This document shows positions 1 to 54,068 of a stretch of 54,068 bases of DNA, piece by piece (positions within the stretch are counted from its first letter, which is position 1; each line of letters opens with the position of its first letter). The DNA lies in contig JAODNN010000068.1 in the NCBI GenBank assembly GCA_025465355.1, forward strand, positions 1 to 54,068, written 5' to 3'. The notes beneath the pieces were generated by a model that worked only from the letters and a program-made list of their open reading frames with translations, ran no database searches and was not told the DNA's origin. The position numbers and the translations under genes are program-made. This DNA is from Blastococcus sp. (GTDB lineage Bacteria > Actinomycetota > Actinomycetes > Mycobacteriales > Geodermatophilaceae).

Positions 1-246
1 GCCACGGACGGCGCCGCCACCCATTCCGGCCGGTCGACGGCGCCGACCACGACGACCGCCCCCGCGCCGTCGACGCTGCCCGGTAGCCCGACGGAGACCG
101 GCACTCCGACGTCGAGCTCGGACTCCGACAGCCCGACGTCGAGCTCTGACTCCGACAGCCCGACGTCGAGCTCGGACTCCGACAGCCCGACGTCGAGCTC
201 GGACTCCGACAGCCCGACGTCAGGCTTTTCGCCCGGGGGTCAGTGA
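1..246 (+). CDS. C-terminal end of a Ser/Thr/Pro/Asp-rich protein (partial)
   Basis: An open frame enters from the left edge and stops at TGA 244-246, giving 81 residues. It is low-complexity throughout: a Thr/Pro/Ala stretch (STAPTTTTAPAPST), then four near-identical copies of a nine-residue unit PTSSSDSDS, then the tail SGFSPGGQ. No catalytic or membrane motif is visible here. Tails like this are typical of secreted or wall-associated proteins and of linkers on actinobacterial kinases, but the defining domain lies outside the window, so the function is unknown. Steady third-position GC and preservation of the frame through the repeats support a genuine coding end. It converges on the membrane protein gene on the other strand. 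Confidence 0.7.
   Translation, partial: ATDGAATHSGRSTAPTTTTAPAPSTLPGSPTETGTPTSSSDSDSPTSSSDSDSPTSSSDSDSPTSSSDSDSPTSGFSPGGQ
106..213 (+). repeat. Four tandem 27-bp coding repeats
   Basis: Four consecutive 27-bp units (106-132, 133-159, 160-186, 187-213) each encode PTSSSDSDS. They differ by only about one silent base (TCT for TCG in the second unit). Such near-identity suggests recent slippage or unequal crossing-over, so copy number probably varies between strains. Confidence 0.9.
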
Positions 247-251
247 ACGCT

Positions 252-270
252 CCCGGCGGGCGCGGCCGGG
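252..270. terminator. Possible bidirectional hairpin between convergent genes
   Basis: CCCGGC and GCCGGG form a 6-bp stem around a 7-nt loop, between the stop of the Ser/Asp-repeat protein and the stop of the convergent membrane protein. There is no T-tract. In such GC-rich genomes short GC hairpins can occur by chance, so this is weak. Confidence 0.3.
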
Positions 271-299
271 CTACAGCATTCCGTCGCTGATGCCGAGGG

Positions 300-1052
300 T
301 CAGCTCTTCCGGCCCGGACCGATCCAGACCCCGGCACCCAGACAGGCCAGCGCCGCCGTGAGCACGAAACCGCGGTTGGTGTCGGCATCGGGGAGCACCA
401 CCAGCAGCCAGAAGACGGCCAGGCCGACCAACCCGCCCGCGGCGACCCGCCAGACCACACCGGGCCGTGCCGCGTCCCGGGCCGGCGCGGACGCCGCGAA
501 CGCCAGCAGGGCGAGCAGCGCGGCCGCCGTGGCGAAGGCCGACCAGAGCGGAACGGCCGACCAGAGCGATCGGGTGCCGAAGTCGAGGACCAGGCCCAGC
601 TCGAGCAGCACGAGGGCCAGCACGGCCAGTCCGACGCCCGCGGGGGTGGCCCGGTCGCGTGCCGGGCGCCGCTTCGCCGGACGCTCGTCCGCCGCGGCGT
701 CCGGCTCGAGCGTGTCGGGCCAGATCGGTGCCCCGGTGCCGGCGGCCGCAGCCGGAGCGGGGGGCGCGGTCGGAGCGGTGGGCGGCCCCGGCGGCGGTGG
801 TGGCGGGGTGCCCGCGCCGGGCAGACCCGGGACGAAGTCCACCGGGCCGGTCGGCTGGGGGGCGTTGACCGTCTCCGCGGGAAGGACGGAGCCCGAGCCG
901 GTCGCCGGAACGGGAGCCGGCGGTGTTGCGCCGGGGTGCGGGGGCAGTGGGGGTGCCGCGGTCGCGGGAGCCACGACGGGGATCTCCCGGGTGATGGGCT
1001 GGGCCGGTACGTCCGGCTCGCCGGCCGACCGGGGTTCGAACGGTGTGCTCAC
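300..1052 (-). CDS. Proline-rich membrane protein of unknown function
   Basis: 250 residues. The first ~130 are Pro/Ala-rich and disordered (runs such as PPPPPPGPP), ending in a basic patch [11 protein letters not shown]. Four hydrophobic segments follow at about 136-156, 160-187, 200-220 and 228-245, so the N-terminal tail is probably cytoplasmic and attached to a four-helix bundle. The start is GTG 1052, preceded on the minus strand by AGGAGG five bases upstream. It is divergent from cinA. I do not recognise a family; long Pro-rich tails on small membrane proteins are common in actinobacteria and may bind cell-envelope or division partners, but that is a guess. Confidence 0.75.
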
Positions 1053-1188
1053 GGGCCCTCCTCGCGCGCTCGGCGGTCCGCCGGCGGGACCTGCTCCGAC
1101 CCGACGGTATCCGCGACGGGTGTGACCGCCGGTCAGCCACCCCGCAGGGAGCCGGCGATCCGGTCCTGCCGATGCGAGGCGGCAGACC

Positions 1189-1194
1189 TAGGGT
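1189..1194 (+). promoter_or_regulatory. -10 element TAGGGT of cinA (leaderless)
   Basis: TAGGGT lies 7 nt before GTG 1202, placing the transcription start at or next to the start codon. No Shine-Dalgarno is present. This spacing recurs across the window and decides the cinA start. Confidence 0.6.
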
Positions 1195-1201
1195 CGGACG
1201 A

Positions 1202-2485
1202 GTGAGTACACGCGCCGGCATCGTCGTCACCGGTACAGAGGTGCTCACCGGCCGCGTCGCCGACCGCAACGGGCCCTGGCTCGCCGAGCAGCTGCGGCTG
1301 CTCGGCGTCGACGTCGGCCACGTCGTCGTCGTCGGTGACCGCCCTGAGGATCTGCGCGACGCGCTGGGCTTCCTGGCCGGCACCGGCGTCCCCTTGGTGA
1401 TCACGTCCGGGGGGCTGGGGCCGACAGCCGACGACCTGACCGCCGAGGTCGTGGGGCAGTTCCAGGGCCGGCCGTCGCAGGTGGACGCGGAGCTCGAGCA
1501 ACGCATCGGCGCCGTCGTGGCGCGGCTGGTGGCCCGCCGGGGGTGGCGGGCGGACCCGGCGTCCCTGGCGTCCGGGACCCGGAAGCAGGCCCTCGTCCCC
1601 GAGGGGGCCACGGTGCTGGAGCCGGTGGGGACGGCGCCGGGGCTCGTCGTCCCCCCGGCGGACGGGCGGACCGGCCCGGTCGTGCTGGTCCTGCCGGGGC
1701 CGCCCTCGGAACTGCAGGCGATGTGGTCCGCGGCCGTCGCCGCGGCACCCGTCCGGCAGGCGCTCGCGGGCCGGGAGGAGCTCCGGCAGGAGACCGTGCG
1801 GCTGTGGGGCACGCTGGAATCCGAGCTGGCCGCCACCTTGCGGGACGCCGGGCCGGTGCTGGACGGCCTCGAGATCAGCACCTGCCTCCGCGACGGCGAG
1901 CTGGAGATCGTCACCCGGTTCCCGCCGCCCGCCCAGCCCGCCTACGACCACCTCGTGGCGCTGCTGCGCGAGCACCACGGCGACACGCTCTTCTCCACCG
2001 GGCCGACGCTCGACGAGCTGATCGCCGCCGCCTTCGCCGATCGCGGGCTGACCGTGGCCACGGCCGAGTCCTGCACCGCGGGCCTGCTCGCCGCCCGGCT
2101 GACCACCCGGTCGGGGTCCTCGGAATGGGTGCTCGGCGGGGTGGCCGCGTATGCGAACTCGGCGAAGGAAGAGCTGCTGGGCGTGCCGCGCGAGCTGCTC
2201 GACCGCCACGGCGCGGTGAGCCCCGAGGTCGCGGTGGCGATGGCGGAGGGCGCCCGGGCGCGCTTCGGCGCCGACGTGGGCATCGGGATCACCGGGATCG
2301 CCGGTCCCGGCGGCGGGACACCGGACAAGCCGGTGGGGACGGTGCACGTGAGCGTGGTGGGCCCGGACGGCGGCGAGTCGCGGGCGCTCCGGTTGAGCGG
2401 CTCGCGGACCGTCGTCCGGGAACGGTCCGTCACTGTCGCGATGCAGCTGCTCCGCGCGCTGCTGCTCGGCGGCCCGCCGGCCTGA
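1202..2485 (+). CDS. cinA: CinA family protein (competence/damage-inducible protein A)
   Basis: 427 residues, the usual CinA length. The N-terminal ~170 residues form a MoaB/MogA-like fold ([19 protein letters not shown]; the [12 protein letters not shown] loop). The C-terminal ~160 residues are the CinA domain, with [14 protein letters not shown] and the [18 protein letters not shown] signature. CinA proteins act on pyridine nucleotides (NMN deamidase and/or ADP-ribose pyrophosphatase activity) and in some bacteria associate with RecA and competence. Which activity this one has cannot be read from sequence. An upstream in-frame extension exists, but homology begins exactly at GTG 1202 ([13 protein letters not shown]) and a TAGGGT element sits 7 nt upstream, so that start is preferred. 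The next gene, aidB, has its own leaderless promoter. Confidence 0.93.
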
Positions 2486-2539
2486 CCCCGAGTCGATGAT
2501 CAACATCGGAGGGCCGGTCCAGATGTGTCCGGCGCCACG

Positions 2540-2545
2540 TACGGT
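2540..2545 (+). promoter_or_regulatory. -10 element TACGGT of aidB (leaderless)
   Basis: TACGGT lies 6 nt before ATG 2552 with no ribosome-binding site between. It supports that ATG over the GTG 27 nt upstream. Confidence 0.6.
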
Positions 2546-2551
2546 GCCCGC

Positions 2552-4177
2552 ATGAGCGCGACGCACGAGGTGGCCAACCAGGTCCCGCCGCTGATCGGCT
2601 ACGACCCCATCGCCGGCGACGCGGCCCTGGCCGAGGCCTGCACGCGGCATGCGGACACCGCCACGCTCGACTCCCTGGCCGCCCTCGGCGCGCTGGCAGG
2701 GAGCGAGCAGGCGCAGGAATGGGGCCGGGTCGCCAATGAGAACCCGCCGAAGCTGCGCACGCACGACCGGTTCGGCCACCGGGTGGACGAGGTGGAGTTC
2801 CATCCGTACTGGCACGAGCTGATGCGGACGGCCGTGGAGAACGGCCTGGCCGGCGCACCGTGGGAGGCGTCGGCGTCGGGAGACCGGCACGCGCACGTGC
2901 GCCGCGCCGTCGGCTACATCGGCTGGACGCAGATCGAGATGGGCCATGCCTGTCCGACGACGATGACCTATGCCGCCGTTCCGGCGCTGCGCCGCAGCCG
3001 CGAGCTGGCGGCACGGTACGAGCCGGGGCTCACCAGCCGGGAGTACCAGTTCGGCCTGGCCGAGCCGACGGGCAAGCGCGGTCTGATCGCCGGCATGGGC
3101 ATGACGGAGAAGCAGGGTGGGTCGGACGTCCGGACCAACACCACCCGCGCCGTCGCCCAGCCCGACGGCTCCTACCGCCTCACCGGGCACAAGTGGTTCA
3201 CCTCTGCGCCGATGAGCGACCTGTTCCTCGTGCTCGCGCAGCTCGACGAGGGGGTCTCGTGCTTCCTGGTGCCGCGCGTGCTCCCCGACGGCAGCCGCAA
3301 CGTCTTCCGGCTGCAGCGGCTCAAGGACAAGCTGGGTGACCGGTCCAACGCCTCCAGCGAGGTGGAGTTCGAGGAGACGGCGGGCTGGCTGGTCGGCGAG
3401 CCGGGCCGGGGAGTCCCCGCGATCATCGAGATGGTCAACACCACCCGGCTGGACTGCGTCCTCGGCTCGGCCGCCACGATGCGGGCCGCGCTGACCCAGG
3501 CGGTGCACCACGCCCGGCACCGGCGTGCCTTCGGTGCGCTCCTGGCCGACCAGCCGCTGATGCAGAACGTGCTGGCCGACCTCGCCGTGGAGAGCGAGGC
3601 CGCCACGGCGCTGGGTATCCGGCTGGCCGCAGCGCTGGACGCGGGGGAATCTGCCTTCCTCCGGCTGGCGGGGGCCGCCGCGAAGTTCTGGGTGTGCAAG
3701 CGGACGCCGACCGTGGTGGCCGAGGCGATGGAGGTGCTGGGCGGCAACGGCTACGTCGAGGAGTCGGGGCTGCCGCGGCTCTACCGGCAGGCGCCGCTGA
3801 ACTCGATCTGGGAGGGCTCGGGCAATGTAATCGCGCTCGACGTCCTCCGGGCCATGGGCCGCTCCTCGGACACGCTGGCCGCGGTCAGTGCCGAGATCGA
3901 GCTCGCCCGCGGCGCCGACGGCCGGTTCGACGACGCCGTCAAGCGGCTGCACGCGGAGCTCGGCGACCCCGACCAGCTGCCCGTCCGGGCCCGTCGGGTC
4001 GCCGGACTTCTGGCGCTCTGCCTGCAGGGGTCGCTGTTGTTGCGGCACGCCCCGGGATCCGTCGCGGACGCGTTCTGCGCATCGCGCCTGGCCGGCGACT
4101 GGGGGGCGGTGCTGGGAACGTTGCCGGCCGGCGCGGCGGTCCGATCCATCGTCGAACGGGCTTCGATCGGCGGCTGA
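2552..4177 (+). CDS. aidB: AidB-type acyl-CoA dehydrogenase family protein (adaptive response)
   Basis: 541 residues, matching AidB length rather than the ~380 of ordinary acyl-CoA dehydrogenases. It shares long conserved stretches with E. coli AidB: ANENPPKLRTHDRFG, GLIAGMGMTEKQGGSDVRTN, GHKWFTSAPMSDLFLVLAQ, LKDKLGDRSNASSEVEF, AEAMEVLGGNGYVEES and NSIWEGSGN. AidB is a FAD-containing, DNA-binding flavoprotein of the alkylation (Ada) response in E. coli; it is thought to shield DNA from, or deactivate, alkylating agents. The acyl-CoA dehydrogenase fold and FAD-binding region are intact. No ada, alkA or alkB lies nearby, so regulation by alkylation is unproven here. A CTGACC-18-TAGTCT promoter for the next gene begins at its stop codon. 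Confidence 0.93.
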   Translation: MSATHEVANQVPPLIGYDPIAGDAALAEACTRHADTATLDSLAALGALAGSEQAQEWGRVANENPPKLRTHDRFGHRVDEVEFHPYWHELMRTAVENGLAGAPWEASASGDRHAHVRRAVGYIGWTQIEMGHACPTTMTYAAVPALRRSRELAARYEPGLTSREYQFGLAEPTGKRGLIAGMGMTEKQGGSDVRTNTTRAVAQPDGSYRLTGHKWFTSAPMSDLFLVLAQLDEGVSCFLVPRVLPDGSRNVFRLQRLKDKLGDRSNASSEVEFEETAGWLVGEPGRGVPAIIEMVNTTRLDCVLGSAATMRAALTQAVHHARHRRAFGALLADQPLMQNVLADLAVESEAATALGIRLAAALDAGESAFLRLAGAAAKFWVCKRTPTVVAEAMEVLGGNGYVEESGLPRLYRQAPLNSIWEGSGNVIALDVLRAMGRSSDTLAAVSAEIELARGADGRFDDAVKRLHAELGDPDQLPVRARRVAGLLALCLQGSLLLRHAPGSVADAFCASRLAGDWGAVLGTLPAGAAVRSIVERASIGG

Positions 4178-4203
4178 CCAACCGCGCCGATCCCTATTAG
4201 TCT
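4174..4203 (+). promoter_or_regulatory. Candidate promoter for the GGDEF-EAL gene
   Basis: CTGACC (4174-4179) and TAGTCT (4198-4203) are 18 bp apart. This would give a leader of about 110 nt before GTG 4319, unlike the leaderless genes nearby. The leader contains a small hairpin, AGGCC-TCC-GGCCT, at 4224-4236. Confidence 0.4.
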
Positions 4204-4318
4204 CGGGAGGGCGTCGGGTCCAGAGGCCTCCGGCCTTGGTTTCGGGCGGCCCAGTGCCGGGCTCCTTCGCAGTCCGAGGGTCAGCCGGCACACCACCGGG
4301 GGAACAGAGAGCGGGCAG

Positions 4319-6433
4319 GTGTTCGAACACGAGCACGAGGCGACATCCGTCGGTGCCGACCCTGGGGTCCAGCCGCCCGATGCCCTCTATCGACTCGACC
4401 GGAACTGGCGCATCTCCCACGTGAACCTCGCGGTCGAGACGCTGCTCGATCGACCGGCGACGGAGATGCTGGGCCGGCACGCCCTCGAAGCCTTTCCGAG
4501 CCTGCGCGGCACCCTCGTCGAAGAGTCCCTCAGCGGGGTGCTGGCCGACGGGCGGCCGCGGGTCTTCGACTACCACCACGAGCCGTGGGACCACTGGTTC
4601 ACGTTCCGGGTCTATCCCGGCTCCGAGGGCGTCACCGTGGTGGTCCGGGACGTCGATGAGCGACTGCGCGCCGACCGGCAGCGCGACGAGGCAACCTGCC
4701 AGCTGACCGCCGTCCTGGAGACCCTGCCCTCGGCGACGGTGCTGGTGAACGGCGACGGCCGGATCCTGAGCGCCAATCGAGCGTGGGTCAGCGACGGCGA
4801 GCTGCTGCGGACAGTCGGCATCGAGCCCGGCGGGGTCGGTGACGACTACCTCCAGGCCATGTCGCGGGCGCTGGATCCTGACGACCACGCAGCGATCGCC
4901 GCCGGCCTGCAGCGGCTGACGGCGTCGGCCGGCAGCTCGCCGACCGGCACGTTCGACTACGAGTATTCGTCGAAGCTGGGGGCGTTCACCGCCTGGTATC
5001 AGCTGCAGGCCGCACGGGTGGAGAACTCGGACCGGCTCGTCATCACCCATACCGACGTCACCGCCCGCGTGCGGGGCGAGCAGGCGCTCGCCTGGCAGGC
5101 CACGCACGACGAGCTCACCGGATTGCCCAACCGCGCCGCGCTGCTCCGGCTGATCGGGGCCGCGCTCGACGCCCCCGACGCCGGCGGCACGGCCCTGCTC
5201 GTGCTGGACCTGGACGCGTTCAAGACCGTCAACGACTCGCTCGGCCACCAGGTCGGCGACGCGCTGTTGTGCCAGGTCGCCGGGCGCCTGGTGGAGCAGA
5301 TCCGGCCCGGGGACGCCGTCGGACGGCTGGGCGACGACCAGTTCGTGGTCCTGGCCGAGAACTGCGACTCCACCGAGGCGGCCGCCCTGGCCTACCGGCT
5401 GCAAGCCTCCTTCGCGCTCCCCTTCGCCGGGTCGGGCATCACGGTGCCGCTGACGGCCAGCATCGGTGTGGCCGTCGCCTGTGAGGGCGCTACCGATCCG
5501 CATCAGCTGCTCAGCGACGCCGACGCCGCGATGTTCTCCGCGAAGAGCTCCGGTCGCGACCGCGTACACCTGTTCTCTCCCGCGCTGCGCGAGGCCGCGC
5601 GCTGGCGGCTCGAGGTCGCCTCCCGGCTGCGGGAGGACGCGATCGACCAGCTCGTCGTCCACTACCAGCCGGTGGTCCGCCTCGACACCGGCGAGGTCGA
5701 GGGTGTCGAGGCGCTGGTGCGCTGGCAGCACCCCGAGCGCGGGCTGCTGCCGCCCGACACCTTCCTGGCGGTGGCCGAGGAGACCGGGCAGGTCATCCCG
5801 ATCACTCGCTGGCTGCTGCGGGAGACCACCCGGCGGGCCGCCGAATGGAGGGCCCAGGGGTTGCAGCTGCGGATGTCGGTCAACGTCAGCGCGCGGCACT
5901 TCTCCGCGGAGACGCTGGTCGGCGACGTGCGGGTGGCGCTGCGCGATTCGGGGCTGCCGCCGGAGCAGTTGGTCCTCGAGCTCACCGAGACCTGCGTGGC
6001 GGAGGACCCCACCCGTGCCGAGGATCAGTTGACCGTCCTGCGCAGCTTCGGAGTGCGGGTGGCGCTCGACGACTTCGGGACCGGGTGGTCCTCGCTGGCC
6101 CAGCTGTTCGCGCTGCCGATCGGGATCCTGAAGATCGACCGCTCACTGCTCGTTGCCGCCGAGCGCGCCGCCCCCGGGGACACCGGGGCGGTGCTCGCCG
6201 CGATCGTCGGTCTCACCCGGAGCCTCGGGATCCGGTCGGTCGCCGAAGGCGTGGAGACCGTCGAGCACCTCCGGATGGTGCAGGCAGCCGGCTGTGACCT
6301 GGCCCAGGGCTGGCTGCTGGGCCAGCCGATGGCGGCCGACGAGGTCTGTGACTGGGTGCGGTCGGTGCAGAACGCCGGCGGGGACCTGTGCGCCCTGGCG
6401 GCCGCCCGTCCAGAGGCCGCCAGCACCTCCTGA
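4319..6433 (+). CDS. PAS-GGDEF-EAL protein, probable c-di-GMP phosphodiesterase
   Basis: 704 residues, no membrane segment. Two PAS-like regions (about 20-115 and 130-250) precede a GGDEF domain (260-420) and an EAL domain (430-690). The GGDEF signature is degenerate, GDDQF at 338-342, although the product-binding RxxD site (RPGD, 329-332) is kept. It probably cannot make c-di-GMP and may instead bind GTP or c-di-GMP. The EAL domain looks catalytic: EALVR (464-468), ELTET, DDFGTG, KIDRS, EGVET and the late Gln in AQGWLLGQP. The expected reaction is hydrolysis of c-di-GMP to pGpG, gated by the PAS domains. The start GTG 4319 has only a weak GAGAG upstream. A GGDEF protein and a PilZ receptor follow within 3 kb. 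Confidence 0.9.
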   Translation: MFEHEHEATSVGADPGVQPPDALYRLDRNWRISHVNLAVETLLDRPATEMLGRHALEAFPSLRGTLVEESLSGVLADGRPRVFDYHHEPWDHWFTFRVYPGSEGVTVVVRDVDERLRADRQRDEATCQLTAVLETLPSATVLVNGDGRILSANRAWVSDGELLRTVGIEPGGVGDDYLQAMSRALDPDDHAAIAAGLQRLTASAGSSPTGTFDYEYSSKLGAFTAWYQLQAARVENSDRLVITHTDVTARVRGEQALAWQATHDELTGLPNRAALLRLIGAALDAPDAGGTALLVLDLDAFKTVNDSLGHQVGDALLCQVAGRLVEQIRPGDAVGRLGDDQFVVLAENCDSTEAAALAYRLQASFALPFAGSGITVPLTASIGVAVACEGATDPHQLLSDADAAMFSAKSSGRDRVHLFSPALREAARWRLEVASRLREDAIDQLVVHYQPVVRLDTGEVEGVEALVRWQHPERGLLPPDTFLAVAEETGQVIPITRWLLRETTRRAAEWRAQGLQLRMSVNVSARHFSAETLVGDVRVALRDSGLPPEQLVLELTETCVAEDPTRAEDQLTVLRSFGVRVALDDFGTGWSSLAQLFALPIGILKIDRSLLVAAERAAPGDTGAVLAAIVGLTRSLGIRSVAEGVETVEHLRMVQAAGCDLAQGWLLGQPMAADEVCDWVRSVQNAGGDLCALAAARPEAASTS

Positions 6434-6478
6434 GAACCGGATGGGGCGACCGGGTCGGCGGGCAGGCCCCGGGCCCGG

Positions 6479-6484
6479 CAGACT
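6479..6484 (+). promoter_or_regulatory. -10-like CAGACT, leaderless NYN gene
   Basis: CAGACT lies 6 nt before GTG 6491. The same GGCAGACTG string sits before the leaderless GAF-ANTAR gene at 13.5 kb. Confidence 0.5.
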
Positions 6485-6490
6485 GCTGGC

Positions 6491-7228
6491 GTGCTCGACA
6501 GCCCTGACGCCGCTCCCGCGAACCTCACCGACACCGCACCGGTCGACGATGCCGAGCCCGGTACGGGACCGGGTGCCGCTGCGGTGGACGGTCGCCCGCG
6601 GCCGCCGCTGGACCTGCTCATCTGGGACGCCCCCAACATCGACATGACCCTGTCGACGGTCATCGGGGCCCGGCCGACGGCGGCATCGCGACCCCGGTTC
6701 GACGCGATCGCCGCCTGGTTCGTGGAGGCCGCGGGGGATCCATCCCTCCCCGACGCGCCCGACGTCGAGGCCTGCGTGTTCGCCAACATCCCGCCGGTGC
6801 CCGGCCCGCTCCAGCGCTGGGTCGAGGCTCTCCGCGGCTTCGGTTTCGCGGTCTTCGCCCGGCCCAAGTCGCAGCCTGACGACGACATCGACCAGGACAT
6901 GCTCGACCACATCGACGTCCGGGCGCACAGTCATCGCCTGCGGCGCCTGGTCGTGTTCTCCGGGGACGGCCGCAACTTCGCCGAACCGCTCGAGGAGCTC
7001 GTGCGGCAGGGCACAGAGGTCGTCGTCGTCGCGTTCAGCGAGGTCGCCGGGTACGCGATCAGCTCGGAGCTCCTGCAGTTCATCGACATCGAGGACGTCC
7101 CCGGGGCGTTCGTGGAGCCGTTGGACCGCGTCCGGCTGGACGCACTGCCGCCGGACGGCGCATGGCTGCGGCCCACGCGCAGCCTGCGGGACTTCGTCAG
7201 CTCCTTCACGGCCCGTCGGAACGGCTGA
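6491..7228 (+). CDS. NYN (LabA/PIN-like) domain protein, putative ribonuclease
   Basis: 245 residues. After an acidic, disordered ~35-residue leader, the protein carries the NYN layout of acidic clusters: WDAPNIDMT near residue 45, DDDIDQDMLDHI near 135, and FSGDGRNFAEPLEEL near 157. These Asp residues form the metal site of PIN-fold nucleases. The PLEELVRQGTEVVVVAF strand-helix is typical of the DUF88/LabA branch. NYN proteins are generally RNA-processing nucleases; the target here is unknown. It lies between two c-di-GMP enzymes on the same strand but with its own leaderless start, so any functional link rests only on position. The C-terminal ~45 residues have no recognised motif. Confidence 0.82.
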   Translation: MLDSPDAAPANLTDTAPVDDAEPGTGPGAAAVDGRPRPPLDLLIWDAPNIDMTLSTVIGARPTAASRPRFDAIAAWFVEAAGDPSLPDAPDVEACVFANIPPVPGPLQRWVEALRGFGFAVFARPKSQPDDDIDQDMLDHIDVRAHSHRLRRLVVFSGDGRNFAEPLEELVRQGTEVVVVAFSEVAGYAISSELLQFIDIEDVPGAFVEPLDRVRLDALPPDGAWLRPTRSLRDFVSSFTARRNG

Positions 7229-7381
7229 CCGGACCGCACAGGCACCCGGTCGGCCCCACCGCGCCGGCCGCTGACCTGCGGCGGAGTCCGTCGGCGGCCG
7301 CACGCAAGACCGGTGTCACCCACAAGGGTCAGGCGCACCGTGCTGCCTCATGGCGGCACCCGGCCGTGCCGATGGAATCCT

Positions 7382-8836
7382 GTGTCCATTGCCCTGTTCC
7401 GCCGCCTGAGCGTGCGGCGCCATCGAGGGGAGGTGCCGTCGGGGAACGAACCGGCGCCGCCCCGGGTGGGGCTGTCGGCGGGCCGTGCCCGGGCCGGGGA
7501 CACCGATCAGCTGACCGCCCGGTCGTCGCTGCGGGACATGACCGCGGCCATCCCGGGCCTGCGCGAGCGGCTGATCGAGCGCGCGCGAGGGGCCGGGCTC
7601 CTGGTGGGCTCGGCAGCCGTGGTCGTGGTCCCGCTGTGGACGGTCGTCGACAGCGTGCTCGCACCGAACCAGGTCGGGACGTTCCTCGTGGTCCGCCTGG
7701 CGTGCGACATCCCCATGCTGCTGGCGCTCTGGGCCCTGTGGCGGCTGCCCGTCGGGCGCCGCCAACCCGAACGGCTGACCTACCTGATCCTCTTCGTCAT
7801 CCAGGGGGAGGTGGCCTGGATGGCGCTCCGCGTGCAGGACGTGGGCTACTACCTCCTCGGCTTCACGGTCGCCATCTATCTCAGTGGCTGTGTCCTCGTG
7901 GCCCGCCCGCGGTGGACCGGCCGGCTGGTGGCGGTCTCCTGGGGCTCGCTGCTCGTGTCGGCGCTGACGACGCCCCAGCCGCTGCGGGTCAGTGAGCTCG
8001 TGGCGGTCGGGATCTACGTGGGCACCGCCTCGCTGGTCGCCGTGCTGGCCCACGTCCGCCGCTACGCGCTGAGCAACCAGGGGCTGCTCACCCGGGCCCG
8101 GCTGGAGCACGAACAGAAGCGGACCGCGGTGCTGCTCGCGCGGCTGGAGCGGCTCAGCCACGAGGACCCCCTGACCGGCCTGGCCAACCGCCGCCGTTGG
8201 GACGGCGAACTCGCCGAGGCCTGCGACGCCGCGCGCACGCACGGGGGATCCGTCGGCGTGGTCCTGCTCGACCTCGACCACTTCAAGATGATCAACGACA
8301 GGTATGGGCACGGCGGGGGCGACGCGGCGCTGCGGGACGTCGCCGCGCTGCTCGCCGACCGGGTCCGCGAGGGGGACCTGGTGGCCCGCCTGGGCGGCGA
8401 CGAGCTCGCCGTCCTGATGCCCGGAGCCGACCTGGACCGCGCCGAGCAGCTGGCCGAGCGGCTGCGGGAGGAGGCGACCCGGCTGCAGCCTCCGGGCTTC
8501 TCCACCGGTGAGCTGACCCTGTCCCTCGGCGTCGCGGCGGCGTCGGGAGCGACGGCGTTCCCCGTCGAGCTGATGTCCCGGGCGGACGGGCAGCTCTACC
8601 GCGCCAAGATCACCCGGAACGCGGTCGCGTCCCCCCGGGATCAGCTGCCCTGCCCGCGTCAGCCCGGCCTTCCCACCGCCGCCGAAGCGGTGCGGCCGGC
8701 CCCTGATCCGATGGACCACTGCCTGCCCGTCCGCACCGCCGATGACCGACCGCGCCCGGTGAGCCGGACCGCCCCTGCCGCCCCGTGCGGCGCGTCGAGG
8801 GCGGGCGGCGTCGTCGCACGCCGGCCCGGCAGCTAG
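7382..8836 (+). CDS. Membrane-bound GGDEF diguanylate cyclase
   Basis: About 484 residues from GTG 7382. About six hydrophobic segments (residues ~70-230) form a membrane sensor, followed by a short coiled linker (ARLEHEQKRTAVLLARLERL) and a GGDEF domain. The active-site loop reads GGDEL (about 338-342), a variant that is often active. DLDHFKMINDRYGH supplies metal- and GTP-binding residues. REGD, exactly five residues before GGDEL, is an intact inhibitory I-site. The expected reaction is 2 GTP to c-di-GMP with feedback inhibition. The ~55 residues after the domain are Pro/Arg-rich and may be untranslated or disordered. The start is uncertain: the frame is open back to 7313, and GTG 7412 or 7433 are alternatives. 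The first membrane helix begins well after all of them. Confidence 0.85.
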   Translation: MSIALFRRLSVRRHRGEVPSGNEPAPPRVGLSAGRARAGDTDQLTARSSLRDMTAAIPGLRERLIERARGAGLLVGSAAVVVVPLWTVVDSVLAPNQVGTFLVVRLACDIPMLLALWALWRLPVGRRQPERLTYLILFVIQGEVAWMALRVQDVGYYLLGFTVAIYLSGCVLVARPRWTGRLVAVSWGSLLVSALTTPQPLRVSELVAVGIYVGTASLVAVLAHVRRYALSNQGLLTRARLEHEQKRTAVLLARLERLSHEDPLTGLANRRRWDGELAEACDAARTHGGSVGVVLLDLDHFKMINDRYGHGGGDAALRDVAALLADRVREGDLVARLGGDELAVLMPGADLDRAEQLAERLREEATRLQPPGFSTGELTLSLGVAAASGATAFPVELMSRADGQLYRAKITRNAVASPRDQLPCPRQPGLPTAAEAVRPAPDPMDHCLPVRTADDRPRPVSRTAPAAPCGASRAGGVVARRPGS

Positions 8837-8912
8837 CGTTCCCCCCCGTGGGGTCCGGCTTCCAGGGCACCGGAGCCGTGCGCACCCCCGGGCACAGGAT
8901 CGGAGAAGGTCA

Positions 8913-9575
8913 ATGACGAGCGTTCCCGGCGTCGATCACCCGGAGGAGCAGTCCGAGGCCGAGATCACGCTCGTGGGTCGCGGGATCTCGGTGACGTCGC
9001 GCGTCGAGGTCGTCCACGAGGGCTTCATCGCGGTGCGGCCGTCCGTAGGAGAGTTCGTCGACCAGGTCGTGGTCCACGTCGGTGACGTCGTGGAGGTCTT
9101 CTGGAGGACGGAGGACTCGCAGCGGGCGCTGCCCGCCGAGGTCACCGAGGTGGAGCAGGGTGCGGTCGTCCGCTGGCGGATGCGGGCCACCGGCCCGGCG
9201 GAGGACAGCCAGCGGCGCAGGGCGGTCCGCGGCCGGGTCGCCGTCCCGGTCGAAGTCGGGTTCGGTGCGGTCGAGCTCAAGGGCGAGACCGTCGACCTGA
9301 GCGAGGCCGGTCTGCGCGCGGAGTTCGAGGGCTTCGGCGCGCCCCCCGAGGCCGGGACCAAGCTCGATCTCATGGTGAAGCTCGAGGACGGTCCCCTCAA
9401 GACCATGGCCGAGGTCGTGCGCACCCAGGCCCGCGGGGCTCGTTGGGTGATCTCGATCCGCTTCCTCAACATCCCGGAGAAGGACCAGGACCGGGCCCGC
9501 CGGCGGGTGTTCCAGGCATTGCGCGAGGAACGCGCCCGCAAGGCCGACGACTCGCCGCCCGACCTTCGGGGGTAG
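8913..9575 (+). CDS. PilZ domain c-di-GMP receptor
   Basis: 220 residues. The N-terminal ~95 residues form a beta-rich YcgR-like domain and the C-terminal half is PilZ. Both c-di-GMP binding motifs are present: RxxxR within QRRRAVR (R102, R106) and DLSEAG (129-134, the D/NxSxxG motif). PilZ proteins bind dimeric c-di-GMP and relay it to motility, polysaccharide or transcription targets; the partner is not evident. The ATG at 8913 is preceded by GGAGAAGG at good spacing. It directly follows the diguanylate cyclase on the same strand, so a maker, a hydrolase and a receptor for the same second messenger sit within 5.3 kb. The acidic/basic C-terminal helix may contact the partner. Confidence 0.92.
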   Translation: MTSVPGVDHPEEQSEAEITLVGRGISVTSRVEVVHEGFIAVRPSVGEFVDQVVVHVGDVVEVFWRTEDSQRALPAEVTEVEQGAVVRWRMRATGPAEDSQRRRAVRGRVAVPVEVGFGAVELKGETVDLSEAGLRAEFEGFGAPPEAGTKLDLMVKLEDGPLKTMAEVVRTQARGARWVISIRFLNIPEKDQDRARRRVFQALREERARKADDSPPDLRG

Positions 9576-9628
9576 TGCGGACGGCCGGACGGGGGTAGCA
9601 ATCGCCCGGACGGGGCAGGAAGCGGGAC

Positions 9629-11332
9629 GTGACCGCCCCGCCGACCCTGCTGACCGACGCCCTCTCGGCGCTACGGGACCGGCTGGCCGCGGTCCCGCTC
9701 GGACTGGCCACGGCCGGGCGCGACGCCGCGCGCCGCTCCTCCCGGGCCGTGACCGACCAGATCGACGACTATCTGCTGCCCCGCCTGCGTGACCTGGGTG
9801 CGCCGCTGCTGGCCGTCGTCGGCGGCTCGACCGGCGCCGGGAAGTCGACGCTGGTCAACAGCCTGGTCGGTACGACGGTCACCACCGCCGGCGTGCTGCG
9901 ACCCACCACCCGGTCCCCCGTGCTCGTCTGTGCGGCGGCGGACATGGCCGCCTTCTCCGGCGACCGCGTGCTGCCGGGCCTGCCCCGGGTCACGGGCGCC
10001 GCCGGGGGCCCGGGCACGGTTCAGCTCGTTCCCGGTGAGGGCCTGCCGCCTGGTCTGGCGCTGCTCGATGCTCCGGACGTCGACTCCGTGGTCGAGTCCA
10101 ACCGCGCCCTGGCCGGCCAGCTGCTGGCGGCGGCGGACCTGTGGATTTTCGTCACCACGGCTGCGCGGTACGCCGACGCGGTGCCCTGGGATCTGCTCCG
10201 GACGGCGCAGGAGCGGGGCACTGCGCTGGCCGTCGTCCTCGACCGGGTGCCGCCCGAGGCGGTGACCGAGGTGGCCGACGACCTCGCCGGCATGCTGACC
10301 GGAGCCGGCCTGGCCACCGCGCGCCTGTTCGTGGTCGAGGAGCGCCCGCTCGTGGACGGCCGGCTCCCCGAGGATCAGGTCCGGCCGGTGCGCGACTGGT
10401 TGCATGCGCTGGCGGCCGACCAGGAGGCGCGGGCCGCCGTCGTCCGCCAGACCCTGACCGGCGCGCTCGACAGCCTGGAGCAGCGCGTGGCCGGGGTCGT
10501 TGCCGCCGTCGAGGAGCAGTCCGCCGCGGCGGACGCGCTCCGCGGTGCAGCGGGCGCCGCCTACGCAGCGGCCTTCGACGGGATCGGGGAGGGGGTTCGC
10601 AGCGGGACGCTGTTGCGGGGGGAGGTGCTCGCCCGGTGGCAGGAGTTCGTCGGCACCGGCGAGTGGATGCGGGCGCTGCAGGGTCAGGTGGGCCGGCTGC
10701 GCGACCGGGTGGTCAGCGCGGTCACCGGGCGCCCCGCTCCCGCCGAGGAACTCAACGGCGCTCTGGAGAACAGCGTCGAGCGGCTGCTCCGGGCCGAGGC
10801 GGAGCGCGCGGCCGAGCGGACGGTGACCGCCTGGCGGTCGCTGCCGGGCGGGCCGGCGCTGCTGGCGGGGGTGGACCGGGACCTCGAGCAGGTCTCGCCG
10901 GACTTCCCCGAGGCGGCCGCGGCACAGGTGCGCGACTGGCAGGGTGCGGTCCTCGACCTGGTGCGCTCCGAGGGGGCGGACAAGCGGTCACGGGCCCGGG
11001 TGCTGTCCTGGGGCGTCAACGGCGCCGGGGCCGCGGTGATGGTGGCCGTGTTCGCCCATACCGGTGGCCTCACCGGCGGCGAGATCGCCGTCGCGGGCGG
11101 TACGACGGCCGCGGGCCAGCGCGTGCTGGAGGCGGTGTTCGGCGACTCGGCCGTCCGTTCCCTGGCCGCGCGTGCGCGGGAGGACCTGCAGGCGCGCGCG
11201 GACGCGCTGCTGAGGTACGAGCAGGACCGCTTCGACAGCCGGGTGGCCGCCGCCGCGCCCACGTCCACTGCCGCGGCACATCTCCGGGCCGCCGTCCACG
11301 CGCTGGCCGCGGCCCGGGGGGCGGACCGGTGA
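9629..11332 (+). CDS. Large dynamin-like GTPase, first of a pair
   Basis: 567 residues. The P-loop GGSTGAGKST (65-74), switch motif RPTTRSP and G3 motif DAPDVDS show a TRAFAC-class GTPase. The G4 position reads LDRVP instead of N/TKxD, so guanine specificity may be altered. Long helices follow, then a glycine-rich hydrophobic segment (about 465-500) that could insert in a membrane, and a C-terminal helical bundle. The overall plan resembles bacterial dynamin-like proteins (DynA/DynB, IniA/IniC type), though I cannot prove orthology. Start GTG 9629 follows GCAGGAAG. The stop overlaps the start of the second GTPase (GTGA), indicating translational coupling and probably a hetero-oligomer. Confidence 0.85.
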   Translation: MTAPPTLLTDALSALRDRLAAVPLGLATAGRDAARRSSRAVTDQIDDYLLPRLRDLGAPLLAVVGGSTGAGKSTLVNSLVGTTVTTAGVLRPTTRSPVLVCAAADMAAFSGDRVLPGLPRVTGAAGGPGTVQLVPGEGLPPGLALLDAPDVDSVVESNRALAGQLLAAADLWIFVTTAARYADAVPWDLLRTAQERGTALAVVLDRVPPEAVTEVADDLAGMLTGAGLATARLFVVEERPLVDGRLPEDQVRPVRDWLHALAADQEARAAVVRQTLTGALDSLEQRVAGVVAAVEEQSAAADALRGAAGAAYAAAFDGIGEGVRSGTLLRGEVLARWQEFVGTGEWMRALQGQVGRLRDRVVSAVTGRPAPAEELNGALENSVERLLRAEAERAAERTVTAWRSLPGGPALLAGVDRDLEQVSPDFPEAAAAQVRDWQGAVLDLVRSEGADKRSRARVLSWGVNGAGAAVMVAVFAHTGGLTGGEIAVAGGTTAAGQRVLEAVFGDSAVRSLAARAREDLQARADALLRYEQDRFDSRVAAAAPTSTAAAHLRAAVHALAAARGADR

Positions 11333-12927
11333 GCCGACGGGGGAACCGCGGCGAACGGCCCCTGGCCGAGCGGCTCGCCGCCCTGCGCGAAGCGGTCGAG
11401 GTGGCCGAGGGCCGCCTCGAGGTCCCCGAGGTGGGGCGGGCCCGCGCACTGCTGGCCAAGGCCGGGGCGCGCGCCGCCCTCGGCGACGCCACGGTCGTCG
11501 CGCTCGCCGGGGCGACCGGCAGCGGGAAGTCGACGCTGTTCAACGCGCTGTCCGGCAGCGAGGTCAGCTCTCCGGGCGTGCGGCGGCCGACGACGGGCGT
11601 CGCCCACGCGACCGTCTGGGGAGAGGCCGGGGACGACGGCGCCGACCGGCTGCTCGACTGGCTGGAGGTGCCGCGGCGGCACCGGCACGCACCCGAACCC
11701 GCCCTGGACGGACTGGTCCTCCTCGACCTGCCCGACCACGACAGCGTCCGGCTGGAGCACCGGCTGGAGGTCGACCGGCTGGTGGGGCTCGTCGACGTCC
11801 TGGTGTGGGTGCTCGACCCGGAGAAGTATGCCGACGCCGCCGTCCACGACCGTTATCTCCGCCCGCTGGCCTCGCATACCGGTGTCCTGCTCGTCGTCCT
11901 CAACCAGGTCGACCGTCTCGAGGACACCGCGGCGCGGGCGTGCCGGGCCGACCTGCGTGCGCTGCTCGACGGTGAAGGCCTGGCCGGGGTGCCGGTGCTG
12001 GCGATGTCGGCACGTACCGGCGCGGGCGTCGCGGAGCTGCGTGGGGAACTCGCCCGGCGGGTCGCCGCGCGCCGGGCCGCCACCGACCGGCTCACCGCCG
12101 ACGTGCGAGCGGCTGCCGGGTCACTCCAGGCGTACTGCCCGCGGGACGACGTCCGCGCCGGGCTGGGCACGGACGAGCGGGACGAGCTCGTCGAGGCGCT
12201 CGCCGCCGCCGCGGGGGTCGGCACGGTCCGCGCCGCCGTGGAACGGTCGACGGTCCGCGTGGGCTGGGCGCTGACCGGGTGGCCACTCGTGCGCTGGACG
12301 CGGAAACTGCGGCCCGACCCGCTCGAACGACTGCACCTCGGGAACGTGGGGGCCCGGACCTCCCTGCCCGCGGCCGGCCCCGGGGAACGCGCCGCGGTGA
12401 CGACGGCCCTCCGCCGGGCCCGCGACGTGGAAGGGGAAGGGCTGCCGCAGGTGTGGCGCGAGGATCTGCGCCGGACGGTCGCGGGATCGGAGGAGGAGCT
12501 GGCCGACCGGCTCGACCGTGCGGTGGCCGCGACCGACCTGGGCCCCGACCGCACCCCGGTGTGGCAGCGGGCGGTCGGTGGGCTGCAGTGGCTGCTGGCG
12601 CTGGTGGCGCTCGCCGGGGCGCTGTGGTTGCTCGCCCTGGTCGTGCTCGGCTTCTTCCGGCTGGACGGCGTCCTTCCGCTGCCGCACGTCCAGCGGGTGC
12701 CATTGCCGACGCTTCTGGTCGCGGGCGGTCTGCTGGCCGGCCTGCTGCTGGCGCTGGTGGCCCGGCCGCTGGTCCGGCTGCGGGCGCGCCGACGGGGGCG
12801 GGCCGCGGAACGACGGCTGTGGGCCGCGGTCGAAGAGGTGGCCGACGAGGACGTGCTGGCGCTGATGGCCGCCGTCCGCCATGACGCCGACCGCTTCCGG
12901 GCGGCGGTCGACGCCGCGCTCCGGTGA
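11329..12927 (+). CDS. Membrane-anchored GTPase, second of a pair
   Basis: 532 residues. It has a complete G-domain: P-loop GATGSGKST (61-69), G2 RRPTTG, G3 DLPDHDS, G4 NQVD and a G5-like MSARTG. Two strong membrane helices lie near residues 415-440 and 460-485, followed by a basic, helical tail. Unlike its partner, the G4 motif is canonical, so this subunit may be the active GTPase and the upstream one a regulatory partner. Start GTG 11329 overlaps the upstream stop by four bases. Family members are annotated as 50S-binding or HSR1-type GTPases, but the two helices and tandem arrangement fit a dynamin-like membrane-remodelling pair better. The substrate and cellular site are unknown. Confidence 0.85.
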   Translation: MSRRGNRGERPLAERLAALREAVEVAEGRLEVPEVGRARALLAKAGARAALGDATVVALAGATGSGKSTLFNALSGSEVSSPGVRRPTTGVAHATVWGEAGDDGADRLLDWLEVPRRHRHAPEPALDGLVLLDLPDHDSVRLEHRLEVDRLVGLVDVLVWVLDPEKYADAAVHDRYLRPLASHTGVLLVVLNQVDRLEDTAARACRADLRALLDGEGLAGVPVLAMSARTGAGVAELRGELARRVAARRAATDRLTADVRAAAGSLQAYCPRDDVRAGLGTDERDELVEALAAAAGVGTVRAAVERSTVRVGWALTGWPLVRWTRKLRPDPLERLHLGNVGARTSLPAAGPGERAAVTTALRRARDVEGEGLPQVWREDLRRTVAGSEEELADRLDRAVAATDLGPDRTPVWQRAVGGLQWLLALVALAGALWLLALVVLGFFRLDGVLPLPHVQRVPLPTLLVAGGLLAGLLLALVARPLVRLRARRRGRAAERRLWAAVEEVADEDVLALMAAVRHDADRFRAAVDAALR

Positions 12928-12934
12928 GCGGCGG

Positions 12935-13447
12935 TCAGTCGCGGTAGATCTCGGGGGAGCGCGGCTCGGGGAGCCGGTTCTGCCGCTGCCTGGGAGGCTC
13001 GGTCCGCCCCGAGGGCAGCCGAGCCCAGACATGCTTGCGCCCGGGACGCGACTCCCAGCCGTACTCGAGCGACAGCTGCGCGACCAGGTGCAGGCCCATG
13101 CCTCCGAGGGCCGGATCGCGGTCGACGGCGGGAATGGGCGGCCGCTCGGGGGCCTCGTCGCTGAGATCGAGCAGCCAGCCGCCCGGCCCGGCGACGACCA
13201 GTGCCCGGACATCTCCCCCGCCGTGGCGCAGCGCGTTGGAGGCCAGTTCCTCGAACACCAGCAGCAGCCCGTCGCGGGCGTCCTCCGTGGACCCCGTGGA
13301 GACCGACGGGTGCGCGATCCGCGCGCGCAGGTCCGACCGCACGCGGGAGACGACGTGCATGGCTGCCAGTTGCCAGTGCCAGACGTCGCCGGGCACGGAT
13401 GGAACCGGAGCGCACGGCCACGCGTGCTGGGCCGGTTCCTCGGCCAT
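12935..13447 (-). CDS. RsbW-like anti-sigma/serine kinase (HATPase_c_2)
   Basis: 170 residues. The GHKL ATPase core is visible: N-box EELASNALRHGGG, G1-like DLSDEAPERP, and the G2 region DPALGGMGLHL. Such small kinases bind a sigma factor and phosphorylate a STAS anti-anti-sigma partner on serine. No sigma or STAS gene is adjacent. The start ATG 13447 is preceded by GAGGGGGAGGCG, a good ribosome-binding site; the frame is open further upstream but lacks homology there. It converges on the GTPase pair (7-bp gap) and diverges from the GAF-ANTAR gene. It is a paralogue of the protein at 18.0-18.5 kb, sharing ASNALRHGGG, PAVDRDP and a KHVWA-x-LP ending. Confidence 0.88.
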   Translation of the reverse strand: MAEEPAQHAWPCAPVPSVPGDVWHWQLAAMHVVSRVRSDLRARIAHPSVSTGSTEDARDGLLLVFEELASNALRHGGGDVRALVVAGPGGWLLDLSDEAPERPPIPAVDRDPALGGMGLHLVAQLSLEYGWESRPGRKHVWARLPSGRTEPPRQRQNRLPEPRSPEIYRD

Positions 13448-13563
13448 CGCCTCCCCCTCGCGTCTGCTTCGCAGGCGGACCGGAGTCGGGCCCGGCCGCC
13501 TCCATCCTGACCGATGGTGTTCCGGCGCGCAGAGGGGGGCCGCGGACCGTGGTCCCTTCACGG

Positions 13564-13569
13564 CAGACT
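13564..13569 (+). promoter_or_regulatory. -10-like CAGACT, leaderless GAF-ANTAR gene
   Basis: CAGACT lies 7 nt before GTG 13577 with no Shine-Dalgarno. It is the same hexamer and context as upstream of the NYN gene. Confidence 0.5.
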
Positions 13570-13576
13570 GTGCACC

Positions 13577-14272
13577 GTGGAGCAGTGGCTACGGGAGCTC
13601 AGTCGGGTCGTCCTCGTCGACCGGTCGCTGGCCGAGGTGCTGGGCGACGTCACGCGGATCGCGGCCCGCGGCATCCCGGGCGCCGAAGCCAGTTCGATCA
13701 CCCTCGTCCGCGACGACAAGGCCTTCACGGTGGCGCACCACGGTGAGATGGCACTCGCCGCCGACGAGCTGCAGTACGAGCAGGGCTACGGCCCGTGCAT
13801 CGATGCCGGCCGCGGTGGGGTGCCGCTCCGGATGGACGACGTCCGCACCGAGCAGCGGTGGCCGGACTACGTCGCGCACCTGCAGGAGACGACGGACGTG
13901 CGCAGCTCCCTGTCGGTGCCGCTGCCCTACCAGGGCGCCTCGATCGGCGCGCTGAACAACTACTCGACGACTGCGTCGGCGTTCGCCACCCCGGAGTCGC
14001 TGCGGGCCGCGCTCGAGGTTGCCGAGGTGGTGGCCGTCGCGGTGGCCAACGCGGACGCACACGCCCAGCTCGGTGAGGAGGCGCGGAACATGCGGCTGGC
14101 CATGGAGTCGCGCGCCGTGATCGAGCAGGCCAAGGGCGTCCTGATGGCCCAACGCCACGTGGACTCCGATCAGGCCTTCGAGATCCTCCGGGAGGCGTCG
14201 CAGCGCTACAACCGCAAGCTTCGGGACATCGCGCTCGGCATCGTGGAGAGCACCCAGAGCCGGACCCGGTAG
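13577..14272 (+). CDS. GAF-ANTAR antitermination regulator
   Basis: 231 residues. An N-terminal GAF domain (about 10-160; EQGYGPCIDA and SSLSVPLP are characteristic) is joined to a C-terminal ANTAR domain (about 170-225) with RAVIEQAKGVLMAQR and the three-helix ending AFEILREASQRYNRKLRDIA. ANTAR domains bind paired hexaloop RNA hairpins and prevent transcription termination; the GAF domain senses a small ligand or redox state. This architecture is very common in actinobacteria. GTG 13577 is chosen because the GAF homology begins there and a CAGACT element lies 7 nt upstream. It is divergent from the RsbW-like kinase. The target RNAs cannot be identified here. Confidence 0.92.
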   Translation: MEQWLRELSRVVLVDRSLAEVLGDVTRIAARGIPGAEASSITLVRDDKAFTVAHHGEMALAADELQYEQGYGPCIDAGRGGVPLRMDDVRTEQRWPDYVAHLQETTDVRSSLSVPLPYQGASIGALNNYSTTASAFATPESLRAALEVAEVVAVAVANADAHAQLGEEARNMRLAMESRAVIEQAKGVLMAQRHVDSDQAFEILREASQRYNRKLRDIALGIVESTQSRTR

Positions 14273-14294
14273 CGCGCGGTCGGCCCCTCCGTCG

Positions 14295-15236
14295 TCACAG
14301 CGTGTCCAGCGCGGCCAGCCGGGACACCAGGAACTCCACGGCGGCGGCGCTGTCCACCGTCTCGGCGACGTCGACCGCGGTCGGCGCCGCGGACGTCCGG
14401 CGCCGGTCGACGAGCGTCTGCCCGCGTCCGGCCCCCAGGGAGGTGTCGACGACGACGTCCCGCCGGACCGCGCCCAGCGTGCCGGGGGCGATGGCCTCGG
14501 TGAGGGCAAGGGCGTCGTGGACGACGACCCCTGCTCCGCCGGATGCGGCTTCCTGGACGTCGAGGTACTGCTGGAGGATCGCCGCCGCCTGGGCGCCGAC
14601 CGGGCCGGCGGCGGCGAAGCGGGCGATCCCCTCGGGGCGCAGCAGGGTCGGCAGCGTGACGTCCAGCCCCACCATCACCGTGGGCAGCGTCGAGGTCAGC
14701 ACCGCGTGGGCGGCCTCCGGATCGGACCAGACGTTGAACTCGGCGGCGGCCGTCACGTTCCCGCCGCGAGCCGCCGAGCCGCCCATGACCACCAGCCGGC
14801 CGATGCGCGCGGCGGCGCCGGGGAAGACCCGCAGCAGCAGGGCGATGTTGGTCAGCGGCCCGATGGCCGCCACGGTGACGGGGACGGGCGAGGAGGTCAG
14901 CAGCTCGGCGAGCGCCACGACGGCGGGGCGGTGGTCGAGCGCCGCCGGCGACGGCGGTAACCGGACCCCGCCCAGCCCGGCGTCCCCGTGCACGTGGCCG
15001 GCGCGTTCCGGCTGAGGGTGGATCAGCGACTCGCGGGCACCGGCTGCCACCGGCACGTCGGAGCGGCCGGCCAGGTGCAGGACGCGCAGCGCGTTCTCCG
15101 TCGTCTGCGCCAGCTCGACGTTGCCGTGCACGGTGGTCACCAGGCGAAGGTCGACCTCGGGGCTGGCCAGCGCCAGCAGGATGGCCAGGGCGTCGTCGAT
15201 GCCGGGGTCGGTGTCGATGACGAGGGGGACGGGCAC
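14295..15236 (-). CDS. Inosine/uridine-preferring nucleoside hydrolase
   Basis: 313 residues, full length for the family. It has the N-terminal DTDPGIDDA calcium-binding motif (8-16), AEFNVWSDPEAA in the middle, and VVHDALAL near the C-terminus, which completes the active site. The enzyme hydrolyses ribonucleosides to ribose and free base. Base preference cannot be read, and the protein is presumably cytoplasmic. It starts at GTG 15236 with only a weak purine stretch upstream. Immediately upstream on the same strand (15 nt) is one copy of the 57-nt structured repeat, so the leader RNA may be regulatory. Its product would feed purine or pyrimidine base metabolism; a urate operon lies 17 kb away. 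Confidence 0.93.
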   Translation of the reverse strand: MPVPLVIDTDPGIDDALAILLALASPEVDLRLVTTVHGNVELAQTTENALRVLHLAGRSDVPVAAGARESLIHPQPERAGHVHGDAGLGGVRLPPSPAALDHRPAVVALAELLTSSPVPVTVAAIGPLTNIALLLRVFPGAAARIGRLVVMGGSAARGGNVTAAAEFNVWSDPEAAHAVLTSTLPTVMVGLDVTLPTLLRPEGIARFAAAGPVGAQAAAILQQYLDVQEAASGGAGVVVHDALALTEAIAPGTLGAVRRDVVVDTSLGAGRGQTLVDRRRTSAAPTAVDVAETVDSAAAVEFLVSRLAALDTL

Positions 15237-15251
15237 GGGCAGATTCTCTCA

Positions 15252-15308
15252 GGCCCCCTCCGGAGGCTCGGCCCGAGCGTGCGAGGGCCGAGAAGGAGGG
15301 GGTCCTTC
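15252..15308 (-). repeat. 57-nt structured repeat, copy 1
   Basis: Read on the minus strand it begins GAAGGACCCC and ends GGGGGCC, 57 nt, and matches the copy at 35121-35177 at about 46 of 57 positions. CCCCCTCC pairs with GGAGGGGG as an outer stem and GCTCGG with CCGAGC as an inner hairpin. It ends 15 nt before the nucleoside hydrolase start, in sense orientation. The 336-bp gap 15237-15572 otherwise holds only the promoter of the next plus-strand gene. Confidence 0.8.
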
Positions 15309-15511
15309 CAGCGACACGCCGGGTGTGTCGGTGCCCCGCGGGGATGACCGTCCCGGGGGCCAGCGGTTTTCACGCTCAGCCGGCACGGCTTGTCGACATG
15401 TGCCCGGCTTGAGGGACGGGTCGGTACCGGTTCCGGCGGGCCTGGACAACGGTTCGGTCACGCGGCCGCGGGCGGGTGGCCCGGAAGCGGGTCGCGACTG
15501 CCTCGGCTCCC

Positions 15512-15517
15512 TAGGTT
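15512..15517 (+). promoter_or_regulatory. Candidate -10 TAGGTT for the 15.6-kb gene
   Basis: TAGGTT would give a ~50-nt leader ending in the strong ribosome-binding site GGAGGAGG (15561-15568) before ATG 15573. No clear -35 is visible. Confidence 0.4.
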
Positions 15518-15572
15518 TTCCCTTGACCGCGGCACCTTCCCCGGCCGCGGTTACCAACTTGGAGGAGGCGAC

Positions 15573-16676
15573 ATGACCAGCGATCAGGCCACTCCGGCCA
15601 CGCCGCGCGTGCCTGCCGACCTCTCCGGCCGCGACCCGTCGCTGACGTTGGCCGGGCTGATCGACGTGCTCGACCGCGCCGACGGCGGCGCCGGAGCGAT
15701 GGCGCGCCGGCGCCCACGGACGCGCCGGTCGGCCGCCGCCCGGTCGGCCGCGTACCGCGCGGGCGCCTCCCGCGCTGCCGCCGTCCGCAGTGCGCCCCTG
15801 CGGTCCGTGCCGCCGGCGCCCATGGCCCGCCGTGCCGCTGCCCCGGCCCCTGCTGCGGGCACTCTCCCCGCGAGTGCGGCTCCCGCGGGCGCGTTCCCCT
15901 GGCAGGCCCCGGCCGATGCGTCCCCTTCCCTGCCGGGCACGTCCACTCCGGGCCGGTGGCACCGGTTCACCCGCAGGGTGGCGCTCTGGGGCGCCGACGT
16001 CGAGCATCTGGCCTGGCGCGTCCCGACGGCCCGGCCGACCGGCCATTCCGCCGTCCCCGGGTCCGCGGTGGGCCGCCTGAGCCGGCGGCTCGCCCTCTGG
16101 GGGGCCGGCGCCCACGGGGAGAACCTCGCCTGGGGCGGTCCCGCCCGGCGACCATCCCGCCGCGAGGTCGACCCTCCCGTGGTGCTGCGTGAGATGCCCA
16201 GCACCCCCACGATCAAGCCCGCGGCGTCTTCCCCCGCTGCGGCGCTTCTTACCGGGGACCGGCCCGGCGCCGGACCTCGGACCGGCCCGCCGGAACCTAC
16301 GGTGGGCTGGTGTTCACCACCCGTCCCGAGCTCGCCGGAACCTTCGGCATGGTCGCCTCCACGCACTGGCTGGCCACCGCCGCGGGCATGGCCACCCTCG
16401 AGGCCGGCGGGAACGCGTTCGACGCCGCCGTCGCCACCGGCTTTGCGCTCCAGGTCGTCGAGCCCCACCTCAACGGCCCCGGTGGTGAGGTCCCCGTCCT
16501 CTTCGCCCGCGGAGAGGGGGCCGGCGAGGGCGCGGGGCGACCCGTTGTCCTGTCCGGTCAGGGGGTCGCCCCCGCCGGAGCCACGATCGAGGCCTTCGAC
16601 GCACTCGGCCTCGACCTGGTCCCCGGCACCGGCCTCCTTGCCGCCACCGTGCCCGGCGCCGTCAGCGCCTGGCTGA
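15573..16676 (+). CDS. Basic Ala/Arg/Pro-rich protein with a duplicated ALWGA motif; 3' end doubtful
   Basis: Unrecognised. ATG 15573 follows an excellent ribosome-binding site, so translation here is likely. The first ~40 residues look folded (LTLAGLIDVLDRADGG). Residues 44-90 are strongly basic and Ala-rich. Residues 131-150 and 168-189 carry a repeat: RRVALWGADVEHLAW and RRLALWGAGAHGENLAW. The frame stays open to 16676 but from about 16310 overlaps the gamma-glutamyltransferase frame, where it becomes Ser/Pro-rich and looks like an out-of-frame shadow. A frameshift or lost stop near 16200-16300 would explain this, and the leaderless promoter of the next gene lies inside it. The natural protein is probably ~220-250 residues. 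The basic tract could bind nucleic acid or a membrane, but no function is proposed. Confidence 0.5.
   Translation: MTSDQATPATPRVPADLSGRDPSLTLAGLIDVLDRADGGAGAMARRRPRTRRSAAARSAAYRAGASRAAAVRSAPLRSVPPAPMARRAAAPAPAAGTLPASAAPAGAFPWQAPADASPSLPGTSTPGRWHRFTRRVALWGADVEHLAWRVPTARPTGHSAVPGSAVGRLSRRLALWGAGAHGENLAWGGPARRPSRREVDPPVVLREMPSTPTIKPAASSPAAALLTGDRPGAGPRTGPPEPTVGWCSPPVPSSPEPSAWSPPRTGWPPPRAWPPSRPAGTRSTPPSPPALRSRSSSPTSTAPVVRSPSSSPAERGPARARGDPLSCPVRGSPPPEPRSRPSTHSASTWSPAPASLPPPCPAPSAPG
16298..16303 (+). promoter_or_regulatory. -10 element TACGGT of the broken ggt gene
   Basis: TACGGT lies 6 nt before GTG 16310, the same arrangement as for aidB and the DUF1697 gene. It fixes the gamma-glutamyltransferase start. 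Confidence 0.55.
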
Positions 16677-18019
16677 CGCTGTTGCGCGACCACGGCACCC
16701 AGCCGTTGGACGCCGTCCTCCGCTAGCCCATCGAGTACGCCGAGACCGGTCACCCTCTCCTTCCCCGGGTGACCGCGACCGTCGGCTCGGTCTCCGAGCA
16801 CTTCCGAACCCAGTGGCCGACCTCGGCCGCCACCTGGCTCTCCTCCGACGGTGCACCTCCGGCCGCCGGCAGACTTTTCCGCAACACAGTTCTGGCCTCG
16901 ACCTACCGCCGGCTGCTCGACGCAGCGCGCGGACCCTCCCGGGAGGCCCAGATCGATGCGGCACTGGCTGCCTGGTCCACCGGATTCGTCGCCGAGGCGA
17001 TCGACAGGTTCTGCCGGTATCCGGTGCGGGACGACTCCGGTCGTTCGCACGCCGGGTTTCTGACCGGACAGGACCTGGCCGGCTGGACCCCGAGGTACGA
17101 GCAACCGGTCACCCTCGACCGGCAGGGTTGGACGCTCGCGAAGGCCGGCCCGTGGTCCCAGGGACCGGCACTGCTCCAGGCGCTGGCGATGCTGGACGAC
17201 GCTGCCACGGAAGGGTCCCGCGGGCGGGCTGCTTCCACCCTCCCCGACCCCGGCGTGATCCACGCCGGGGTCGAGGCGGTGAAGCTGGCGATGGCCGACC
17301 GGGAGGCCTGGTACGGGGACGTGGACGACGTCCCGGTGGCCCAACTGCTCTCCACCCGCTACGCCGCCACTCGCCGGGCCCCCAGGGGCGCCGGGACCGG
17401 TGAACCCACCCTCGATGCCAACGGCACCACCCGCGGGGACACCTGCCACGTCGACGTCGTCGACCGCTGGGGCAACCTCGTGTCGGCCACGCCGTCCGGG
17501 GGCTGGCTGCAGAGCTCTCCCGTCGTCCCCGAGCTCGGATTCCCGCTGGGGACCCGGGCGCAGATGTTCTGGCTCGAGCCCGGGCTCCCCAACTCCCTCG
17601 CTCCCGGCAAGCGCCCCCGGACCACGCTCACTCCCACGCTGGCGCTGCGCGGGGGCGTGCCCGCGCTGGCCTTCGGCACCCCGGGCGGGGATCAGCAGGA
17701 GCAGTGGCAGCTGTGCTTCTGGCTCGCGCACGCCGACGCCGGGCTGGACCTCCAGGCCGCTATCGACGCGCCCACCTGGCACACGACCGGCTTCCCGTCG
17801 TCCTTCTATCCGCGGGAGATGACGCCCGGCGAGGTCGTGGTCGAGTCCCGGGTGGGGGACGGCGTGATCGCCGAGCTGCGCCGCCGCGGGCATCTGGTCA
17901 CGGTGGCGGCCCCGTGGTCGCTGGGCCGGCTGGCGGCTGTGGGCCGCGATCCGGATACCGGCATCCTCCGCGCGGCAGCCGACCCGCGGGGCCTGTCGGG
18001 CTACGCCGCCGGACGCTGA
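16310..18019 (+). pseudogene. ggt: Gamma-glutamyltransferase family gene interrupted by an in-frame TAG
   Basis: From GTG 16310 the frame encodes a typical start (GMVASTHWLATAAGMATLEAG, then GGNAFDAAVATGFALQVVEP) and runs 138 codons to TAG 16724-16726. The same frame then continues without interruption for about 430 codons (PIEYAETGHPLLPRV onward) to TGA at 18017-18019. The catalytic region is intact: the nucleophile Thr in GDTCHVDVVDRWGN, then PGKRPRTTLTPTLA and GTPGGDQQEQWQ. The full reading of ~569 residues matches the family, which transfers or hydrolyses gamma-glutamyl groups (glutathione) after self-cleavage before that Thr. The stop is far from the cleavage site, so it is not a natural subunit boundary. 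TAC (Tyr) to TAG is a plausible single change. It is a recent nonsense mutation or a sequencing error. Confidence 0.75.
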
Positions 18020-18041
18020 GCCTGCCGGGGCTCGGTGCGGC

Positions 18042-18518
18042 TCAGGCGCGGGGCAGCAGCGCCCAGACGTGCTTGTGGCCCGCGCGCACGTACCACCCGT
18101 GCATGCTCGCCAGCTCCGCGATCAGGTACAGCCCGAGGCCTCCCTCGCTGGGGTCCCGGTCGACGGCGGGGGCGGGCGGTGCGGTGGCAGCCTGGTCGGA
18201 GACCTCGATGAGGTAGGAGTCCTCGGTCAGCCGCAGGACCGCCCGCACCTCCCCGCCGCCATGGCGCAGCGCGTTGGAGGCCATCTCGTCGAACGCCAGG
18301 ACGAGCTGATCGCGGAGGTCGGCACTCTCCTGGTCGTTCCCGCGGGCGGTGGCGCTGGTGTGCCGTCGCAGCTCGTCGCGGAGGCGGGGCAGCTCGGCGA
18401 TGTCCCGGAGCTGCCAGGTGAGAATGGGGCTGGCCGGGGGCGGCCACGCGGTCGGCCACGCCGGTCCAGCCCCCTGCCCTGTCACGCCGTTCCCCTTGCC
18501 CGTGGGCCGCCGTCGCAT
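18042..18518 (-). CDS. RsbW-like anti-sigma/serine kinase (HATPase_c_2), second paralogue
   Basis: 158 residues from ATG 18518. The N-box is DEMASNALRHGGG, the G1-like motif is EVSDQAATAP, and the G2 region is DPSEGGLGLYL, followed by the HKHVWALLP ending it shares with the 12.9-kb paralogue. It presumably sequesters a sigma factor or phosphorylates a STAS partner, but neither is encoded nearby. Two starts are possible: ATG 18518 with GGAGGTG 11 nt upstream, or GTG 18485 with AAGGGG at better spacing; the extra 11 residues are basic and low-complexity. A cluster of three palindromes lies 48-86 nt upstream. It converges on the broken ggt gene. Confidence 0.87.
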   Translation of the reverse strand: MRRRPTGKGNGVTGQGAGPAWPTAWPPPASPILTWQLRDIAELPRLRDELRRHTSATARGNDQESADLRDQLVLAFDEMASNALRHGGGEVRAVLRLTEDSYLIEVSDQAATAPPAPAVDRDPSEGGLGLYLIAELASMHGWYVRAGHKHVWALLPRA

Positions 18519-18565
18519 GGCTGGCCGAACACCTCCGTATCGGCTTCCCGGCGAACTTCCAAACC

Positions 18566-18604
18566 TGATGCGACGAGCATCACCCCCGTGGGGTGTGACA
18601 CCCC
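18566..18604. promoter_or_regulatory. Three consecutive, partly exclusive palindromes
   Basis: TGATGC-GACGA-GCATCA (18566-18582), CACCCC-CGT-GGGGTG (18581-18595) and GGGGTGT-G-ACACCCC (18590-18604) follow one another. The last two share the GGGGTG arm, so as RNA they could not form together. They lie in the 111-bp gap between the DUF1697 stop and the RsbW-like start, both on the minus strand. They may be an operator array, or an attenuator-like terminator/antiterminator. Confidence 0.5.
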
Positions 18605-18629
18605 TGGAGCAGGCGCGCAGGCAGGGGGC

Positions 18630-19169
18630 TCAGCCGGCGAGCTCGGCCAGCCGGGTGACGGTGTTCCAGTTACGGTTCGTGCCGACGACGCCGAGGAGCC
18701 GGCCCCACTTCCAGGTGCCCATCGGGCTCTTCATCATCCCGTCCGGCAGCCAGAGGTACAGCTCTCGGCCGTGCACGCGGTACTCGCCGCCGTCTCCGGG
18801 TGGGAGAGCCGCGACCAGCGTGCTGGCCGGCGGCTCCGGAAGGAACGTCACCGAGTAGCGGGAGGGGTCGGTGACCGTCGACCCGAGGGGATCGGCCGCC
18901 ACCACGGCGGCCAGCTGCGCCGCGGAGCGGACGACGACCGGGACGTCCATCCCGAACTCCTCGTCGATCGCCTTCGTGACGTCCGCGGCCAGGTCCGCTT
19001 CACCCAGCGGGCTGTCCAGGACGACGTTGCCGCTGCGCAGATGGGTGCGCACGTCACCGTGCCCGCGGGCCGTGAGCACCGCACGCAGCCGCGGCATGTC
19101 CACCTGCTTGGCCTTGCCCACGTTGATGCCGCGCAGCAGGGCCACGTAGCGGGTCGTCGCGGAGCTCAC
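18630..19169 (-). CDS. DUF1697 family protein
   Basis: 179 residues, the standard size. It has the family N-terminus RYVALLRGINVGK, the LRSGNVVLDS strand and the C-terminal GTWKWGRLLGVVGTNRNWNTV motif. DUF1697 proteins are small, cytoplasmic and uncharacterised. The start is GTG 19169, preceded by TACGGT at 6 nt, so it is leaderless. It is separated from the ykoEDC operon on the same strand by about 50 bp and has its own promoter, so it is probably not part of the thiamine-precursor transporter. Confidence 0.88.
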   Translation of the reverse strand: MSSATTRYVALLRGINVGKAKQVDMPRLRAVLTARGHGDVRTHLRSGNVVLDSPLGEADLAADVTKAIDEEFGMDVPVVVRSAAQLAAVVAADPLGSTVTDPSRYSVTFLPEPPASTLVAALPPGDGGEYRVHGRELYLWLPDGMMKSPMGTWKWGRLLGVVGTNRNWNTVTRLAELAG

Positions 19170-19175
19170 GCCCGC

Positions 19176-19181
19176 ACCGTA
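19176..19181 (-). promoter_or_regulatory. -10 element TACGGT of the DUF1697 gene
   Basis: On the minus strand TACGGT is followed by 6 nt and then GTG 19169. There is no Shine-Dalgarno. Confidence 0.55.
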
Positions 19182-19218
19182 ACGCCGTCCCCCCGGGCTT
19201 CAGGTACGGACAGCCCCG

Positions 19219-19986
19219 TCAGCCGCCGGCGAAGACCGGCGACCACGCTCCGGTGACGACGCTCAGGGCGACGGCGGTCGCGCAGACGGCGACGGTGCCG
19301 ACGACGAACCAGGTGTCCCGCGGTCGCAGCACCGAGCCCCGGGCGTTGCTGCGGGGGATGCCCGAGTCGAAGCCGCGGGCGTCCATCGCGGTCGCCAAGC
19401 GGGAGCCGCGGCGCACCGCACCCACCAGGAGGGCGAAGCCCACCCCGGCCCCGAGCCGGATCGCCGCCACCGGGTTCCGGCCGGCCGCCACCCCGCGGGT
19501 CCGCCGGGCGAGCCGGATCGACTCGAACTCCGCGACCAGCAGGGGGGCCAGGCGCAGGGCCGCCAGTGCCCCGTAGGCGAACCGGGTCGGCACCCGCCAG
19601 TGGATGGTCAGCGCGTCGGCCAGCCGGACGGGATCGGTGGAGGCCACCAGCAGGACCCCGGGCAGCGCCAGCCCGACGACGCGGAGGGCCAGCGCGACCC
19701 CGGTGACGACGGTCGCGTGCGACGACAGCGCGACGTTCACCACCCCGACCGATACCGCCCCGGCCAGCAGTGGCCACGTGCGCCGCCACAGCGCACCCGG
19801 CCGGTGCAACCCGGCGGCCGGGAGCAGGGTGAGCTCCGCCGCAACGACGACCGCCGGGGTGACCACGTCGAGGCTGGTGAGCAGGACGATCGTGACGACG
19901 GTCAGGGCGCTCAGTTGCGCCACCGGGTTGATCCGTCCCAGCGGGACGTCGGGCACCGGCCCGAGCGCGAGGGACGCCGTGGTCAC
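19219..19986 (-). CDS. ykoC: YkoC-type ECF transporter transmembrane (T) subunit
   Basis: 255 residues. About five hydrophobic segments surround the cytoplasmic coupling helices, which carry the EcfT Ala-Arg-Gly motif (TAMDARGFDS near residue 210). The N-terminal GRINPVAQLSAL is typical of EcfT. It pairs the S subunit (YkoE) with the double ATPase (YkoD) so that ATP hydrolysis drives uptake of a thiamine precursor such as hydroxymethylpyrimidine, as known for YkoEDC systems. The start GTG 19986 overlaps the ykoD stop (GTGA), so translation is coupled. It is the last gene of the riboswitch-controlled operon. Confidence 0.9.
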   Translation of the reverse strand: MTTASLALGPVPDVPLGRINPVAQLSALTVVTIVLLTSLDVVTPAVVVAAELTLLPAAGLHRPGALWRRTWPLLAGAVSVGVVNVALSSHATVVTGVALALRVVGLALPGVLLVASTDPVRLADALTIHWRVPTRFAYGALAALRLAPLLVAEFESIRLARRTRGVAAGRNPVAAIRLGAGVGFALLVGAVRRGSRLATAMDARGFDSGIPRSNARGSVLRPRDTWFVVGTVAVCATAVALSVVTGAWSPVFAGG

Positions 19987-21446
19987 GCGAGGGCCAGCCG
20001 GTCGTCGGCCAGGACGTCGACGAGGTCGGTGTCATGCGTGACGACGGCGACCGCGCACCCCTGGGCGCGTTGCTCGGCGAGCAGCGTCACGAGCTCGCGC
20101 CAGGTCTCGGCGTCCTGACCGAATGTCGGCTCGTCGAGGACCAGCACCCGGGGGGACGTCGCGAGGGCGGTGGCCACCGAGAGCCGCCGTTGCTGGCCGC
20201 CGGAGAGCGTGTACGGGTTGGCCTCGGCGAACCCGGTGAGGCCCAGCCGTTCGAGCAGGACGTCGGCGGTCGCGCGGGCCGCCGTGGCATGGCTGCCCGA
20301 CCGGAGCGGCCCCAGGGCCAGCTCGTCGCGCAGCCGGCCGGTGAGGAACTGCTGCTCGGGGTTCTGGAAGACCGTGCCGATCCGGCCGACCAGTTCGCCG
20401 GCCCGCCAGCGGACGGGTTCCCGGATGTCCCGCCGGGTGCCGGCGGCGAGCGCTGGTGCCGCTTCGACCCGGCCGGTCGTCGGTGCCCGCAGGCCGGCCA
20501 GGAGCAGGGCCAGCGTCGACTTGCCCGTTCCGTTGGGCCCTGTGACGGCGAGTGCGCGACCGGCGCTCAGGGCGACGTCGGTGGGCGCGAGGGCGGGCAC
20601 GGGGCTGCCGCGGTAGCTGAAGCCGGCCGCCCGGGTGCCGAGCAGGACCGGTCCGTCCGGCGCGGGCGGCAGCCGGAGCCCGGCGGTGCGCGAGGCGGGA
20701 CGCCAGCCGGGGCGGTGCTCGACGACCCCGCCCGGCGCGAGCTCGACCACCCGGTCGACCAGCGGCAACCACGGGCCGGCGTCGTGGTCGACGACGAGCA
20801 CGGTAGCCAGCCGGCCTGCGGTGGCCCGCGCCACGGTGTCGCGGACGAGCGCCGCGCCCGGCCCGTCGAGCTGGGCGGTGGGCTCGTCGAGCAGCAGGAG
20901 ACCGGGCCGGCGGGCCAGCACGCCGGCGAGCACCAGCCGCTGCTTCTCGCCCCCGGACAGGGCCTGGGTGGGGCGTTCCCGGCCGTAGCGGAAGCCGACG
21001 GCGGCCAGGGCGTCGTCCACCCGTGCCCAGATCTCACCGGGTGGCAGGCCGGCGTTCTCCAGACCGAAGGCGACGTCGTCCCCGGCGCGGGTCATGACGA
21101 GCTGGCTGTCGGGGTCCTGCGCCAGCAGCCCCACCAGCCCCCGGGCCGCCGGTGGCGCGAGACCGTCGACGGTGAGCTCGCCGGTGAGCTCGGCGCCCTC
21201 GGGGTCCAGGATCCCGGCGAGGGCCGCGAGCAGGGTCGACTTTCCGGCGCCCGAGGGGCCGGTCAGCAGCACCCGCTCGCCCGGTTCCACGGTGAGGTCG
21301 ACGCCGGTCAACGCCCACGACCGCCTGGAGGAGTGCCGGACCCCGAGGCCGCGGGCGACGACGCGGGCAGGTGCCTCCCGGGACAGTTGTGCTCTGCCCA
21401 CGACGGTGGGCAGAGCACAACTGTCGGAGAGACCAGGTCTGGTCAC
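19983..21446 (-). CDS. ykoD: YkoD-type ECF transporter ATPase (two fused ABC domains)
   Basis: 487 residues as drawn. It holds two complete ABC domains: Walker A TGPSGAGKST (62-71), signature LSGGEKQR and Walker B LLLLDEPTAQ; then Walker A TGPNGTGKST, signature LSGGQQRR and Walker B VLVLDEPTFGQD. The fusion of both ATPases is diagnostic of YkoD rather than separate EcfA1/A2. The start is uncertain: GTG 21446 lies 14 nt after the ykoE stop without an evident ribosome site, and GTG 21401 lies inside a 44-nt perfect palindrome. Domain homology begins only at about residue 28, so either is possible. The palindrome between ykoE and ykoD could lower ykoDC expression relative to ykoE. Confidence 0.9.
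   Translation of the reverse strand: MTRPGLSDSCALPTVVGRAQLSREAPARVVARGLGVRHSSRRSWALTGVDLTVEPGERVLLTGPSGAGKSTLLAALAGILDPEGAELTGELTVDGLAPPAARGLVGLLAQDPDSQLVMTRAGDDVAFGLENAGLPPGEIWARVDDALAAVGFRYGRERPTQALSGGEKQRLVLAGVLARRPGLLLLDEPTAQLDGPGAALVRDTVARATAGRLATVLVVDHDAGPWLPLVDRVVELAPGGVVEHRPGWRPASRTAGLRLPPAPDGPVLLGTRAAGFSYRGSPVPALAPTDVALSAGRALAVTGPNGTGKSTLALLLAGLRAPTTGRVEAAPALAAGTRRDIREPVRWRAGELVGRIGTVFQNPEQQFLTGRLRDELALGPLRSGSHATAARATADVLLERLGLTGFAEANPYTLSGGQQRRLSVATALATSPRVLVLDEPTFGQDAETWRELVTLLAEQRAQGCAVAVVTHDTDLVDVLADDRLALA
21382..21425. repeat. 44-nt perfect palindrome (20-bp arms), GTGCTCTGCCC family
   Basis: Arms 21382-21401 and 21406-21425 are exact reverse complements around the loop GACG. 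The arm core GTGCTCTGCCC is also the core of the palindrome at 53703-53745. It lies at the ykoE-ykoD junction, overlapping the ykoD 5' end, and would form a very stable hairpin in the operon mRNA. Confidence 0.9.
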
Positions 21447-21459
21447 CGGAGGAGCCGGT

Positions 21460-22092
21460 TCAGACGCGGGAACGGCCCGAGGCGAACGAGCTCAGGGCGC
21501 CGGTGCGGGACAGGGCGCGGACGAGGGCCGTGCCGCCGAGCCCGGCGAGGATCATCGTGCTGGCGGCGACCATGGCCACGTAGCCGATCTTCCAGCCCGC
21601 CGCCCACGTCGGGTAGTAGTAGAGGAGGTCCAGCACCGCGGCCATCGCGCCCGCCAGGAGCGCCGAGAGAACCGCCTGCGGCAGGCCGAAGCGCCGGTAC
21701 CGGAAGGCCGCGTAACCGGCCTCTCCGGCCACGCCCTGGAGCAGGCCGTAGAGCAGGACGACCGCGCCCCACGCGGAACCCATCAGCGCCGACACGACGG
21801 CGGCGATCAGCTCGGCGAAGAGCCCGGCCCCCGCCTTGCGCACGACGAGCGGCGCCACCACCGCGGGCAGCAGCCAGACGCCGTACATCACCGCCTGTGC
21901 GGGCGGGAAGGCGGTGAAGGCCGTGCCGGTGGCGGCCCACAGAAGGTTCCAGGCCCAGAAGAGGACGCCGAACGCGACGCCCAGGACTGCGGTGACGACG
22001 ATGTCGACGGTGCGCCAGCGGGAGCCGGGACGAACCGCCCCTGGGTTCCCGGTGGCTCCGGTGGACGACGGACGGACGGCCGGTTCGGCCAT
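21460..22092 (-). CDS. ykoE: YkoE-type ECF transporter substrate-binding (S) subunit
   Basis: 210 residues with five or six hydrophobic helices (LGVAFGVLFWAWNLLW, AVMYGVWLLPAVVAPLVV and others), no ATPase motif, and a short polar N-terminus. It matches the YkoE family of S subunits for thiamine or its pyrimidine precursor. The assignment is firmly supported by the TPP riboswitch directly upstream and by the ykoD and ykoC genes downstream on the same strand. ATG 22092 is preceded by GGAGGAAT, which begins only a few bases after the riboswitch 3' strand, so thiamine pyrophosphate binding can hide the ribosome-binding site. Confidence 0.92.
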   Translation of the reverse strand: MAEPAVRPSSTGATGNPGAVRPGSRWRTVDIVVTAVLGVAFGVLFWAWNLLWAATGTAFTAFPPAQAVMYGVWLLPAVVAPLVVRKAGAGLFAELIAAVVSALMGSAWGAVVLLYGLLQGVAGEAGYAAFRYRRFGLPQAVLSALLAGAMAAVLDLLYYYPTWAAGWKIGYVAMVAASTMILAGLGGTALVRALSRTGALSSFASGRSRV

Positions 22093-22104
22093 GATTCCTC
22101 CAGA

Positions 22105-22185
22105 CTCCCTGCGCCGGCATGACCCGGATCAGGTTCGAGGGTCTGCGGTTGCCCGCACTCTCAGCGCCGAGGCGCTCCCCTGTCG
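22105..22185 (-). promoter_or_regulatory. TPP (THI-box) riboswitch
   Basis: On the minus strand the conserved TPP elements appear in order: GGGGAGC, then CTGAGAGTGC, then GACCCT, then GAACCTGATCCGGGT, then ATGCCGGCG and AGGGA. The 3' strand ends about 12 nt before the ykoE ATG and close to its GGAGG, so control is probably translational: bound thiamine pyrophosphate sequesters the ribosome site. There is no run of U to suggest a terminator. It regulates ykoEDC. Confidence 0.95.
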
Positions 22186-22206
22186 GTTTTTTCAGCTGTG
22201 CGGCGG

Positions 22207-22212
22207 AGCCTA
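22207..22212 (-). promoter_or_regulatory. -10 element TAGGCT of the ykoEDC riboswitch transcript
   Basis: TAGGCT on the minus strand lies about 22 nt before the aptamer. The transcript would start near 22200, run through CTGAAAAAACC and enter the riboswitch. A weak TCGAAG sits at about the -35 position. Confidence 0.5.
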
Positions 22213-22332
22213 GCCGCCAGGGCCTGGTCCTTCGATTCCGGCCTCGAGTGCACTGAAGGCCAAAATGCTTGAGCTTTCATTTATCTTGGTGGAAGCTGGA
22301 CGCGGTATCCCCGAGAGCACCAGGAGCGCGCC

Positions 22333-22851
22333 ATGCCCGTTCAGCGCCTGAACCACGCCGTTCTCTACGTGCGGGACGTGGACCGCAGCTTCGCCTTCTA
22401 CCGTGACGTCCTCGGTTTCCGGGCGAAGGTCGAGATCCCCGGCCGGGCGGTCTTCCTCCAGGCGGAGGGCTCGACCAACGATCACGATCTCGGCCTGTTC
22501 GCCATCGGTGTGGGCGCCGGTCCTTCGCCGGCCGGCCGCAGCACCGTCGGCCTCTACCACCTGGCGTGGGAGGTCGACACGCTGGCCGAGCTGGCCCGCA
22601 TCCGCGAGGCGCTGCTGGAGGTCGGTGCATTGGTGGGCGCTTCCGACCACGGCACCACCAAGGCGCTCTACGCGCAGGACCCGGACGGCCTCGAGTTCGA
22701 GGTGTCCTGGCTGCTGCCGGCCGATCTGATCACCCCCGAGGCACAGGAGCAGGGGGCGTCGATCCGTCCGCTGGATCTCGACGCCGAGATCCAGCGCTAC
22801 GGTGCGCAGACCCGTGGCGGGGTCGGGGTCTCGAGCCCGGCGCTCGGCTGA
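22333..22851 (+). CDS. VOC (glyoxalase/dioxygenase) family protein
   Basis: 172 residues with the paired beta-alpha-beta-beta-beta modules of the vicinal-oxygen-chelate fold. HAVLYVRDVDRSFAFYRDVLGF opens the first module with a metal-ligand His; GLYHLAWEVDTL and YAQDPDGLEFEVSW supply the second His and the Glu. This three-ligand set suggests a metal-dependent, catechol-2,3-dioxygenase-like enzyme, but the substrate is unknown. ATG 22333 follows CAGGAG. An AT-rich patch at 22262-22290, unusual here, contains TTGAGC with GAAGCT 17 bp downstream as a possible promoter. It lies next to the GntR-acdS operon, but that operon has its own promoter. Confidence 0.88.
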   Translation: MPVQRLNHAVLYVRDVDRSFAFYRDVLGFRAKVEIPGRAVFLQAEGSTNDHDLGLFAIGVGAGPSPAGRSTVGLYHLAWEVDTLAELARIREALLEVGALVGASDHGTTKALYAQDPDGLEFEVSWLLPADLITPEAQEQGASIRPLDLDAEIQRYGAQTRGGVGVSSPALG

Positions 22852-22888
22852 TCGCCGACGCGGCGCCGGGGCGGATCTGCCGAACGGC

Positions 22889-22916
22889 TTGACCCGCGGG
22901 GAGTGACATCTAAGAT
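22889..22916 (+). promoter_or_regulatory. Promoter of the gntR-acdS operon
   Basis: TTGACC (22889-22894), a 16-bp spacer and TAAGAT (22911-22916) form one of the clearest promoters in the window. The -10 ends 7 nt before ATG 22924, so the gntR mRNA should be leaderless. Confidence 0.7.
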
Positions 22917-22920
22917 TTCA
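22904..22920 (+). promoter_or_regulatory. Candidate GntR operator
   Basis: TGACATCTAAGATTTCA is a 17-bp palindrome with one mismatch. It overlaps the -10 and the expected transcription start of gntR. A FadR/FCD-type repressor bound here would block its own transcription together with acdS. Confidence 0.6.
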
Positions 22921-22923
22921 GTC

Positions 22924-23586
22924 ATGTCCACGGCTGCGGGTGACACCCGGCGGGTCCTCCTGCGGGACGAGGCGCTGAGCCGTCTCCGGGCGGCGATCGT
23001 CGCCGGTGAGTTGAGCCCGGGATCCGTGGTGAAGGACGCCGATCTTGCGTCCCGACTAGGCCTGACCGTGGCACCGGTCCGTTCCGCGCTGACCCGCCTG
23101 GTCGACGAGGGGCTGATCGAGGCCAAGCCGCAGAGCCACACCCGGGTCACCCCCCTCCGCCTGCCGCAGGTGAGGGACGCCGCGGTCGTCGTCCGCGCGA
23201 TGCACGAGGTCGCGGCCCGCGAAGCCGCCGCCCGGGTCACCGACGACGACCTGGCCGCGATGCGCGCCGCCAACGAGCGGTTTGCCGCCGCCGTCGGGTC
23301 GGGCAACCTCGACGCGGCCCTCGCTGCTGACGACGACCTGCACGGGGCCCTGCTTGCCCGGTGCGGGAACGCGGCGGTGAGCGCGACCGTCGACCGCTTC
23401 ACCCCCGCGATCCGGCGGCTGGAGCGGCAGCGTTTCGGTGCGACCGGTCATCCGTCGGTCGACCTGCACGACCGGCTCATCGCCGCCTGCGCGGCCGGGG
23501 ACGTCGATACAGCCGTCGCCGCCACCACCGAGATCTGGACGGCACTGTTGTCCGAGCTGGAGGAGACCACCGATGGGGCTGTCTGA
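22924..23586 (+). CDS. GntR family regulator, FCD subfamily
   Basis: 220 residues. The N-terminal winged helix-turn-helix runs over about 10-75 ([39 protein letters not shown], in two parts). The C-terminal FCD helical ligand-binding domain begins near 85, with acidic/His positions expected to bind a metal-carboxylate ligand (DDDLHGALL). ATG 22924 is leaderless behind TAAGAT. The last 14 bases overlap the acdS start, so the two are translationally coupled and share the promoter and palindromic operator. The obvious hypothesis is that it represses acdS until ACC or a breakdown product such as 2-oxobutanoate binds. The Lrp-type AcdR used by Proteobacteria is not seen here. Confidence 0.9.
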
Positions 23587-24592
23587 TTTCGCGCGTCATC
23601 CCTTGCTGTTCGGGCCGTCGCCCGTGCACCGCCTCGATCGGCTGACCGAGCACCTCGGGGGCGCCGCCGTCTGGGCCAAGCGCGAGGACGTGAACTCCGG
23701 TATCGCCTTCGGCGGTAACAAGACCCGGAAGCTGGAGTACCTCGTCGCCGATGCGCTCGCGCAGGGCTGCGACACGCTGGTCTCGATCGGTGGCGTGCAG
23801 AGCAACCACACCCGGCAGGTGGCTGCGGTCGCGGCCCGGGTGGGGCTGCGGTGCGTGCTGGTCCAGGAGAGCTGGGTGGACTGGCCGGACGCCGTCTACG
23901 ACAAGGTCGGCAACATCCTGATCAGCCGGTTGGCGGGGGCCGACGTCCGTCTGGTCAAGGCCGGGTTCGGCATCGGCTTCAAGGAGAGCTGGGAGGCCGC
24001 TCTGGCCGAGATCGAGGAGCGCGGCGGCAAGCCGTACGCCATCCCCGCCGGGGCGTCGGACCATCCGCTCGGTGGCCTCGGCTTCGCCAACTGGGCGCAC
24101 GAGGTGGCGGCTCAGGAGGCCGAGCTCGGCGTCTTCTTCGACACGGTCATCGTCTGCTCGGTGACCGGCTCGACCCAGGCCGGCATGGTGGCCGGGTTCG
24201 CGCAGCTGGAGGAGCAGGGCGGCCGCCGTCGCCGGGTCCTGGGCGTCGACGCGTCGGCCAGGCCGGCGGAGACCAGGGACCAGGTGCTGCGGATCGCCCA
24301 GCGGACGGCGACGGCCATCGGCGTCGAGCGGGAGTTGACCGCTGCGGACGTCGAGCTCGACGAGCGCTACCACGCCGGCATCTACGGGATCCCCGACGAG
24401 ACCACCGTCGCCGCGATGAAGCTGGCCGCCCGCACCGAGGGAATGGTCACCGACCCGGTCTACGAGGGGAAGTCCATGGCCGCGACGATCGACCTGGTCG
24501 GCCGCCGGGAGATCGATCCGGCGTCCACGGTTCTCTACGCCCACCTCGGTGGACAGCCGGCACTCAACGGCTACAGCGCGCTGTTCTCCTGA
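23573..24592 (+). CDS. acdS: 1-aminocyclopropane-1-carboxylate (ACC) deaminase
   Basis: 339 residues, the family length. It is a PLP fold-type II enzyme with the lysine in [12 protein letters not shown] (K50), the [18 protein letters not shown] loop, [13 protein letters not shown] for phosphate binding, and the ACC-deaminase-specific [11 protein letters not shown] (Tyr-Glu pair) and LYAHLGG. This set separates it from D-cysteine desulfhydrase relatives, though activity still needs assay. The reaction opens ACC, the ethylene precursor of plants, to ammonia and 2-oxobutanoate, and is associated with plant-growth-promoting bacteria. The start ATG 23573 lies inside the end of gntR, so the two form one operon. 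Confidence 0.9.
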
Positions 24593-24645
24593 GGGGTGGC
24601 CGCGCGGGGTAGCCCGTGGCGGGCCATCGCTGCCGCCGCCGGCCG

Positions 24646-25413
24646 CTAACCACGCCGGCGGGTGACCCCGCGCCGGGCCAGCGTGGCGGTCATCGCCGTC
24701 CACGCGCGGACGGGCACGAGCCGGGCGGCCTTCATCGTCAGCATCATCGGGAACGGGAAGACCAGCTCGGCCTTGTCCTTCTCGATCCCCGCGACGATCG
24801 CCTTCGCCGCGGCCTCCGCGGAGATGAGAAACGGCATCGGAAAGCTGTTCCGATCCGTCATCGGCGTCTTCACGAAGCCCGGGGCGAGGGTCTGGACGAC
24901 GATCCCGCGCGGCCCGAGCGAGCCGCGCAGCGCCTCGAACAGGTTCAGCAACGCTGCCTTCCCCGCCCCGTAGGCCTCCGACCCGGGCATCCCCCGGTAA
25001 CCCGCGACCGACGCCGTCCCGACGATCCGCCCTCGGCCCTCCGCGAGCATCGTCGGGACGACGGCCTCGAGCGCGTGCACCGTGCCCATCACGTTGATCT
25101 GCAGGTGGTCGGCGAACTCCTGGCTGTCCCACTCCTCGACGGAGAACTGCGACCACGTGCCCGCGTTCAGCACGGCGACGTCCAGGCCGCCGAGGGCCTC
25201 CCGCACCGCGGCACCAGCGGCGACGGTGGCCTCCCGGTCGGTGACGTCGACCGGGACGACGTGCATCCGGTCCCCGGCGACCGCCCGCAGCTTGTCCTCG
25301 CTGCGGGCGCTCACCGCCACCACGGCGCCCCGGTCGGCGAGCTCTCGTGCCAGCGCGGCCCCGATCCCGCTCGAGGCGCCCGTCACCCAGACCCGCGCTC
25401 CCCGGATCTCCAT
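24646..25413 (-). CDS. Short-chain dehydrogenase/reductase
   Basis: 255 residues with a complete classical SDR set: TGASSGIG (11-18) for NAD(P) binding, NAG near 83, catalytic Ser135 in TASVAG, and Tyr148/Lys152 in YGAGK, followed by PGFVKTPM. Arg and Ser in the nucleotide loop (SARSEDK) suggest NADP(H). The C-terminal ~45 residues are hydrophobic and basic (FPFPMMLTMKAARLVPVRAW), as in SDRs that associate with membranes or act on lipids. The substrate is unknown. The start ATG 25413 has no clear ribosome site. It converges on acdS and is followed upstream by an unrelated hydrolase. Confidence 0.9.
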   Translation of the reverse strand: MEIRGARVWVTGASSGIGAALARELADRGAVVAVSARSEDKLRAVAGDRMHVVPVDVTDREATVAAGAAVREALGGLDVAVLNAGTWSQFSVEEWDSQEFADHLQINVMGTVHALEAVVPTMLAEGRGRIVGTASVAGYRGMPGSEAYGAGKAALLNLFEALRGSLGPRGIVVQTLAPGFVKTPMTDRNSFPMPFLISAEAAAKAIVAGIEKDKAELVFPFPMMLTMKAARLVPVRAWTAMTATLARRGVTRRRG

Positions 25414-25544
25414 CAGGAGGCCGCGGAGGGGGAACGGGCCGGTCCGAACCGGCGGCGATCACGGGCAAGCGGCGCAGCCACAGAGTTCCTCCTTGCAGGC
25501 GGACGAGGGTGCTGGAACGACGAGGGTGCTGGAAACAGAGCGCG

Positions 25545-26234
25545 CTACAGCTGCGCGGCGATCCCTTCCGGGACGGGAAGCTGCAGGGCATTCGCAATGT
25601 CGGGCCGCATCGGTTCGATCCCGGTCGCGCCGAGGACCGTGTCCAGGGCGAACCGGTGCCAGCGCTCGGCGCCGCGGAGCATCGAGTGCCCGCCGGCGGT
25701 GGTGAAGCGGGCCACCCGCACCCCCGCCGCGCGGGCTCGCAACGCGAAGTCCGCCGACTGCCGGGCGGGGACCCACCGGTCACCCCGGCCGTGCAGGATC
25801 GTCACCGTCCGGTCCCGGAGGTGGTCGACGGGCTCGCCCGGCGGCGTCCAGGGGGCCAGTGCGCACACCGCCGCGACCTGCGGATCACCGCCGGCCCGGA
25901 GGGCCGCGCGGCCGCCCATCGAGTGGCCCACGAGCACGATCGGTACCTCGCCGCCGTGCTCCGCCCGAATCTGCTCCAGGGTCCAGCGCACATCAGCGTG
26001 CGCGTCGGCCGCCTCGCCGTTCCAGCCGGCCATCCGGTAGCGCACCACGTACGTGGCGATCCCGCGGGCCCCGGCAGCGCGGCGGACGACCTGCTCGACG
26101 GCGCGCATCCGCACCAGCGAGAGGGCGTGCTCCCGGGGTGGCTCGACCTTGCGTTCGGTCCCGCCGTGGCAGAAGACGGCGATCCCCCGCAGCCGGCCGT
26201 GAGCCGGGGAGATGTCGAGCCTGGGGTGCTCCAT
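25545..26234 (-). CDS. Alpha/beta hydrolase
   Basis: 229 residues. The nucleophile elbow is GHSMGG, the acid is probably Asp in HGRGDRWVP, and the base is His in TTAGGHSML, giving a full Ser-Asp-His triad. An early FCHGG loop forms the oxyanion site. It belongs to the small dienelactone-hydrolase/esterase-like group with an RxHA-type insertion; the substrate is unknown and there is no signal peptide. Two Met codons lie three apart. The second (26234) is preferred because CAGAAT sits 7 nt upstream, the leaderless pattern of the window. Confidence 0.88.
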   Translation of the reverse strand: MEHPRLDISPAHGRLRGIAVFCHGGTERKVEPPREHALSLVRMRAVEQVVRRAAGARGIATYVVRYRMAGWNGEAADAHADVRWTLEQIRAEHGGEVPIVLVGHSMGGRAALRAGGDPQVAAVCALAPWTPPGEPVDHLRDRTVTILHGRGDRWVPARQSADFALRARAAGVRVARFTTAGGHSMLRGAERWHRFALDTVLGATGIEPMRPDIANALQLPVPEGIAAQL

Positions 26235-26241
26235 GCGTCCC

Positions 26242-26247
26242 ATTCTG
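26242..26247 (-). promoter_or_regulatory. -10-like CAGAAT of the alpha/beta hydrolase gene
   Basis: CAGAAT on the minus strand is followed by 7 nt and ATG 26234. There is no Shine-Dalgarno. Confidence 0.45.
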
Positions 26248-26295
26248 GCCGCGGGGCGTCACGGGCCCGGTACAGGTCACGGCAGACGGCCCCGA

Positions 26296-26499
26296 TCAGG
26301 CTGTGCGTCGGTCTCCGCGCACGCGGCCCCGCACCCGGTCGACCATGTCGCCGGCTCCGACCAGGGTCCGGCTGATCCGGGAAGGGCCGTGCCGGTCCTC
26401 GATCATGCGCCCGAGCCGGCGCAACAGCCCGGTGGTCAGCGGGACGAGGACGGTCAGGATCAACCAGGCGCGCAGCCGGCGGGTGAAGAACAGCCACAT
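26296..26499 (-). CDS. Small membrane protein of unknown function
   Basis: 67 residues from ATG 26499. One hydrophobic helix (AWLILTVLVPLTTGLL, about 11-26) sits between a basic N-terminus (FFTRRLR) and a basic tail rich in Arg and Asp. The positive residues on both sides make topology hard to call. The frame extends upstream to TTG 26532, but that segment is uninformative. It lies 37 bp after the MDR reductase stop on the same strand and may be co-transcribed. I know no characterised relative. Confidence 0.6.
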   Translation of the reverse strand: MWLFFTRRLRAWLILTVLVPLTTGLLRRLGRMIEDRHGPSRISRTLVGAGDMVDRVRGRVRGDRRTA

Positions 26500-26536
26500 G
26501 GGCACCCGGTTCCCCGCCGTGGCGCCCGGCAACCGC

Positions 26537-27559
26537 TCAGGCCGGGTCGCCGGCCAGCCGGACGAGCATCTTGCCCGTGTTGCCGCCGCGCAGCAGGTCC
26601 AGGAAGGCCGGGACGGCGCCCTCCAGGCCGTCCCGCACCGTCTCGCGGACGACCAGCTCGCCGGAGCGCAGCCATCCCGTCACGGCCTCGGCGAACTCCG
26701 GCCAGAGATCGGTGTGGTCGCCGACGAGGAAGCCGCGCAGCGTCAGCCGGTTGGCGACCAGCAGTGACAGGTTGCGCGGCCCGGGCGGCGGTGTCACCGC
26801 GTTGTAGGCCGAGATCGAGCCGCACACGGCCGCCCGTCCGTGCAGCCGCAGCGCGCCGATGGCTGCCTCGAGGTGCTCCCCGCCGACGTTGTCGAAGTAG
26901 ACGTCGATGCCCTCCGGTGCCGCCGCTGCCAGGAGGTCGGCGACCGGGCCGTCGTGGTAGTCGAAGGCGGCGTCGAAGCCGAGTTCCTCGATCAGCCAGC
27001 GGACCTTCTCCGGGCTGCCCGCGCTGCCCACCACCCGGGAGGCGCCCCGCAACCGGGCGAACTGACCGACCAGGCTGCCGACGGCGCCCGCGGCTCCGGA
27101 GACGAAGACGGCGTCACCCGGCTGGAAGGCCGCGACCCGGAACAACCCCGCCCAGGCAGTCAGGCCCGGCATGCCCAGGACCCCCAGGTGGTAGCTCGGC
27201 GGGATGTCCGGGAGGTCCGGCAGCACGCGCACATGGGCCGCGTCCAGGACGGCGACGTCGCGCCAGCCGGCGTCGGTCAACACGAGTGCGCCCTCGGGGA
27301 CCTCCGGCGACCGCGACGCGACCACCCGGCCGACCGCGCCGCCCTTCATGGTCTCGCCCACCCCCCAGGGCGCGGCGTAGGACTTCCCCGCCCTCATCCG
27401 GCCGCGCATGTAGGGGTCGACGGACATCACGAGCATCCGGACGACGACCTCGCCCTCGGCGGGATCGGCGTGCTCGCGCTCCACCAGCCGGAAGTCCTGC
27501 GGGGTCGGCTCGCCGTGCGGCCGCGCCGCCAGCTGCCACTCACGGGTCGGGACGGACAC
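26537..27559 (-). CDS. NADP-dependent MDR oxidoreductase (zinc-independent)
   Basis: 340 residues, matching the leukotriene-B4-dehydrogenase/CurA-like group of medium-chain reductases. Evidence is VMSVDPYMRGRM near the N-terminus, GMPGLTAWAGL, the nucleotide-binding loop VSGAAGAVGSLVGQ, and YFDNVGG. No catalytic zinc ligands are present. These enzymes reduce enone double bonds with NADPH, detoxifying alkenals or quinones. GTG 27559 is chosen because homology (VPTREWQLAARP) starts there and CAGGAT lies 6 nt upstream; the frame continues 17 codons further without homology. It is divergent from msrA, so two redox-stress genes share a short intergenic region. Confidence 0.9.
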   Translation of the reverse strand: MSVPTREWQLAARPHGEPTPQDFRLVEREHADPAEGEVVVRMLVMSVDPYMRGRMRAGKSYAAPWGVGETMKGGAVGRVVASRSPEVPEGALVLTDAGWRDVAVLDAAHVRVLPDLPDIPPSYHLGVLGMPGLTAWAGLFRVAAFQPGDAVFVSGAAGAVGSLVGQFARLRGASRVVGSAGSPEKVRWLIEELGFDAAFDYHDGPVADLLAAAAPEGIDVYFDNVGGEHLEAAIGALRLHGRAAVCGSISAYNAVTPPPGPRNLSLLVANRLTLRGFLVGDHTDLWPEFAEAVTGWLRSGELVVRETVRDGLEGAVPAFLDLLRGGNTGKMLVRLAGDPA

Positions 27560-27565
27560 GCACCG

Positions 27566-27571
27566 ATCCTG
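27566..27571 (-). promoter_or_regulatory. -10-like CAGGAT of the MDR reductase gene
   Basis: CAGGAT on the minus strand is followed by 6 nt and GTG 27559. It is divergent from the msrA promoter about 70 bp away. Confidence 0.5.
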
Positions 27572-27639
27572 CCCTCCAGTGAGTGGTGGGCGCCGTCCGG
27601 CCCCGTGCATCGTGCCTCCACCGGGTTGCCCGACGGGCC

Positions 27640-27645
27640 TAGGCT
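27640..27645 (+). promoter_or_regulatory. -10 element TAGGCT of msrA
   Basis: TAGGCT lies 6 nt before ATG 27652 with no ribosome site, indicating a leaderless transcript. Confidence 0.55.
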
Positions 27646-27651
27646 CGGAGC

Positions 27652-28305
27652 ATGTTGTTCTCCCGGTTGAAGACGCAATCGGTCACCGCTGACGACGCGC
27701 TGCCCGGCCGGCCCGACGCGCTGCCGCACGTGCCCGAGGTGCACGCGGTCAACGGCAACCGCATCCAGCCGCCGTTCCCCGACGGCCTGCAGACGGCCGT
27801 CTTCGGCGCCGGCTGCTTCTGGGGCGTGGAGAAGGTGTTCTGGGAGACGCCGGGGGTCTACTCGACTGCGGCGGGCTACGCCGGCGGTTTCACGCCGAAC
27901 CCGACCTACGAGGAGGTGTGCTCGGCGCGGACGGGGCACACCGAGGCCGTCCTGGTCGTCTTCGATCCCGCGGTCGTCTCCTACGAGCAGCTGCTGAAGG
28001 TGTTCTGGGAGGACCACGACCCGACGCAGGGCATGCGCCAGGGCAACGACGTCGGCACCCAGTACCGCTCGGCGATCTACTTCGCGACGCCGGAGCAGGA
28101 AGCTGCGGCCCGTGCCAGCCGGGACCAGTTCCAGGAGCGGCTGAAGGCTGCCGGCTACGGCGACATCACGACCGAGATCGCGCCGCTGGGGGAGTTCTTC
28201 TACGCGGAGGACTACCACCAGCAGTACCTGTACAAGGTGCCCAACGGCTACTGCCCGATCAACTCGACCGGCGTCTCCTGCCCGGTCGGGCTGCCCGGCG
28301 TCTAA
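27652..28305 (+). CDS. msrA: Peptide methionine-(S)-S-oxide reductase
   Basis: 217 residues. The catalytic Cys55 lies in [15 protein letters not shown], the [15 protein letters not shown] block, and [23 protein letters not shown] (in two halves) are the usual MsrA signatures. Cys in GYCP and VSCP near the C-terminus are the likely recycling thiols for thioredoxin. The enzyme repairs S-methionine sulfoxide in proteins under oxidative stress. The N-terminal ~45-residue extension before the catalytic core is common in actinobacterial MsrA. It is followed 23 bp later by the methyltransferase gene on the same strand. Confidence 0.95.
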
Positions 28306-28328
28306 CGGTCGGAGGCCGGTAGGCGACA

Positions 28329-29495
28329 GTGGTGGTCGTGTCCGGCCCTGCTCTCTTCGACCAGCTCCGCCGTGAACCCGACATCGAGGCGCCGGACCTG
28401 GTCGCCGTCGACGCGACCGACCGGTTGCTCCTGGACCAGGCCGCCGGCCTCCTCGCCGGCTGTGGTCCCGGGGAGCTCCTCGTCGTCGACGACTCCTACG
28501 GGGCGCTGACCCTCGGCGCGGTGGCACTGCACGGTGCGGACGACGTCCGCGTCTGCCAGGACCTGCTGGTGGGCGAGCTGGCGCTGGCGGGTAACGCGGA
28601 GCGGGCCGGGCTGGCCGGCAGCTACCGCCAGGTTCCCCTCACCGCCGAGTCGGCGGCGGGCGCGCGGGTGGTGCTGGTCAAGGCCCCCAAGGCGCTCGAT
28701 GCCCTGCGGGAGATCGCCGAGGTGGTCGCGGAGGGGGCGGCACCGGACGTGACCGTGCTGGTCGGCGGGCGGATCAAGCACATGACGCACGCCATGAACG
28801 ACGTCCTGGGCGATTCGTTCACCGACGTCTCCGCCACGCTGGCGCGGCAGAAGTCGCGAGTGCTCGTCGCCCGCGGCCCGCGCCCCGGACCGTCGTCCTT
28901 TCCGCAGCGGCAGGATCATCCCGACGTCGGGCTGACCGTGGCGGCCCATGGCGCCGCCTTCGCCGGCACGAAGATCGACATCGGCACGCGGGCGTTGCTC
29001 CGCTCGCTGGACCTGATGAACCCCGCTGCCGGCACGGCCCTCGACCTCGGCTGCGGCACCGGCGTGCTCGCCGCCGCACTGGTGAAGGCCCGTCCGGATC
29101 TTCGGGCGCTGGCCGTCGACCAGTCCGCCGCCGCGGTCGCCTCGGCAGCCGCCACGGCGACGGCCAACGGCCTCGGCGACCGGATCACGGTCGTCCGGGA
29201 CGACGCGGCCTCCTCGATCCCCGGGGGCAGCGTCGATCTCGTGGTCTGCAACCCGCCGTTCCACCTGGGGGCCGCGGTCGTGACCACCGCCGCCGACCGG
29301 CTGTTCGCCGCCGCCGCGCGCGTGCTGCGTCCCGGCGGTGAGCTCTGGACGGTCTACAACTCGTCGTTGCGGCACAAGCCGGCACTGGCCCGTCTCGTCG
29401 GCCCGACTCGCGTGGTCGACCGCACGCCGAAGTTCACCGTGACCGTCTCCGTGCGGAACGAGAAAGCCCGCGTCGATCGCCATGCTCTGCTGTAG
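28329..29495 (+). CDS. RsmC/RlmG-like rRNA guanine-N2 methyltransferase
   Basis: 388 residues with two related halves: a degenerate methyltransferase-like N-terminal half (about 1-185) and an active C-terminal half carrying the SAM loop DLGCGTGV (239-246) and the catalytic NPPFH (308-312). This two-domain layout with NPPF is that of RsmC and RlmG, which methylate G to m2G in 16S or 23S rRNA. Which nucleotide is modified here cannot be told. The start GTG 28329 ([12 protein letters not shown]) follows msrA by 23 bp. It is followed by an MCP gene with its own ribosome site. Confidence 0.87.
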
Positions 29496-29569
29496 TCACT
29501 CCACTTACGGCCGAAGACGGGGATACGGCGGGCCTTCCGCCACCTCCGCCCGTGGCCCTGGAGACCCTG

Positions 29570-31153
29570 ATGTCGCGCAACCTCTGGTCCGACCGCCCGC
29601 TCGGTATGAAGCTGTCGGCCCTCGTCGCGGTGGGCACGGTCTCGCTGGCCGTCTTCGCCGTCATCACCGTGCACGCTCTGCAGGCGACCGGGGACCGTAC
29701 CGCCGAACTGCTGGTGACCACGGATGCCACCGGCAAGGCGCTCGAGGCCGACATGATGCACGACGCCGTCCGTGGTGACGTCCTCCAGGCGCTGCTCAAC
29801 GGTGCCGGCCCGCTGTACGACTCGGCGGTGGCCGATCTTCGGGATCACTCGGCGACCATGCACGAGGTCCTGGCGGCAGTCCGTGGCGACGGTCTCGACC
29901 CGGAGGTTGCCGCCGCCGTCGACAAGGTGTCGCCGGTCGTCGACGCGTACCTGACGTCGGCCCAGCACGTCGTGGTCCTGGCGGGGCAGAACCGCGTCCA
30001 GGCCCAGCTGGCCTACCCGGGGTTCCTCCAGGTCTTCTCCGCCCTGGAAAAGTCACTGCCGAGCGTGGGCGAGGCCGTGCGGGCCGCGGCGACCGCCGCG
30101 GCGGACACCAGCACCCAGGAGCGCAGCACCGCGATCCGGCTCTCGGTGCTCGTAGCGGCTGCCGGGCTTCTCCTGCTCGCCCTCCTGGGCTGGGTCGTGA
30201 CCCGGTCGGTCGTCGGTCCCCTTCGCCGGGTCGGCACGGTCCTGGCCGCGTTGGCCGAGGGAGACCTCCGCGGCGAGGCAGGTGTCCACAGCCAGGACGA
30301 GGTCGGGCGCATGGCCGCCGCCCTGGAGGTGTCGATGACCAACATGCGCGGCGTCCTGGCCGCGATCGGGGACAGCTCGACGACGCTGGCCTCCGCCACC
30401 GAGGAGCTCTCCGCCAGCGCGCAGGACATGGCCCGTCTCGCCGATGAGTCCTCCGCGCAGAGCGGCGCCGTCGCCGCTGCCGCCGTCCAGGTCTCCACCA
30501 ACGTGCAGATCGTCTCGGCGGGCTCCGAGCAGATGGGCTCCTCGATCCGGGAGATCGCGCAGAACGCCGCGGAGGTGGCCCGGGTCGCCGCCCAGGCCGT
30601 CGAGGTCGCGGACGCCACGACGGCGACCGTGGCGAAGCTCGGTGACTCCTCGATCGAGGTCGCCGGCGTGGTCAAGGTGATCACCGGCATCGCCGAGCAG
30701 ACCAACCTGCTCGCGCTCAACGCCACCATCGAGGCGGCCCGGGCGGGCGAGGCCGGGAAGGGTTTCGCCGTCGTGGCCAACGAGGTGAAGGAACTGGCCC
30801 AGGAGACGGCGAAGGCGACGCAGGACATCACCGAGCGGGTCCAGGCCATCCAGGCCGACACCCAGGGAGCGGTGCAGGCGATCAGCCAGATCTCGTCGAT
30901 CATCGGGCTGATCAACGACTCCCAGAGCACCATCGCGGCCGCGGTGGAGGAGCAGACCGCCACCACGACGGAGATGAACCGGAACGTCACGGAGGCGGCC
31001 CAGTCGGCCGGTGAGATCGCCGAGAACATCGAGGCGGTGTCGGCGGCGACGAACTCGACGACGCGGGCGATGGCCGACGCGCAGACCGCCATCGACGAGG
31101 TCGCGCGGATGGCAACCTCGCTGAACAGCTCGGTGGCCAGGTTCCGGTACTGA
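29570..31153 (+). CDS. Methyl-accepting chemotaxis protein
   Basis: 527 residues from ATG 29570, which follows GGAGA; GTG 29552 is an alternative. A membrane helix near 16-36, a ~145-residue extracellular four-helix sensor, a second helix near 188-208, a HAMP domain (to ~265) and the signalling domain follow in order. The hairpin tip [20 protein letters not shown] and [20 protein letters not shown] is nearly invariant. It would form trimers with CheW/CheA; no che or flagellar gene lies in the window. The c-di-GMP genes 20 kb away hint at a motile life stage. The ligand is unknown. Confidence 0.94.
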
Positions 31154-31212
31154 GCGCTCGGGGGGCGGCGGCCGGCGTACGCCATTCCCTGGGCGTGGGC
31201 GCCGGGACGGGG

Positions 31213-31218
31213 CAGGCT
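31213..31218 (+). promoter_or_regulatory. -10-like CAGGCT of the LiaF-like gene
   Basis: CAGGCT lies 8 nt before ATG 31227, slightly longer than the usual 6-7 nt. Confidence 0.4.
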
Positions 31219-31226
31219 GACCGGCC

Positions 31227-31709
31227 ATGAGCGCGATGCGACGAAAGACCCCCCTCGCCCGCAGGCTCCTTCGGGTCCTGGCGATCTGGATCGGCTTCCA
31301 GGTGATGGTCGGCGTCCTGAGCCGCCTGGTCGCCCACCGCCTCGACCGCGGCGACGAGAACGCGACCGACATCCGGCGCGTGCTCGTCATGAGCGGCACG
31401 GAGCTGCGGCCGACCAACCCGGCGCTGTCACGGGTTCGCCTGGACCTCGCCATGGGCGGCGGGCTGCTCGATCTCACGGCCGTTCCGCCCACTCCCGGCG
31501 GCGTCGACGTCACGGTGCGCGCCCTGATGGGCGGCCTGGGGCTGCGGGTTCCCGCCGGATGGAGGGTGTGGTGGGACTTCCGCGGGGCCATGGGGGGCAT
31601 GGGGGCGGACACCGGGATCCAGCGGGTGACCGACCCCGCGGCGGCGGATGTGCGGGTGGACGCCCGCGCGGTCATGGGCGGCGTCGGCATCGAGACACCG
31701 AAGGACTGA
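31227..31709 (+). CDS. Small LiaF-like (cell-wall stress response domain) protein
   Basis: 160 residues. One hydrophobic helix (LRVLAIWIGFQVMVGVL, about 15-32) precedes a beta-rich domain with repeated glycine turns: LAMGGGLLDL, LMGGLGLRVPAGW and VMGGVGIETP. This repeated hydrophobic-MGG-hydrophobic pattern is that of the LiaF/YvqF C-terminal domain and related DUF1707-linked domains, which sense or damp envelope stress in Gram-positives. No liaRS partner is adjacent. It ends 4 bp before the convergent uricase stop. The family assignment is from pattern and is moderate. Confidence 0.72.
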   Translation: MSAMRRKTPLARRLLRVLAIWIGFQVMVGVLSRLVAHRLDRGDENATDIRRVLVMSGTELRPTNPALSRVRLDLAMGGGLLDLTAVPPTPGGVDVTVRALMGGLGLRVPAGWRVWWDFRGAMGGMGADTGIQRVTDPAAADVRVDARAVMGGVGIETPKD

Positions 31710-31713
31710 CCGC

Positions 31714-32631
31714 TCAGCAGAAGCCGGGCGTGCCCAGCCAGGCCGCCTCGGCCGGTGCGGCGTCGTCGCGTAGCACGGTCCCCTCGATCAGCCCGTACGG
31801 CCGGTCGTCCGCGTAATAGACGAGCCTCTCGTCCGCACCGGGGGAATTCCCCAGGCCGAACGCCGAGAGGTCCTGCAGGAAGTGGTGCCTGTTCGGCATC
31901 GACAGCCGGATCTCGGCGACATCGGGGTTCTGTTCGAGCGCCGTCCGGCCCATGGCGAACAGGCTCTGCTGCAGCGCGAGCGAGTGGGTGGCGGCGAACG
32001 TCTCCAGCAGCGCCGTCCGGACGCCGTCGAAGCAGGCGTCGAAGTCCAGCTCGGGGGTCGCGTACCGCCAGCGGGCGGTGACCGCGGTGGCGAGGATCCG
32101 GTCCCGGGTCTCGGCGAGGGTCGTGAACCTGTCCCGCGGGAAACCCCAGAACTCCGAGCCCGTCGTCTTGAGGACGACGAGGTCGGTGAGCCCCGCCAGG
32201 ACGTGCGTCCGGAGGGTGCCCCCGGAGGAATCGACCGTGACCACCGCGGTACGCACCTCGCCTCCGGTGCGGCGGAAGGCATGGTCGTGCGGTTGCCCGT
32301 CGACGGCGATGCGGTCCCAGCCGTAGGACTCGACCGCCACGCGGGCGCCGGTGATCCAGTCGTGGGAGCCGGCGAAGTGCCGGGCCAGCCGCAGGCCGAA
32401 CTCTTCGGGGGAGCCGACGCCGTCCCTGGCGAACGCGAAGACGGTGTTCTTCTGCGTGTCCGTCGTGAGCACGTGGGCGTTGTCGCCGGCGGTGTGCGCG
32501 GTGGTGAAGTCGCCGCGCAGGCTCGAACTGACATTGAGGTCGACCAGCGAGTGACGGGGGGTGCTGCGGTCCACCGCGACAACGCGGACCTCTGCTTTCC
32601 CGTACTGGTTGGGGCCGAGCACGATCGCCAT
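31714..32631 (-). CDS. uox: Uricase (urate oxidase)
   Basis: 305 residues. It carries the two tunnelling-fold repeats of urate oxidase: NQYGKAEVRVV with the catalytic Lys, then HTAGDNAHVLTTDTQKNTV with the catalytic Thr, and MPNRHHFLQDLSAFG with the active-site His. It oxidises urate with O2 to 5-hydroxyisourate and H2O2 without a cofactor. The two next enzymes of the pathway, uraH and uraD, are just upstream in the same operon. ATG 32631 is preferred to a GTG five codons earlier, because homology starts MAIVLGPNQYGK and GACAGT lies 5 nt upstream. A 7-bp GC hairpin separates it from uraH. The C-terminus (LGTPGFC) is not a peroxisomal-type signal. Confidence 0.94.
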   Translation of the reverse strand: MAIVLGPNQYGKAEVRVVAVDRSTPRHSLVDLNVSSSLRGDFTTAHTAGDNAHVLTTDTQKNTVFAFARDGVGSPEEFGLRLARHFAGSHDWITGARVAVESYGWDRIAVDGQPHDHAFRRTGGEVRTAVVTVDSSGGTLRTHVLAGLTDLVVLKTTGSEFWGFPRDRFTTLAETRDRILATAVTARWRYATPELDFDACFDGVRTALLETFAATHSLALQQSLFAMGRTALEQNPDVAEIRLSMPNRHHFLQDLSAFGLGNSPGADERLVYYADDRPYGLIEGTVLRDDAAPAEAAWLGTPGFC

Positions 32632-32648
32632 GCGGCACTGTCGCACGT

Positions 32649-32670
32649 GGCCCCCGCCCTGGAGGGGGCC
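32649..32670 (-). other. Intra-operon hairpin between uraH and uricase
   Basis: On the minus strand GGCCCCC pairs with GGGGGCC (7 bp) around an 8-nt loop. It sits 1 nt after the uraH stop and 17 nt before the uricase ATG. It could act as a partial terminator, or as an mRNA stabiliser that sets uricase expression separately. Confidence 0.55.
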
Positions 32671-32671
32671 G

Positions 32672-32989
32672 TCAGCTGCCCCGATACGTCGAGTAGGCGA
32701 ACGGGCTGAGCAGCAGCGGCACGTGGTGGTGGTCGGCGGGCTCGGCGACGCCGAAGGTGATCACGACCTCCGGGTAGAAGGCCTCCCGGTCCTGCTCGGC
32801 GAACCACGGCCCGGTCGCGAACACCAGCCGGTGCGTGCCGAATTCCGTCGCGCCCTCGACCAGGTGGCAGCGGCCCTCGAGGTCGGTCACGCCCTCGGCG
32901 ACCAGCCCCTCGCCGGCGAACAGCCGGACGGCGATCCCCATGGCTGGGCGACCGGTGACCGCGTCCAGGACGTGGGTGGACACGCTCAC
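32672..32989 (-). CDS. uraH: 5-hydroxyisourate hydrolase (transthyretin-like)
   Basis: 105 residues, standard for the family. It begins VSVSTHVLDAVTGRPAMG with the catalytic His and ends with the diagnostic YSTYRGS. It hydrolyses 5-hydroxyisourate to OHCU and acts as a homotetramer. The start is GTG 32989, overlapping the uraD stop by four bases (GTGA); a second GTG two codons later is possible. It is the middle gene of the uraD-uraH-uricase operon, so the three steps from urate to S-allantoin are encoded together. Confidence 0.95.
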   Translation of the reverse strand: MSVSTHVLDAVTGRPAMGIAVRLFAGEGLVAEGVTDLEGRCHLVEGATEFGTHRLVFATGPWFAEQDREAFYPEVVITFGVAEPADHHHVPLLLSPFAYSTYRGS

Positions 32990-33483
32990 GAGAGGAGCCC
33001 CCGCACCCGGAGCGCCGTGATCTCGGCCAGCTGCTGAGTGGTCTCGGCCCGCTCGGCCTCGTCGTCGTTGCCGAGCCGGCGCGTCAGTTCGGCGAGCATC
33101 TCCTCGGGGGTGCGGCCCACGGCCCGGATCAGGAAGACGTGGTCGAAGCGCTGCTCGTAGGCGCGGTTGCCGTCGACCAGGGCGGCGCGGATGTCGGCGC
33201 CGGCACCCTGCACGGAGCCCTGCTCCTGCCGGGAGGCCTGCGCTTCGCGTCCGGCGCCCGTCACGCGGTCGCCGATCCGTGGATGGGCGGCCAGCGCGAG
33301 GGCGACCTCCTCCCACGGCAGGCCGCGGGCGATCTCCCCGGCACGGGCCACGAGTGCCTCGGCGTCCGGATAGGGCCGCCCGGACACGACCACCGCGGCG
33401 AACCGGGGCGCGGCGTTGCAGGCGGTCAGCGCCTCGATCGCGCGGTCGGCGGGCTCCTCGTTGAACTCGTCGATGGCCGCCAT
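32986..33483 (-). CDS. uraD: OHCU decarboxylase
   Basis: 165 residues. It has IDEFNEEP at the start, the catalytic His in LAAHPRIGDR, the Glu in ASRQEQGSV, and FLIRAVGRTPEEML near the C-terminus, all typical of 2-oxo-4-hydroxy-4-carboxy-5-ureidoimidazoline decarboxylase. It yields S-allantoin. It is the first gene of the urate operon, starting at ATG 33483. Its promoter must lie in the 68-bp gap shared with the divergent aceB gene, so the two units may answer to one regulator. No allantoinase gene is in the window. Confidence 0.95.
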   Translation of the reverse strand: MAAIDEFNEEPADRAIEALTACNAAPRFAAVVVSGRPYPDAEALVARAGEIARGLPWEEVALALAAHPRIGDRVTGAGREAQASRQEQGSVQGAGADIRAALVDGNRAYEQRFDHVFLIRAVGRTPEEMLAELTRRLGNDDEAERAETTQQLAEITALRVRGLLS

Positions 33484-33551
33484 GGTGAGAGGATGCCACT
33501 CCCTGACCTCCGCTTTAGCGCGCTGGAGCTGATCGACACGGTGGTGGGCAC

Positions 33552-35186
33552 ATGGTGGACGTGCGCGTCGAGGGCCCGGCCGTGGAGCGGGAAGAGGAGA
33601 TCCTCACCCCGGAGGCCCTGGAGTTCGTCGCTGACCTGCAGACCCGGTTCGGCGCGCACCGCGACGCCCTGCTGGCCGCCCGCGCCGGCCGCCGCGCGGA
33701 GATCGCCGCCGCCCGGCGGATCGGCTTCCGGGAGGACAGCGCGCCGGTCCGGGCCGCCGACTGGCGGGTGCCGCCGCCACCACCCGGTCTCGTGGACCGC
33801 CGGGTCGAGATCACCGGGCCCACCGAGCCGAAGATGGCGATCAATGCGCTCAACTGCGGCGCCAACGTGTGGCTGGCCGACCTGGAGGACGCGAACACCC
33901 CCCACTGGCGCAACGTCGTCGGCGGCCAGGTCGTGCTGCACGACGCCGTCCGCCGGACGCTGTCCTTCACCGCACCCGACGGCCGCGAGTACCGGCTCCG
34001 GGAGGACGGCGAGCTGCCGACGATCGTGCCCCGCCCGCGCGGGTGGCACCTGCCCGAGCGGCACCTGCTGGTGGACGGCGCCCGGGCCGTGGGCGCGCTG
34101 GTGGACGCCGGCCTCTTCCTCTTCCACAACGCCGCCGAGCAGCTGGCGCGGGGCAGCGGGCCGTACTTCTACCTGCCCAAGATGGAGGGCTCGCCGGAGG
34201 CGCGGCTGTGGGCGCTGGTCTTCGACCGCGCCGAGCAGGTGCTCGGCCTCCCGGCCGGCTCGATCCGCGCCACCATGCTGATCGAGACCATCCCGGCGGC
34301 CTTCCAGATGGACGAGATGCTCTACGAGCTCGGCCCCCACGCCGCCGGGCTCAACGCCGGCCGGTGGGACTACCTGTTCAGCATCATCAAGGTCTTCCGG
34401 GACGCCGGACCGGACTTCGTGCTGCCCGACCGGGGTGCGGTGACCATGACCGCGCCGATGATGCGGGCCTACACCGAGAAACTGGTCGCCGTCTGCCACC
34501 GGCGCGGGGCCATGGCGATCGGCGGCATGGCCGCGGCGATCCCCAGCCGGCGGGACGCCGGGGCCGACGAGCGGGCACTCGCCAAGGTCCGGGAGGACAA
34601 GACCCGCGAGGCGGGCGACGGCTTCGACGGTTCCTGGGTCGCTCACCCGGACCTGGTGGCCACCTGCCGGGAGATCTTCGACGACGTCCTCGGCGATCGG
34701 CCCAACCAGCTCGACCGGCGGCGGGAGGACGTCCGTGTCACGCCCGAGCAGCTGCTCGACGTCGCCTCCGTGCCCGGCGCCCGGACGATGGCCGGCCTGC
34801 GCGCCAACGTCGAGGTCGCGCTCCGCTACCTGGCGGCCTGGCTCGGCGGGAACGGTGCCGTCGGCATCCACGGCCTGATGGAGGATGCCGCCACCGCCGA
34901 GATCAGCCGCTCGCAGGTGTGGCAGTGGGTGCACGCCGGCGTCGCGCTCGACACCGGGGAGACGGCGACCCGGGAGCTGGTGCGGAGGGTCGTCGCCGAG
35001 GAGGTGGCCGGGATCGGGGACCTGGACCGGCTGGAGGACGCCTGCCGGCTGTTCGAGCAGGTGGCGCTGGCCGCGGAGTTCCCCGACTTCCTCACGCTGC
35101 CGGCGTACGAGCTGATCGTAGAAGGACCCCGTCCTCCCCAACCCTCGCAGGCTCGGGTCGGGCCCCTGGACGGGGCCGCCCAGTGA
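33552..35186 (+). CDS. aceB: Malate synthase A
   Basis: 544 residues, the MSA class. It has the TIVPRPRGWHLPERH active-site Arg, MLIETIPAAFQMDEM with a magnesium-binding Glu, WDYLFSIIK, and MEDAATAEISRSQVWQW with the catalytic Asp. It condenses glyoxylate with acetyl-CoA to malate. Beside the urate operon, its likely role is to consume glyoxylate from allantoin breakdown rather than only to serve the acetate glyoxylate shunt; isocitrate lyase is not present. The last ~20 codons lie inside the 57-nt structured repeat, so the C-terminus (GPRPPQPSQARVGPLDGAAQ) is repeat-derived and probably dispensable. The stop overlaps the start of the DUF6986 gene. Confidence 0.94.
   Translation: MVDVRVEGPAVEREEEILTPEALEFVADLQTRFGAHRDALLAARAGRRAEIAAARRIGFREDSAPVRAADWRVPPPPPGLVDRRVEITGPTEPKMAINALNCGANVWLADLEDANTPHWRNVVGGQVVLHDAVRRTLSFTAPDGREYRLREDGELPTIVPRPRGWHLPERHLLVDGARAVGALVDAGLFLFHNAAEQLARGSGPYFYLPKMEGSPEARLWALVFDRAEQVLGLPAGSIRATMLIETIPAAFQMDEMLYELGPHAAGLNAGRWDYLFSIIKVFRDAGPDFVLPDRGAVTMTAPMMRAYTEKLVAVCHRRGAMAIGGMAAAIPSRRDAGADERALAKVREDKTREAGDGFDGSWVAHPDLVATCREIFDDVLGDRPNQLDRRREDVRVTPEQLLDVASVPGARTMAGLRANVEVALRYLAAWLGGNGAVGIHGLMEDAATAEISRSQVWQWVHAGVALDTGETATRELVRRVVAEEVAGIGDLDRLEDACRLFEQVALAAEFPDFLTLPAYELIVEGPRPPQPSQARVGPLDGAAQ
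35121..35177 (+). repeat. 57-nt structured repeat, copy 2
   Basis: This copy begins GAAGGACCCC and ends CGGGGCC. Compared with the copy at 15252-15308, positions 11 and 51 have both changed (C:G to G:C), keeping the outer stem CCCCGTCC/GGACGGGG. The inner hairpin survives through a G:U pair. It is translated as the aceB C-terminus and ends 5 nt before the DUF6986 start, in sense orientation. Confidence 0.8.
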
Positions 35187-36409
35187 CCTTGCCCGAGGAG
35201 GTCTACGCGGAGCTGGACCGGCGGCTGGCGCCCGTCGACGCGGCCCGGCTGGCCGCCTATCCCGGGGAGCGACCGGACCGCCAGCCGGTGCACACCTGCT
35301 ACGTCCCCGCCGACGCCGTCGTCCCGGGGCTCGCCGCCGCCTGGGGGTCCGCGGCGCTGCAGGCACTCGACGAGCACGGCCTGCCCGACCTCGGCCTCGG
35401 GCCGGAGCTGGTGGAACAGGTGCTGCCCCGGGTTCGGGCGAAGCTGGCCACCGAGCCGGTGGAGGACCTCCGGGTCGACGCCGAGGACGGCTACCGGGGC
35501 GCGCCGGACGCCGAGGACGACGACGTCCTGCGCGCCGCCGCGCTCGTGGCCGCCGACGCGGAGGCCGGGGCCGCCCCACCGTCGGTCGGCATCCGGGCCA
35601 AGTCCCTCGAAGGGCCCACCCGCCGCCGTGGCGTCCGCAGCCTCGACCTGTTCCTGGGTGCCCTCGGCACCGGGCGGCCGGCCGTGGTGACGCTCCCGAA
35701 GGTGACCGACGTCGAGCAGGTCCGGGCCTTCCTGCCGGTGCTCGAGGCCCTCGAGGCGGCGCACGGCGTCCGCCTCGCACTGGAGCTGCAGATCGAGACG
35801 CCGCAGGCGGTGCTGGGCCGCGACGGCGCGGTCACCGTTGCCCGGATGGTGCACGCGGCCGGCCCGCGACTGATCGGCCTGCACCACGGCACCTACGACT
35901 ACAGCGCCGCCCTCGGCATCGCCGCGGCCCACCAGGCCTCCGACCACCCGGCGGCCGATCTCGCCAAGCAGGTGATGCAGCTGGCGGTTGCCGGCACCGG
36001 CGCGCACGCGGTGGACGGGTCGACCAACGTCCTGCCGCTGGGCTCCCGGACACAGGTGCACGAGGCCTGGCGGGTGCACGCCCGACTGGTGACACGGGCC
36101 CTGGAACGCGGCCTCTACCAGGGGTGGGATCTGCACCCGGCCCAGCTGATCACCCGCTACACGGCCACGTACGCCTTCTTCCGCGCCGCTCTGCCGGCGG
36201 CCGCCGCGCGGCTGGCCGGCTACCTCGGCCGGACCGAGGGAGGGGTGCTCGACGAGCCCGCCACGGCCCGGGCACTGGCCATGGTCGTGCTCCGCGGGCT
36301 GGACTGCGGCGCGGTGGACGACGAAGAAGTCCGGGATTCAGGGCTTCCGGACCGGGGCATCCTGGATAGGCTCGCAGGCCGGCGGCCAGGGGGACCCAGC
36401 GGCCGCTGA
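35183..36409 (+). CDS. DUF6986 / CitE-like (HpcH/HpaI aldolase fold) protein
   Basis: 408 residues. The core is a TIM barrel of the citrate-lyase-beta type: VVTLPKVTD, LELQIETPQAVLG with a metal-binding Glu, and GLHHGTYDYSAALG with a metal-binding Asp. A substrate-proximal Arg is likely in VGIRAKSLEGPTRRR. Relatives cleave or form C-C bonds of acyl-CoA or oxoacid substrates; some CitE-like proteins have malate- or citramalate-forming activity. GTG 35183 overlaps the aceB stop (GTGA), so the two are translationally coupled. Given aceB and the urate genes, a role in glyoxylate or ureidoglycolate-derived carbon handling is likely, but the reaction is unknown. Confidence 0.82.
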   Translation: MTLPEEVYAELDRRLAPVDAARLAAYPGERPDRQPVHTCYVPADAVVPGLAAAWGSAALQALDEHGLPDLGLGPELVEQVLPRVRAKLATEPVEDLRVDAEDGYRGAPDAEDDDVLRAAALVAADAEAGAAPPSVGIRAKSLEGPTRRRGVRSLDLFLGALGTGRPAVVTLPKVTDVEQVRAFLPVLEALEAAHGVRLALELQIETPQAVLGRDGAVTVARMVHAAGPRLIGLHHGTYDYSAALGIAAAHQASDHPAADLAKQVMQLAVAGTGAHAVDGSTNVLPLGSRTQVHEAWRVHARLVTRALERGLYQGWDLHPAQLITRYTATYAFFRAALPAAAARLAGYLGRTEGGVLDEPATARALAMVVLRGLDCGAVDDEEVRDSGLPDRGILDRLAGRRPGGPSGR

Positions 36410-36458
36410 TCGTTCCCCGGCCCGCCGGAACCGCGGCGGCCCGGACGAAGGGGACCCG

Positions 36459-37097
36459 ATGACGATGACGGCTCTGCCGGCAACCGCTCCGACCGAAGCC
36501 GAGCTCGAGTTCGACCGTCAGGTCGACGCCCTCGCGCTGACCGGTCTCCCGGAGTACCGGGACCTGCCCGACAGCTGCTTCCGGGCGTGGCTGGAACCGC
36601 TCCGCGACGTGCTCCCGCAGCCCGGCCGGGCGGGTGCCCGGCTCCCGTTCGTCGTCGTCGTGCCCGACCTGCCGATGGTCGACGTGCTGGAGACCGTGCA
36701 GACGGTGGGAGGTCAGGGCTTCACGACCATGGCGGACGACGACCTGGCCCGGTTCCGCCCGCTCCCGGACCTCGACGTCCCGGGTGCTCCCTACCTGATG
36801 GTGGACGTCGACACCGGCGCGGACACCCTCAACCTGCCCCCGGCCGAGGCCCTTCCACGGATCGCCGAGGCCGGCCGCTCACCCCTCACCCTGGCCGAGG
36901 GACTGGCGGTGCTCGTCTCCGACCCGGGCGTGCTGCGGTCCCGGAACTGCTTCTCGCTGCTGGGTTCGCGGGCGGGGGACAAGCGGGTGCCGGCGCTGTG
37001 GGTGAGCGGGCGGCGGCCGCGCCTGGGCTGGTGTTACCAGGGGGCGCCGCACGCCTGGCTGGGCTCGGCCTCGTGCGGGGCGCGCCTCACCGCGTGA
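36459..37097 (+). CDS. DUF5701 family protein
   Basis: 212 residues, cytoplasmic, no transmembrane segment. It has an N-terminal helix (EAELEFDRQVDALALTGLPE), the conserved PFVVVVPDLPM and FTTMADDDLARFRPLPDLDVP strands, YLMVDVDTGADTLNLPP, and a C-terminal RNCFSLLGSRAGDKRVPALWV with GWCYQGAPHAWLGSASCG. The Cys and Trp pattern is that of the actinobacterial DUF5701 family, whose function is unknown. ATG 36459 follows AAGGGGA. It lies 49 bp after the DUF6986 gene on the same strand but has no evident link to it. Confidence 0.8.
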   Translation: MTMTALPATAPTEAELEFDRQVDALALTGLPEYRDLPDSCFRAWLEPLRDVLPQPGRAGARLPFVVVVPDLPMVDVLETVQTVGGQGFTTMADDDLARFRPLPDLDVPGAPYLMVDVDTGADTLNLPPAEALPRIAEAGRSPLTLAEGLAVLVSDPGVLRSRNCFSLLGSRAGDKRVPALWVSGRRPRLGWCYQGAPHAWLGSASCGARLTA

Positions 37098-37133
37098 GGC
37101 CGGTGGTCTCCGACGGGGATCCGGCCGCACGGC

Positions 37134-37139
37134 TACGAT
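37134..37139 (+). promoter_or_regulatory. -10 element TACGAT of the giant sensor gene
   Basis: TACGAT lies 7 nt before GTG 37147, which opens a four-codon micro-ORF rather than the kinase itself. The kinase GTG at 37158 would have a leader of only about 11 nt. Confidence 0.55.
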
Positions 37140-37146
37140 CCGGGAC

Positions 37147-37161
37147 GTGATGAGTGGGTGA
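37147..37161 (+). other. Possible leaderless micro-ORF (MMSG) coupled to the sensor gene
   Basis: GTG ATG AGT GGG TGA reads as a four-codon ORF placed exactly where leaderless translation would start. Its TGA overlaps the GTG of the sensor gene (GTGA at 37158-37161). Termination-reinitiation could therefore set sensor translation. Chance is possible with so short an ORF. Confidence 0.3.
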
Positions 37162-40100
37162 TCGAGGGCCCGCTGGAGCGCTCCCTCTTCGCCCACGGTG
37201 GTGAGCTCGGGCGCGAGATGAGCGCCCGTCAGTGGGCCGAGACCCCGGTCGGACCGCCGTCGGGGTGGCCGTCGGGGCTGCGCAACGCCGTCCGGATCGT
37301 GCTGACCTCGCGTTTCTCCATGTGGGCGGCGTGGGGCCCGGAGCTGACCACCTTCTACAACGACGCCTACCGCGAGAACACTCTGCAGGCCAAGCATCCC
37401 CGGGCGCTGGGCCGCCCGGCCCGCGAGGTGTGGGCCGAGATCTGGCACGACATCGGCCCGCGCATCCAGTCGGTGCTCGACACCGGCGTCGCGACGTGGG
37501 ACGAGGACCTGCTGCTCTTCCTGGAGCGCAGTGGCTATCCGGAGGAGACCTACCACACCTTCTCCTACAGCCCGCTCGACGGCGACGACGGCCGTATCGA
37601 GGGCATGCTCTGCGTGGTCACGGAGACCACCGAGCGGGTCGTCGGCGAGCGGCGCATGGCGCACCTGCGCGACCTGGCGGCGGCGGTGGCCACCACCCGG
37701 GTCGAGGCCGACGTGCTGGCCGCGGTCGCCGACCAGCTGGGCCGCAACCCCGCCGACCTGCTGTTCGCGGCCGTCTACCTCTTCGACGAGTCCGGGATCG
37801 CGCGGCTGGGCTGCGCCGCCGGCATCGAGCCCGGTGCGGTCGCGGCGCCGGCCGTGCTCCGGCCCGACGACGCCGCGCCGGTCTGGCCCCTGGCCCGCAT
37901 CCTGGCCGGCGAGCAGGTGCTGGTCGACGACCTCCGGGAGCGCTTCGCGGAGCTGCCCACGGGGGCATGGGCCCAGCCGCCGTCGCACGCCGTCGCCGTT
38001 CCGATCGCCTCCTCGACGCAGGGCCGGGCGCCGGTCACCGGGTTCCTCGTCGTGGGGCTGAACCCGCACCGGCGCTACGACGACGCCTACCGCGGCTTCG
38101 TCGAGCTGGTGGCCAACCAGATCGGGTCGGGGCTGCTCAACGCGGGCAGCTACGAGGCCGAGCGGCTCCGGGCGGAGGCGCTGGCCGAGCTGGACCGCGC
38201 CAAGACCGACTTCTTCAGCAACGTCAGCCACGAGTTCCGGACGCCGCTGACCCTCATCATGGGTCCGGTCGCCGAGCTGCGGGCCTCGCCCGCCGTGGAC
38301 GGCGATCCGCGGCTGCGCGAAGAACTCGAGGTCATCGAGCGCAACGCCCTGCGCCTCGGCAAGCTGGTCAACACGCTGCTCGACTTCTCCCGCATCCAGG
38401 CGGGGCGGATCGACGCCCGGTTCGAGCCGGTCGACCTCGCCGAGGTCACCACGGAACTCGCCAGCGTGTTCCGCTCGGCGGTCGAGCGCGCCGGCCTGTC
38501 GTTCGTCGTCGACTGCGCCCCGGTGACCGAGCCGGTGCACGTCGACCTCGACATGTGGGAGAAGGTCGTCCTCAACCTGCTCTCCAACGCGCTGAAGTTC
38601 ACCTTCGACGGTGAGATCGCGGTCCGGGTGCGCCAGGTGGACGGCGCGGCTCAGCTCACCGTCCACGACACCGGTACGGGCATCCCCGCCGACGAGCTCC
38701 CCAGGCTCTTCGAGCGGTTCCACCGGGTCGCCGACGGCAGGGGCCGGTCGGGTGAGGGCAGCGGCATCGGGCTGGCCATGGTGCGCGAGCTGGTCAGCCT
38801 GCACGGCGGGACGATCGCCGTGGCCAGCACCCCGGACGTCGGGACGACGTTCACCGTCACGCTCCCGCTGGGCACCGCGCATCTGCCGACCGACCGGATC
38901 GCGCCCGCGCCCGCCTCATCCGCGCCCGCGGTCTCGGCGGCGGCGGCGCCGTTCGTCGCGGAGGCGCTCCGCTGGGTGCCGTCGGTCGGGGACGCAGGGG
39001 AGCCCGACCTCGCCACCGTCACGGCGCAGCCGGCCGGCACGGGCGGACGCGTCCTGATCGCGGATGACAACGCCGACATGCGGGAGTACCTGCTCCGTCT
39101 CCTCGAGCCTCATTACGTCGTGGCTGCTGTGGGCGACGGTCGTGCCGCGCTGGAGGCCGCGCGGAGCGACCCGCCGGACCTCCTCCTCAGCGACGTGATG
39201 ATGCCCGGCATGGACGGCATGGAGCTGCTCGCCGCCTTCCGCGCCGACGGCCGGACCTCACGGATCCCGGTCGTCCTGCTGTCGGCCCGGGCCGGTCAGC
39301 AGGCCGCGGTCGAGGGGCTGGCGGCCGGCGCCGATGACTACCTCGTCAAGCCGTTCTCGGCGCAGGAGCTGCTCGCCCGCGTCGGCGCGCACCTGCACCT
39401 GGGCCGGGCCAGGCGGGCGGCCGAGGAGCGGTTCACCGCCATGGCCGACCTCGCCCCGGCGCTGATCTGGGTCGCCGACTCCGTGGGCCGGCGGGTCTTC
39501 GTCAATCGCGGCTGGACCCAGTTCACCGGGCGATCGACGAACGACGAGCTCGGCGTCGGCTGGACCGACCGGGTGCACCCGGAGGACCGCGACCGCTACG
39601 CGGAAACGGTGAACGCCGCGACAGCCGAGCGGCGGGGCTGGGAGGTCGAGTTCCGGCTCCGCAGGACCGACGGCGCCTACCACTGGCTGCTCGAGCGGGC
39701 CGTGCCGATCGGTGCCGGCGAGGCGTTCGCCGGCTATGTCGGCAGCTGCACCGACATCAACGCGCGGTTCCGGGAGACCGAGCGCCAGACGCTGCTTGCC
39801 GCCGTGGGCGCTGCGCTCGACCGCGAGACGGCGGTCGACGAACAGCTGAGCCGGCTGGCACGGCTGACCGTCGACAGCCGGCTGGCCGACCTTTGCACCG
39901 TGCGGGTCGTCGGGGAGGACGGGCACATGCGGCTCGCGGGGGTCGCCGCGCTCGACCGCGAGAGCGAATCCCTCGTGGCCGGGATGGACCCCGACACCGG
40001 GCTCGGCCTGGAGGCGGTGGCACGCGGGCGTTCGATGCTGCAGCCGTACCTGCCCGCCCCCCACGTCGTCAACGGAACGGACATGGCGTCGGTCATGGCG

Positions 40101-42287
40101 CTGCCGCTGACCGTCCGCGGGCGGGTCCTGGCCGTGCTGGCGCTGGGCCGCCGGTCGGACGCGCCCGCGTTCAACGAGGACGACCGTGCGCTCGTGGAGG
40201 AGATCGCCGCCCGCGCCGCCCTCGCGCTGGACAACACGGCGCTCCTCGCCGAGGAGCGAGCCGCGGCCCGCCGGCTCGCGCTGCTGCAGGGGGCCACGGC
40301 GGAGCTGTCGGCCGCGACCACCCCCGTCGACGTGGGCGTCGCCGCCGCCGAGCACATCCGGCAGCTGACCGGCCCGGGCAGCCGGGTCGCCGTCTACGAG
40401 ATCGACCCCTCGCACCGCGCGCTCGCGGTGCTCACGATCAGCGGCGGCAGCGAGGAGGCCCACCGCGTCTGGTCCAGCGTTCCGCTGTCCGCTCCGCTGG
40501 CCGCGCCGGCGGCGGTCCGGGAGCGGCACCCGATCTGGATCGAGGACATCAGCCTGCAGCCGCCCCGGCCCCAGGAGCTGCCGCCGGAGCTCGCCGAGGC
40601 GTCGCAAGCATTCGGGCTGGCGGCCACCGTCGCCCTCCCGCTGATGGTGGCCGGGCGCGTGGTGGGGGTCATCGGGATCGGGTTCCCCACGGTGCAGGAG
40701 TTCTCGCCCACGGAGCGGGCGATGCTGCTCGCCGTCGCCGAGCAGTGCGCCCAGGCCCTGGACCGCGCCCGCCTCTACCGGGCGGAGCAGGGCATCGCCG
40801 AGACGCTGCAGCGGAGCCTGCTGCCGGCCGAGCTGCCCCGCCTGGAACGGCTGGCACTGGCGGCGCGCTACCTGCCGGGCGCCGAGGGCACCCGGGCCGG
40901 TGGTGACTGGTACGACGTCGTCGATCTCGGGGACGACCGCATCGCCATCGCCGTCGGCGACGTGGTCGGCCAGGGGCCCGCGGCCGCCGCCGTCATGGGA
41001 CAGCTGCGCAGCGCGCTGTCGGCCGCCCTGCTGCAGGGCTGTCGGCCGGCGGAGGCGCTGGAGCTGCTGGACCGCTTCGCCGCCCGGCTGCCCGGCGCCC
41101 TGGCCTCCACGGCGGCGTGCCTGGTGATCGAGGCGTCGAGCGGCACCGTGTCGTGGTCCCGCGCCGGGCATCCGCCGCCGCTGCTCATCACCCCGGACGG
41201 CGACACCCGGCTGCTCGACCAGGCCGGCTCCGGCCCGGTCCTCGGTGCCCCGCGTCGCCGCCCGTACGCCGAGGGCACCGTGACCATTCCGCCGGGCGCC
41301 ACGCTGCTGCTGTACACCGACGGCCTGGTGGAACGTCGCGGTGAACTGCTCGACGACGGGCTGAGCCGCATCCGCGCCGTCGCGGCCCGGCACGCCGCCG
41401 CCGCGCCCGAGCTGCTCACCGGCCGGCTGCTGGCGGAGGTACTGGCCGACACCGACCAGCCCGACGACGTCGCGGTCATCGCCGCCCGGCTCCTGCCGGC
41501 ACCCCTGCACGAGCGTCTTCCGGCCGATCCCGCGCGGCTCGCCGGCGTCCGCCGCGCGGTGCGGGCCTGGGCGGTGCAGGCGGCGCTGCCCGAGGACACC
41601 GCCGACGACCTCCAGCTGGCGCTCGGGGAGGCGCTCGCCAACGCGGTCGAGCACGCCTACGCCGCGAACGGTCCCGGGGAGTGCGAGTACAGCGCGACCC
41701 GCGAGGCGGACGGCAGCGTGCGCGTGCGCGTCCAGGACGCCGGCGCGTGGCGGCCGCCGCCGTCGGACAAGGGGCACCGCGGCCGCGGGCTGGAGCTCAT
41801 CCACGCGCTGGCCCTCGACGTCCAGGTCACCTCCGCACCCGCAATCGGCTTCGGCACGACGGTCGCCTTCCGGCTGGCGCCCGGCGACGCGGGACCGGTC
41901 CGCGGCCTCCGCTTGCGGGGAGCGCCACCGGACGCCTCGGTCGAGGGCGCTGCCGTGTGGGCTGAGGGCACCGCCGCCCGGGTCGTCGCGCACGAGGAGG
42001 CCTCGGGCGTGCGGTGGGAGGTGACCGGCGAGCTGGACCTCGCGACGGCGGGGTCCATTCATGCGGCGCTGCTCGCCGAGCTGGACACCCTTCCGGCGGG
42101 TGCCGCCGCCGATCTCGATCTCGGATCGACGGCTTACCTGGCCAGCGCCGGGGTCGGGATGGTCCTGCAGGTCCTGGCGCTGGCCGCTGACCGGGGCGTC
42201 CGCCTCCGGCTGCGCGCGGCGCCGGGGACGCCGTCCGCGCGCGTTCTCGCTCTGGCCGGGCTGGGGGACGCGGTCGCGGCCCGCTGA
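37158..42287 (+). CDS. Giant hybrid: PAS-GAF-histidine kinase-receiver-PAS-GAF-GAF-PP2C-RsbW-STAS
   Basis: 1709 residues, no membrane segment. By order: PAS-like (1-160), GAF (165-330), HisKA with H358 in SNVSHEFRTP, HATPase (460-570; N-box NLLSNALKF, GEGSGIGLAM), receiver (630-745; D679 in LLSDVMMPG, K731), PAS (755-870), GAF (880-1030), GAF (1035-1205), SpoIIE-type PP2C (1225-1445; D1250 and D1253 in GGDWYD, D1268, D1388 in YTDG, D1437), RsbW-type ATPase (1455-1575; GEALANAVEHAY, RGRGLEL) and STAS (1605-1709; S1663 in LASAG). S1663 aligns with the phosphorylated Ser of SpoIIAA and RsbV, but the preceding Asp is Ala. All catalytic residues checked are present. The protein thus carries kinase, substrate and phosphatase of partner switching behind a two-component module. 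It is followed by another RsbW-type protein. Confidence 0.9.
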   Translation: MIEGPLERSLFAHGGELGREMSARQWAETPVGPPSGWPSGLRNAVRIVLTSRFSMWAAWGPELTTFYNDAYRENTLQAKHPRALGRPAREVWAEIWHDIGPRIQSVLDTGVATWDEDLLLFLERSGYPEETYHTFSYSPLDGDDGRIEGMLCVVTETTERVVGERRMAHLRDLAAAVATTRVEADVLAAVADQLGRNPADLLFAAVYLFDESGIARLGCAAGIEPGAVAAPAVLRPDDAAPVWPLARILAGEQVLVDDLRERFAELPTGAWAQPPSHAVAVPIASSTQGRAPVTGFLVVGLNPHRRYDDAYRGFVELVANQIGSGLLNAGSYEAERLRAEALAELDRAKTDFFSNVSHEFRTPLTLIMGPVAELRASPAVDGDPRLREELEVIERNALRLGKLVNTLLDFSRIQAGRIDARFEPVDLAEVTTELASVFRSAVERAGLSFVVDCAPVTEPVHVDLDMWEKVVLNLLSNALKFTFDGEIAVRVRQVDGAAQLTVHDTGTGIPADELPRLFERFHRVADGRGRSGEGSGIGLAMVRELVSLHGGTIAVASTPDVGTTFTVTLPLGTAHLPTDRIAPAPASSAPAVSAAAAPFVAEALRWVPSVGDAGEPDLATVTAQPAGTGGRVLIADDNADMREYLLRLLEPHYVVAAVGDGRAALEAARSDPPDLLLSDVMMPGMDGMELLAAFRADGRTSRIPVVLLSARAGQQAAVEGLAAGADDYLVKPFSAQELLARVGAHLHLGRARRAAEERFTAMADLAPALIWVADSVGRRVFVNRGWTQFTGRSTNDELGVGWTDRVHPEDRDRYAETVNAATAERRGWEVEFRLRRTDGAYHWLLERAVPIGAGEAFAGYVGSCTDINARFRETERQTLLAAVGAALDRETAVDEQLSRLARLTVDSRLADLCTVRVVGEDGHMRLAGVAALDRESESLVAGMDPDTGLGLEAVARGRSMLQPYLPAPHVVNGTDMASVMALPLTVRGRVLAVLALGRRSDAPAFNEDDRALVEEIAARAALALDNTALLAEERAAARRLALLQGATAELSAATTPVDVGVAAAEHIRQLTGPGSRVAVYEIDPSHRALAVLTISGGSEEAHRVWSSVPLSAPLAAPAAVRERHPIWIEDISLQPPRPQELPPELAEASQAFGLAATVALPLMVAGRVVGVIGIGFPTVQEFSPTERAMLLAVAEQCAQALDRARLYRAEQGIAETLQRSLLPAELPRLERLALAARYLPGAEGTRAGGDWYDVVDLGDDRIAIAVGDVVGQGPAAAAVMGQLRSALSAALLQGCRPAEALELLDRFAARLPGALASTAACLVIEASSGTVSWSRAGHPPPLLITPDGDTRLLDQAGSGPVLGAPRRRPYAEGTVTIPPGATLLLYTDGLVERRGELLDDGLSRIRAVAARHAAAAPELLTGRLLAEVLADTDQPDDVAVIAARLLPAPLHERLPADPARLAGVRRAVRAWAVQAALPEDTADDLQLALGEALANAVEHAYAANGPGECEYSATREADGSVRVRVQDAGAWRPPPSDKGHRGRGLELIHALALDVQVTSAPAIGFGTTVAFRLAPGDAGPVRGLRLRGAPPDASVEGAAVWAEGTAARVVAHEEASGVRWEVTGELDLATAGSIHAALLAELDTLPAGAAADLDLGSTAYLASAGVGMVLQVLALAADRGVRLRLRAAPGTPSARVLALAGLGDAVAAR

Positions 42288-42323
42288 CACGCGGGGAGGG
42301 CCCCGGTGGTGGTGCCACAGGTT

Positions 42324-42339
42324 GAATGTTTCAGAATGT
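42324..42339 (+). promoter_or_regulatory. Direct repeat GAATGT x2, 10-bp spacing
   Basis: GAATGT at 42324-42329 and 42334-42339 are one helical turn apart, in an AT-richer patch upstream of the MEDS gene. They may be a regulator site. No convincing promoter hexamers could be fixed around them. Confidence 0.3.
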
Positions 42340-42390
42340 CGGTTCGATCGGCCGTGGGTTGAGAGTGCGGCACGGGAGGTAGAGGGGCTG

Positions 42391-43401
42391 GTGGACGCAC
42401 AGGCTTCGGACCGGTCGTTCCCGGCGACCCGGTCGCGTCCCCGACCGGCCCGATCCCCGGGTTCCGCCGGGCCCGGGCACGCGGCCGCGATCGTCGGCTC
42501 GGAGGCCGAGCTGCTCGCCGTCGCGCTGCCGTTCCTCGACGCCGGCCTCCGAGCCGGCGACCTCGTGGCGCTCGCCTGCTCGACGGAGACGGTGGAACTG
42601 CTCAGCCGCGAGCTGGGGGAGCGGGCCACATCCCTGGTGTCGGATCCGGGCATCAGCCTGCTCGGCTCCCGCGCGCCGGACGCGTTGATCCTCAGTCGCC
42701 GGTACCTGGAACGGGCCATGGGAACCGGTTCCGGACAGCTGTGCACCCTGTCGGAGATCGACTTCGGGCCGTCCCCGGCCGGCTGGCGCGAGGGACAGCG
42801 CTTCGAGTCGGTCTACAACCGGCTGATGGGGCAGTCCCCCGTGTCGGCGGTCTGCCTCTACGACCGCCGGCGGTTGCCGGAATCGGTCATCGACAGCGCC
42901 GCGCCCACCCATCCGCAGCTGATCCGGGGGACGGTCCGGTCGGCGAGCCCGCGCTTCCAGGATCCGGGTACCTACGTCCCGTCCCTTCCGCTCCCACGCG
43001 AACCGGTCGAGGACGGGGAGCCGGTCTTCTCCGTCGCCGACGCGCCCACCCTGGTGGGTCTCCGGCACCAGCTCGGAGCGGTGCTGACTGCCCGGGTACG
43101 GGACCGCGACCAGCGAGAGGACCTCCACCTCGGGGCCAGCGAGATCGCCGCCAACGCCTTCCGTCATGGCGTCCGCCCCGTCTCCGCCCGGGTGTGGGCC
43201 GACGGCGACCGCCTCATCTGCGTCATCACCGACCGCGGCACGGCGTACGACGACCCGTTGTCCGGGTTCGCCCCCGCCCACGGCTCGGACCTCTCCCACG
43301 GTGGCATGGGGCTGTGGCTGGCCCGCAAGCTCTGGGACCACGTCGATCTGCTGCCCGGCCCCGACGGCCTCACCGTCCGCCTGAGCAGCCGGCTGCGCTG
43401 A
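42391..43401 (+). CDS. MEDS sensor domain fused to RsbW-like ATPase
   Basis: 336 residues. An N-terminal MEDS/DcmR-type sensor domain (about 25-195; HAAAIVGSEAELLAVALPFLDAGL, and later CLYDRRRLPESVID) is fused to a C-terminal GHKL anti-sigma ATPase (about 215-335) with N-box SEIAANAFRHG, ITDRGTAYDDP and GGMGLWLARKL. MEDS domains are thought to bind small hydrocarbon-derived ligands; the ATPase would phosphorylate a STAS protein or hold a sigma factor. The STAS domain at the end of the preceding giant sensor, 104 bp upstream, is an obvious candidate partner. Start GTG 42391 follows GGGAGG at slightly long spacing. Confidence 0.87.
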   Translation: MDAQASDRSFPATRSRPRPARSPGSAGPGHAAAIVGSEAELLAVALPFLDAGLRAGDLVALACSTETVELLSRELGERATSLVSDPGISLLGSRAPDALILSRRYLERAMGTGSGQLCTLSEIDFGPSPAGWREGQRFESVYNRLMGQSPVSAVCLYDRRRLPESVIDSAAPTHPQLIRGTVRSASPRFQDPGTYVPSLPLPREPVEDGEPVFSVADAPTLVGLRHQLGAVLTARVRDRDQREDLHLGASEIAANAFRHGVRPVSARVWADGDRLICVITDRGTAYDDPLSGFAPAHGSDLSHGGMGLWLARKLWDHVDLLPGPDGLTVRLSSRLR

Positions 43402-43461
43402 CCGCACGCCCTCGGGGCCTGGGAGATTCCTGTGGCGAACGGTGAACCACGGGGTCAACGC

Positions 43462-43491
43462 TTGACGCAGCCGATCTCTCACTGCTGAGGT
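43462..43491 (+). promoter_or_regulatory. Promoter of the nmrA-marR operon
   Basis: TTGACG (43462-43467), an 18-bp spacer and TGAGGT (43486-43491) lie 6 nt before GTG 43498, so the transcript should be leaderless. Confidence 0.55.
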
Positions 43492-43497
43492 ACTCCG

Positions 43498-44379
43498 GTG
43501 ATCGTGGTGACGGCAGCAGGGGGCGCGACCGGCACCGCCGTCGTCCGGGCTCTACGGGCACAGGGACAGCCGGTGCGGGCACTGGTGAGCTCCCCACGGC
43601 CCCGGCCCGAACTGAGCGCCCTCGGCGCCGAGATCGCCGTCGCCGATCTCCGCGACCCCGACGGCGTCGCGCCGCTGCTCCATGGCGCCGATGCGCTCTA
43701 CCTCATGTGGCCGAACTTCGACCCGGCCGAGGCGTCCGGCGCCACGGCGCTCCTGACGGAGGCCCGGCGGGCCGGTGTGGGCCGCGTCGTCTACCACTCG
43801 GTCCTCCGCCCCCAGGTGCGCACGATGCCGCACCACGCGGCGAAGGACCGGGTCGAGGAGGCGCTGGACACCAGCGGGGTGGCCTGGCGGGTGCTCCAGC
43901 CGTGCGCCTACGCCGGCAACCTCGACGGCGCCCTCGCCGACGCCGCCCGGACCGGCGTGTTCGCCAGCCCCTGGGGGCTGGCGCAGGCGCAGTCCCTGGT
44001 GGATCTGCGCGACGTGGCCGACGCTGCCGCCGTCCTGCTCACCGAGGACGGTCTGGACGGCGGCACGTTCGAGGCGGTGGGTCCGGAGCCGCTGACCGCA
44101 CCCTGGATCGCCGCCCTGCTGGCCGACCGGCTCGGCCGCGAGGTGCGGGCCGTGGACGCCGTTCCGGACGGACCGGTCCCGCCCGTGGGCACCACGTCCG
44201 GGGAGTACGCCGCGCACTGTCTCCGGAGGATGTTCGACCACTACCGCGCCCACGGGTTCGTGGGCAGCCCGCGGGTACTCGAGGCGCTGCTCGGCCGGCC
44301 GGCGCGTACGTTCGCCGAGCACCTGGCCCAGCACGGCGCCGGCACGATTCGGCCCAGCGGAGGGGGGGACCTGCCGTGA
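43498..44379 (+). CDS. NmrA/SDR-a5-like NAD(P)-binding protein
   Basis: 293 residues. The Rossmann loop TAAGGATGTAVVRAL replaces the classical GxxGxxG and the YxxxK pair is absent, as in atypical SDRs of the NmrA/QOR2 group. LMWPNFDP and YHSVLRPQ follow, and LQPCAYAGNL is typical of this group. Such proteins bind NAD(P)H and act as quinone reductases or redox sensors. The start GTG 43498 is leaderless behind a TTGACG/TGAGGT promoter. Its stop overlaps the MarR regulator start by four bases, so the pair forms an operon in which the regulator probably controls the enzyme. Confidence 0.87.
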   Translation: MIVVTAAGGATGTAVVRALRAQGQPVRALVSSPRPRPELSALGAEIAVADLRDPDGVAPLLHGADALYLMWPNFDPAEASGATALLTEARRAGVGRVVYHSVLRPQVRTMPHHAAKDRVEEALDTSGVAWRVLQPCAYAGNLDGALADAARTGVFASPWGLAQAQSLVDLRDVADAAAVLLTEDGLDGGTFEAVGPEPLTAPWIAALLADRLGREVRAVDAVPDGPVPPVGTTSGEYAAHCLRRMFDHYRAHGFVGSPRVLEALLGRPARTFAEHLAQHGAGTIRPSGGGDLP

Positions 44380-44888
44380 GTGACGTGGAGGACGCCGTGG
44401 ATCTGATCCTGGCGCAGTGGGACCGTGAGCGTCCCGACCTCGACTGTTCCCCCATGGGCATCGTCGGGCGGATCACCCAGCTGCAGCGGGAGGTCTTCCT
44501 CGCGCAGCGTTCGACCTTCGCCAGGCACGGTCTGGACGCGCCGTCCTTCGACGTGCTGGCGGCCCTGCGCCGGGCCGGTGCGCCCTATCAGCTCACGCCG
44601 ACCGCGCTGATGCGGACCGCGCTGGTGACCTCCGGTGCGATCACCCAGCGGCTGGACCGGCTGGAGGAGCGCGGCCTGATCACCCGGGAGCGCAGCGATG
44701 AGGACGGGCGGGCCGTTGTCGTCACGCTCACCGCCGCCGGACGGGAGGCGCTGGACGCCGCGCTCCCCGACCACCTGGAGACCGAGCGGCAGCTCCTCGA
44801 GGGGCTCCCGTCGGCGGACCGCGCTCTGCTGGCCGACCTGCTCCGACGGCTGCTCGTCGGCCTCGGCAGGGTGCCGCAGGAGCCGTAA
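44376..44888 (+). CDS. MarR family transcriptional regulator
   Basis: 170 residues. The winged helix-turn-helix is clear: LDAPSFDVLAALRRAG, then LTPTALMRTALVTSGAITQRLDRLEERGLITR and the wing SDEDGRAVVVTLTAAGREAL. The N-terminal helix (PMGIVGRITQLQREVFLAQ) and the C-terminal helices form the dimer. MarR proteins typically repress detoxification genes until a phenolic or oxidant binds. GTG 44376 overlaps the end of the NmrA-like gene (GTGA), so both are made together. A Cys near the N-terminus (LDCSPM) might be redox-active, but it is single. It is followed by a 125-bp regulatory region ahead of the ABC transporter. Confidence 0.92.
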   Translation: MSDVEDAVDLILAQWDRERPDLDCSPMGIVGRITQLQREVFLAQRSTFARHGLDAPSFDVLAALRRAGAPYQLTPTALMRTALVTSGAITQRLDRLEERGLITRERSDEDGRAVVVTLTAAGREALDAALPDHLETERQLLEGLPSADRALLADLLRRLLVGLGRVPQEP

Positions 44889-44971
44889 AGCCTCACTCTG
44901 CGTCATCGACTTAGCGGTCTGCGTAAGGGCGTGCCGGTTTCGAGCGCGCGATCGAGCTAACTCCACTAAGT

Positions 44972-44986
44972 GCATCGAATCGATGC
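44972..44986 (+). promoter_or_regulatory. Palindrome GCATCG-AAT-CGATGC upstream of the ABC transporter
   Basis: Six-bp arms flank AAT. It lies 28 nt before the binding-protein ATG and overlaps the expected -35 of a TAACGT (45000-45005) -10 element. ACTTAG-C/T-GG occurs twice in opposite orientation in the same 125-bp gap (near 44909 and 44970). Together these look like operators for a substrate-responsive repressor. Confidence 0.45.
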
Positions 44987-45013
44987 GAATAGTGTCGATT
45001 AACGTCTTGTGCC

Positions 45014-46105
45014 ATGCCCGACTTCCGCATCGCACGACCGCCCCGGCTGCTCGCTGCCGTGCTCGCCCCTGTCCTGCTCGCACTCGCGGCGTGCGGCGGA
45101 AGCAGCGCCGCCGGCTCCCCGGCGTCCGGGTCCGGCGGCGGCACCGCCGCCGAGCTCCGCCTGGGCTACTTCGCCAACTTCACCCATGCCGCCGCCCTGA
45201 TCGGCGTGAGCAAGGGCGACTTCGCCCACGAGCTGGGGAAGACCAAGCTCACCACCCAGGTGTTCAACGCCGGCCCCGACGAGGTGGAGGCGTTGTTCGC
45301 GGGCGCCCTGGATGCCGCCTACATCGGCCCGAGCCCGACGGTGAACGCCTACGGGCAGAGCAACGGCTCCGCGATCCGCATCATCGCCGGGGCTGCCTCG
45401 GGTGGCGCGGAGCTCGTCGTCCGGAACGGCATCGAGAAGGCCGCCGACCTCAAGGGCACCACGCTGGCCACGCCGCAGCTGGGGAACACCCAGGACGTCG
45501 CCCTGCGCACCTGGCTCACCGCCCAGGGCCTGAAGAACAGTGTCACCGGCGGCGGCGACGTCACCATCACGCCGACCGCCAACAGCGACGTGGTCAACCT
45601 GTTCAAGGACGGCAAGCTCGACGGCGCCTGGGTGCCCGAGCCCTACGCCTCCAAGCTGGTCCTGGAGGGCGGCGGCCACGTGCTGGTCGACGAGAAGGAC
45701 CTCTGGCCCGCGGGCAAGTTCGTGACGACCCACCTGGTCGTCCGCACCGAGTTCCTGCAGAAGTACCCGGACACCGTTGCCGCGTTGCTGCGCGGTCACG
45801 TCGCTGCGGTGCGGTTCGCCCAGAAGGACCCCGCCGCGGCCAAGGCGGCGGTCAACGCCGGCCTGGAGACCTCCGGCAGCAAGGCGCTGGACCAGAAGAC
45901 CATCGACCGCGCGTGGAGCGAGCTCACGGTCACCTACGACCCGATCGCCTCGGCGCTCGAGAAGTCGGCCGACAACGGCCTGGCGGCGGGCACCACCGAC
46001 AAGAAGGTCGACCTGTCGGGCATCTACGACCTGCGGCCACTGAACAAGATCCTCACCGCCCAGAAGCTCGCACCGGTCTCGGCCGGCGGGCTGGGCGACG
46101 AGTGA
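45014..46105 (+). CDS. ABC transporter substrate-binding lipoprotein (SsuA/TauA/NrtA family)
   Basis: 363 residues. A lipoprotein signal (LLAAVLAPVLLALAAC, Cys27 in LAACGG) is followed by a Ser/Gly-rich linker and the NMT1-like fold: LRLGYFANFTHAAALIGVSKG, then DAAYIGPSPTVNAYGQS, PQLGNTQDVALRTWL and WVPEPYASKLV. Family members bind aliphatic sulfonates, taurine, nitrate or thiamine precursors. The ATPase and permease that follow are of the same SsuBC type, so sulfonate uptake for sulfur supply is the best guess, but no monooxygenase (ssuD) is present to confirm it. The start ATG 45014 lacks a ribosome site; TAACGT lies 8 nt upstream. Confidence 0.9.
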   Translation: MPDFRIARPPRLLAAVLAPVLLALAACGGSSAAGSPASGSGGGTAAELRLGYFANFTHAAALIGVSKGDFAHELGKTKLTTQVFNAGPDEVEALFAGALDAAYIGPSPTVNAYGQSNGSAIRIIAGAASGGAELVVRNGIEKAADLKGTTLATPQLGNTQDVALRTWLTAQGLKNSVTGGGDVTITPTANSDVVNLFKDGKLDGAWVPEPYASKLVLEGGGHVLVDEKDLWPAGKFVTTHLVVRTEFLQKYPDTVAALLRGHVAAVRFAQKDPAAAKAAVNAGLETSGSKALDQKTIDRAWSELTVTYDPIASALEKSADNGLAAGTTDKKVDLSGIYDLRPLNKILTAQKLAPVSAGGLGDE

Positions 46106-46133
46106 CGGCCGGTCGAACGAGGGGGAGGACGCC

Positions 46134-46943
46134 ATGAGCCTGGAGCCGATGACGGTCGACGCCCCCGCGCAGCTGGACGAAGCGCGGCCGACCCGCGCTC
46201 CGCTCCCCGCCGCGGTCCGCGTGGCGGGCGTGTCGCAGGTCTTCGAGCGCGGGGCCGCTCCCGTGCTGGACGGCGTGGACCTCGTCGTCGCTCCCGGTGA
46301 GTTCGTCTGCCTCGTCGGAGCGTCGGGTTGCGGCAAGTCCACGCTGCTCAACCTGATCGCGGGGCTCACCGACCCGACCGCGGGGCGGATCGAGGTCAGC
46401 GCAGAGCGCCCCGCACTGATGTTCCAGGAGCCCGCGCTGCTGCCGTGGCTCACCGCCTCGGGGAATGTCGAGCTCGCGCTGCGTGCGCGCGGGGTCGGCC
46501 GGGCCGAGCGGCGGACGGGGGCACAGCGGCTGCTGGAGGTGGTCAACCTCGAGGGCCACAGCGGAAAGCGGGTGCACGAGCTGTCCGGGGGAATGCGTCA
46601 GCGCGTGGCACTGGCCCGCGCGCTGGCGCAGGACAGCTCGGTGCTGCTCATGGACGAACCGTTCGCCGCCCTCGACGCGATCACCCGCGACGTGCTGCAC
46701 CAGGAGCTGACCCGGGTGTGGGCCGAGCAGGGGCTCTCGATCGTCTTCGTCACGCACAACGTGCGGGAGGCGGCCCGGCTGGGTCAGCGGGTGGTGCTCA
46801 TGGGCTCGCGCCCGGGACGCATCGTCCGGGAGTGGCAGGTCGACATCCCGCAGCCCCGCACGATCGAATCGCCGGGAGTGAGCACGCTCGCGGCCGAGAT
46901 CACCCGGGAACTGCACCAGGAGATCAGCCGCCATGCTCACTGA
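46134..46943 (+). CDS. SsuB/TauB-type ABC transporter ATPase
   Basis: 269 residues. Walker A is GASGCGKST, the Q-loop FQEPALLPWL, the signature LSGGMRQRVALARAL, Walker B LLMDEPFAALD and the H-loop FVTHNVREA, so a full set. An ~30-residue Pro/Ala leader precedes the domain. The short PALMFQE segment and the ~270-residue size are those of nitrate/sulfonate/taurine importers. ATG 46134 follows GGGGGAGGACGCC. It starts 28 bp after the binding protein and overlaps the permease by 11 bp, so the three genes form one operon. Confidence 0.93.
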   Translation: MSLEPMTVDAPAQLDEARPTRAPLPAAVRVAGVSQVFERGAAPVLDGVDLVVAPGEFVCLVGASGCGKSTLLNLIAGLTDPTAGRIEVSAERPALMFQEPALLPWLTASGNVELALRARGVGRAERRTGAQRLLEVVNLEGHSGKRVHELSGGMRQRVALARALAQDSSVLLMDEPFAALDAITRDVLHQELTRVWAEQGLSIVFVTHNVREAARLGQRVVLMGSRPGRIVREWQVDIPQPRTIESPGVSTLAAEITRELHQEISRHAH

Positions 46944-47811
46944 GGAGATCGGCAACCGCGACCGTTCGGTGGAGGCCGGGCTCGACGCGCTCGATACGGC
47001 TCCCGACCTGCCTCGTGGTCCGGGAGTGGGGCGCATCCTGGTGCGGTCGGTGCTGCCGCCGGTCGTCTTCCTGGCGCTGCTCGTGGGGATGTGGCAGCTG
47101 GCCTACGTCGCCCACCTCAAGCCCCCCTACGCCCTGCCCTCGCCGGCCGACGTGGCCGCGAAGTTCTGGGAGACGGTGCAGGACGGCCGGGCCGGCGAGG
47201 CGATCTGGACCAGCCTGAGCCGCGCGGCGATCGGGTTCGGGATGTCGCTGGTCATCGGCACCCTGCTGGGGCTGGCGATGTGGTGGAGCCGGTGGCTGCG
47301 GGCCGCGATCGGGCCGATCGTCAGCGGGCTGCAGAGCCTCCCGTCGGTGGCCTGGGTGCCGGCCGCCATCATCTGGTTCTCGCTGTCGAACGCCGCCATC
47401 TACACCGTGGTCCTGCTGGGCGCGGTGCCGTCGATCGCCAACGGCCTGCTGGGCGGGATGAAGCAGGTGCCGCCGCTGTTCGACCGGGTCGGCCGCGTGC
47501 TCGGCCTCTCTGCCCTGGGCCGCACCCGGTACGTGCTGCTCCCGGCGGCGCTACCGGGGTACCTGGGTGGCCTCCGGCAGGGCTGGGCCTTCGCGTGGCG
47601 CTCGCTGATGGCTGCCGAGCTGATCACGTACTCGCCGGCGCTGGGCCAGGGCCTGGGGCAGCTGCTCAACATCGGCCGCGAGCTGTCCCAGATGTCGCTC
47701 GTGATCACCTCGATCACGCTCATCCTCGTGGTCGGCATGGCGATCGAGCTGCTGATCTTCGCGCCGTTGGAGCGCCGGGTGCTCAGCCGCCGGGGGTTGA
47801 CCATCCGTTGA
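46933..47811 (+). CDS. SsuC/TauC-type ABC transporter permease
   Basis: 292 residues with six hydrophobic segments. The EAA coupling loop is VLGLSALGRTRYVLLPAALPG. GLQSLPSVAWVPAAIIWF and WAFAWRSLMAAELI are typical of the nitrate/sulfonate/taurine permease group. It presumably forms a homodimer with the preceding ATPase and the binding lipoprotein. ATG 46933 overlaps the ATPase stop by 11 bases. The last residues (LSRRGLTIR) are 6 bp from the convergent ligase stop. Confidence 0.93.
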   Translation: MLTEEIGNRDRSVEAGLDALDTAPDLPRGPGVGRILVRSVLPPVVFLALLVGMWQLAYVAHLKPPYALPSPADVAAKFWETVQDGRAGEAIWTSLSRAAIGFGMSLVIGTLLGLAMWWSRWLRAAIGPIVSGLQSLPSVAWVPAAIIWFSLSNAAIYTVVLLGAVPSIANGLLGGMKQVPPLFDRVGRVLGLSALGRTRYVLLPAALPGYLGGLRQGWAFAWRSLMAAELITYSPALGQGLGQLLNIGRELSQMSLVITSITLILVVGMAIELLIFAPLERRVLSRRGLTIR

Positions 47812-47817
47812 GGACGC

Positions 47818-48837
47818 TCAGATCGGTGGCAGGTCGTCGGCCCGCAGGTCGGCCCGCACCCGGACGAAGCGGAGCGGGTGCCGGAAGACGCCGGCCTGCA
47901 GCGCGGCGTCGGCGCTGACCTCGACGACCACCGACGGGTCGACCCGCGTCAGCGGTACCGACAGCTTCCCCCCGCCGAAGGCGCCGGTGCCGATGCGCTC
48001 CGGCCACGGGTGGGCGGTGGTCGGCGCGGTGAGGACGGCGGCGAGCTCCGTGGACTGCCGGGGGGACAGCGGGCTGCTCCGGCCGACGATGACCAGTTCG
48101 CCGTCCCGGTACCGCCCGGCGACGAGCTGGCTCGGCCGGTCGATCGGGCCGATGACGCCACCGGCCAGCACCTCCGTGGTCTCCCAGGACTTGACCTTGA
48201 GCCACTCCCGGCGGCCGGGCGCGTACCGGGTGGCCGCGCCCTTGGCGACCAGCCCCTCGACGCCGGCCGGCCGGAAGTCGTCGAACCACTGCCTGGCCTC
48301 GGCGGGATCGGCGGTCGACGGCGAGAGCTGCAGCGGTGGCGCCCACCGGGCGGCCAGCGCCTCGAGCTCGGCCCGCCGCCGGGTCAGCCGCTGCTCACGC
48401 AGGTCGGTGCCGCCGGCGGCGAGGAGGTCGAACGCCACGTAGGAGGCGGGGTGCGCCGCGACCAGAGGGCCGATTCGGCCTGCCGCGGTGACCATCCGGT
48501 GCTGGAGCAGACCGAAGTCCAGGCGCGAGCCGTTCCAGATCACCACCTCGCCGTCCAGCACCGTGCCGGCCGGCACCTGGGCGAGCGCTGCCGCGGCGAC
48601 GTCCGGGAACCGGTCGGTCAGGTCGCGCCCCTGCTTGGACCACAGCCGGGTCGAGGACGCGGTGCGGACGACGACGAGCCGGTAGCCGTCCCACTTGGGC
48701 TCGTAGCGGCAGCCGCCGGGCAGGGCATGTGGCGCCGGGATCGCGCGCACCGGCTTGGCGAGCTCCACCGCGACCGGCCCGGCCAGCTCAGGCGGCAGGC
48801 CGGGGAGGCCCCGGCGGCCGGGGGCGGTCGATGGCAC
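47818..48837 (-). CDS. ligC: ATP-dependent DNA ligase (LigC-like)
   Basis: 339 residues. The adenylation motif is EPKWDGYR (K48 would take AMP). Further nucleotidyltransferase motifs are LDGEVVIWNG, ASYVAFDLLAA, VEGLVAKG and EWLKVKSW. An OB-fold of ~100 residues completes the minimal two-domain ligase. Actinobacteria use such LigC/LigD-type ligases in non-homologous end joining and excision repair, beside the essential NAD-dependent LigA. No Ku or polymerase gene is adjacent. The start GTG 48837 is leaderless behind CAGGCT at 6 nt. LigC is the best fit by size, with modest confidence on the subtype. Confidence 0.88.
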   Translation of the reverse strand: MPSTAPGRRGLPGLPPELAGPVAVELAKPVRAIPAPHALPGGCRYEPKWDGYRLVVVRTASSTRLWSKQGRDLTDRFPDVAAAALAQVPAGTVLDGEVVIWNGSRLDFGLLQHRMVTAAGRIGPLVAAHPASYVAFDLLAAGGTDLREQRLTRRRAELEALAARWAPPLQLSPSTADPAEARQWFDDFRPAGVEGLVAKGAATRYAPGRREWLKVKSWETTEVLAGGVIGPIDRPSQLVAGRYRDGELVIVGRSSPLSPRQSTELAAVLTAPTTAHPWPERIGTGAFGGGKLSVPLTRVDPSVVVEVSADAALQAGVFRHPLRFVRVRADLRADDLPPI

Positions 48838-48843
48838 CGGGAC

Positions 48844-48849
48844 AGCCTG
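48844..48849 (-). promoter_or_regulatory. -10-like CAGGCT of the ligase gene
   Basis: CAGGCT on the minus strand, then 6 nt, then GTG 48837. It is identical in form to the Nudix promoter 0.6 kb away. Confidence 0.5.
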
Positions 48850-48924
48850 CCGGGTCGTCGGCTCCGGTGCAGGTCAGCGGGCCGCGGCGTCACCCGATCG
48901 GGACCGGCCGCCTCCGTCCGGCCA

Positions 48925-49446
48925 TCATTCGATCAGCAGCAGGCTGTAGGCGGCCAGCGAGGGGCCGTCGGTGAAGCGGCCGTCGCGGATCATGTCCCGG
49001 AGTTCCTGCCCGGTCACGAACACCTGCCGCATGTCGGCCTCAGTGGCCTCCCGCGCGGTCGGTCCCGCGGTCAGCCCGGTCGCCAGCCACACGTCGAACG
49101 CCTGGGTGGACAACCCCGGCGCGAGGTCGAGGTGGCCGAGGCGGCGCAGTTCAGCGGCGCGCAGGCCGGTCTCCTCGGCCAGTTCCGCCCGGGCCAGCTC
49201 CTCCGCCGTCCCACCGTTGCCCTGGCCCCAGGTGCCCTGCGGGAACTCCCACGAACGGCGACCGAGTGGTTGCCGGAACTGCTCGACCAACCAGAACCCG
49301 TCCCGTTCCGCCGGGAGGACGAGTGCGAAGTCGTCCCGCTCGATGACCCCGTAGACGCCGGTCGAGCCGTCCTGGCGCTCGACCTGGTCCTCGCGGACCC
49401 GGATCCAGGCGTTGCGATAGATCTCTCGGCTGCTCGTCGTCCGCAT
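48925..49446 (-). CDS. Nudix hydrolase (ADP-ribose pyrophosphatase-like)
   Basis: 173 residues. The Nudix box reads GGTAEELARAELAEETGL, with the RELxEExGx core as ELAEETG. The flanking WEFPQGTWGQG and FDVWLATGL with downstream EATEADMRQVFV are of the NudF/ADP-ribose pyrophosphatase type. It would hydrolyse a nucleoside diphosphate linked to another moiety. The start ATG 49446 is set by homology (SREIYRNAWIRVRED) and by CAGGCT 6 nt upstream. It follows the ligase upstream on the same strand but each has its own promoter. Confidence 0.9.
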   Translation of the reverse strand: MRTTSSREIYRNAWIRVREDQVERQDGSTGVYGVIERDDFALVLPAERDGFWLVEQFRQPLGRRSWEFPQGTWGQGNGGTAEELARAELAEETGLRAAELRRLGHLDLAPGLSTQAFDVWLATGLTAGPTAREATEADMRQVFVTGQELRDMIRDGRFTDGPSLAAYSLLLIE

Positions 49447-49452
49447 GGCCTG

Positions 49453-49458
49453 AGCCTG
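49453..49458 (-). promoter_or_regulatory. -10-like CAGGCT of the Nudix gene
   Basis: CAGGCT on the minus strand, then 6 nt, then ATG 49446, with no Shine-Dalgarno. Confidence 0.5.
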
Positions 49459-49519
49459 GCAGAGCCCGTAGCGGCGGTGCGAGCATGGCTGTGCGGACGA
49501 CGGGAGGAGGGGCGGTGCG

Positions 49520-50038
49520 ATGACCGAGCGCAAGCGCGCCGGGATGTCCTTCGAGACCTGGGTGGACAGCCAGATCTCCCGCGCCCAGGCCCGCGGTGAC
49601 TTCGACGACCTGGCCGGGGCCGGGAAGCCGCTCCCACGGCGCACCAGCGACGAGTCCACGTACCAGTGGGTGATCGACAAGGCGCGGCAGGAGAACATCG
49701 ACGTCCTGGGAATGCTGCCGCCCGCGCTGGCCCTGCGGAAGGAACGCGAGGATCTGCCCCGTCGCGCGGCGGCACTGCCGTCGGAGACGGCGGTCCGCAC
49801 GCTCGTGGAGGACTTCAACGAGCGGGTCCGGCTGTTCTGGCGGCGTCCGCAGGAGGGGCCCGCCGTGCCGGTCGGGCTGGCCGACGTCGAAGCGCTCGTG
49901 AAGGGGTGGACGGCGCAGCGCCCACCACCCGCGCCGGCACCCGCCGCGATCCCCGCGCCGATACGCCCCCGGCGCCGGCTGTTCTGGTTCTTCCGCCGCG
50001 GCGCTCAGCCGCCCGGCCGCACCAGCCCGCACTCGTAG
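49520..50038 (+). CDS. DUF1992 (DnaJ-homologue C28-like) protein
   Basis: 172 residues. The DUF1992 core spans about 8-75: FETWVDSQISRAQARGDFDDLAGAGKPLP with the invariant GDFDDL-x-GxGKPL, then LPPALALRKERE. A Pro-rich linker and a basic/aromatic end (RPRRRLFWFFRRG) follow. The function is unknown; in eukaryotes the domain is fused near a J domain. ATG 49520 follows GGGAGGAGGGGCGGTGCG, a strong ribosome site. Its last 34 bp overlap the 3' end of the convergent response-regulator gene, so the two mRNAs are antisense at their ends. Confidence 0.88.
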   Translation: MTERKRAGMSFETWVDSQISRAQARGDFDDLAGAGKPLPRRTSDESTYQWVIDKARQENIDVLGMLPPALALRKEREDLPRRAAALPSETAVRTLVEDFNERVRLFWRRPQEGPAVPVGLADVEALVKGWTAQRPPPAPAPAAIPAPIRPRRRLFWFFRRGAQPPGRTSPHS

Positions 50039-50667
50039 CCGAGGACGACGGCCTGGATCCGGTCCCGCAGGTCGAGCTTGGCCAGGACGTGCGCGACGTG
50101 GCTCTTCACCGTCGTCTCGGACAGCACCAGGTCGGCGGCGATCTCCGCGTTGGACCGGCCGCGGGCCAGTCCGGTGAACACCTCGAGCTCGCGCGGGGTG
50201 AGCTTCCGCAGCCGGTCGGGCACGCCGGCGCCCGGTGGCGGGCGCTTGACCCACTCCTCCAGCAGCCGGCGGGTCAGCGCGGGGTCGAGCAGGGCGGAGC
50301 CGTCGGCGACGGTCCGGACGGCGTGCAGCAGCGCCGCGCGCGGGGAGTCCTTCAGCAGGAACCCGCTCGCGCCGGCCCGCATCGCGGCATACAGGTACTC
50401 GTCCTCGCCGAACGTCGTCAGCACCAGCACGCGGAGGCCCGGCCGGCCACCGCGCAGCAGCCGCTCGGTGGCCTCGAGGCCGTCCATTCCCGGCATCCGG
50501 ATGTCCATCAGGACGACGTCCGGCCGGTGCTCGGCCACCGCCCGCACAGCCGCCTGACCGTCGGCGGCCTCCGCGACCACCTCGATGTCATCCTGCAGGT
50601 CGAGGATCATCCGCAGCCCGTCGCGGACCATCGCCTGGTCGTCGGCGATGACCACCCGGACCGTCAC
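50005..50667 (-). CDS. NarL/LuxR-type response regulator
   Basis: 220 residues. The receiver domain (1-120) has the acidic pair in IADDQ, phospho-acceptor D55 in VLMDIRMPG and Lys in LLKDSP. The LuxR-type HTH (about 150-215) carries LTPRELEVFTGLARGRSNAEIAADLVLSETTVKSHVAHVLAKL (given in parts by homology). It dimerises on phosphorylation and binds DNA. The start overlaps the stop of the kinase gene (ATGA, 50664-50667), so this is a cognate pair. The regulon is unknown. Confidence 0.94.
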   Translation of the reverse strand: MTVRVVIADDQAMVRDGLRMILDLQDDIEVVAEAADGQAAVRAVAEHRPDVVLMDIRMPGMDGLEATERLLRGGRPGLRVLVLTTFGEDEYLYAAMRAGASGFLLKDSPRAALLHAVRTVADGSALLDPALTRRLLEEWVKRPPPGAGVPDRLRKLTPRELEVFTGLARGRSNAEIAADLVLSETTVKSHVAHVLAKLDLRDRIQAVVLGYECGLVRPGG

Positions 50668-51998
50668 GACGCGGTGTCCCGGGGCAAGACGTCCCGGAGC
50701 GAGACGTCTCCGAGCCCGGCGTCCCCGAGCGGGAGGACGGCCACGACCCGGAAGCCGCCGCCCGGCAACGGGCCGGCGTCGAGAGTGCCGCCGTAGAGCG
50801 CGGCGCGCTCACGCATGCCGATCAGCCCGTGGCCTGCGGGGTTCGGCCGGCCGTAGGCCCCGGCGCCGTCGTCGGTGACGTCCACCCGCAGCGCGTGGGG
50901 TGCGTAACCGAGCCGCACGGCGGCGTGGCGCGCCCTGGCGTGCCGGCGGGTGTTGGTGAGGGCCTCCTGCACGATCCGGTAGGCGGCCACCTCCACGCCG
51001 AGCGGAAGGTCGGCGCGCTCGCCCTCGATCTCGACGTGCACCCGCAGGCCGAGGTCCGCGGCCTCGTGGACCAGCTCGGGCAGCCGGCGCAGCGACGGCT
51101 GAGGCGCGGTGGCCGGTGCCGCGTCCCCGGCTGAGCGCAGCACGCCGAGCAGCCGCCGCATCTCGGCAAGCGACTGGCGCCCGGTCTCCTGGACCCGGTG
51201 CAGGGGCGCGGCGGCGGCCTCGGGGCAGCGGGTGAGCATCTCCTCGGCGGCCTCGGCCTGCACGACCACCAGGCTGAGCCCGTGCGCGACGACGTCGTGC
51301 AGCTCGCGGGCGATGCGGGCCCGCTCCTGGGCGGCCGCCAGTTCGGCCTCCCGCTCGAGGGCACCTTCCAGGGCCGTCGCCCGGCCCTCGACCGCCGACA
51401 GCCGGAGGGCGCGCTGCCGCACGAACGCGCCCAAACCGCCGGCGAGGCCGAAGTAGACCAGCGGATAGACCGCGTCGAACGGATGGATCGGGGTCGTGGC
51501 CGCCTGCAGGTACGCCGTCGCGATCACGCCGGCGGCGACCAGCACGAACCCGGCGGCCATCGCGGTCGGCCGCGCCTCCCGACCGAGCGTGTAGACGCAA
51601 ATCAGCGCGGCCAGGAAGGAGGCGAAGGTGGCGGGCTCCCCGCCGCCCGCCACGACCTGCACGACGACCGCGGTCATCACCACGGCGGTCACGGTCAGCG
51701 GCGCCCGGCGCCGGAGAGCCAGCGGCAGGACCGCACCCAGCGCGGAGACCGTGAGCAGCGCGGGGTCGCCCGGCGGCCGGCGGGCGACCAGCTGGGTGAC
51801 CGCGAGCACCGCCAGCAGCACCGGGACGGCGACGTCGAGCCATGGCCCGACCGTCGCGGCCCGGCCGGTGCGCGTCGTCCCGCCGGCGAGCTCGACCACG
51901 TCTTCTCCGTCTCTCGTCCGGGCCTTCTGTGCAGAAAGCCCCATGGGAACGGCGTCAGGGTGCCGGGTCGGGGAGGCGTCCACCACCTCCTGGAGCAC
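50664..51998 (-). CDS. NarL-family sensor histidine kinase
   Basis: 444 residues. About five hydrophobic segments lie between residues 52 and 190 with no large external loop, so it probably senses in or near the membrane. The HisKA_3 box is RIARELHDVVAHGLSLVVVQ with H234. The HATPase has EALTNTRRHARA, DDGAG and GHGLIGMRERA. Start GTG 51998 is preceded by GGAGGAGGG at good spacing. The stop overlaps the response-regulator ATG. Intramembrane sensors of this kind often respond to envelope stress, but no ABC transporter target is adjacent. It is divergent from the membrane protein at 52.1 kb. Confidence 0.93.
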   Translation of the reverse strand: MLQEVVDASPTRHPDAVPMGLSAQKARTRDGEDVVELAGGTTRTGRAATVGPWLDVAVPVLLAVLAVTQLVARRPPGDPALLTVSALGAVLPLALRRRAPLTVTAVVMTAVVVQVVAGGGEPATFASFLAALICVYTLGREARPTAMAAGFVLVAAGVIATAYLQAATTPIHPFDAVYPLVYFGLAGGLGAFVRQRALRLSAVEGRATALEGALEREAELAAAQERARIARELHDVVAHGLSLVVVQAEAAEEMLTRCPEAAAAPLHRVQETGRQSLAEMRRLLGVLRSAGDAAPATAPQPSLRRLPELVHEAADLGLRVHVEIEGERADLPLGVEVAAYRIVQEALTNTRRHARARHAAVRLGYAPHALRVDVTDDGAGAYGRPNPAGHGLIGMRERAALYGGTLDAGPLPGGGFRVVAVLPLGDAGLGDVSLRDVLPRDTAS

Positions 51999-52122
51999 GA
52001 GTTCCCTCCTCCGTGCGGAGGAGACGGTTCACGCCGACGGCCGAGGACGGCGGGAGCCGGCGCCCGGCAGCGTTCGGTGCAGCGGCCCACCGGGGGCCGG
52101 CACACCGTTCGAGGAGATTCCC

Positions 52123-52719
52123 ATGAACCCCAGCTCGCTCCTGCGCTCGCTCGCCACCGCGACGGCTCCGCTGACCGTGGTCGCCGTCGGCCTGGTCGTC
52201 GCGACGGCTGCGACCGGCGGCGCCGCCGTCGAGTCCTCGCCGTTCGCGATCGCCTCCACGGCGGTCCTGATGATCGCCCTGCTGGGGATCGGCGCCGCAG
52301 CCCTCCTCGGAATCGGCCGGCTCCGGAACGCCGGCCGGTCGATCGCGCCGCCGGTGGTCGCCGTCGTCGGCACCGTGCTGGTGGCCGGCGGCCAATGGGC
52401 GGCCCTGTTCGTGCTGCCGGCGCTGTCCGAGCACGCGCCGCAGGTGCTCGCCTCGGGCGCCATGGGCAGTGTCACCGTGGGCTACGTGGCGTCCTACGCC
52501 GTCTTCGCGCTGGGCTGGATCGCGACGGCCGCCGGCCTGCTGCGTGCCCGCGTCGTCCCGGTGTGGCTCGGCGTCCTGCTGCTGGTCGGCGGGGTCGCCT
52601 CGTTCGTGCCGGCCCCCGAGGCGCTGCGGCTGCTGATCGTGAGCATCGCAGCGACCCTGGTCGCCCGCCGCATCACGGCTCCCGCGCCGGTTCAGGAGCT
52701 CGCGACTGCGTCGGCGTGA
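52123..52719 (+). CDS. Six-helix membrane protein of unknown function
   Basis: 198 residues with six hydrophobic segments (about 10-33, 42-64, 75-97, 113-137, 142-162, 165-182). The sequence LVAGGQWAALFVLPALSE and the later GWIATAAGLLRARVVPVWLGVLL are reminiscent of the uncharacterised DUF4386-like group, but I do not claim it. ATG 52123 follows GAGGAGATTCCC. It is divergent from the NarL-type kinase gene, so it may be controlled by that system. There are no cofactor motifs. Confidence 0.75.
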   Translation: MNPSSLLRSLATATAPLTVVAVGLVVATAATGGAAVESSPFAIASTAVLMIALLGIGAAALLGIGRLRNAGRSIAPPVVAVVGTVLVAGGQWAALFVLPALSEHAPQVLASGAMGSVTVGYVASYAVFALGWIATAAGLLRARVVPVWLGVLLLVGGVASFVPAPEALRLLIVSIAATLVARRITAPAPVQELATASA

Positions 52720-52846
52720 CCTCTTCCGGCCCCTGCTGGATCCGGGGCGGGCGGTTCCGACTCCACCCGGGGATGGACACGGGTCCGTCCCCGGGCGGAT
52801 GTGCCGCCCCGGCTCACCGGACGCTGCGGCGTTTCCGGATGCGACA

Positions 52847-52868
52847 TATGGTTGAGTCCTCAATCAAC
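52847..52868 (+). promoter_or_regulatory. Promoter and palindromic operator of the FMN reductase
   Basis: TATGGT (52847-52852) is a -10 candidate. GTTGAGTCCTCAATCAAC (52851-52868) has arms GTTGA/TCAAC with an inner TTGAG/CTCAA. It spans the expected transcription start, which suits a MarR- or HxlR-type repressor. The coordinates may be off by one. Confidence 0.5.
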
Positions 52869-52883
52869 ACGGAGGAGCTTCCG

Positions 52884-53459
52884 ATGTCGCGTCCCGTCCT
52901 GCAGGTGGTCGTCGCCAGCACACGTCCCGGTCGCCGGGGCATCGCCGTCGGCGGCTGGATCCAGCGCATGGCCGAGCAGCACGGCGGCTTCGACGTTGCG
53001 CTGGTCGACCTGGCCGAGCAGCACCTGCCGATCCTCGACGAGCCGAACCACCCCCGGCTCGGACAGTACGTGCACCAGCACACCAAGGACTGGAGCGCGA
53101 CGGTCTCCCTCGCGGACGCCTTCCTCTTCGTCACCCCCGAGTACAACCACTCCTACCCGGGTGCGCTGAAGAACGCGCTGGACTACCTGTCGGCCGAGTG
53201 GGCGGACAAGGCGGCGGGCATCGTCTCCTACGGCGGGGTCTCGGCCGGCCTGCGCGCCGCCACGGCCCTCAAGCCGGTGCTCGCCGCGCTGCGGATGATT
53301 CCCGTGGTCGAGGCCGTGTCCATCCCGTTCTTCGCCCAGTTCCTCACCGACGACGACGAGTTCGTCCCGAACACCGAGCTCGAGGCCGGCGCGAAGGCCA
53401 TGCTCGACGAGCTGCTCCGCCTCTCCGGCGCCCTGCGTTCCCTGCGCACCGCCGCCTGA
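52884..53459 (+). CDS. NADPH-dependent FMN reductase
   Basis: 191 residues with a flavodoxin-like fold. The FMN-phosphate loop is STRPGRRGIAVGGW (12-25), and TPEYNHSYPGALKNALDYL is the diagnostic flavin and dimer-contact motif. SYGGVSAGLRAATAL follows. Such enzymes reduce FMN, quinones, azo dyes or chromate with NADPH. ATG 52884 follows GGAGGAGCTTCCG, a strong ribosome site, rather than an ATG 36 nt upstream that lies in the operator. The palindromic operator suggests induction by a quinone or oxidant. Confidence 0.92.
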   Translation: MSRPVLQVVVASTRPGRRGIAVGGWIQRMAEQHGGFDVALVDLAEQHLPILDEPNHPRLGQYVHQHTKDWSATVSLADAFLFVTPEYNHSYPGALKNALDYLSAEWADKAAGIVSYGGVSAGLRAATALKPVLAALRMIPVVEAVSIPFFAQFLTDDDEFVPNTELEAGAKAMLDELLRLSGALRSLRTAA

Positions 53460-53485
53460 CCGGCCCCTACCGCGGTCGGCCGCGG

Positions 53486-53491
53486 CAGGAT
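53486..53491 (+). promoter_or_regulatory. -10-like CAGGAT of the 63-residue protein
   Basis: CAGGAT lies 6 nt before ATG 53498, the leaderless pattern. Confidence 0.5.
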
Positions 53492-53497
53492 CGCGGC

Positions 53498-53689
53498 ATG
53501 CGTTTCGTTCTCGAGGTGGATCTGGACGCTGGAGCGCTGGTCGGAGACCGGCGCGGCGACGAACTCGGCCGGATCCTGCGCTACTGGGGCGGCAGCATGA
53601 AACAGCTCCCGCTGAACCCCGGTGATCGGCAGGACCTCCGCGACAGCGACTCCACCGCCGTCGGCGAGTGGCGGGTCGTGGACGCCTGA
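53498..53689 (+). CDS. Small acidic protein, 63 residues, unknown function
   Basis: It starts MRFVLEVDLDAGALVGD and continues DELGRILRYWGGSMKQLPL to a short end (TAVGEWRVVDA). A beta-strand, a helix with a central YWGG and a final strand would suit a compact folded protein. It has good codon bias, a leaderless CAGGAT start and a well-placed downstream bidirectional hairpin, so I think it is real. I know no named family. It is too small and soluble for a transporter and lacks Cys or metal motifs. Confidence 0.65.
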   Translation: MRFVLEVDLDAGALVGDRRGDELGRILRYWGGSMKQLPLNPGDRQDLRDSDSTAVGEWRVVDA

Positions 53690-53702
53690 CGGGTGCTCCG
53701 AA

Positions 53703-53745
53703 AAAGTCGTGCTCTGCCCCGTCAGGCGGGGCAGAGCACGACTTT
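53703..53745. terminator. Palindrome of the GTGCTCTGCCC family, probable bidirectional terminator
   Basis: Arms 53703-53721 and 53727-53745 (19 bp, exact) flank a 5-nt loop. The arms start AAAGTC and end GACTTT, giving a short T-tract on both strands. It lies between the 63-residue gene and the convergent hydantoinase-like gene, the right place for a shared terminator. The core GTGCTCTGCCC is shared with the palindrome at 21382-21425. Confidence 0.75.
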
Positions 53746-53801
53746 CCGCGAACACTTCTTCTCTCGGTCAACAGGGAGCGCCGCGTGCGGCCTCCCGCGA
53801 C

Positions 53802-54068
53802 CTACAGGACGTCGAACTCGTTGTAGGTCGCGCCGCCGGAGAGGGTCGCGTAGCCGGGGCCGCGGTCGAAGAACGGCTCGGCCCCGGTGCGCTCGGCCCG
53901 GATCGACGCTCGCAGCGTCTCGGTCGCCTCGAGGTCGGCCTCACCGGAGTCGAGGACGACGACGCCGTAGTCGGCGCGCGCCCCGGCGACCGACACCTTC
54001 CGCCAGGCGATGTCCCGCAGGACCTCGTCGACCGGGCGGTCGAGCGGGTCGCCCCAGCCACCGCCGCC
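53802..54068 (-). CDS. C-terminal end of a hydantoinase B/oxoprolinase family protein (partial)
   Basis: 88 residues enter from the right edge and end at TAG 53802-53804. The start GGGWGDPLDRPVDEVLRDI is the conserved C-terminal block of HyuB/N-methylhydantoinase B (GGGxGDPxxR, then VLxDV), followed by KVSVAGARADYGVVV. These subunits work with HyuA in ATP-dependent opening of hydantoins or 5-oxoproline. The rest of the gene, and any hyuA, lie outside the window. The last ~30 residues (FFDRGPGYATLSGGATYNEF) look acidic and ordered. Confidence 0.8.
   Translation of the reverse strand, partial: GGGGWGDPLDRPVDEVLRDIAWRKVSVAGARADYGVVVLDSGEADLEATETLRASIRAERTGAEPFFDRGPGYATLSGGATYNEFDVL

What the first reader, a model, noticed from the sequence alone, without database searches (positions are those of the whole stretch)
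37158..42287. One polypeptide combining a two-component phosphorelay with a complete partner-switching cassette
Seen: HisKA (H358) with HATPase and a receiver (D679, K731) are followed, after PAS and two GAF domains, by an SpoIIE-like PP2C (D1250, D1253, D1268, D1388, D1437), an RsbW-type kinase (GEALANAVEHAY) and a C-terminal STAS domain with S1663. Known: in Bacillus-type partner switching the phosphatase, kinase and STAS antagonist are separate proteins, and PAS/GAF-PP2C-HATPase fusions occur in actinobacteria. Inference: having the kinase and its own STAS substrate on the same chain, after a His-Asp module, suggests an intramolecular phospho-switch whose output would be capture or release of a sigma factor or another kinase. 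The MEDS-RsbW protein just downstream is the most obvious partner. The Asp before the phospho-Ser is Ala, so the switch may be tuned differently.
Basis: partly seen in the sequence, partly recalled or inferred. Interest (0 to 1): 0.72.

Follow-up and report, generated by a model that had tools for sequence, protein, structure and literature searches.

The report
Histidine kinase fused to partner-switching cassette
An actinobacterium carries one giant protein that joins a sensor histidine kinase to the phosphatase, kinase and switch domain that many bacteria make as separate proteins to control stress genes; each half is of a known kind, while the joined form, found next to the same partner gene in its closest relatives, appears little described.

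Summary
It is no one-off: 36 relatives share the HK-REC...PP2C-RsbW-STAS order. In a 34-row alignment S1663, the five PP2C aspartates and the RsbW box residues checked are invariant, although STAS is the most variable of eight domains compared. Modelled alone, STAS folds like RsbV/SpoIIAA, with S1663 opening a helix.

Gene order is the best functional clue. Of 45 relatives that lack the STAS domain, 44 have a stand-alone STAS gene beside them. A MEDS-HATPase (RsbA-family) gene follows the fusion in the window and in 27 of 27 complete loci of the two nearest genera, but not in eight more distant fused relatives.

One-chain PP2C-kinase-STAS proteins (Rv1364c) and histidine-kinase control of PP2Cs (RsbK/RsbY, RsfS/RsfR) are published. 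The combination is a new variant; my library searches showed no description, but the most relevant paper (de Been 2011) was not held. No SigB/F/G-type sigma match lies on the window's contig. All phosphotransfer steps are inferred.

The parts
37158..42287 (+). Whole gene, 1709 aa hybrid histidine kinase / partner-switching fusion
   Evidence: 36 relatives with the HK-REC...PP2C-RsbW-STAS order
37350..37640 (+). N-terminal PAS_4 (residues 65-161)
   Evidence: Pfam
38199..38405 (+). HisKA with H358 (38229-38231)
   Evidence: Pfam; H358 in 32 of 34 rows, the other two being L153 (cut at its contig end) and L141 (no HK by Pfam)
38556..38873 (+). HATPase_c of the histidine kinase (467-572)
   Evidence: Pfam
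39051..39383 (+). Receiver domain (632-742), D679 at 39192-39194, K731 at 39348-39350
   Evidence: Pfam; D636, D637, D679 and K731 in 33 of 33 rows once L141 (no REC by Pfam) is set aside
39495..39710 (+). PAS_3 (780-851)
   Evidence: Pfam
39885..40235 (+). GAF (910-1026)
   Evidence: Pfam
40320..40763 (+). GAF (1055-1202)
   Evidence: Pfam
40830..41498 (+). SpoIIE-type PP2C phosphatase (about 1225-1447, my boundaries; Pfam stretch 1259-1445)
   Evidence: Pfam; D1250, D1253, D1268, D1388, D1437 in 34 of 34 rows; model matches 3ke6 (Rv1364c) and SpoIIE
41517..41870 (+). RsbW-type HATPase_c_2 kinase domain (1454-1571)
   Evidence: Pfam; N-box E1491, N1495, H1499, G1 D1527/G1529 and G2 G1542/G1544 in 34 of 34 rows (box names recalled)
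41889..41963 (+). Predicted disordered tether 1578-1602 between kinase and STAS
   Evidence: pLDDT under 50 at model residues 364-388; no invariant column among 29 scored linker columns
42021..42263 (+). STAS domain (Pfam 1622-1702), candidate phospho-acceptor S1663 at 42144-42146
   Evidence: Pfam; AF2 pLDDT 92.7, S1663 first residue of helix 59-74; best PDB fold match RsbV of the RsbV/RsbW complex; S1663 in 34 of 34 rows
42478..42915 (+). MEDS domain of the downstream gene (frame ends at 43401; start codon not determined)
43042..43386 (+). HATPase_c_2 (RsbW-type) domain of the downstream MEDS gene, NCBIfam RsbA_anti_sig
   Evidence: the gene follows the fusion in 29 fetched relatives, two of them contig-edge pieces

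Best explanation
A one-polypeptide sensor that feeds a partner switch. Sensor domains and the His-Asp module (H358 to D679) set the activity of the PP2C domain through the PAS-GAF-GAF stretch. The PP2C domain removes, and the RsbW-type domain adds, phosphate on S1663 of the STAS domain, which hangs on a flexible tether of about 25 residues. Unphosphorylated STAS then binds an RsbW-type ATPase in trans, most likely the MEDS-HATPase (RsbA) protein encoded next door, and through it frees a SigF-type sigma factor encoded elsewhere. Shown here: domain order, intact catalytic residues, RsbV-like predicted STAS fold, conservation, gene linkage. Inferred: every phosphotransfer, its direction, the identity of the partner and the sigma output.
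For: Catalytic residues of the three cassette domains are invariant in 34 of 34 rows, while STAS is the most variable of eight domains compared (mean entropy 1.46; seven invariant columns, S1663 among them). Predicted RsbV-like STAS fold, top PDB match from the RsbV/RsbW complex. Split counterpart: of 45 HK-REC-PP2C-RsbW proteins without STAS, 41 have a STAS gene just downstream, 25 one just upstream, 44 at least one (exception L046); 17 of 17 HK-less PP2C-RsbW proteins also have one downstream. Control: 84 STAS hits in 88,811 bp within 700 nt of such genes, 2 in the other 845,884 bp of the same loci. MEDS-HATPase gene downstream in 27 of 27 complete loci of genera g3 and g11, and in two contig-edge pieces of g3. 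The same genome has an adjacent MEDS-STAS / MEDS-HATPase pair and a SigF cluster with a PP2C-RsbW-STAS protein. Published precedents: phosphorylation of RsfR by RsfS lowers its PP2C activity on RsfB (PMC10950880 abstract and passages); RsbK/RsbY (PMC4574943 passages).
Against: No biochemistry. No SigB/F/G-type match on the window's contig. The MEDS gene is not found beside eight fused relatives with an HK head (L005, L006, L007, L140, L155-L158) nor beside HK-less L141, so it is not essential to the fused design. Kinase activity of Rv1364c is disputed in print (Sachdeva 2008, title 'Loss of kinase activity...', seen only in reference lists). In SipA of Actinoplanes the STAS and RsbW-like domains of one chain are described as constitutively interacting, not as a phospho-switch (PMC10733313 passages). 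The REC of RsbK inhibits its kinase rather than relaying (PMC4574943 passages), so H358-D679 may not drive the phosphatase. 17 related PP2C-RsbW proteins, five STAS-fused ones and the C38 protein L142 do without the HK head. The cassette model matches 3ke6 with low TM-scores (0.42 by query length, rmsd 8.1), so the domain arrangement differs or is not captured.
Confidence: 0.48

Rival explanations
1. Two independent modules on one chain: the hybrid kinase signals through REC or another response regulator, and the cassette is run by its own PAS-GAF-GAF sensors. The REC only restrains the histidine kinase, as in RsbK. No phosphate signal passes from the His-Asp half to the Ser half.
For: Head and cassette occur apart: HK-less PP2C-RsbW(-STAS) proteins in both clans and the same head in the non-PP2C proteins L040, L041, L044. 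REC truncation of RsbK gave constitutive sigma-B activity (PMC4574943 passages). PAS and two GAF domains lie between REC and PP2C.
Against: Head and cassette are linked in 36 fused relatives and 45 STAS-less ones; RsfR shows that a receiver can control a PP2C, there on the same protein (PMC10950880 passages).
Confidence: 0.25
2. The STAS domain acts on the MEDS-HATPase protein only, with no sigma factor: a private switch controlling another kinase or enzyme, as SiaABC controls a diguanylate cyclase.
For: No SigB/F/G match on the window's contig; conserved MEDS neighbour in the nearest genera; non-sigma outputs of partner switching are known (PMC9239204 passage on SiaABCD; PMC3999984 passage on SypE-SypA).
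Against: NCBIfam names the MEDS-HATPase family 'anti-sigma factor RsbA family' and the genome carries a SigF-type sigma. The wider neighbourhood of the relatives was not surveyed for an output enzyme.
Confidence: 0.15
3. The RsbW-type domain is not an active kinase for S1663. It docks STAS in cis, or senses ATP, and S1663 is phosphorylated in trans by another kinase (RsbA or a Hanks-type kinase) or not at all.
For: SipA precedent of a constitutive in-cis STAS/RsbW contact (PMC10733313 passages); kinase loss claimed for Rv1364c in one title (Sachdeva 2008, reference lists only); phosphorylation of Rv1364c by protein kinase D proposed (PMC9138534 passage). S1663 lacks the Asp found before Ser in 58 of 58 downstream stand-alone STAS genes.
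Against: The N-box, G1 and G2 residues checked are invariant in 34 of 34 rows and so is S1663.
Confidence: 0.12

Closest known systems
Rv1364c of Mycobacterium tuberculosis (PDB 3ke6 for its RsbU-RsbW part)
   Same: PP2C, RsbW-type kinase and STAS in the same order on one chain (PMC9138534, PMC10950880 passages); best PDB match by profile (E 7.1e-70) and by fold for the cassette model; phospho-Ser in STAS (Ser600).
   Different: 653 aa with a PAS sensor (PMC9138534 passage); no histidine kinase or receiver named there.
RsbK/RsbY (Bacillus cereus) and RsfS/RsfR (Mycobacterium smegmatis)
   Same: A histidine kinase (hybrid in RsbK) controls a PP2C phosphatase that acts on an RsbV-type STAS protein.
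   Different: Separate proteins; a receiver lies on the phosphatase protein itself; the RsbW kinase and STAS are separate proteins (PMC10950880, PMC4574943 passages).
SypE (Vibrio fischeri)
   Same: RsbW-like kinase and PP2C phosphatase on one chain controlling a STAS protein, SypA (PMC3999984 passage); a receiver in SypE is recalled.
   Different: No histidine kinase on the chain (recalled), STAS separate, output not a known sigma factor.
SipA / sigma-SsdA (Actinoplanes missouriensis)
   Same: STAS and RsbW-like domains on one actinobacterial chain that touch each other (PMC10733313 passages).
   Different: 243 aa, STAS first, no phosphatase or histidine kinase domain named.
HK-REC-PP2C-RsbW proteins among L009-L080 (41 Mycobacteriaceae, 2 Nocardioides, 1 Actinoplanes, 1 Streptomyces)
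   Same: Same type of head, phosphatase and kinase; 45 found, 44 with an adjacent STAS gene.
   Different: STAS is a separate gene; the downstream one has Asp before Ser (58 of 58, the 17 beside HK-less proteins included).
RsbU/V/W and SpoIIE/SpoIIAB/SpoIIAA of Bacillus
   Same: Same three activities; STAS model closest to RsbV and SpoIIAA-type structures.
   Different: Separate proteins, sigma gene in the operon, no His-Asp module on the phosphatase (partly recalled).

Membership tests
Single-chain partner-switching regulators (Rv1364c type) | PP2C - RsbW kinase - STAS in this order on one chain | tested here: met
   Pfam; profile match to 3ke6 over 12-361 of 487 positions; STAS fold
Single-chain partner-switching regulators (Rv1364c type) | Conserved phospho-acceptor Ser in STAS | tested here: met
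   S1663 in 34 of 34 rows; aligned with the Ser of TM1442, SpoIIAA and RsfB chains
Single-chain partner-switching regulators (Rv1364c type) | Kinase and phosphatase act on that Ser in cis | not testable with these tools
   needs biochemistry
Single-chain partner-switching regulators (Rv1364c type) | PAS sensor head without histidine kinase | tested here: not met
   HisKA-HATPase-REC head present, so a variant, not a plain member
Hybrid histidine kinases | HisKA His, HATPase_c and receiver Asp/Lys on one chain | tested here: met
RsbK/RsbY- or RsfS/RsfR-type control of a PP2C | Receiver and PP2C on a response regulator separate from the kinase | tested here: not met
   receiver and PP2C are on the kinase chain with PAS-GAF-GAF between them
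RsbK/RsbY- or RsfS/RsfR-type control of a PP2C | Receiver phosphorylation changes PP2C activity | not testable with these tools
   needs biochemistry
Bacillus-type sigma-B/sigma-F operon partner switch | Cognate sigma gene in the cluster | tested here: not met
   no TIGR02980 match at E 0.001 on contig C75; the one over the cut-off is on C38
RsbA (MEDS-HATPase anti-sigma, NF041045) for the neighbour gene | Score over the curated cut-off | tested here: met
   215.5 bits against 210

The most novel reading that the evidence does not exclude
A self-contained His-Asp-to-Ser signal converter: the phosphorylation state of a receiver sets, within one polypeptide, the phosphorylation of a tethered STAS effector whose dedicated partner is the adjacent MEDS-type anti-sigma RsbA. 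The missing Asp before Ser is an adaptation to being phosphorylated in cis on a tether, which would explain why all fused rows lack it while all 58 downstream stand-alone STAS genes have it.
Probability: 0.28. Interest if true: 0.65.

Novelty: new variant of a known kind. Interest (0 to 1): 0.42.

Why it matters
If true, it is a natural single-molecule bridge between two main bacterial phospho-signalling chemistries (His-Asp and Ser), and the fused and split relatives give a ready comparison for how two-component input reaches a partner switch. It also touches an open question: PMC8115616 (passages) could not detect RsbRST or RsbK in M. vaccae, suggested a possible RsbPQX route and called for the pathway to be identified; M. 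vaccae (L013) carries an HK-REC-PP2C-RsbW protein with a STAS ORF on either side (the downstream one confirmed by Pfam), a further candidate.

Tried and rejected
Chance or frame artefact: rejected (GC3 0.94; relatives). STAS as a spurious weak Pfam hit: rejected by the AF2 model and Foldseek; a single-sequence phmmer of the domain against the PDB gave only chance-level hits (best E 0.021), the profile search gave E 1.6e-10. Plasmid-borne relatives of the STAS domain: no match in the plasmid collection. Origin in this genome: of 16 genomes of its genus (itself included) only this one has a close match; transfer or loss is undecided, since the full-length quick tree puts it beside 14 of the g3 rows (99) while the careful PP2C-RsbW tree puts it outside g3 plus g11 with weak support (85/38). 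Number of origins of the HK head from its own tree: undecided (7 of 50 inner branches starred). Sigma factor on the window's contig: not found.

Errors of my own: L141 (G065) entered the HK and REC profiles that I built from the 34-row alignment, so its HK/REC labels are wrong (Pfam finds no HK or REC; tblastn of the window protein matches only residues 1031-1707). L153 is labelled HK-less only because its contig starts inside the gene (HK and REC seen). Counts here use corrected labels. My first motif count for stand-alone STAS genes missed most sites and was replaced by the aligned count. Rows left out of the 45: L047 (no RsbW hit, at a contig end, no STAS gene found), L053 (gene in pieces over several frames) and ORFs with a PP2C score of 120 bits or less.
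Full report
1. Observation. The ORF at 37158-42287 is open for 1709 codons and has the codon-position GC of a real gene (0.79/0.53/0.94). Pfam gives PAS_4, HisKA, HATPase_c, Response_reg, PAS_3, two GAF stretches, SpoIIE, HATPase_c_2 and STAS_2 at the places listed under parts, and a third GAF stretch whose place was not printed. STAS_2 is the weakest call (32.9 bits, cut-off 29.2), so it was tested by fold: an AlphaFold2 model of residues 1605-1709 from 34 aligned rows has mean pLDDT 92.7 and places S1663 as the first residue of helix 59-74, just after a strand. Its best solved match is RsbV in the RsbV/RsbW complex; a Haliangium anti-sigma antagonist, RsfB with UsfX, and the SpoIIAA-type partner of SpoIIAB follow. 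A profile search aligns S1663 with the Ser of TM1442, of the SpoIIAA-type chain 1th8_B and of RsfB.

2. How widespread. A family-wide search (112 genomes) and fetched loci added L111-L130 (20), L137-L140 (4) and L153 (1, cut by its contig end). An order-wide search (298 genomes) gave many places, of which six were fetched; four of these (L155-L158, open frames of 1606-2521 aa) have the order by my profiles. Pfam confirms HisKA, REC, SpoIIE and HATPase_c_2 in L155 and L157 but scores their STAS_2 under the cut-off (20.2 and 21.8 bits); L156 and L158 were not scanned with Pfam. Together 36 relatives besides the window. In genus g3, which holds the Geodermatophilus records, 26 of 26 genomes have a strong match (E 3.5e-56 to 9.5e-78): 25 were seen with HK and REC in a fetched locus, one (G059) only as a C-terminal piece. 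In the window's own genus (16 genomes) the next best match is E 1.7e-31 (G028), a PP2C-RsbW-STAS protein with no HK hit.

3. Conservation. In the 34-row alignment (window plus 33, L141 included) the five PP2C aspartates, the RsbW residues checked and S1663 are invariant, 34 of 34. H358 is present in 32 rows; the other two are L153 (cut) and L141 (no HK). STAS is the most variable of the eight domains compared (mean entropy 1.46 against 0.56-1.34 for the others; the linker is 2.15; N-terminal PAS and GAF were not compared), yet S1663 is one of its seven invariant columns. The residue before S1663 is Ala in 31, Ser in 2 and Thr in 1 row. Nine further fused STAS domains (L142, L150, L151, L155-L160), read by eye, also keep Ser and lack Asp.

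4. Split counterparts. Among L009-L080, 45 relatives (41 Mycobacteriaceae, one Actinoplanes, two Nocardioides, one Streptomyces) have HK-REC-PP2C-RsbW but no STAS domain. 41 of the 45 have a STAS hit starting between 120 nt before and 480 nt after the end of the gene, 25 have one at its upstream side, 44 have at least one; the exception is L046. 17 of 17 HK-less PP2C-RsbW proteins have a downstream one. Control: 84 STAS hits fall in the 88,811 bp within 700 nt of PP2C ORFs of this kind and 2, both in L050, in the other 845,884 bp of the same loci. At the phospho-site the 58 downstream genes all read Asp-Ser; the 25 upstream ones read Gly-Ser (24) or Asp-Ser (1). The Gly two residues after Ser, usual in this family, is missing in 47 of the 58 downstream genes but present in all 25 upstream ones, so the downstream genes are odd in their own way. 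STAS thus looks like the natural partner of this phosphatase-kinase pair, and the fused form lacks the Asp. Since the fused forms make one clan, this is few evolutionary events and weak as statistics, and which state is older was not determined.

5. Tree. In a careful tree of 105 PP2C-RsbW segments the STAS-fused proteins form one group of 42 rows (100/99), except L142 (the C38 protein of the same genome, a long branch at the root), and the proteins without fused STAS another of 60 (98/99), except two long-branched Nocardioides rows. Both groups have members with and without the HK head. With labels corrected, the 42 hold 37 HK proteins (window included) and five HK-less ones (L141, L150, L151, L159, L160); the 60 hold 43 and 17. 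So the HK head was gained or lost more than once, while the STAS fusion may be a single old event, L142 aside. The root is the midpoint only.

6. Neighbours. The next gene downstream encodes MEDS plus an RsbW-type ATPase, NCBIfam 'anti-sigma factor RsbA family'. It follows the fusion in L001-L004, L111-L130 and L137-L139 (27 of 27 complete loci of genera g3 and g11, which hold the Geodermatophilus and Blastococcus records) and in the contig-edge pieces L153 and L154. It is not found beside L005, L006, L007, L140, L155-L158 (eight fused relatives) nor beside L141; the fetched stretches of L155-L158 hold only 1.3-2.3 kb downstream. In one search a tblastn of the MEDS protein against these and L009-L053 hit only L021, and there only with its ATPase half. 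The same genome also has an adjacent MEDS-STAS and MEDS-HATPase pair on contig C61, which supports STAS as the partner type of such ATPases. On contig C38 lie a STAS gene, a PP2C-RsbW-STAS protein (715 aa from the first start codon), an RsbW-type ATPase and the only sigma factor over the SigB/F/G cut-off. No SigB/F/G match at E 0.001 lies on the window's contig C75; the genome is in 195 contigs, so what lies beyond the contig ends is unknown.

7. Structure of the cassette. The AF2 model of residues 1215-1709 (25 rows) has mean pLDDT 85.1 and pTM 0.81, with residues 1578-1602 under 50, a likely flexible tether before STAS. Its best solved match is the RsbU-RsbW part of Rv1364c (3ke6_B, E 9.6e-29), but with TM-scores of only 0.42 and 0.59 and rmsd 8.1 over both domains; it is also the best by profile.

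8. Known background (what I saw). PMC10950880 (abstract and passages): Rv1364c has PAS, PP2C, kinase and STAS, with Ser600 phosphorylated and dephosphorylated by its own activities; RsfS phosphorylates the receiver of RsfR and lowers its PP2C activity on RsfB; RsbK is a hybrid kinase, and phosphorylation of RsbY by it raises RsbY activity. PMC9138534 (passages): Rv1364c as a single-chain version of the Bacillus system; its statement that Rv1364c is found only in pathogenic mycobacteria does not extend to the architecture, which Geodermatophilaceae share. PMC12143880 (passages): linker control of PP2C dimers by PAS, GAF and receiver heads, Rv1364c included. PMC4574943 (passages): inhibitory REC of RsbK. 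PMC9239204 (passages): a predicted REC-PP2C-kinase protein in Campylobacterota. PMC8115616 (passages): rsbK/rsbM in 17 of 244 mycobacteria, M. vaccae. PMC7693655 (passages): RsfB phosphosites, Rv1364c. PMC3231935 and PMC7522486 (passages). PMC10733313 (passages): SipA, STAS plus RsbW-like on one chain. PMC3999984 (passages): RbaY, and SypE with kinase and PP2C on one chain. de Been 2011 was seen only in reference lists (not held). Searches aimed at the fused architecture: searches listed nothing, two papers, five, three. In the passages read of PMC9239204, PMC10950880, PMC7522486, PMC9138534, PMC10733313 and PMC3999984 I saw no HK-REC-PP2C-RsbW-STAS protein; PMC8638967, PMC6180224 and PMC12329169 were seen in the listing only. 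Most subscription papers are not in that library.

9. Verdict. A real, conserved protein family of Geodermatophilaceae and relatives that joins a hybrid histidine kinase to an Rv1364c-type partner-switching cassette and in its main lineage sits beside an RsbA-family gene. Both halves are known kinds; the joined form is a new variant. The mechanism is inferred from anatomy, gene linkage and published relatives; every phosphotransfer step is untested.

Noticed in passing
L152 (G000:C61) 1892-2968 (-) and 2839-3696 (-): Adjacent MEDS-HATPase and MEDS-STAS genes in the same genome: a second RsbA-type pair, with a MEDS sensor on both partners.
   Followed up: partly
L013 7480-12054, with STAS ORFs 6896-7876 and 11964-12359 (Mycolicibacterium vaccae): HK-REC-PP2C-RsbW protein with a STAS ORF on either side, in a species in which PMC8115616 did not detect RsbRST or RsbK: a candidate SigF input route. 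The same species also has an HK-less PP2C-RsbW with a STAS gene (L067).
   Followed up: partly
L142 (G000:C38:37500-46500): SigF cluster with a stand-alone STAS gene, RsbW-type ATPase, sigma factor and, on the other strand, a PP2C-RsbW-STAS protein.
   Followed up: partly
window 18045-18518 (-) and 12938-13561 (-): Two further ORFs with an RsbW-type HATPase_c_2 domain in the window.
   Followed up: no
window 50008-50667 (-): REC-GerE (LuxR-type) response regulator.
   Followed up: no
L025, L028, L043 (PP2C ORFs about 1 kb upstream of the fusion) and L050: Extra PP2C phosphatase ORFs on the same strand upstream of the HK-REC-PP2C-RsbW gene; L050 (Streptomyces) has several PP2C and STAS ORFs around it.
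   Followed up: no
window 37158-42287 against genus g1 (G024-G038): Of 16 genomes of the genus only the window's own carries the close form; transfer or loss undecided.
   Followed up: partly
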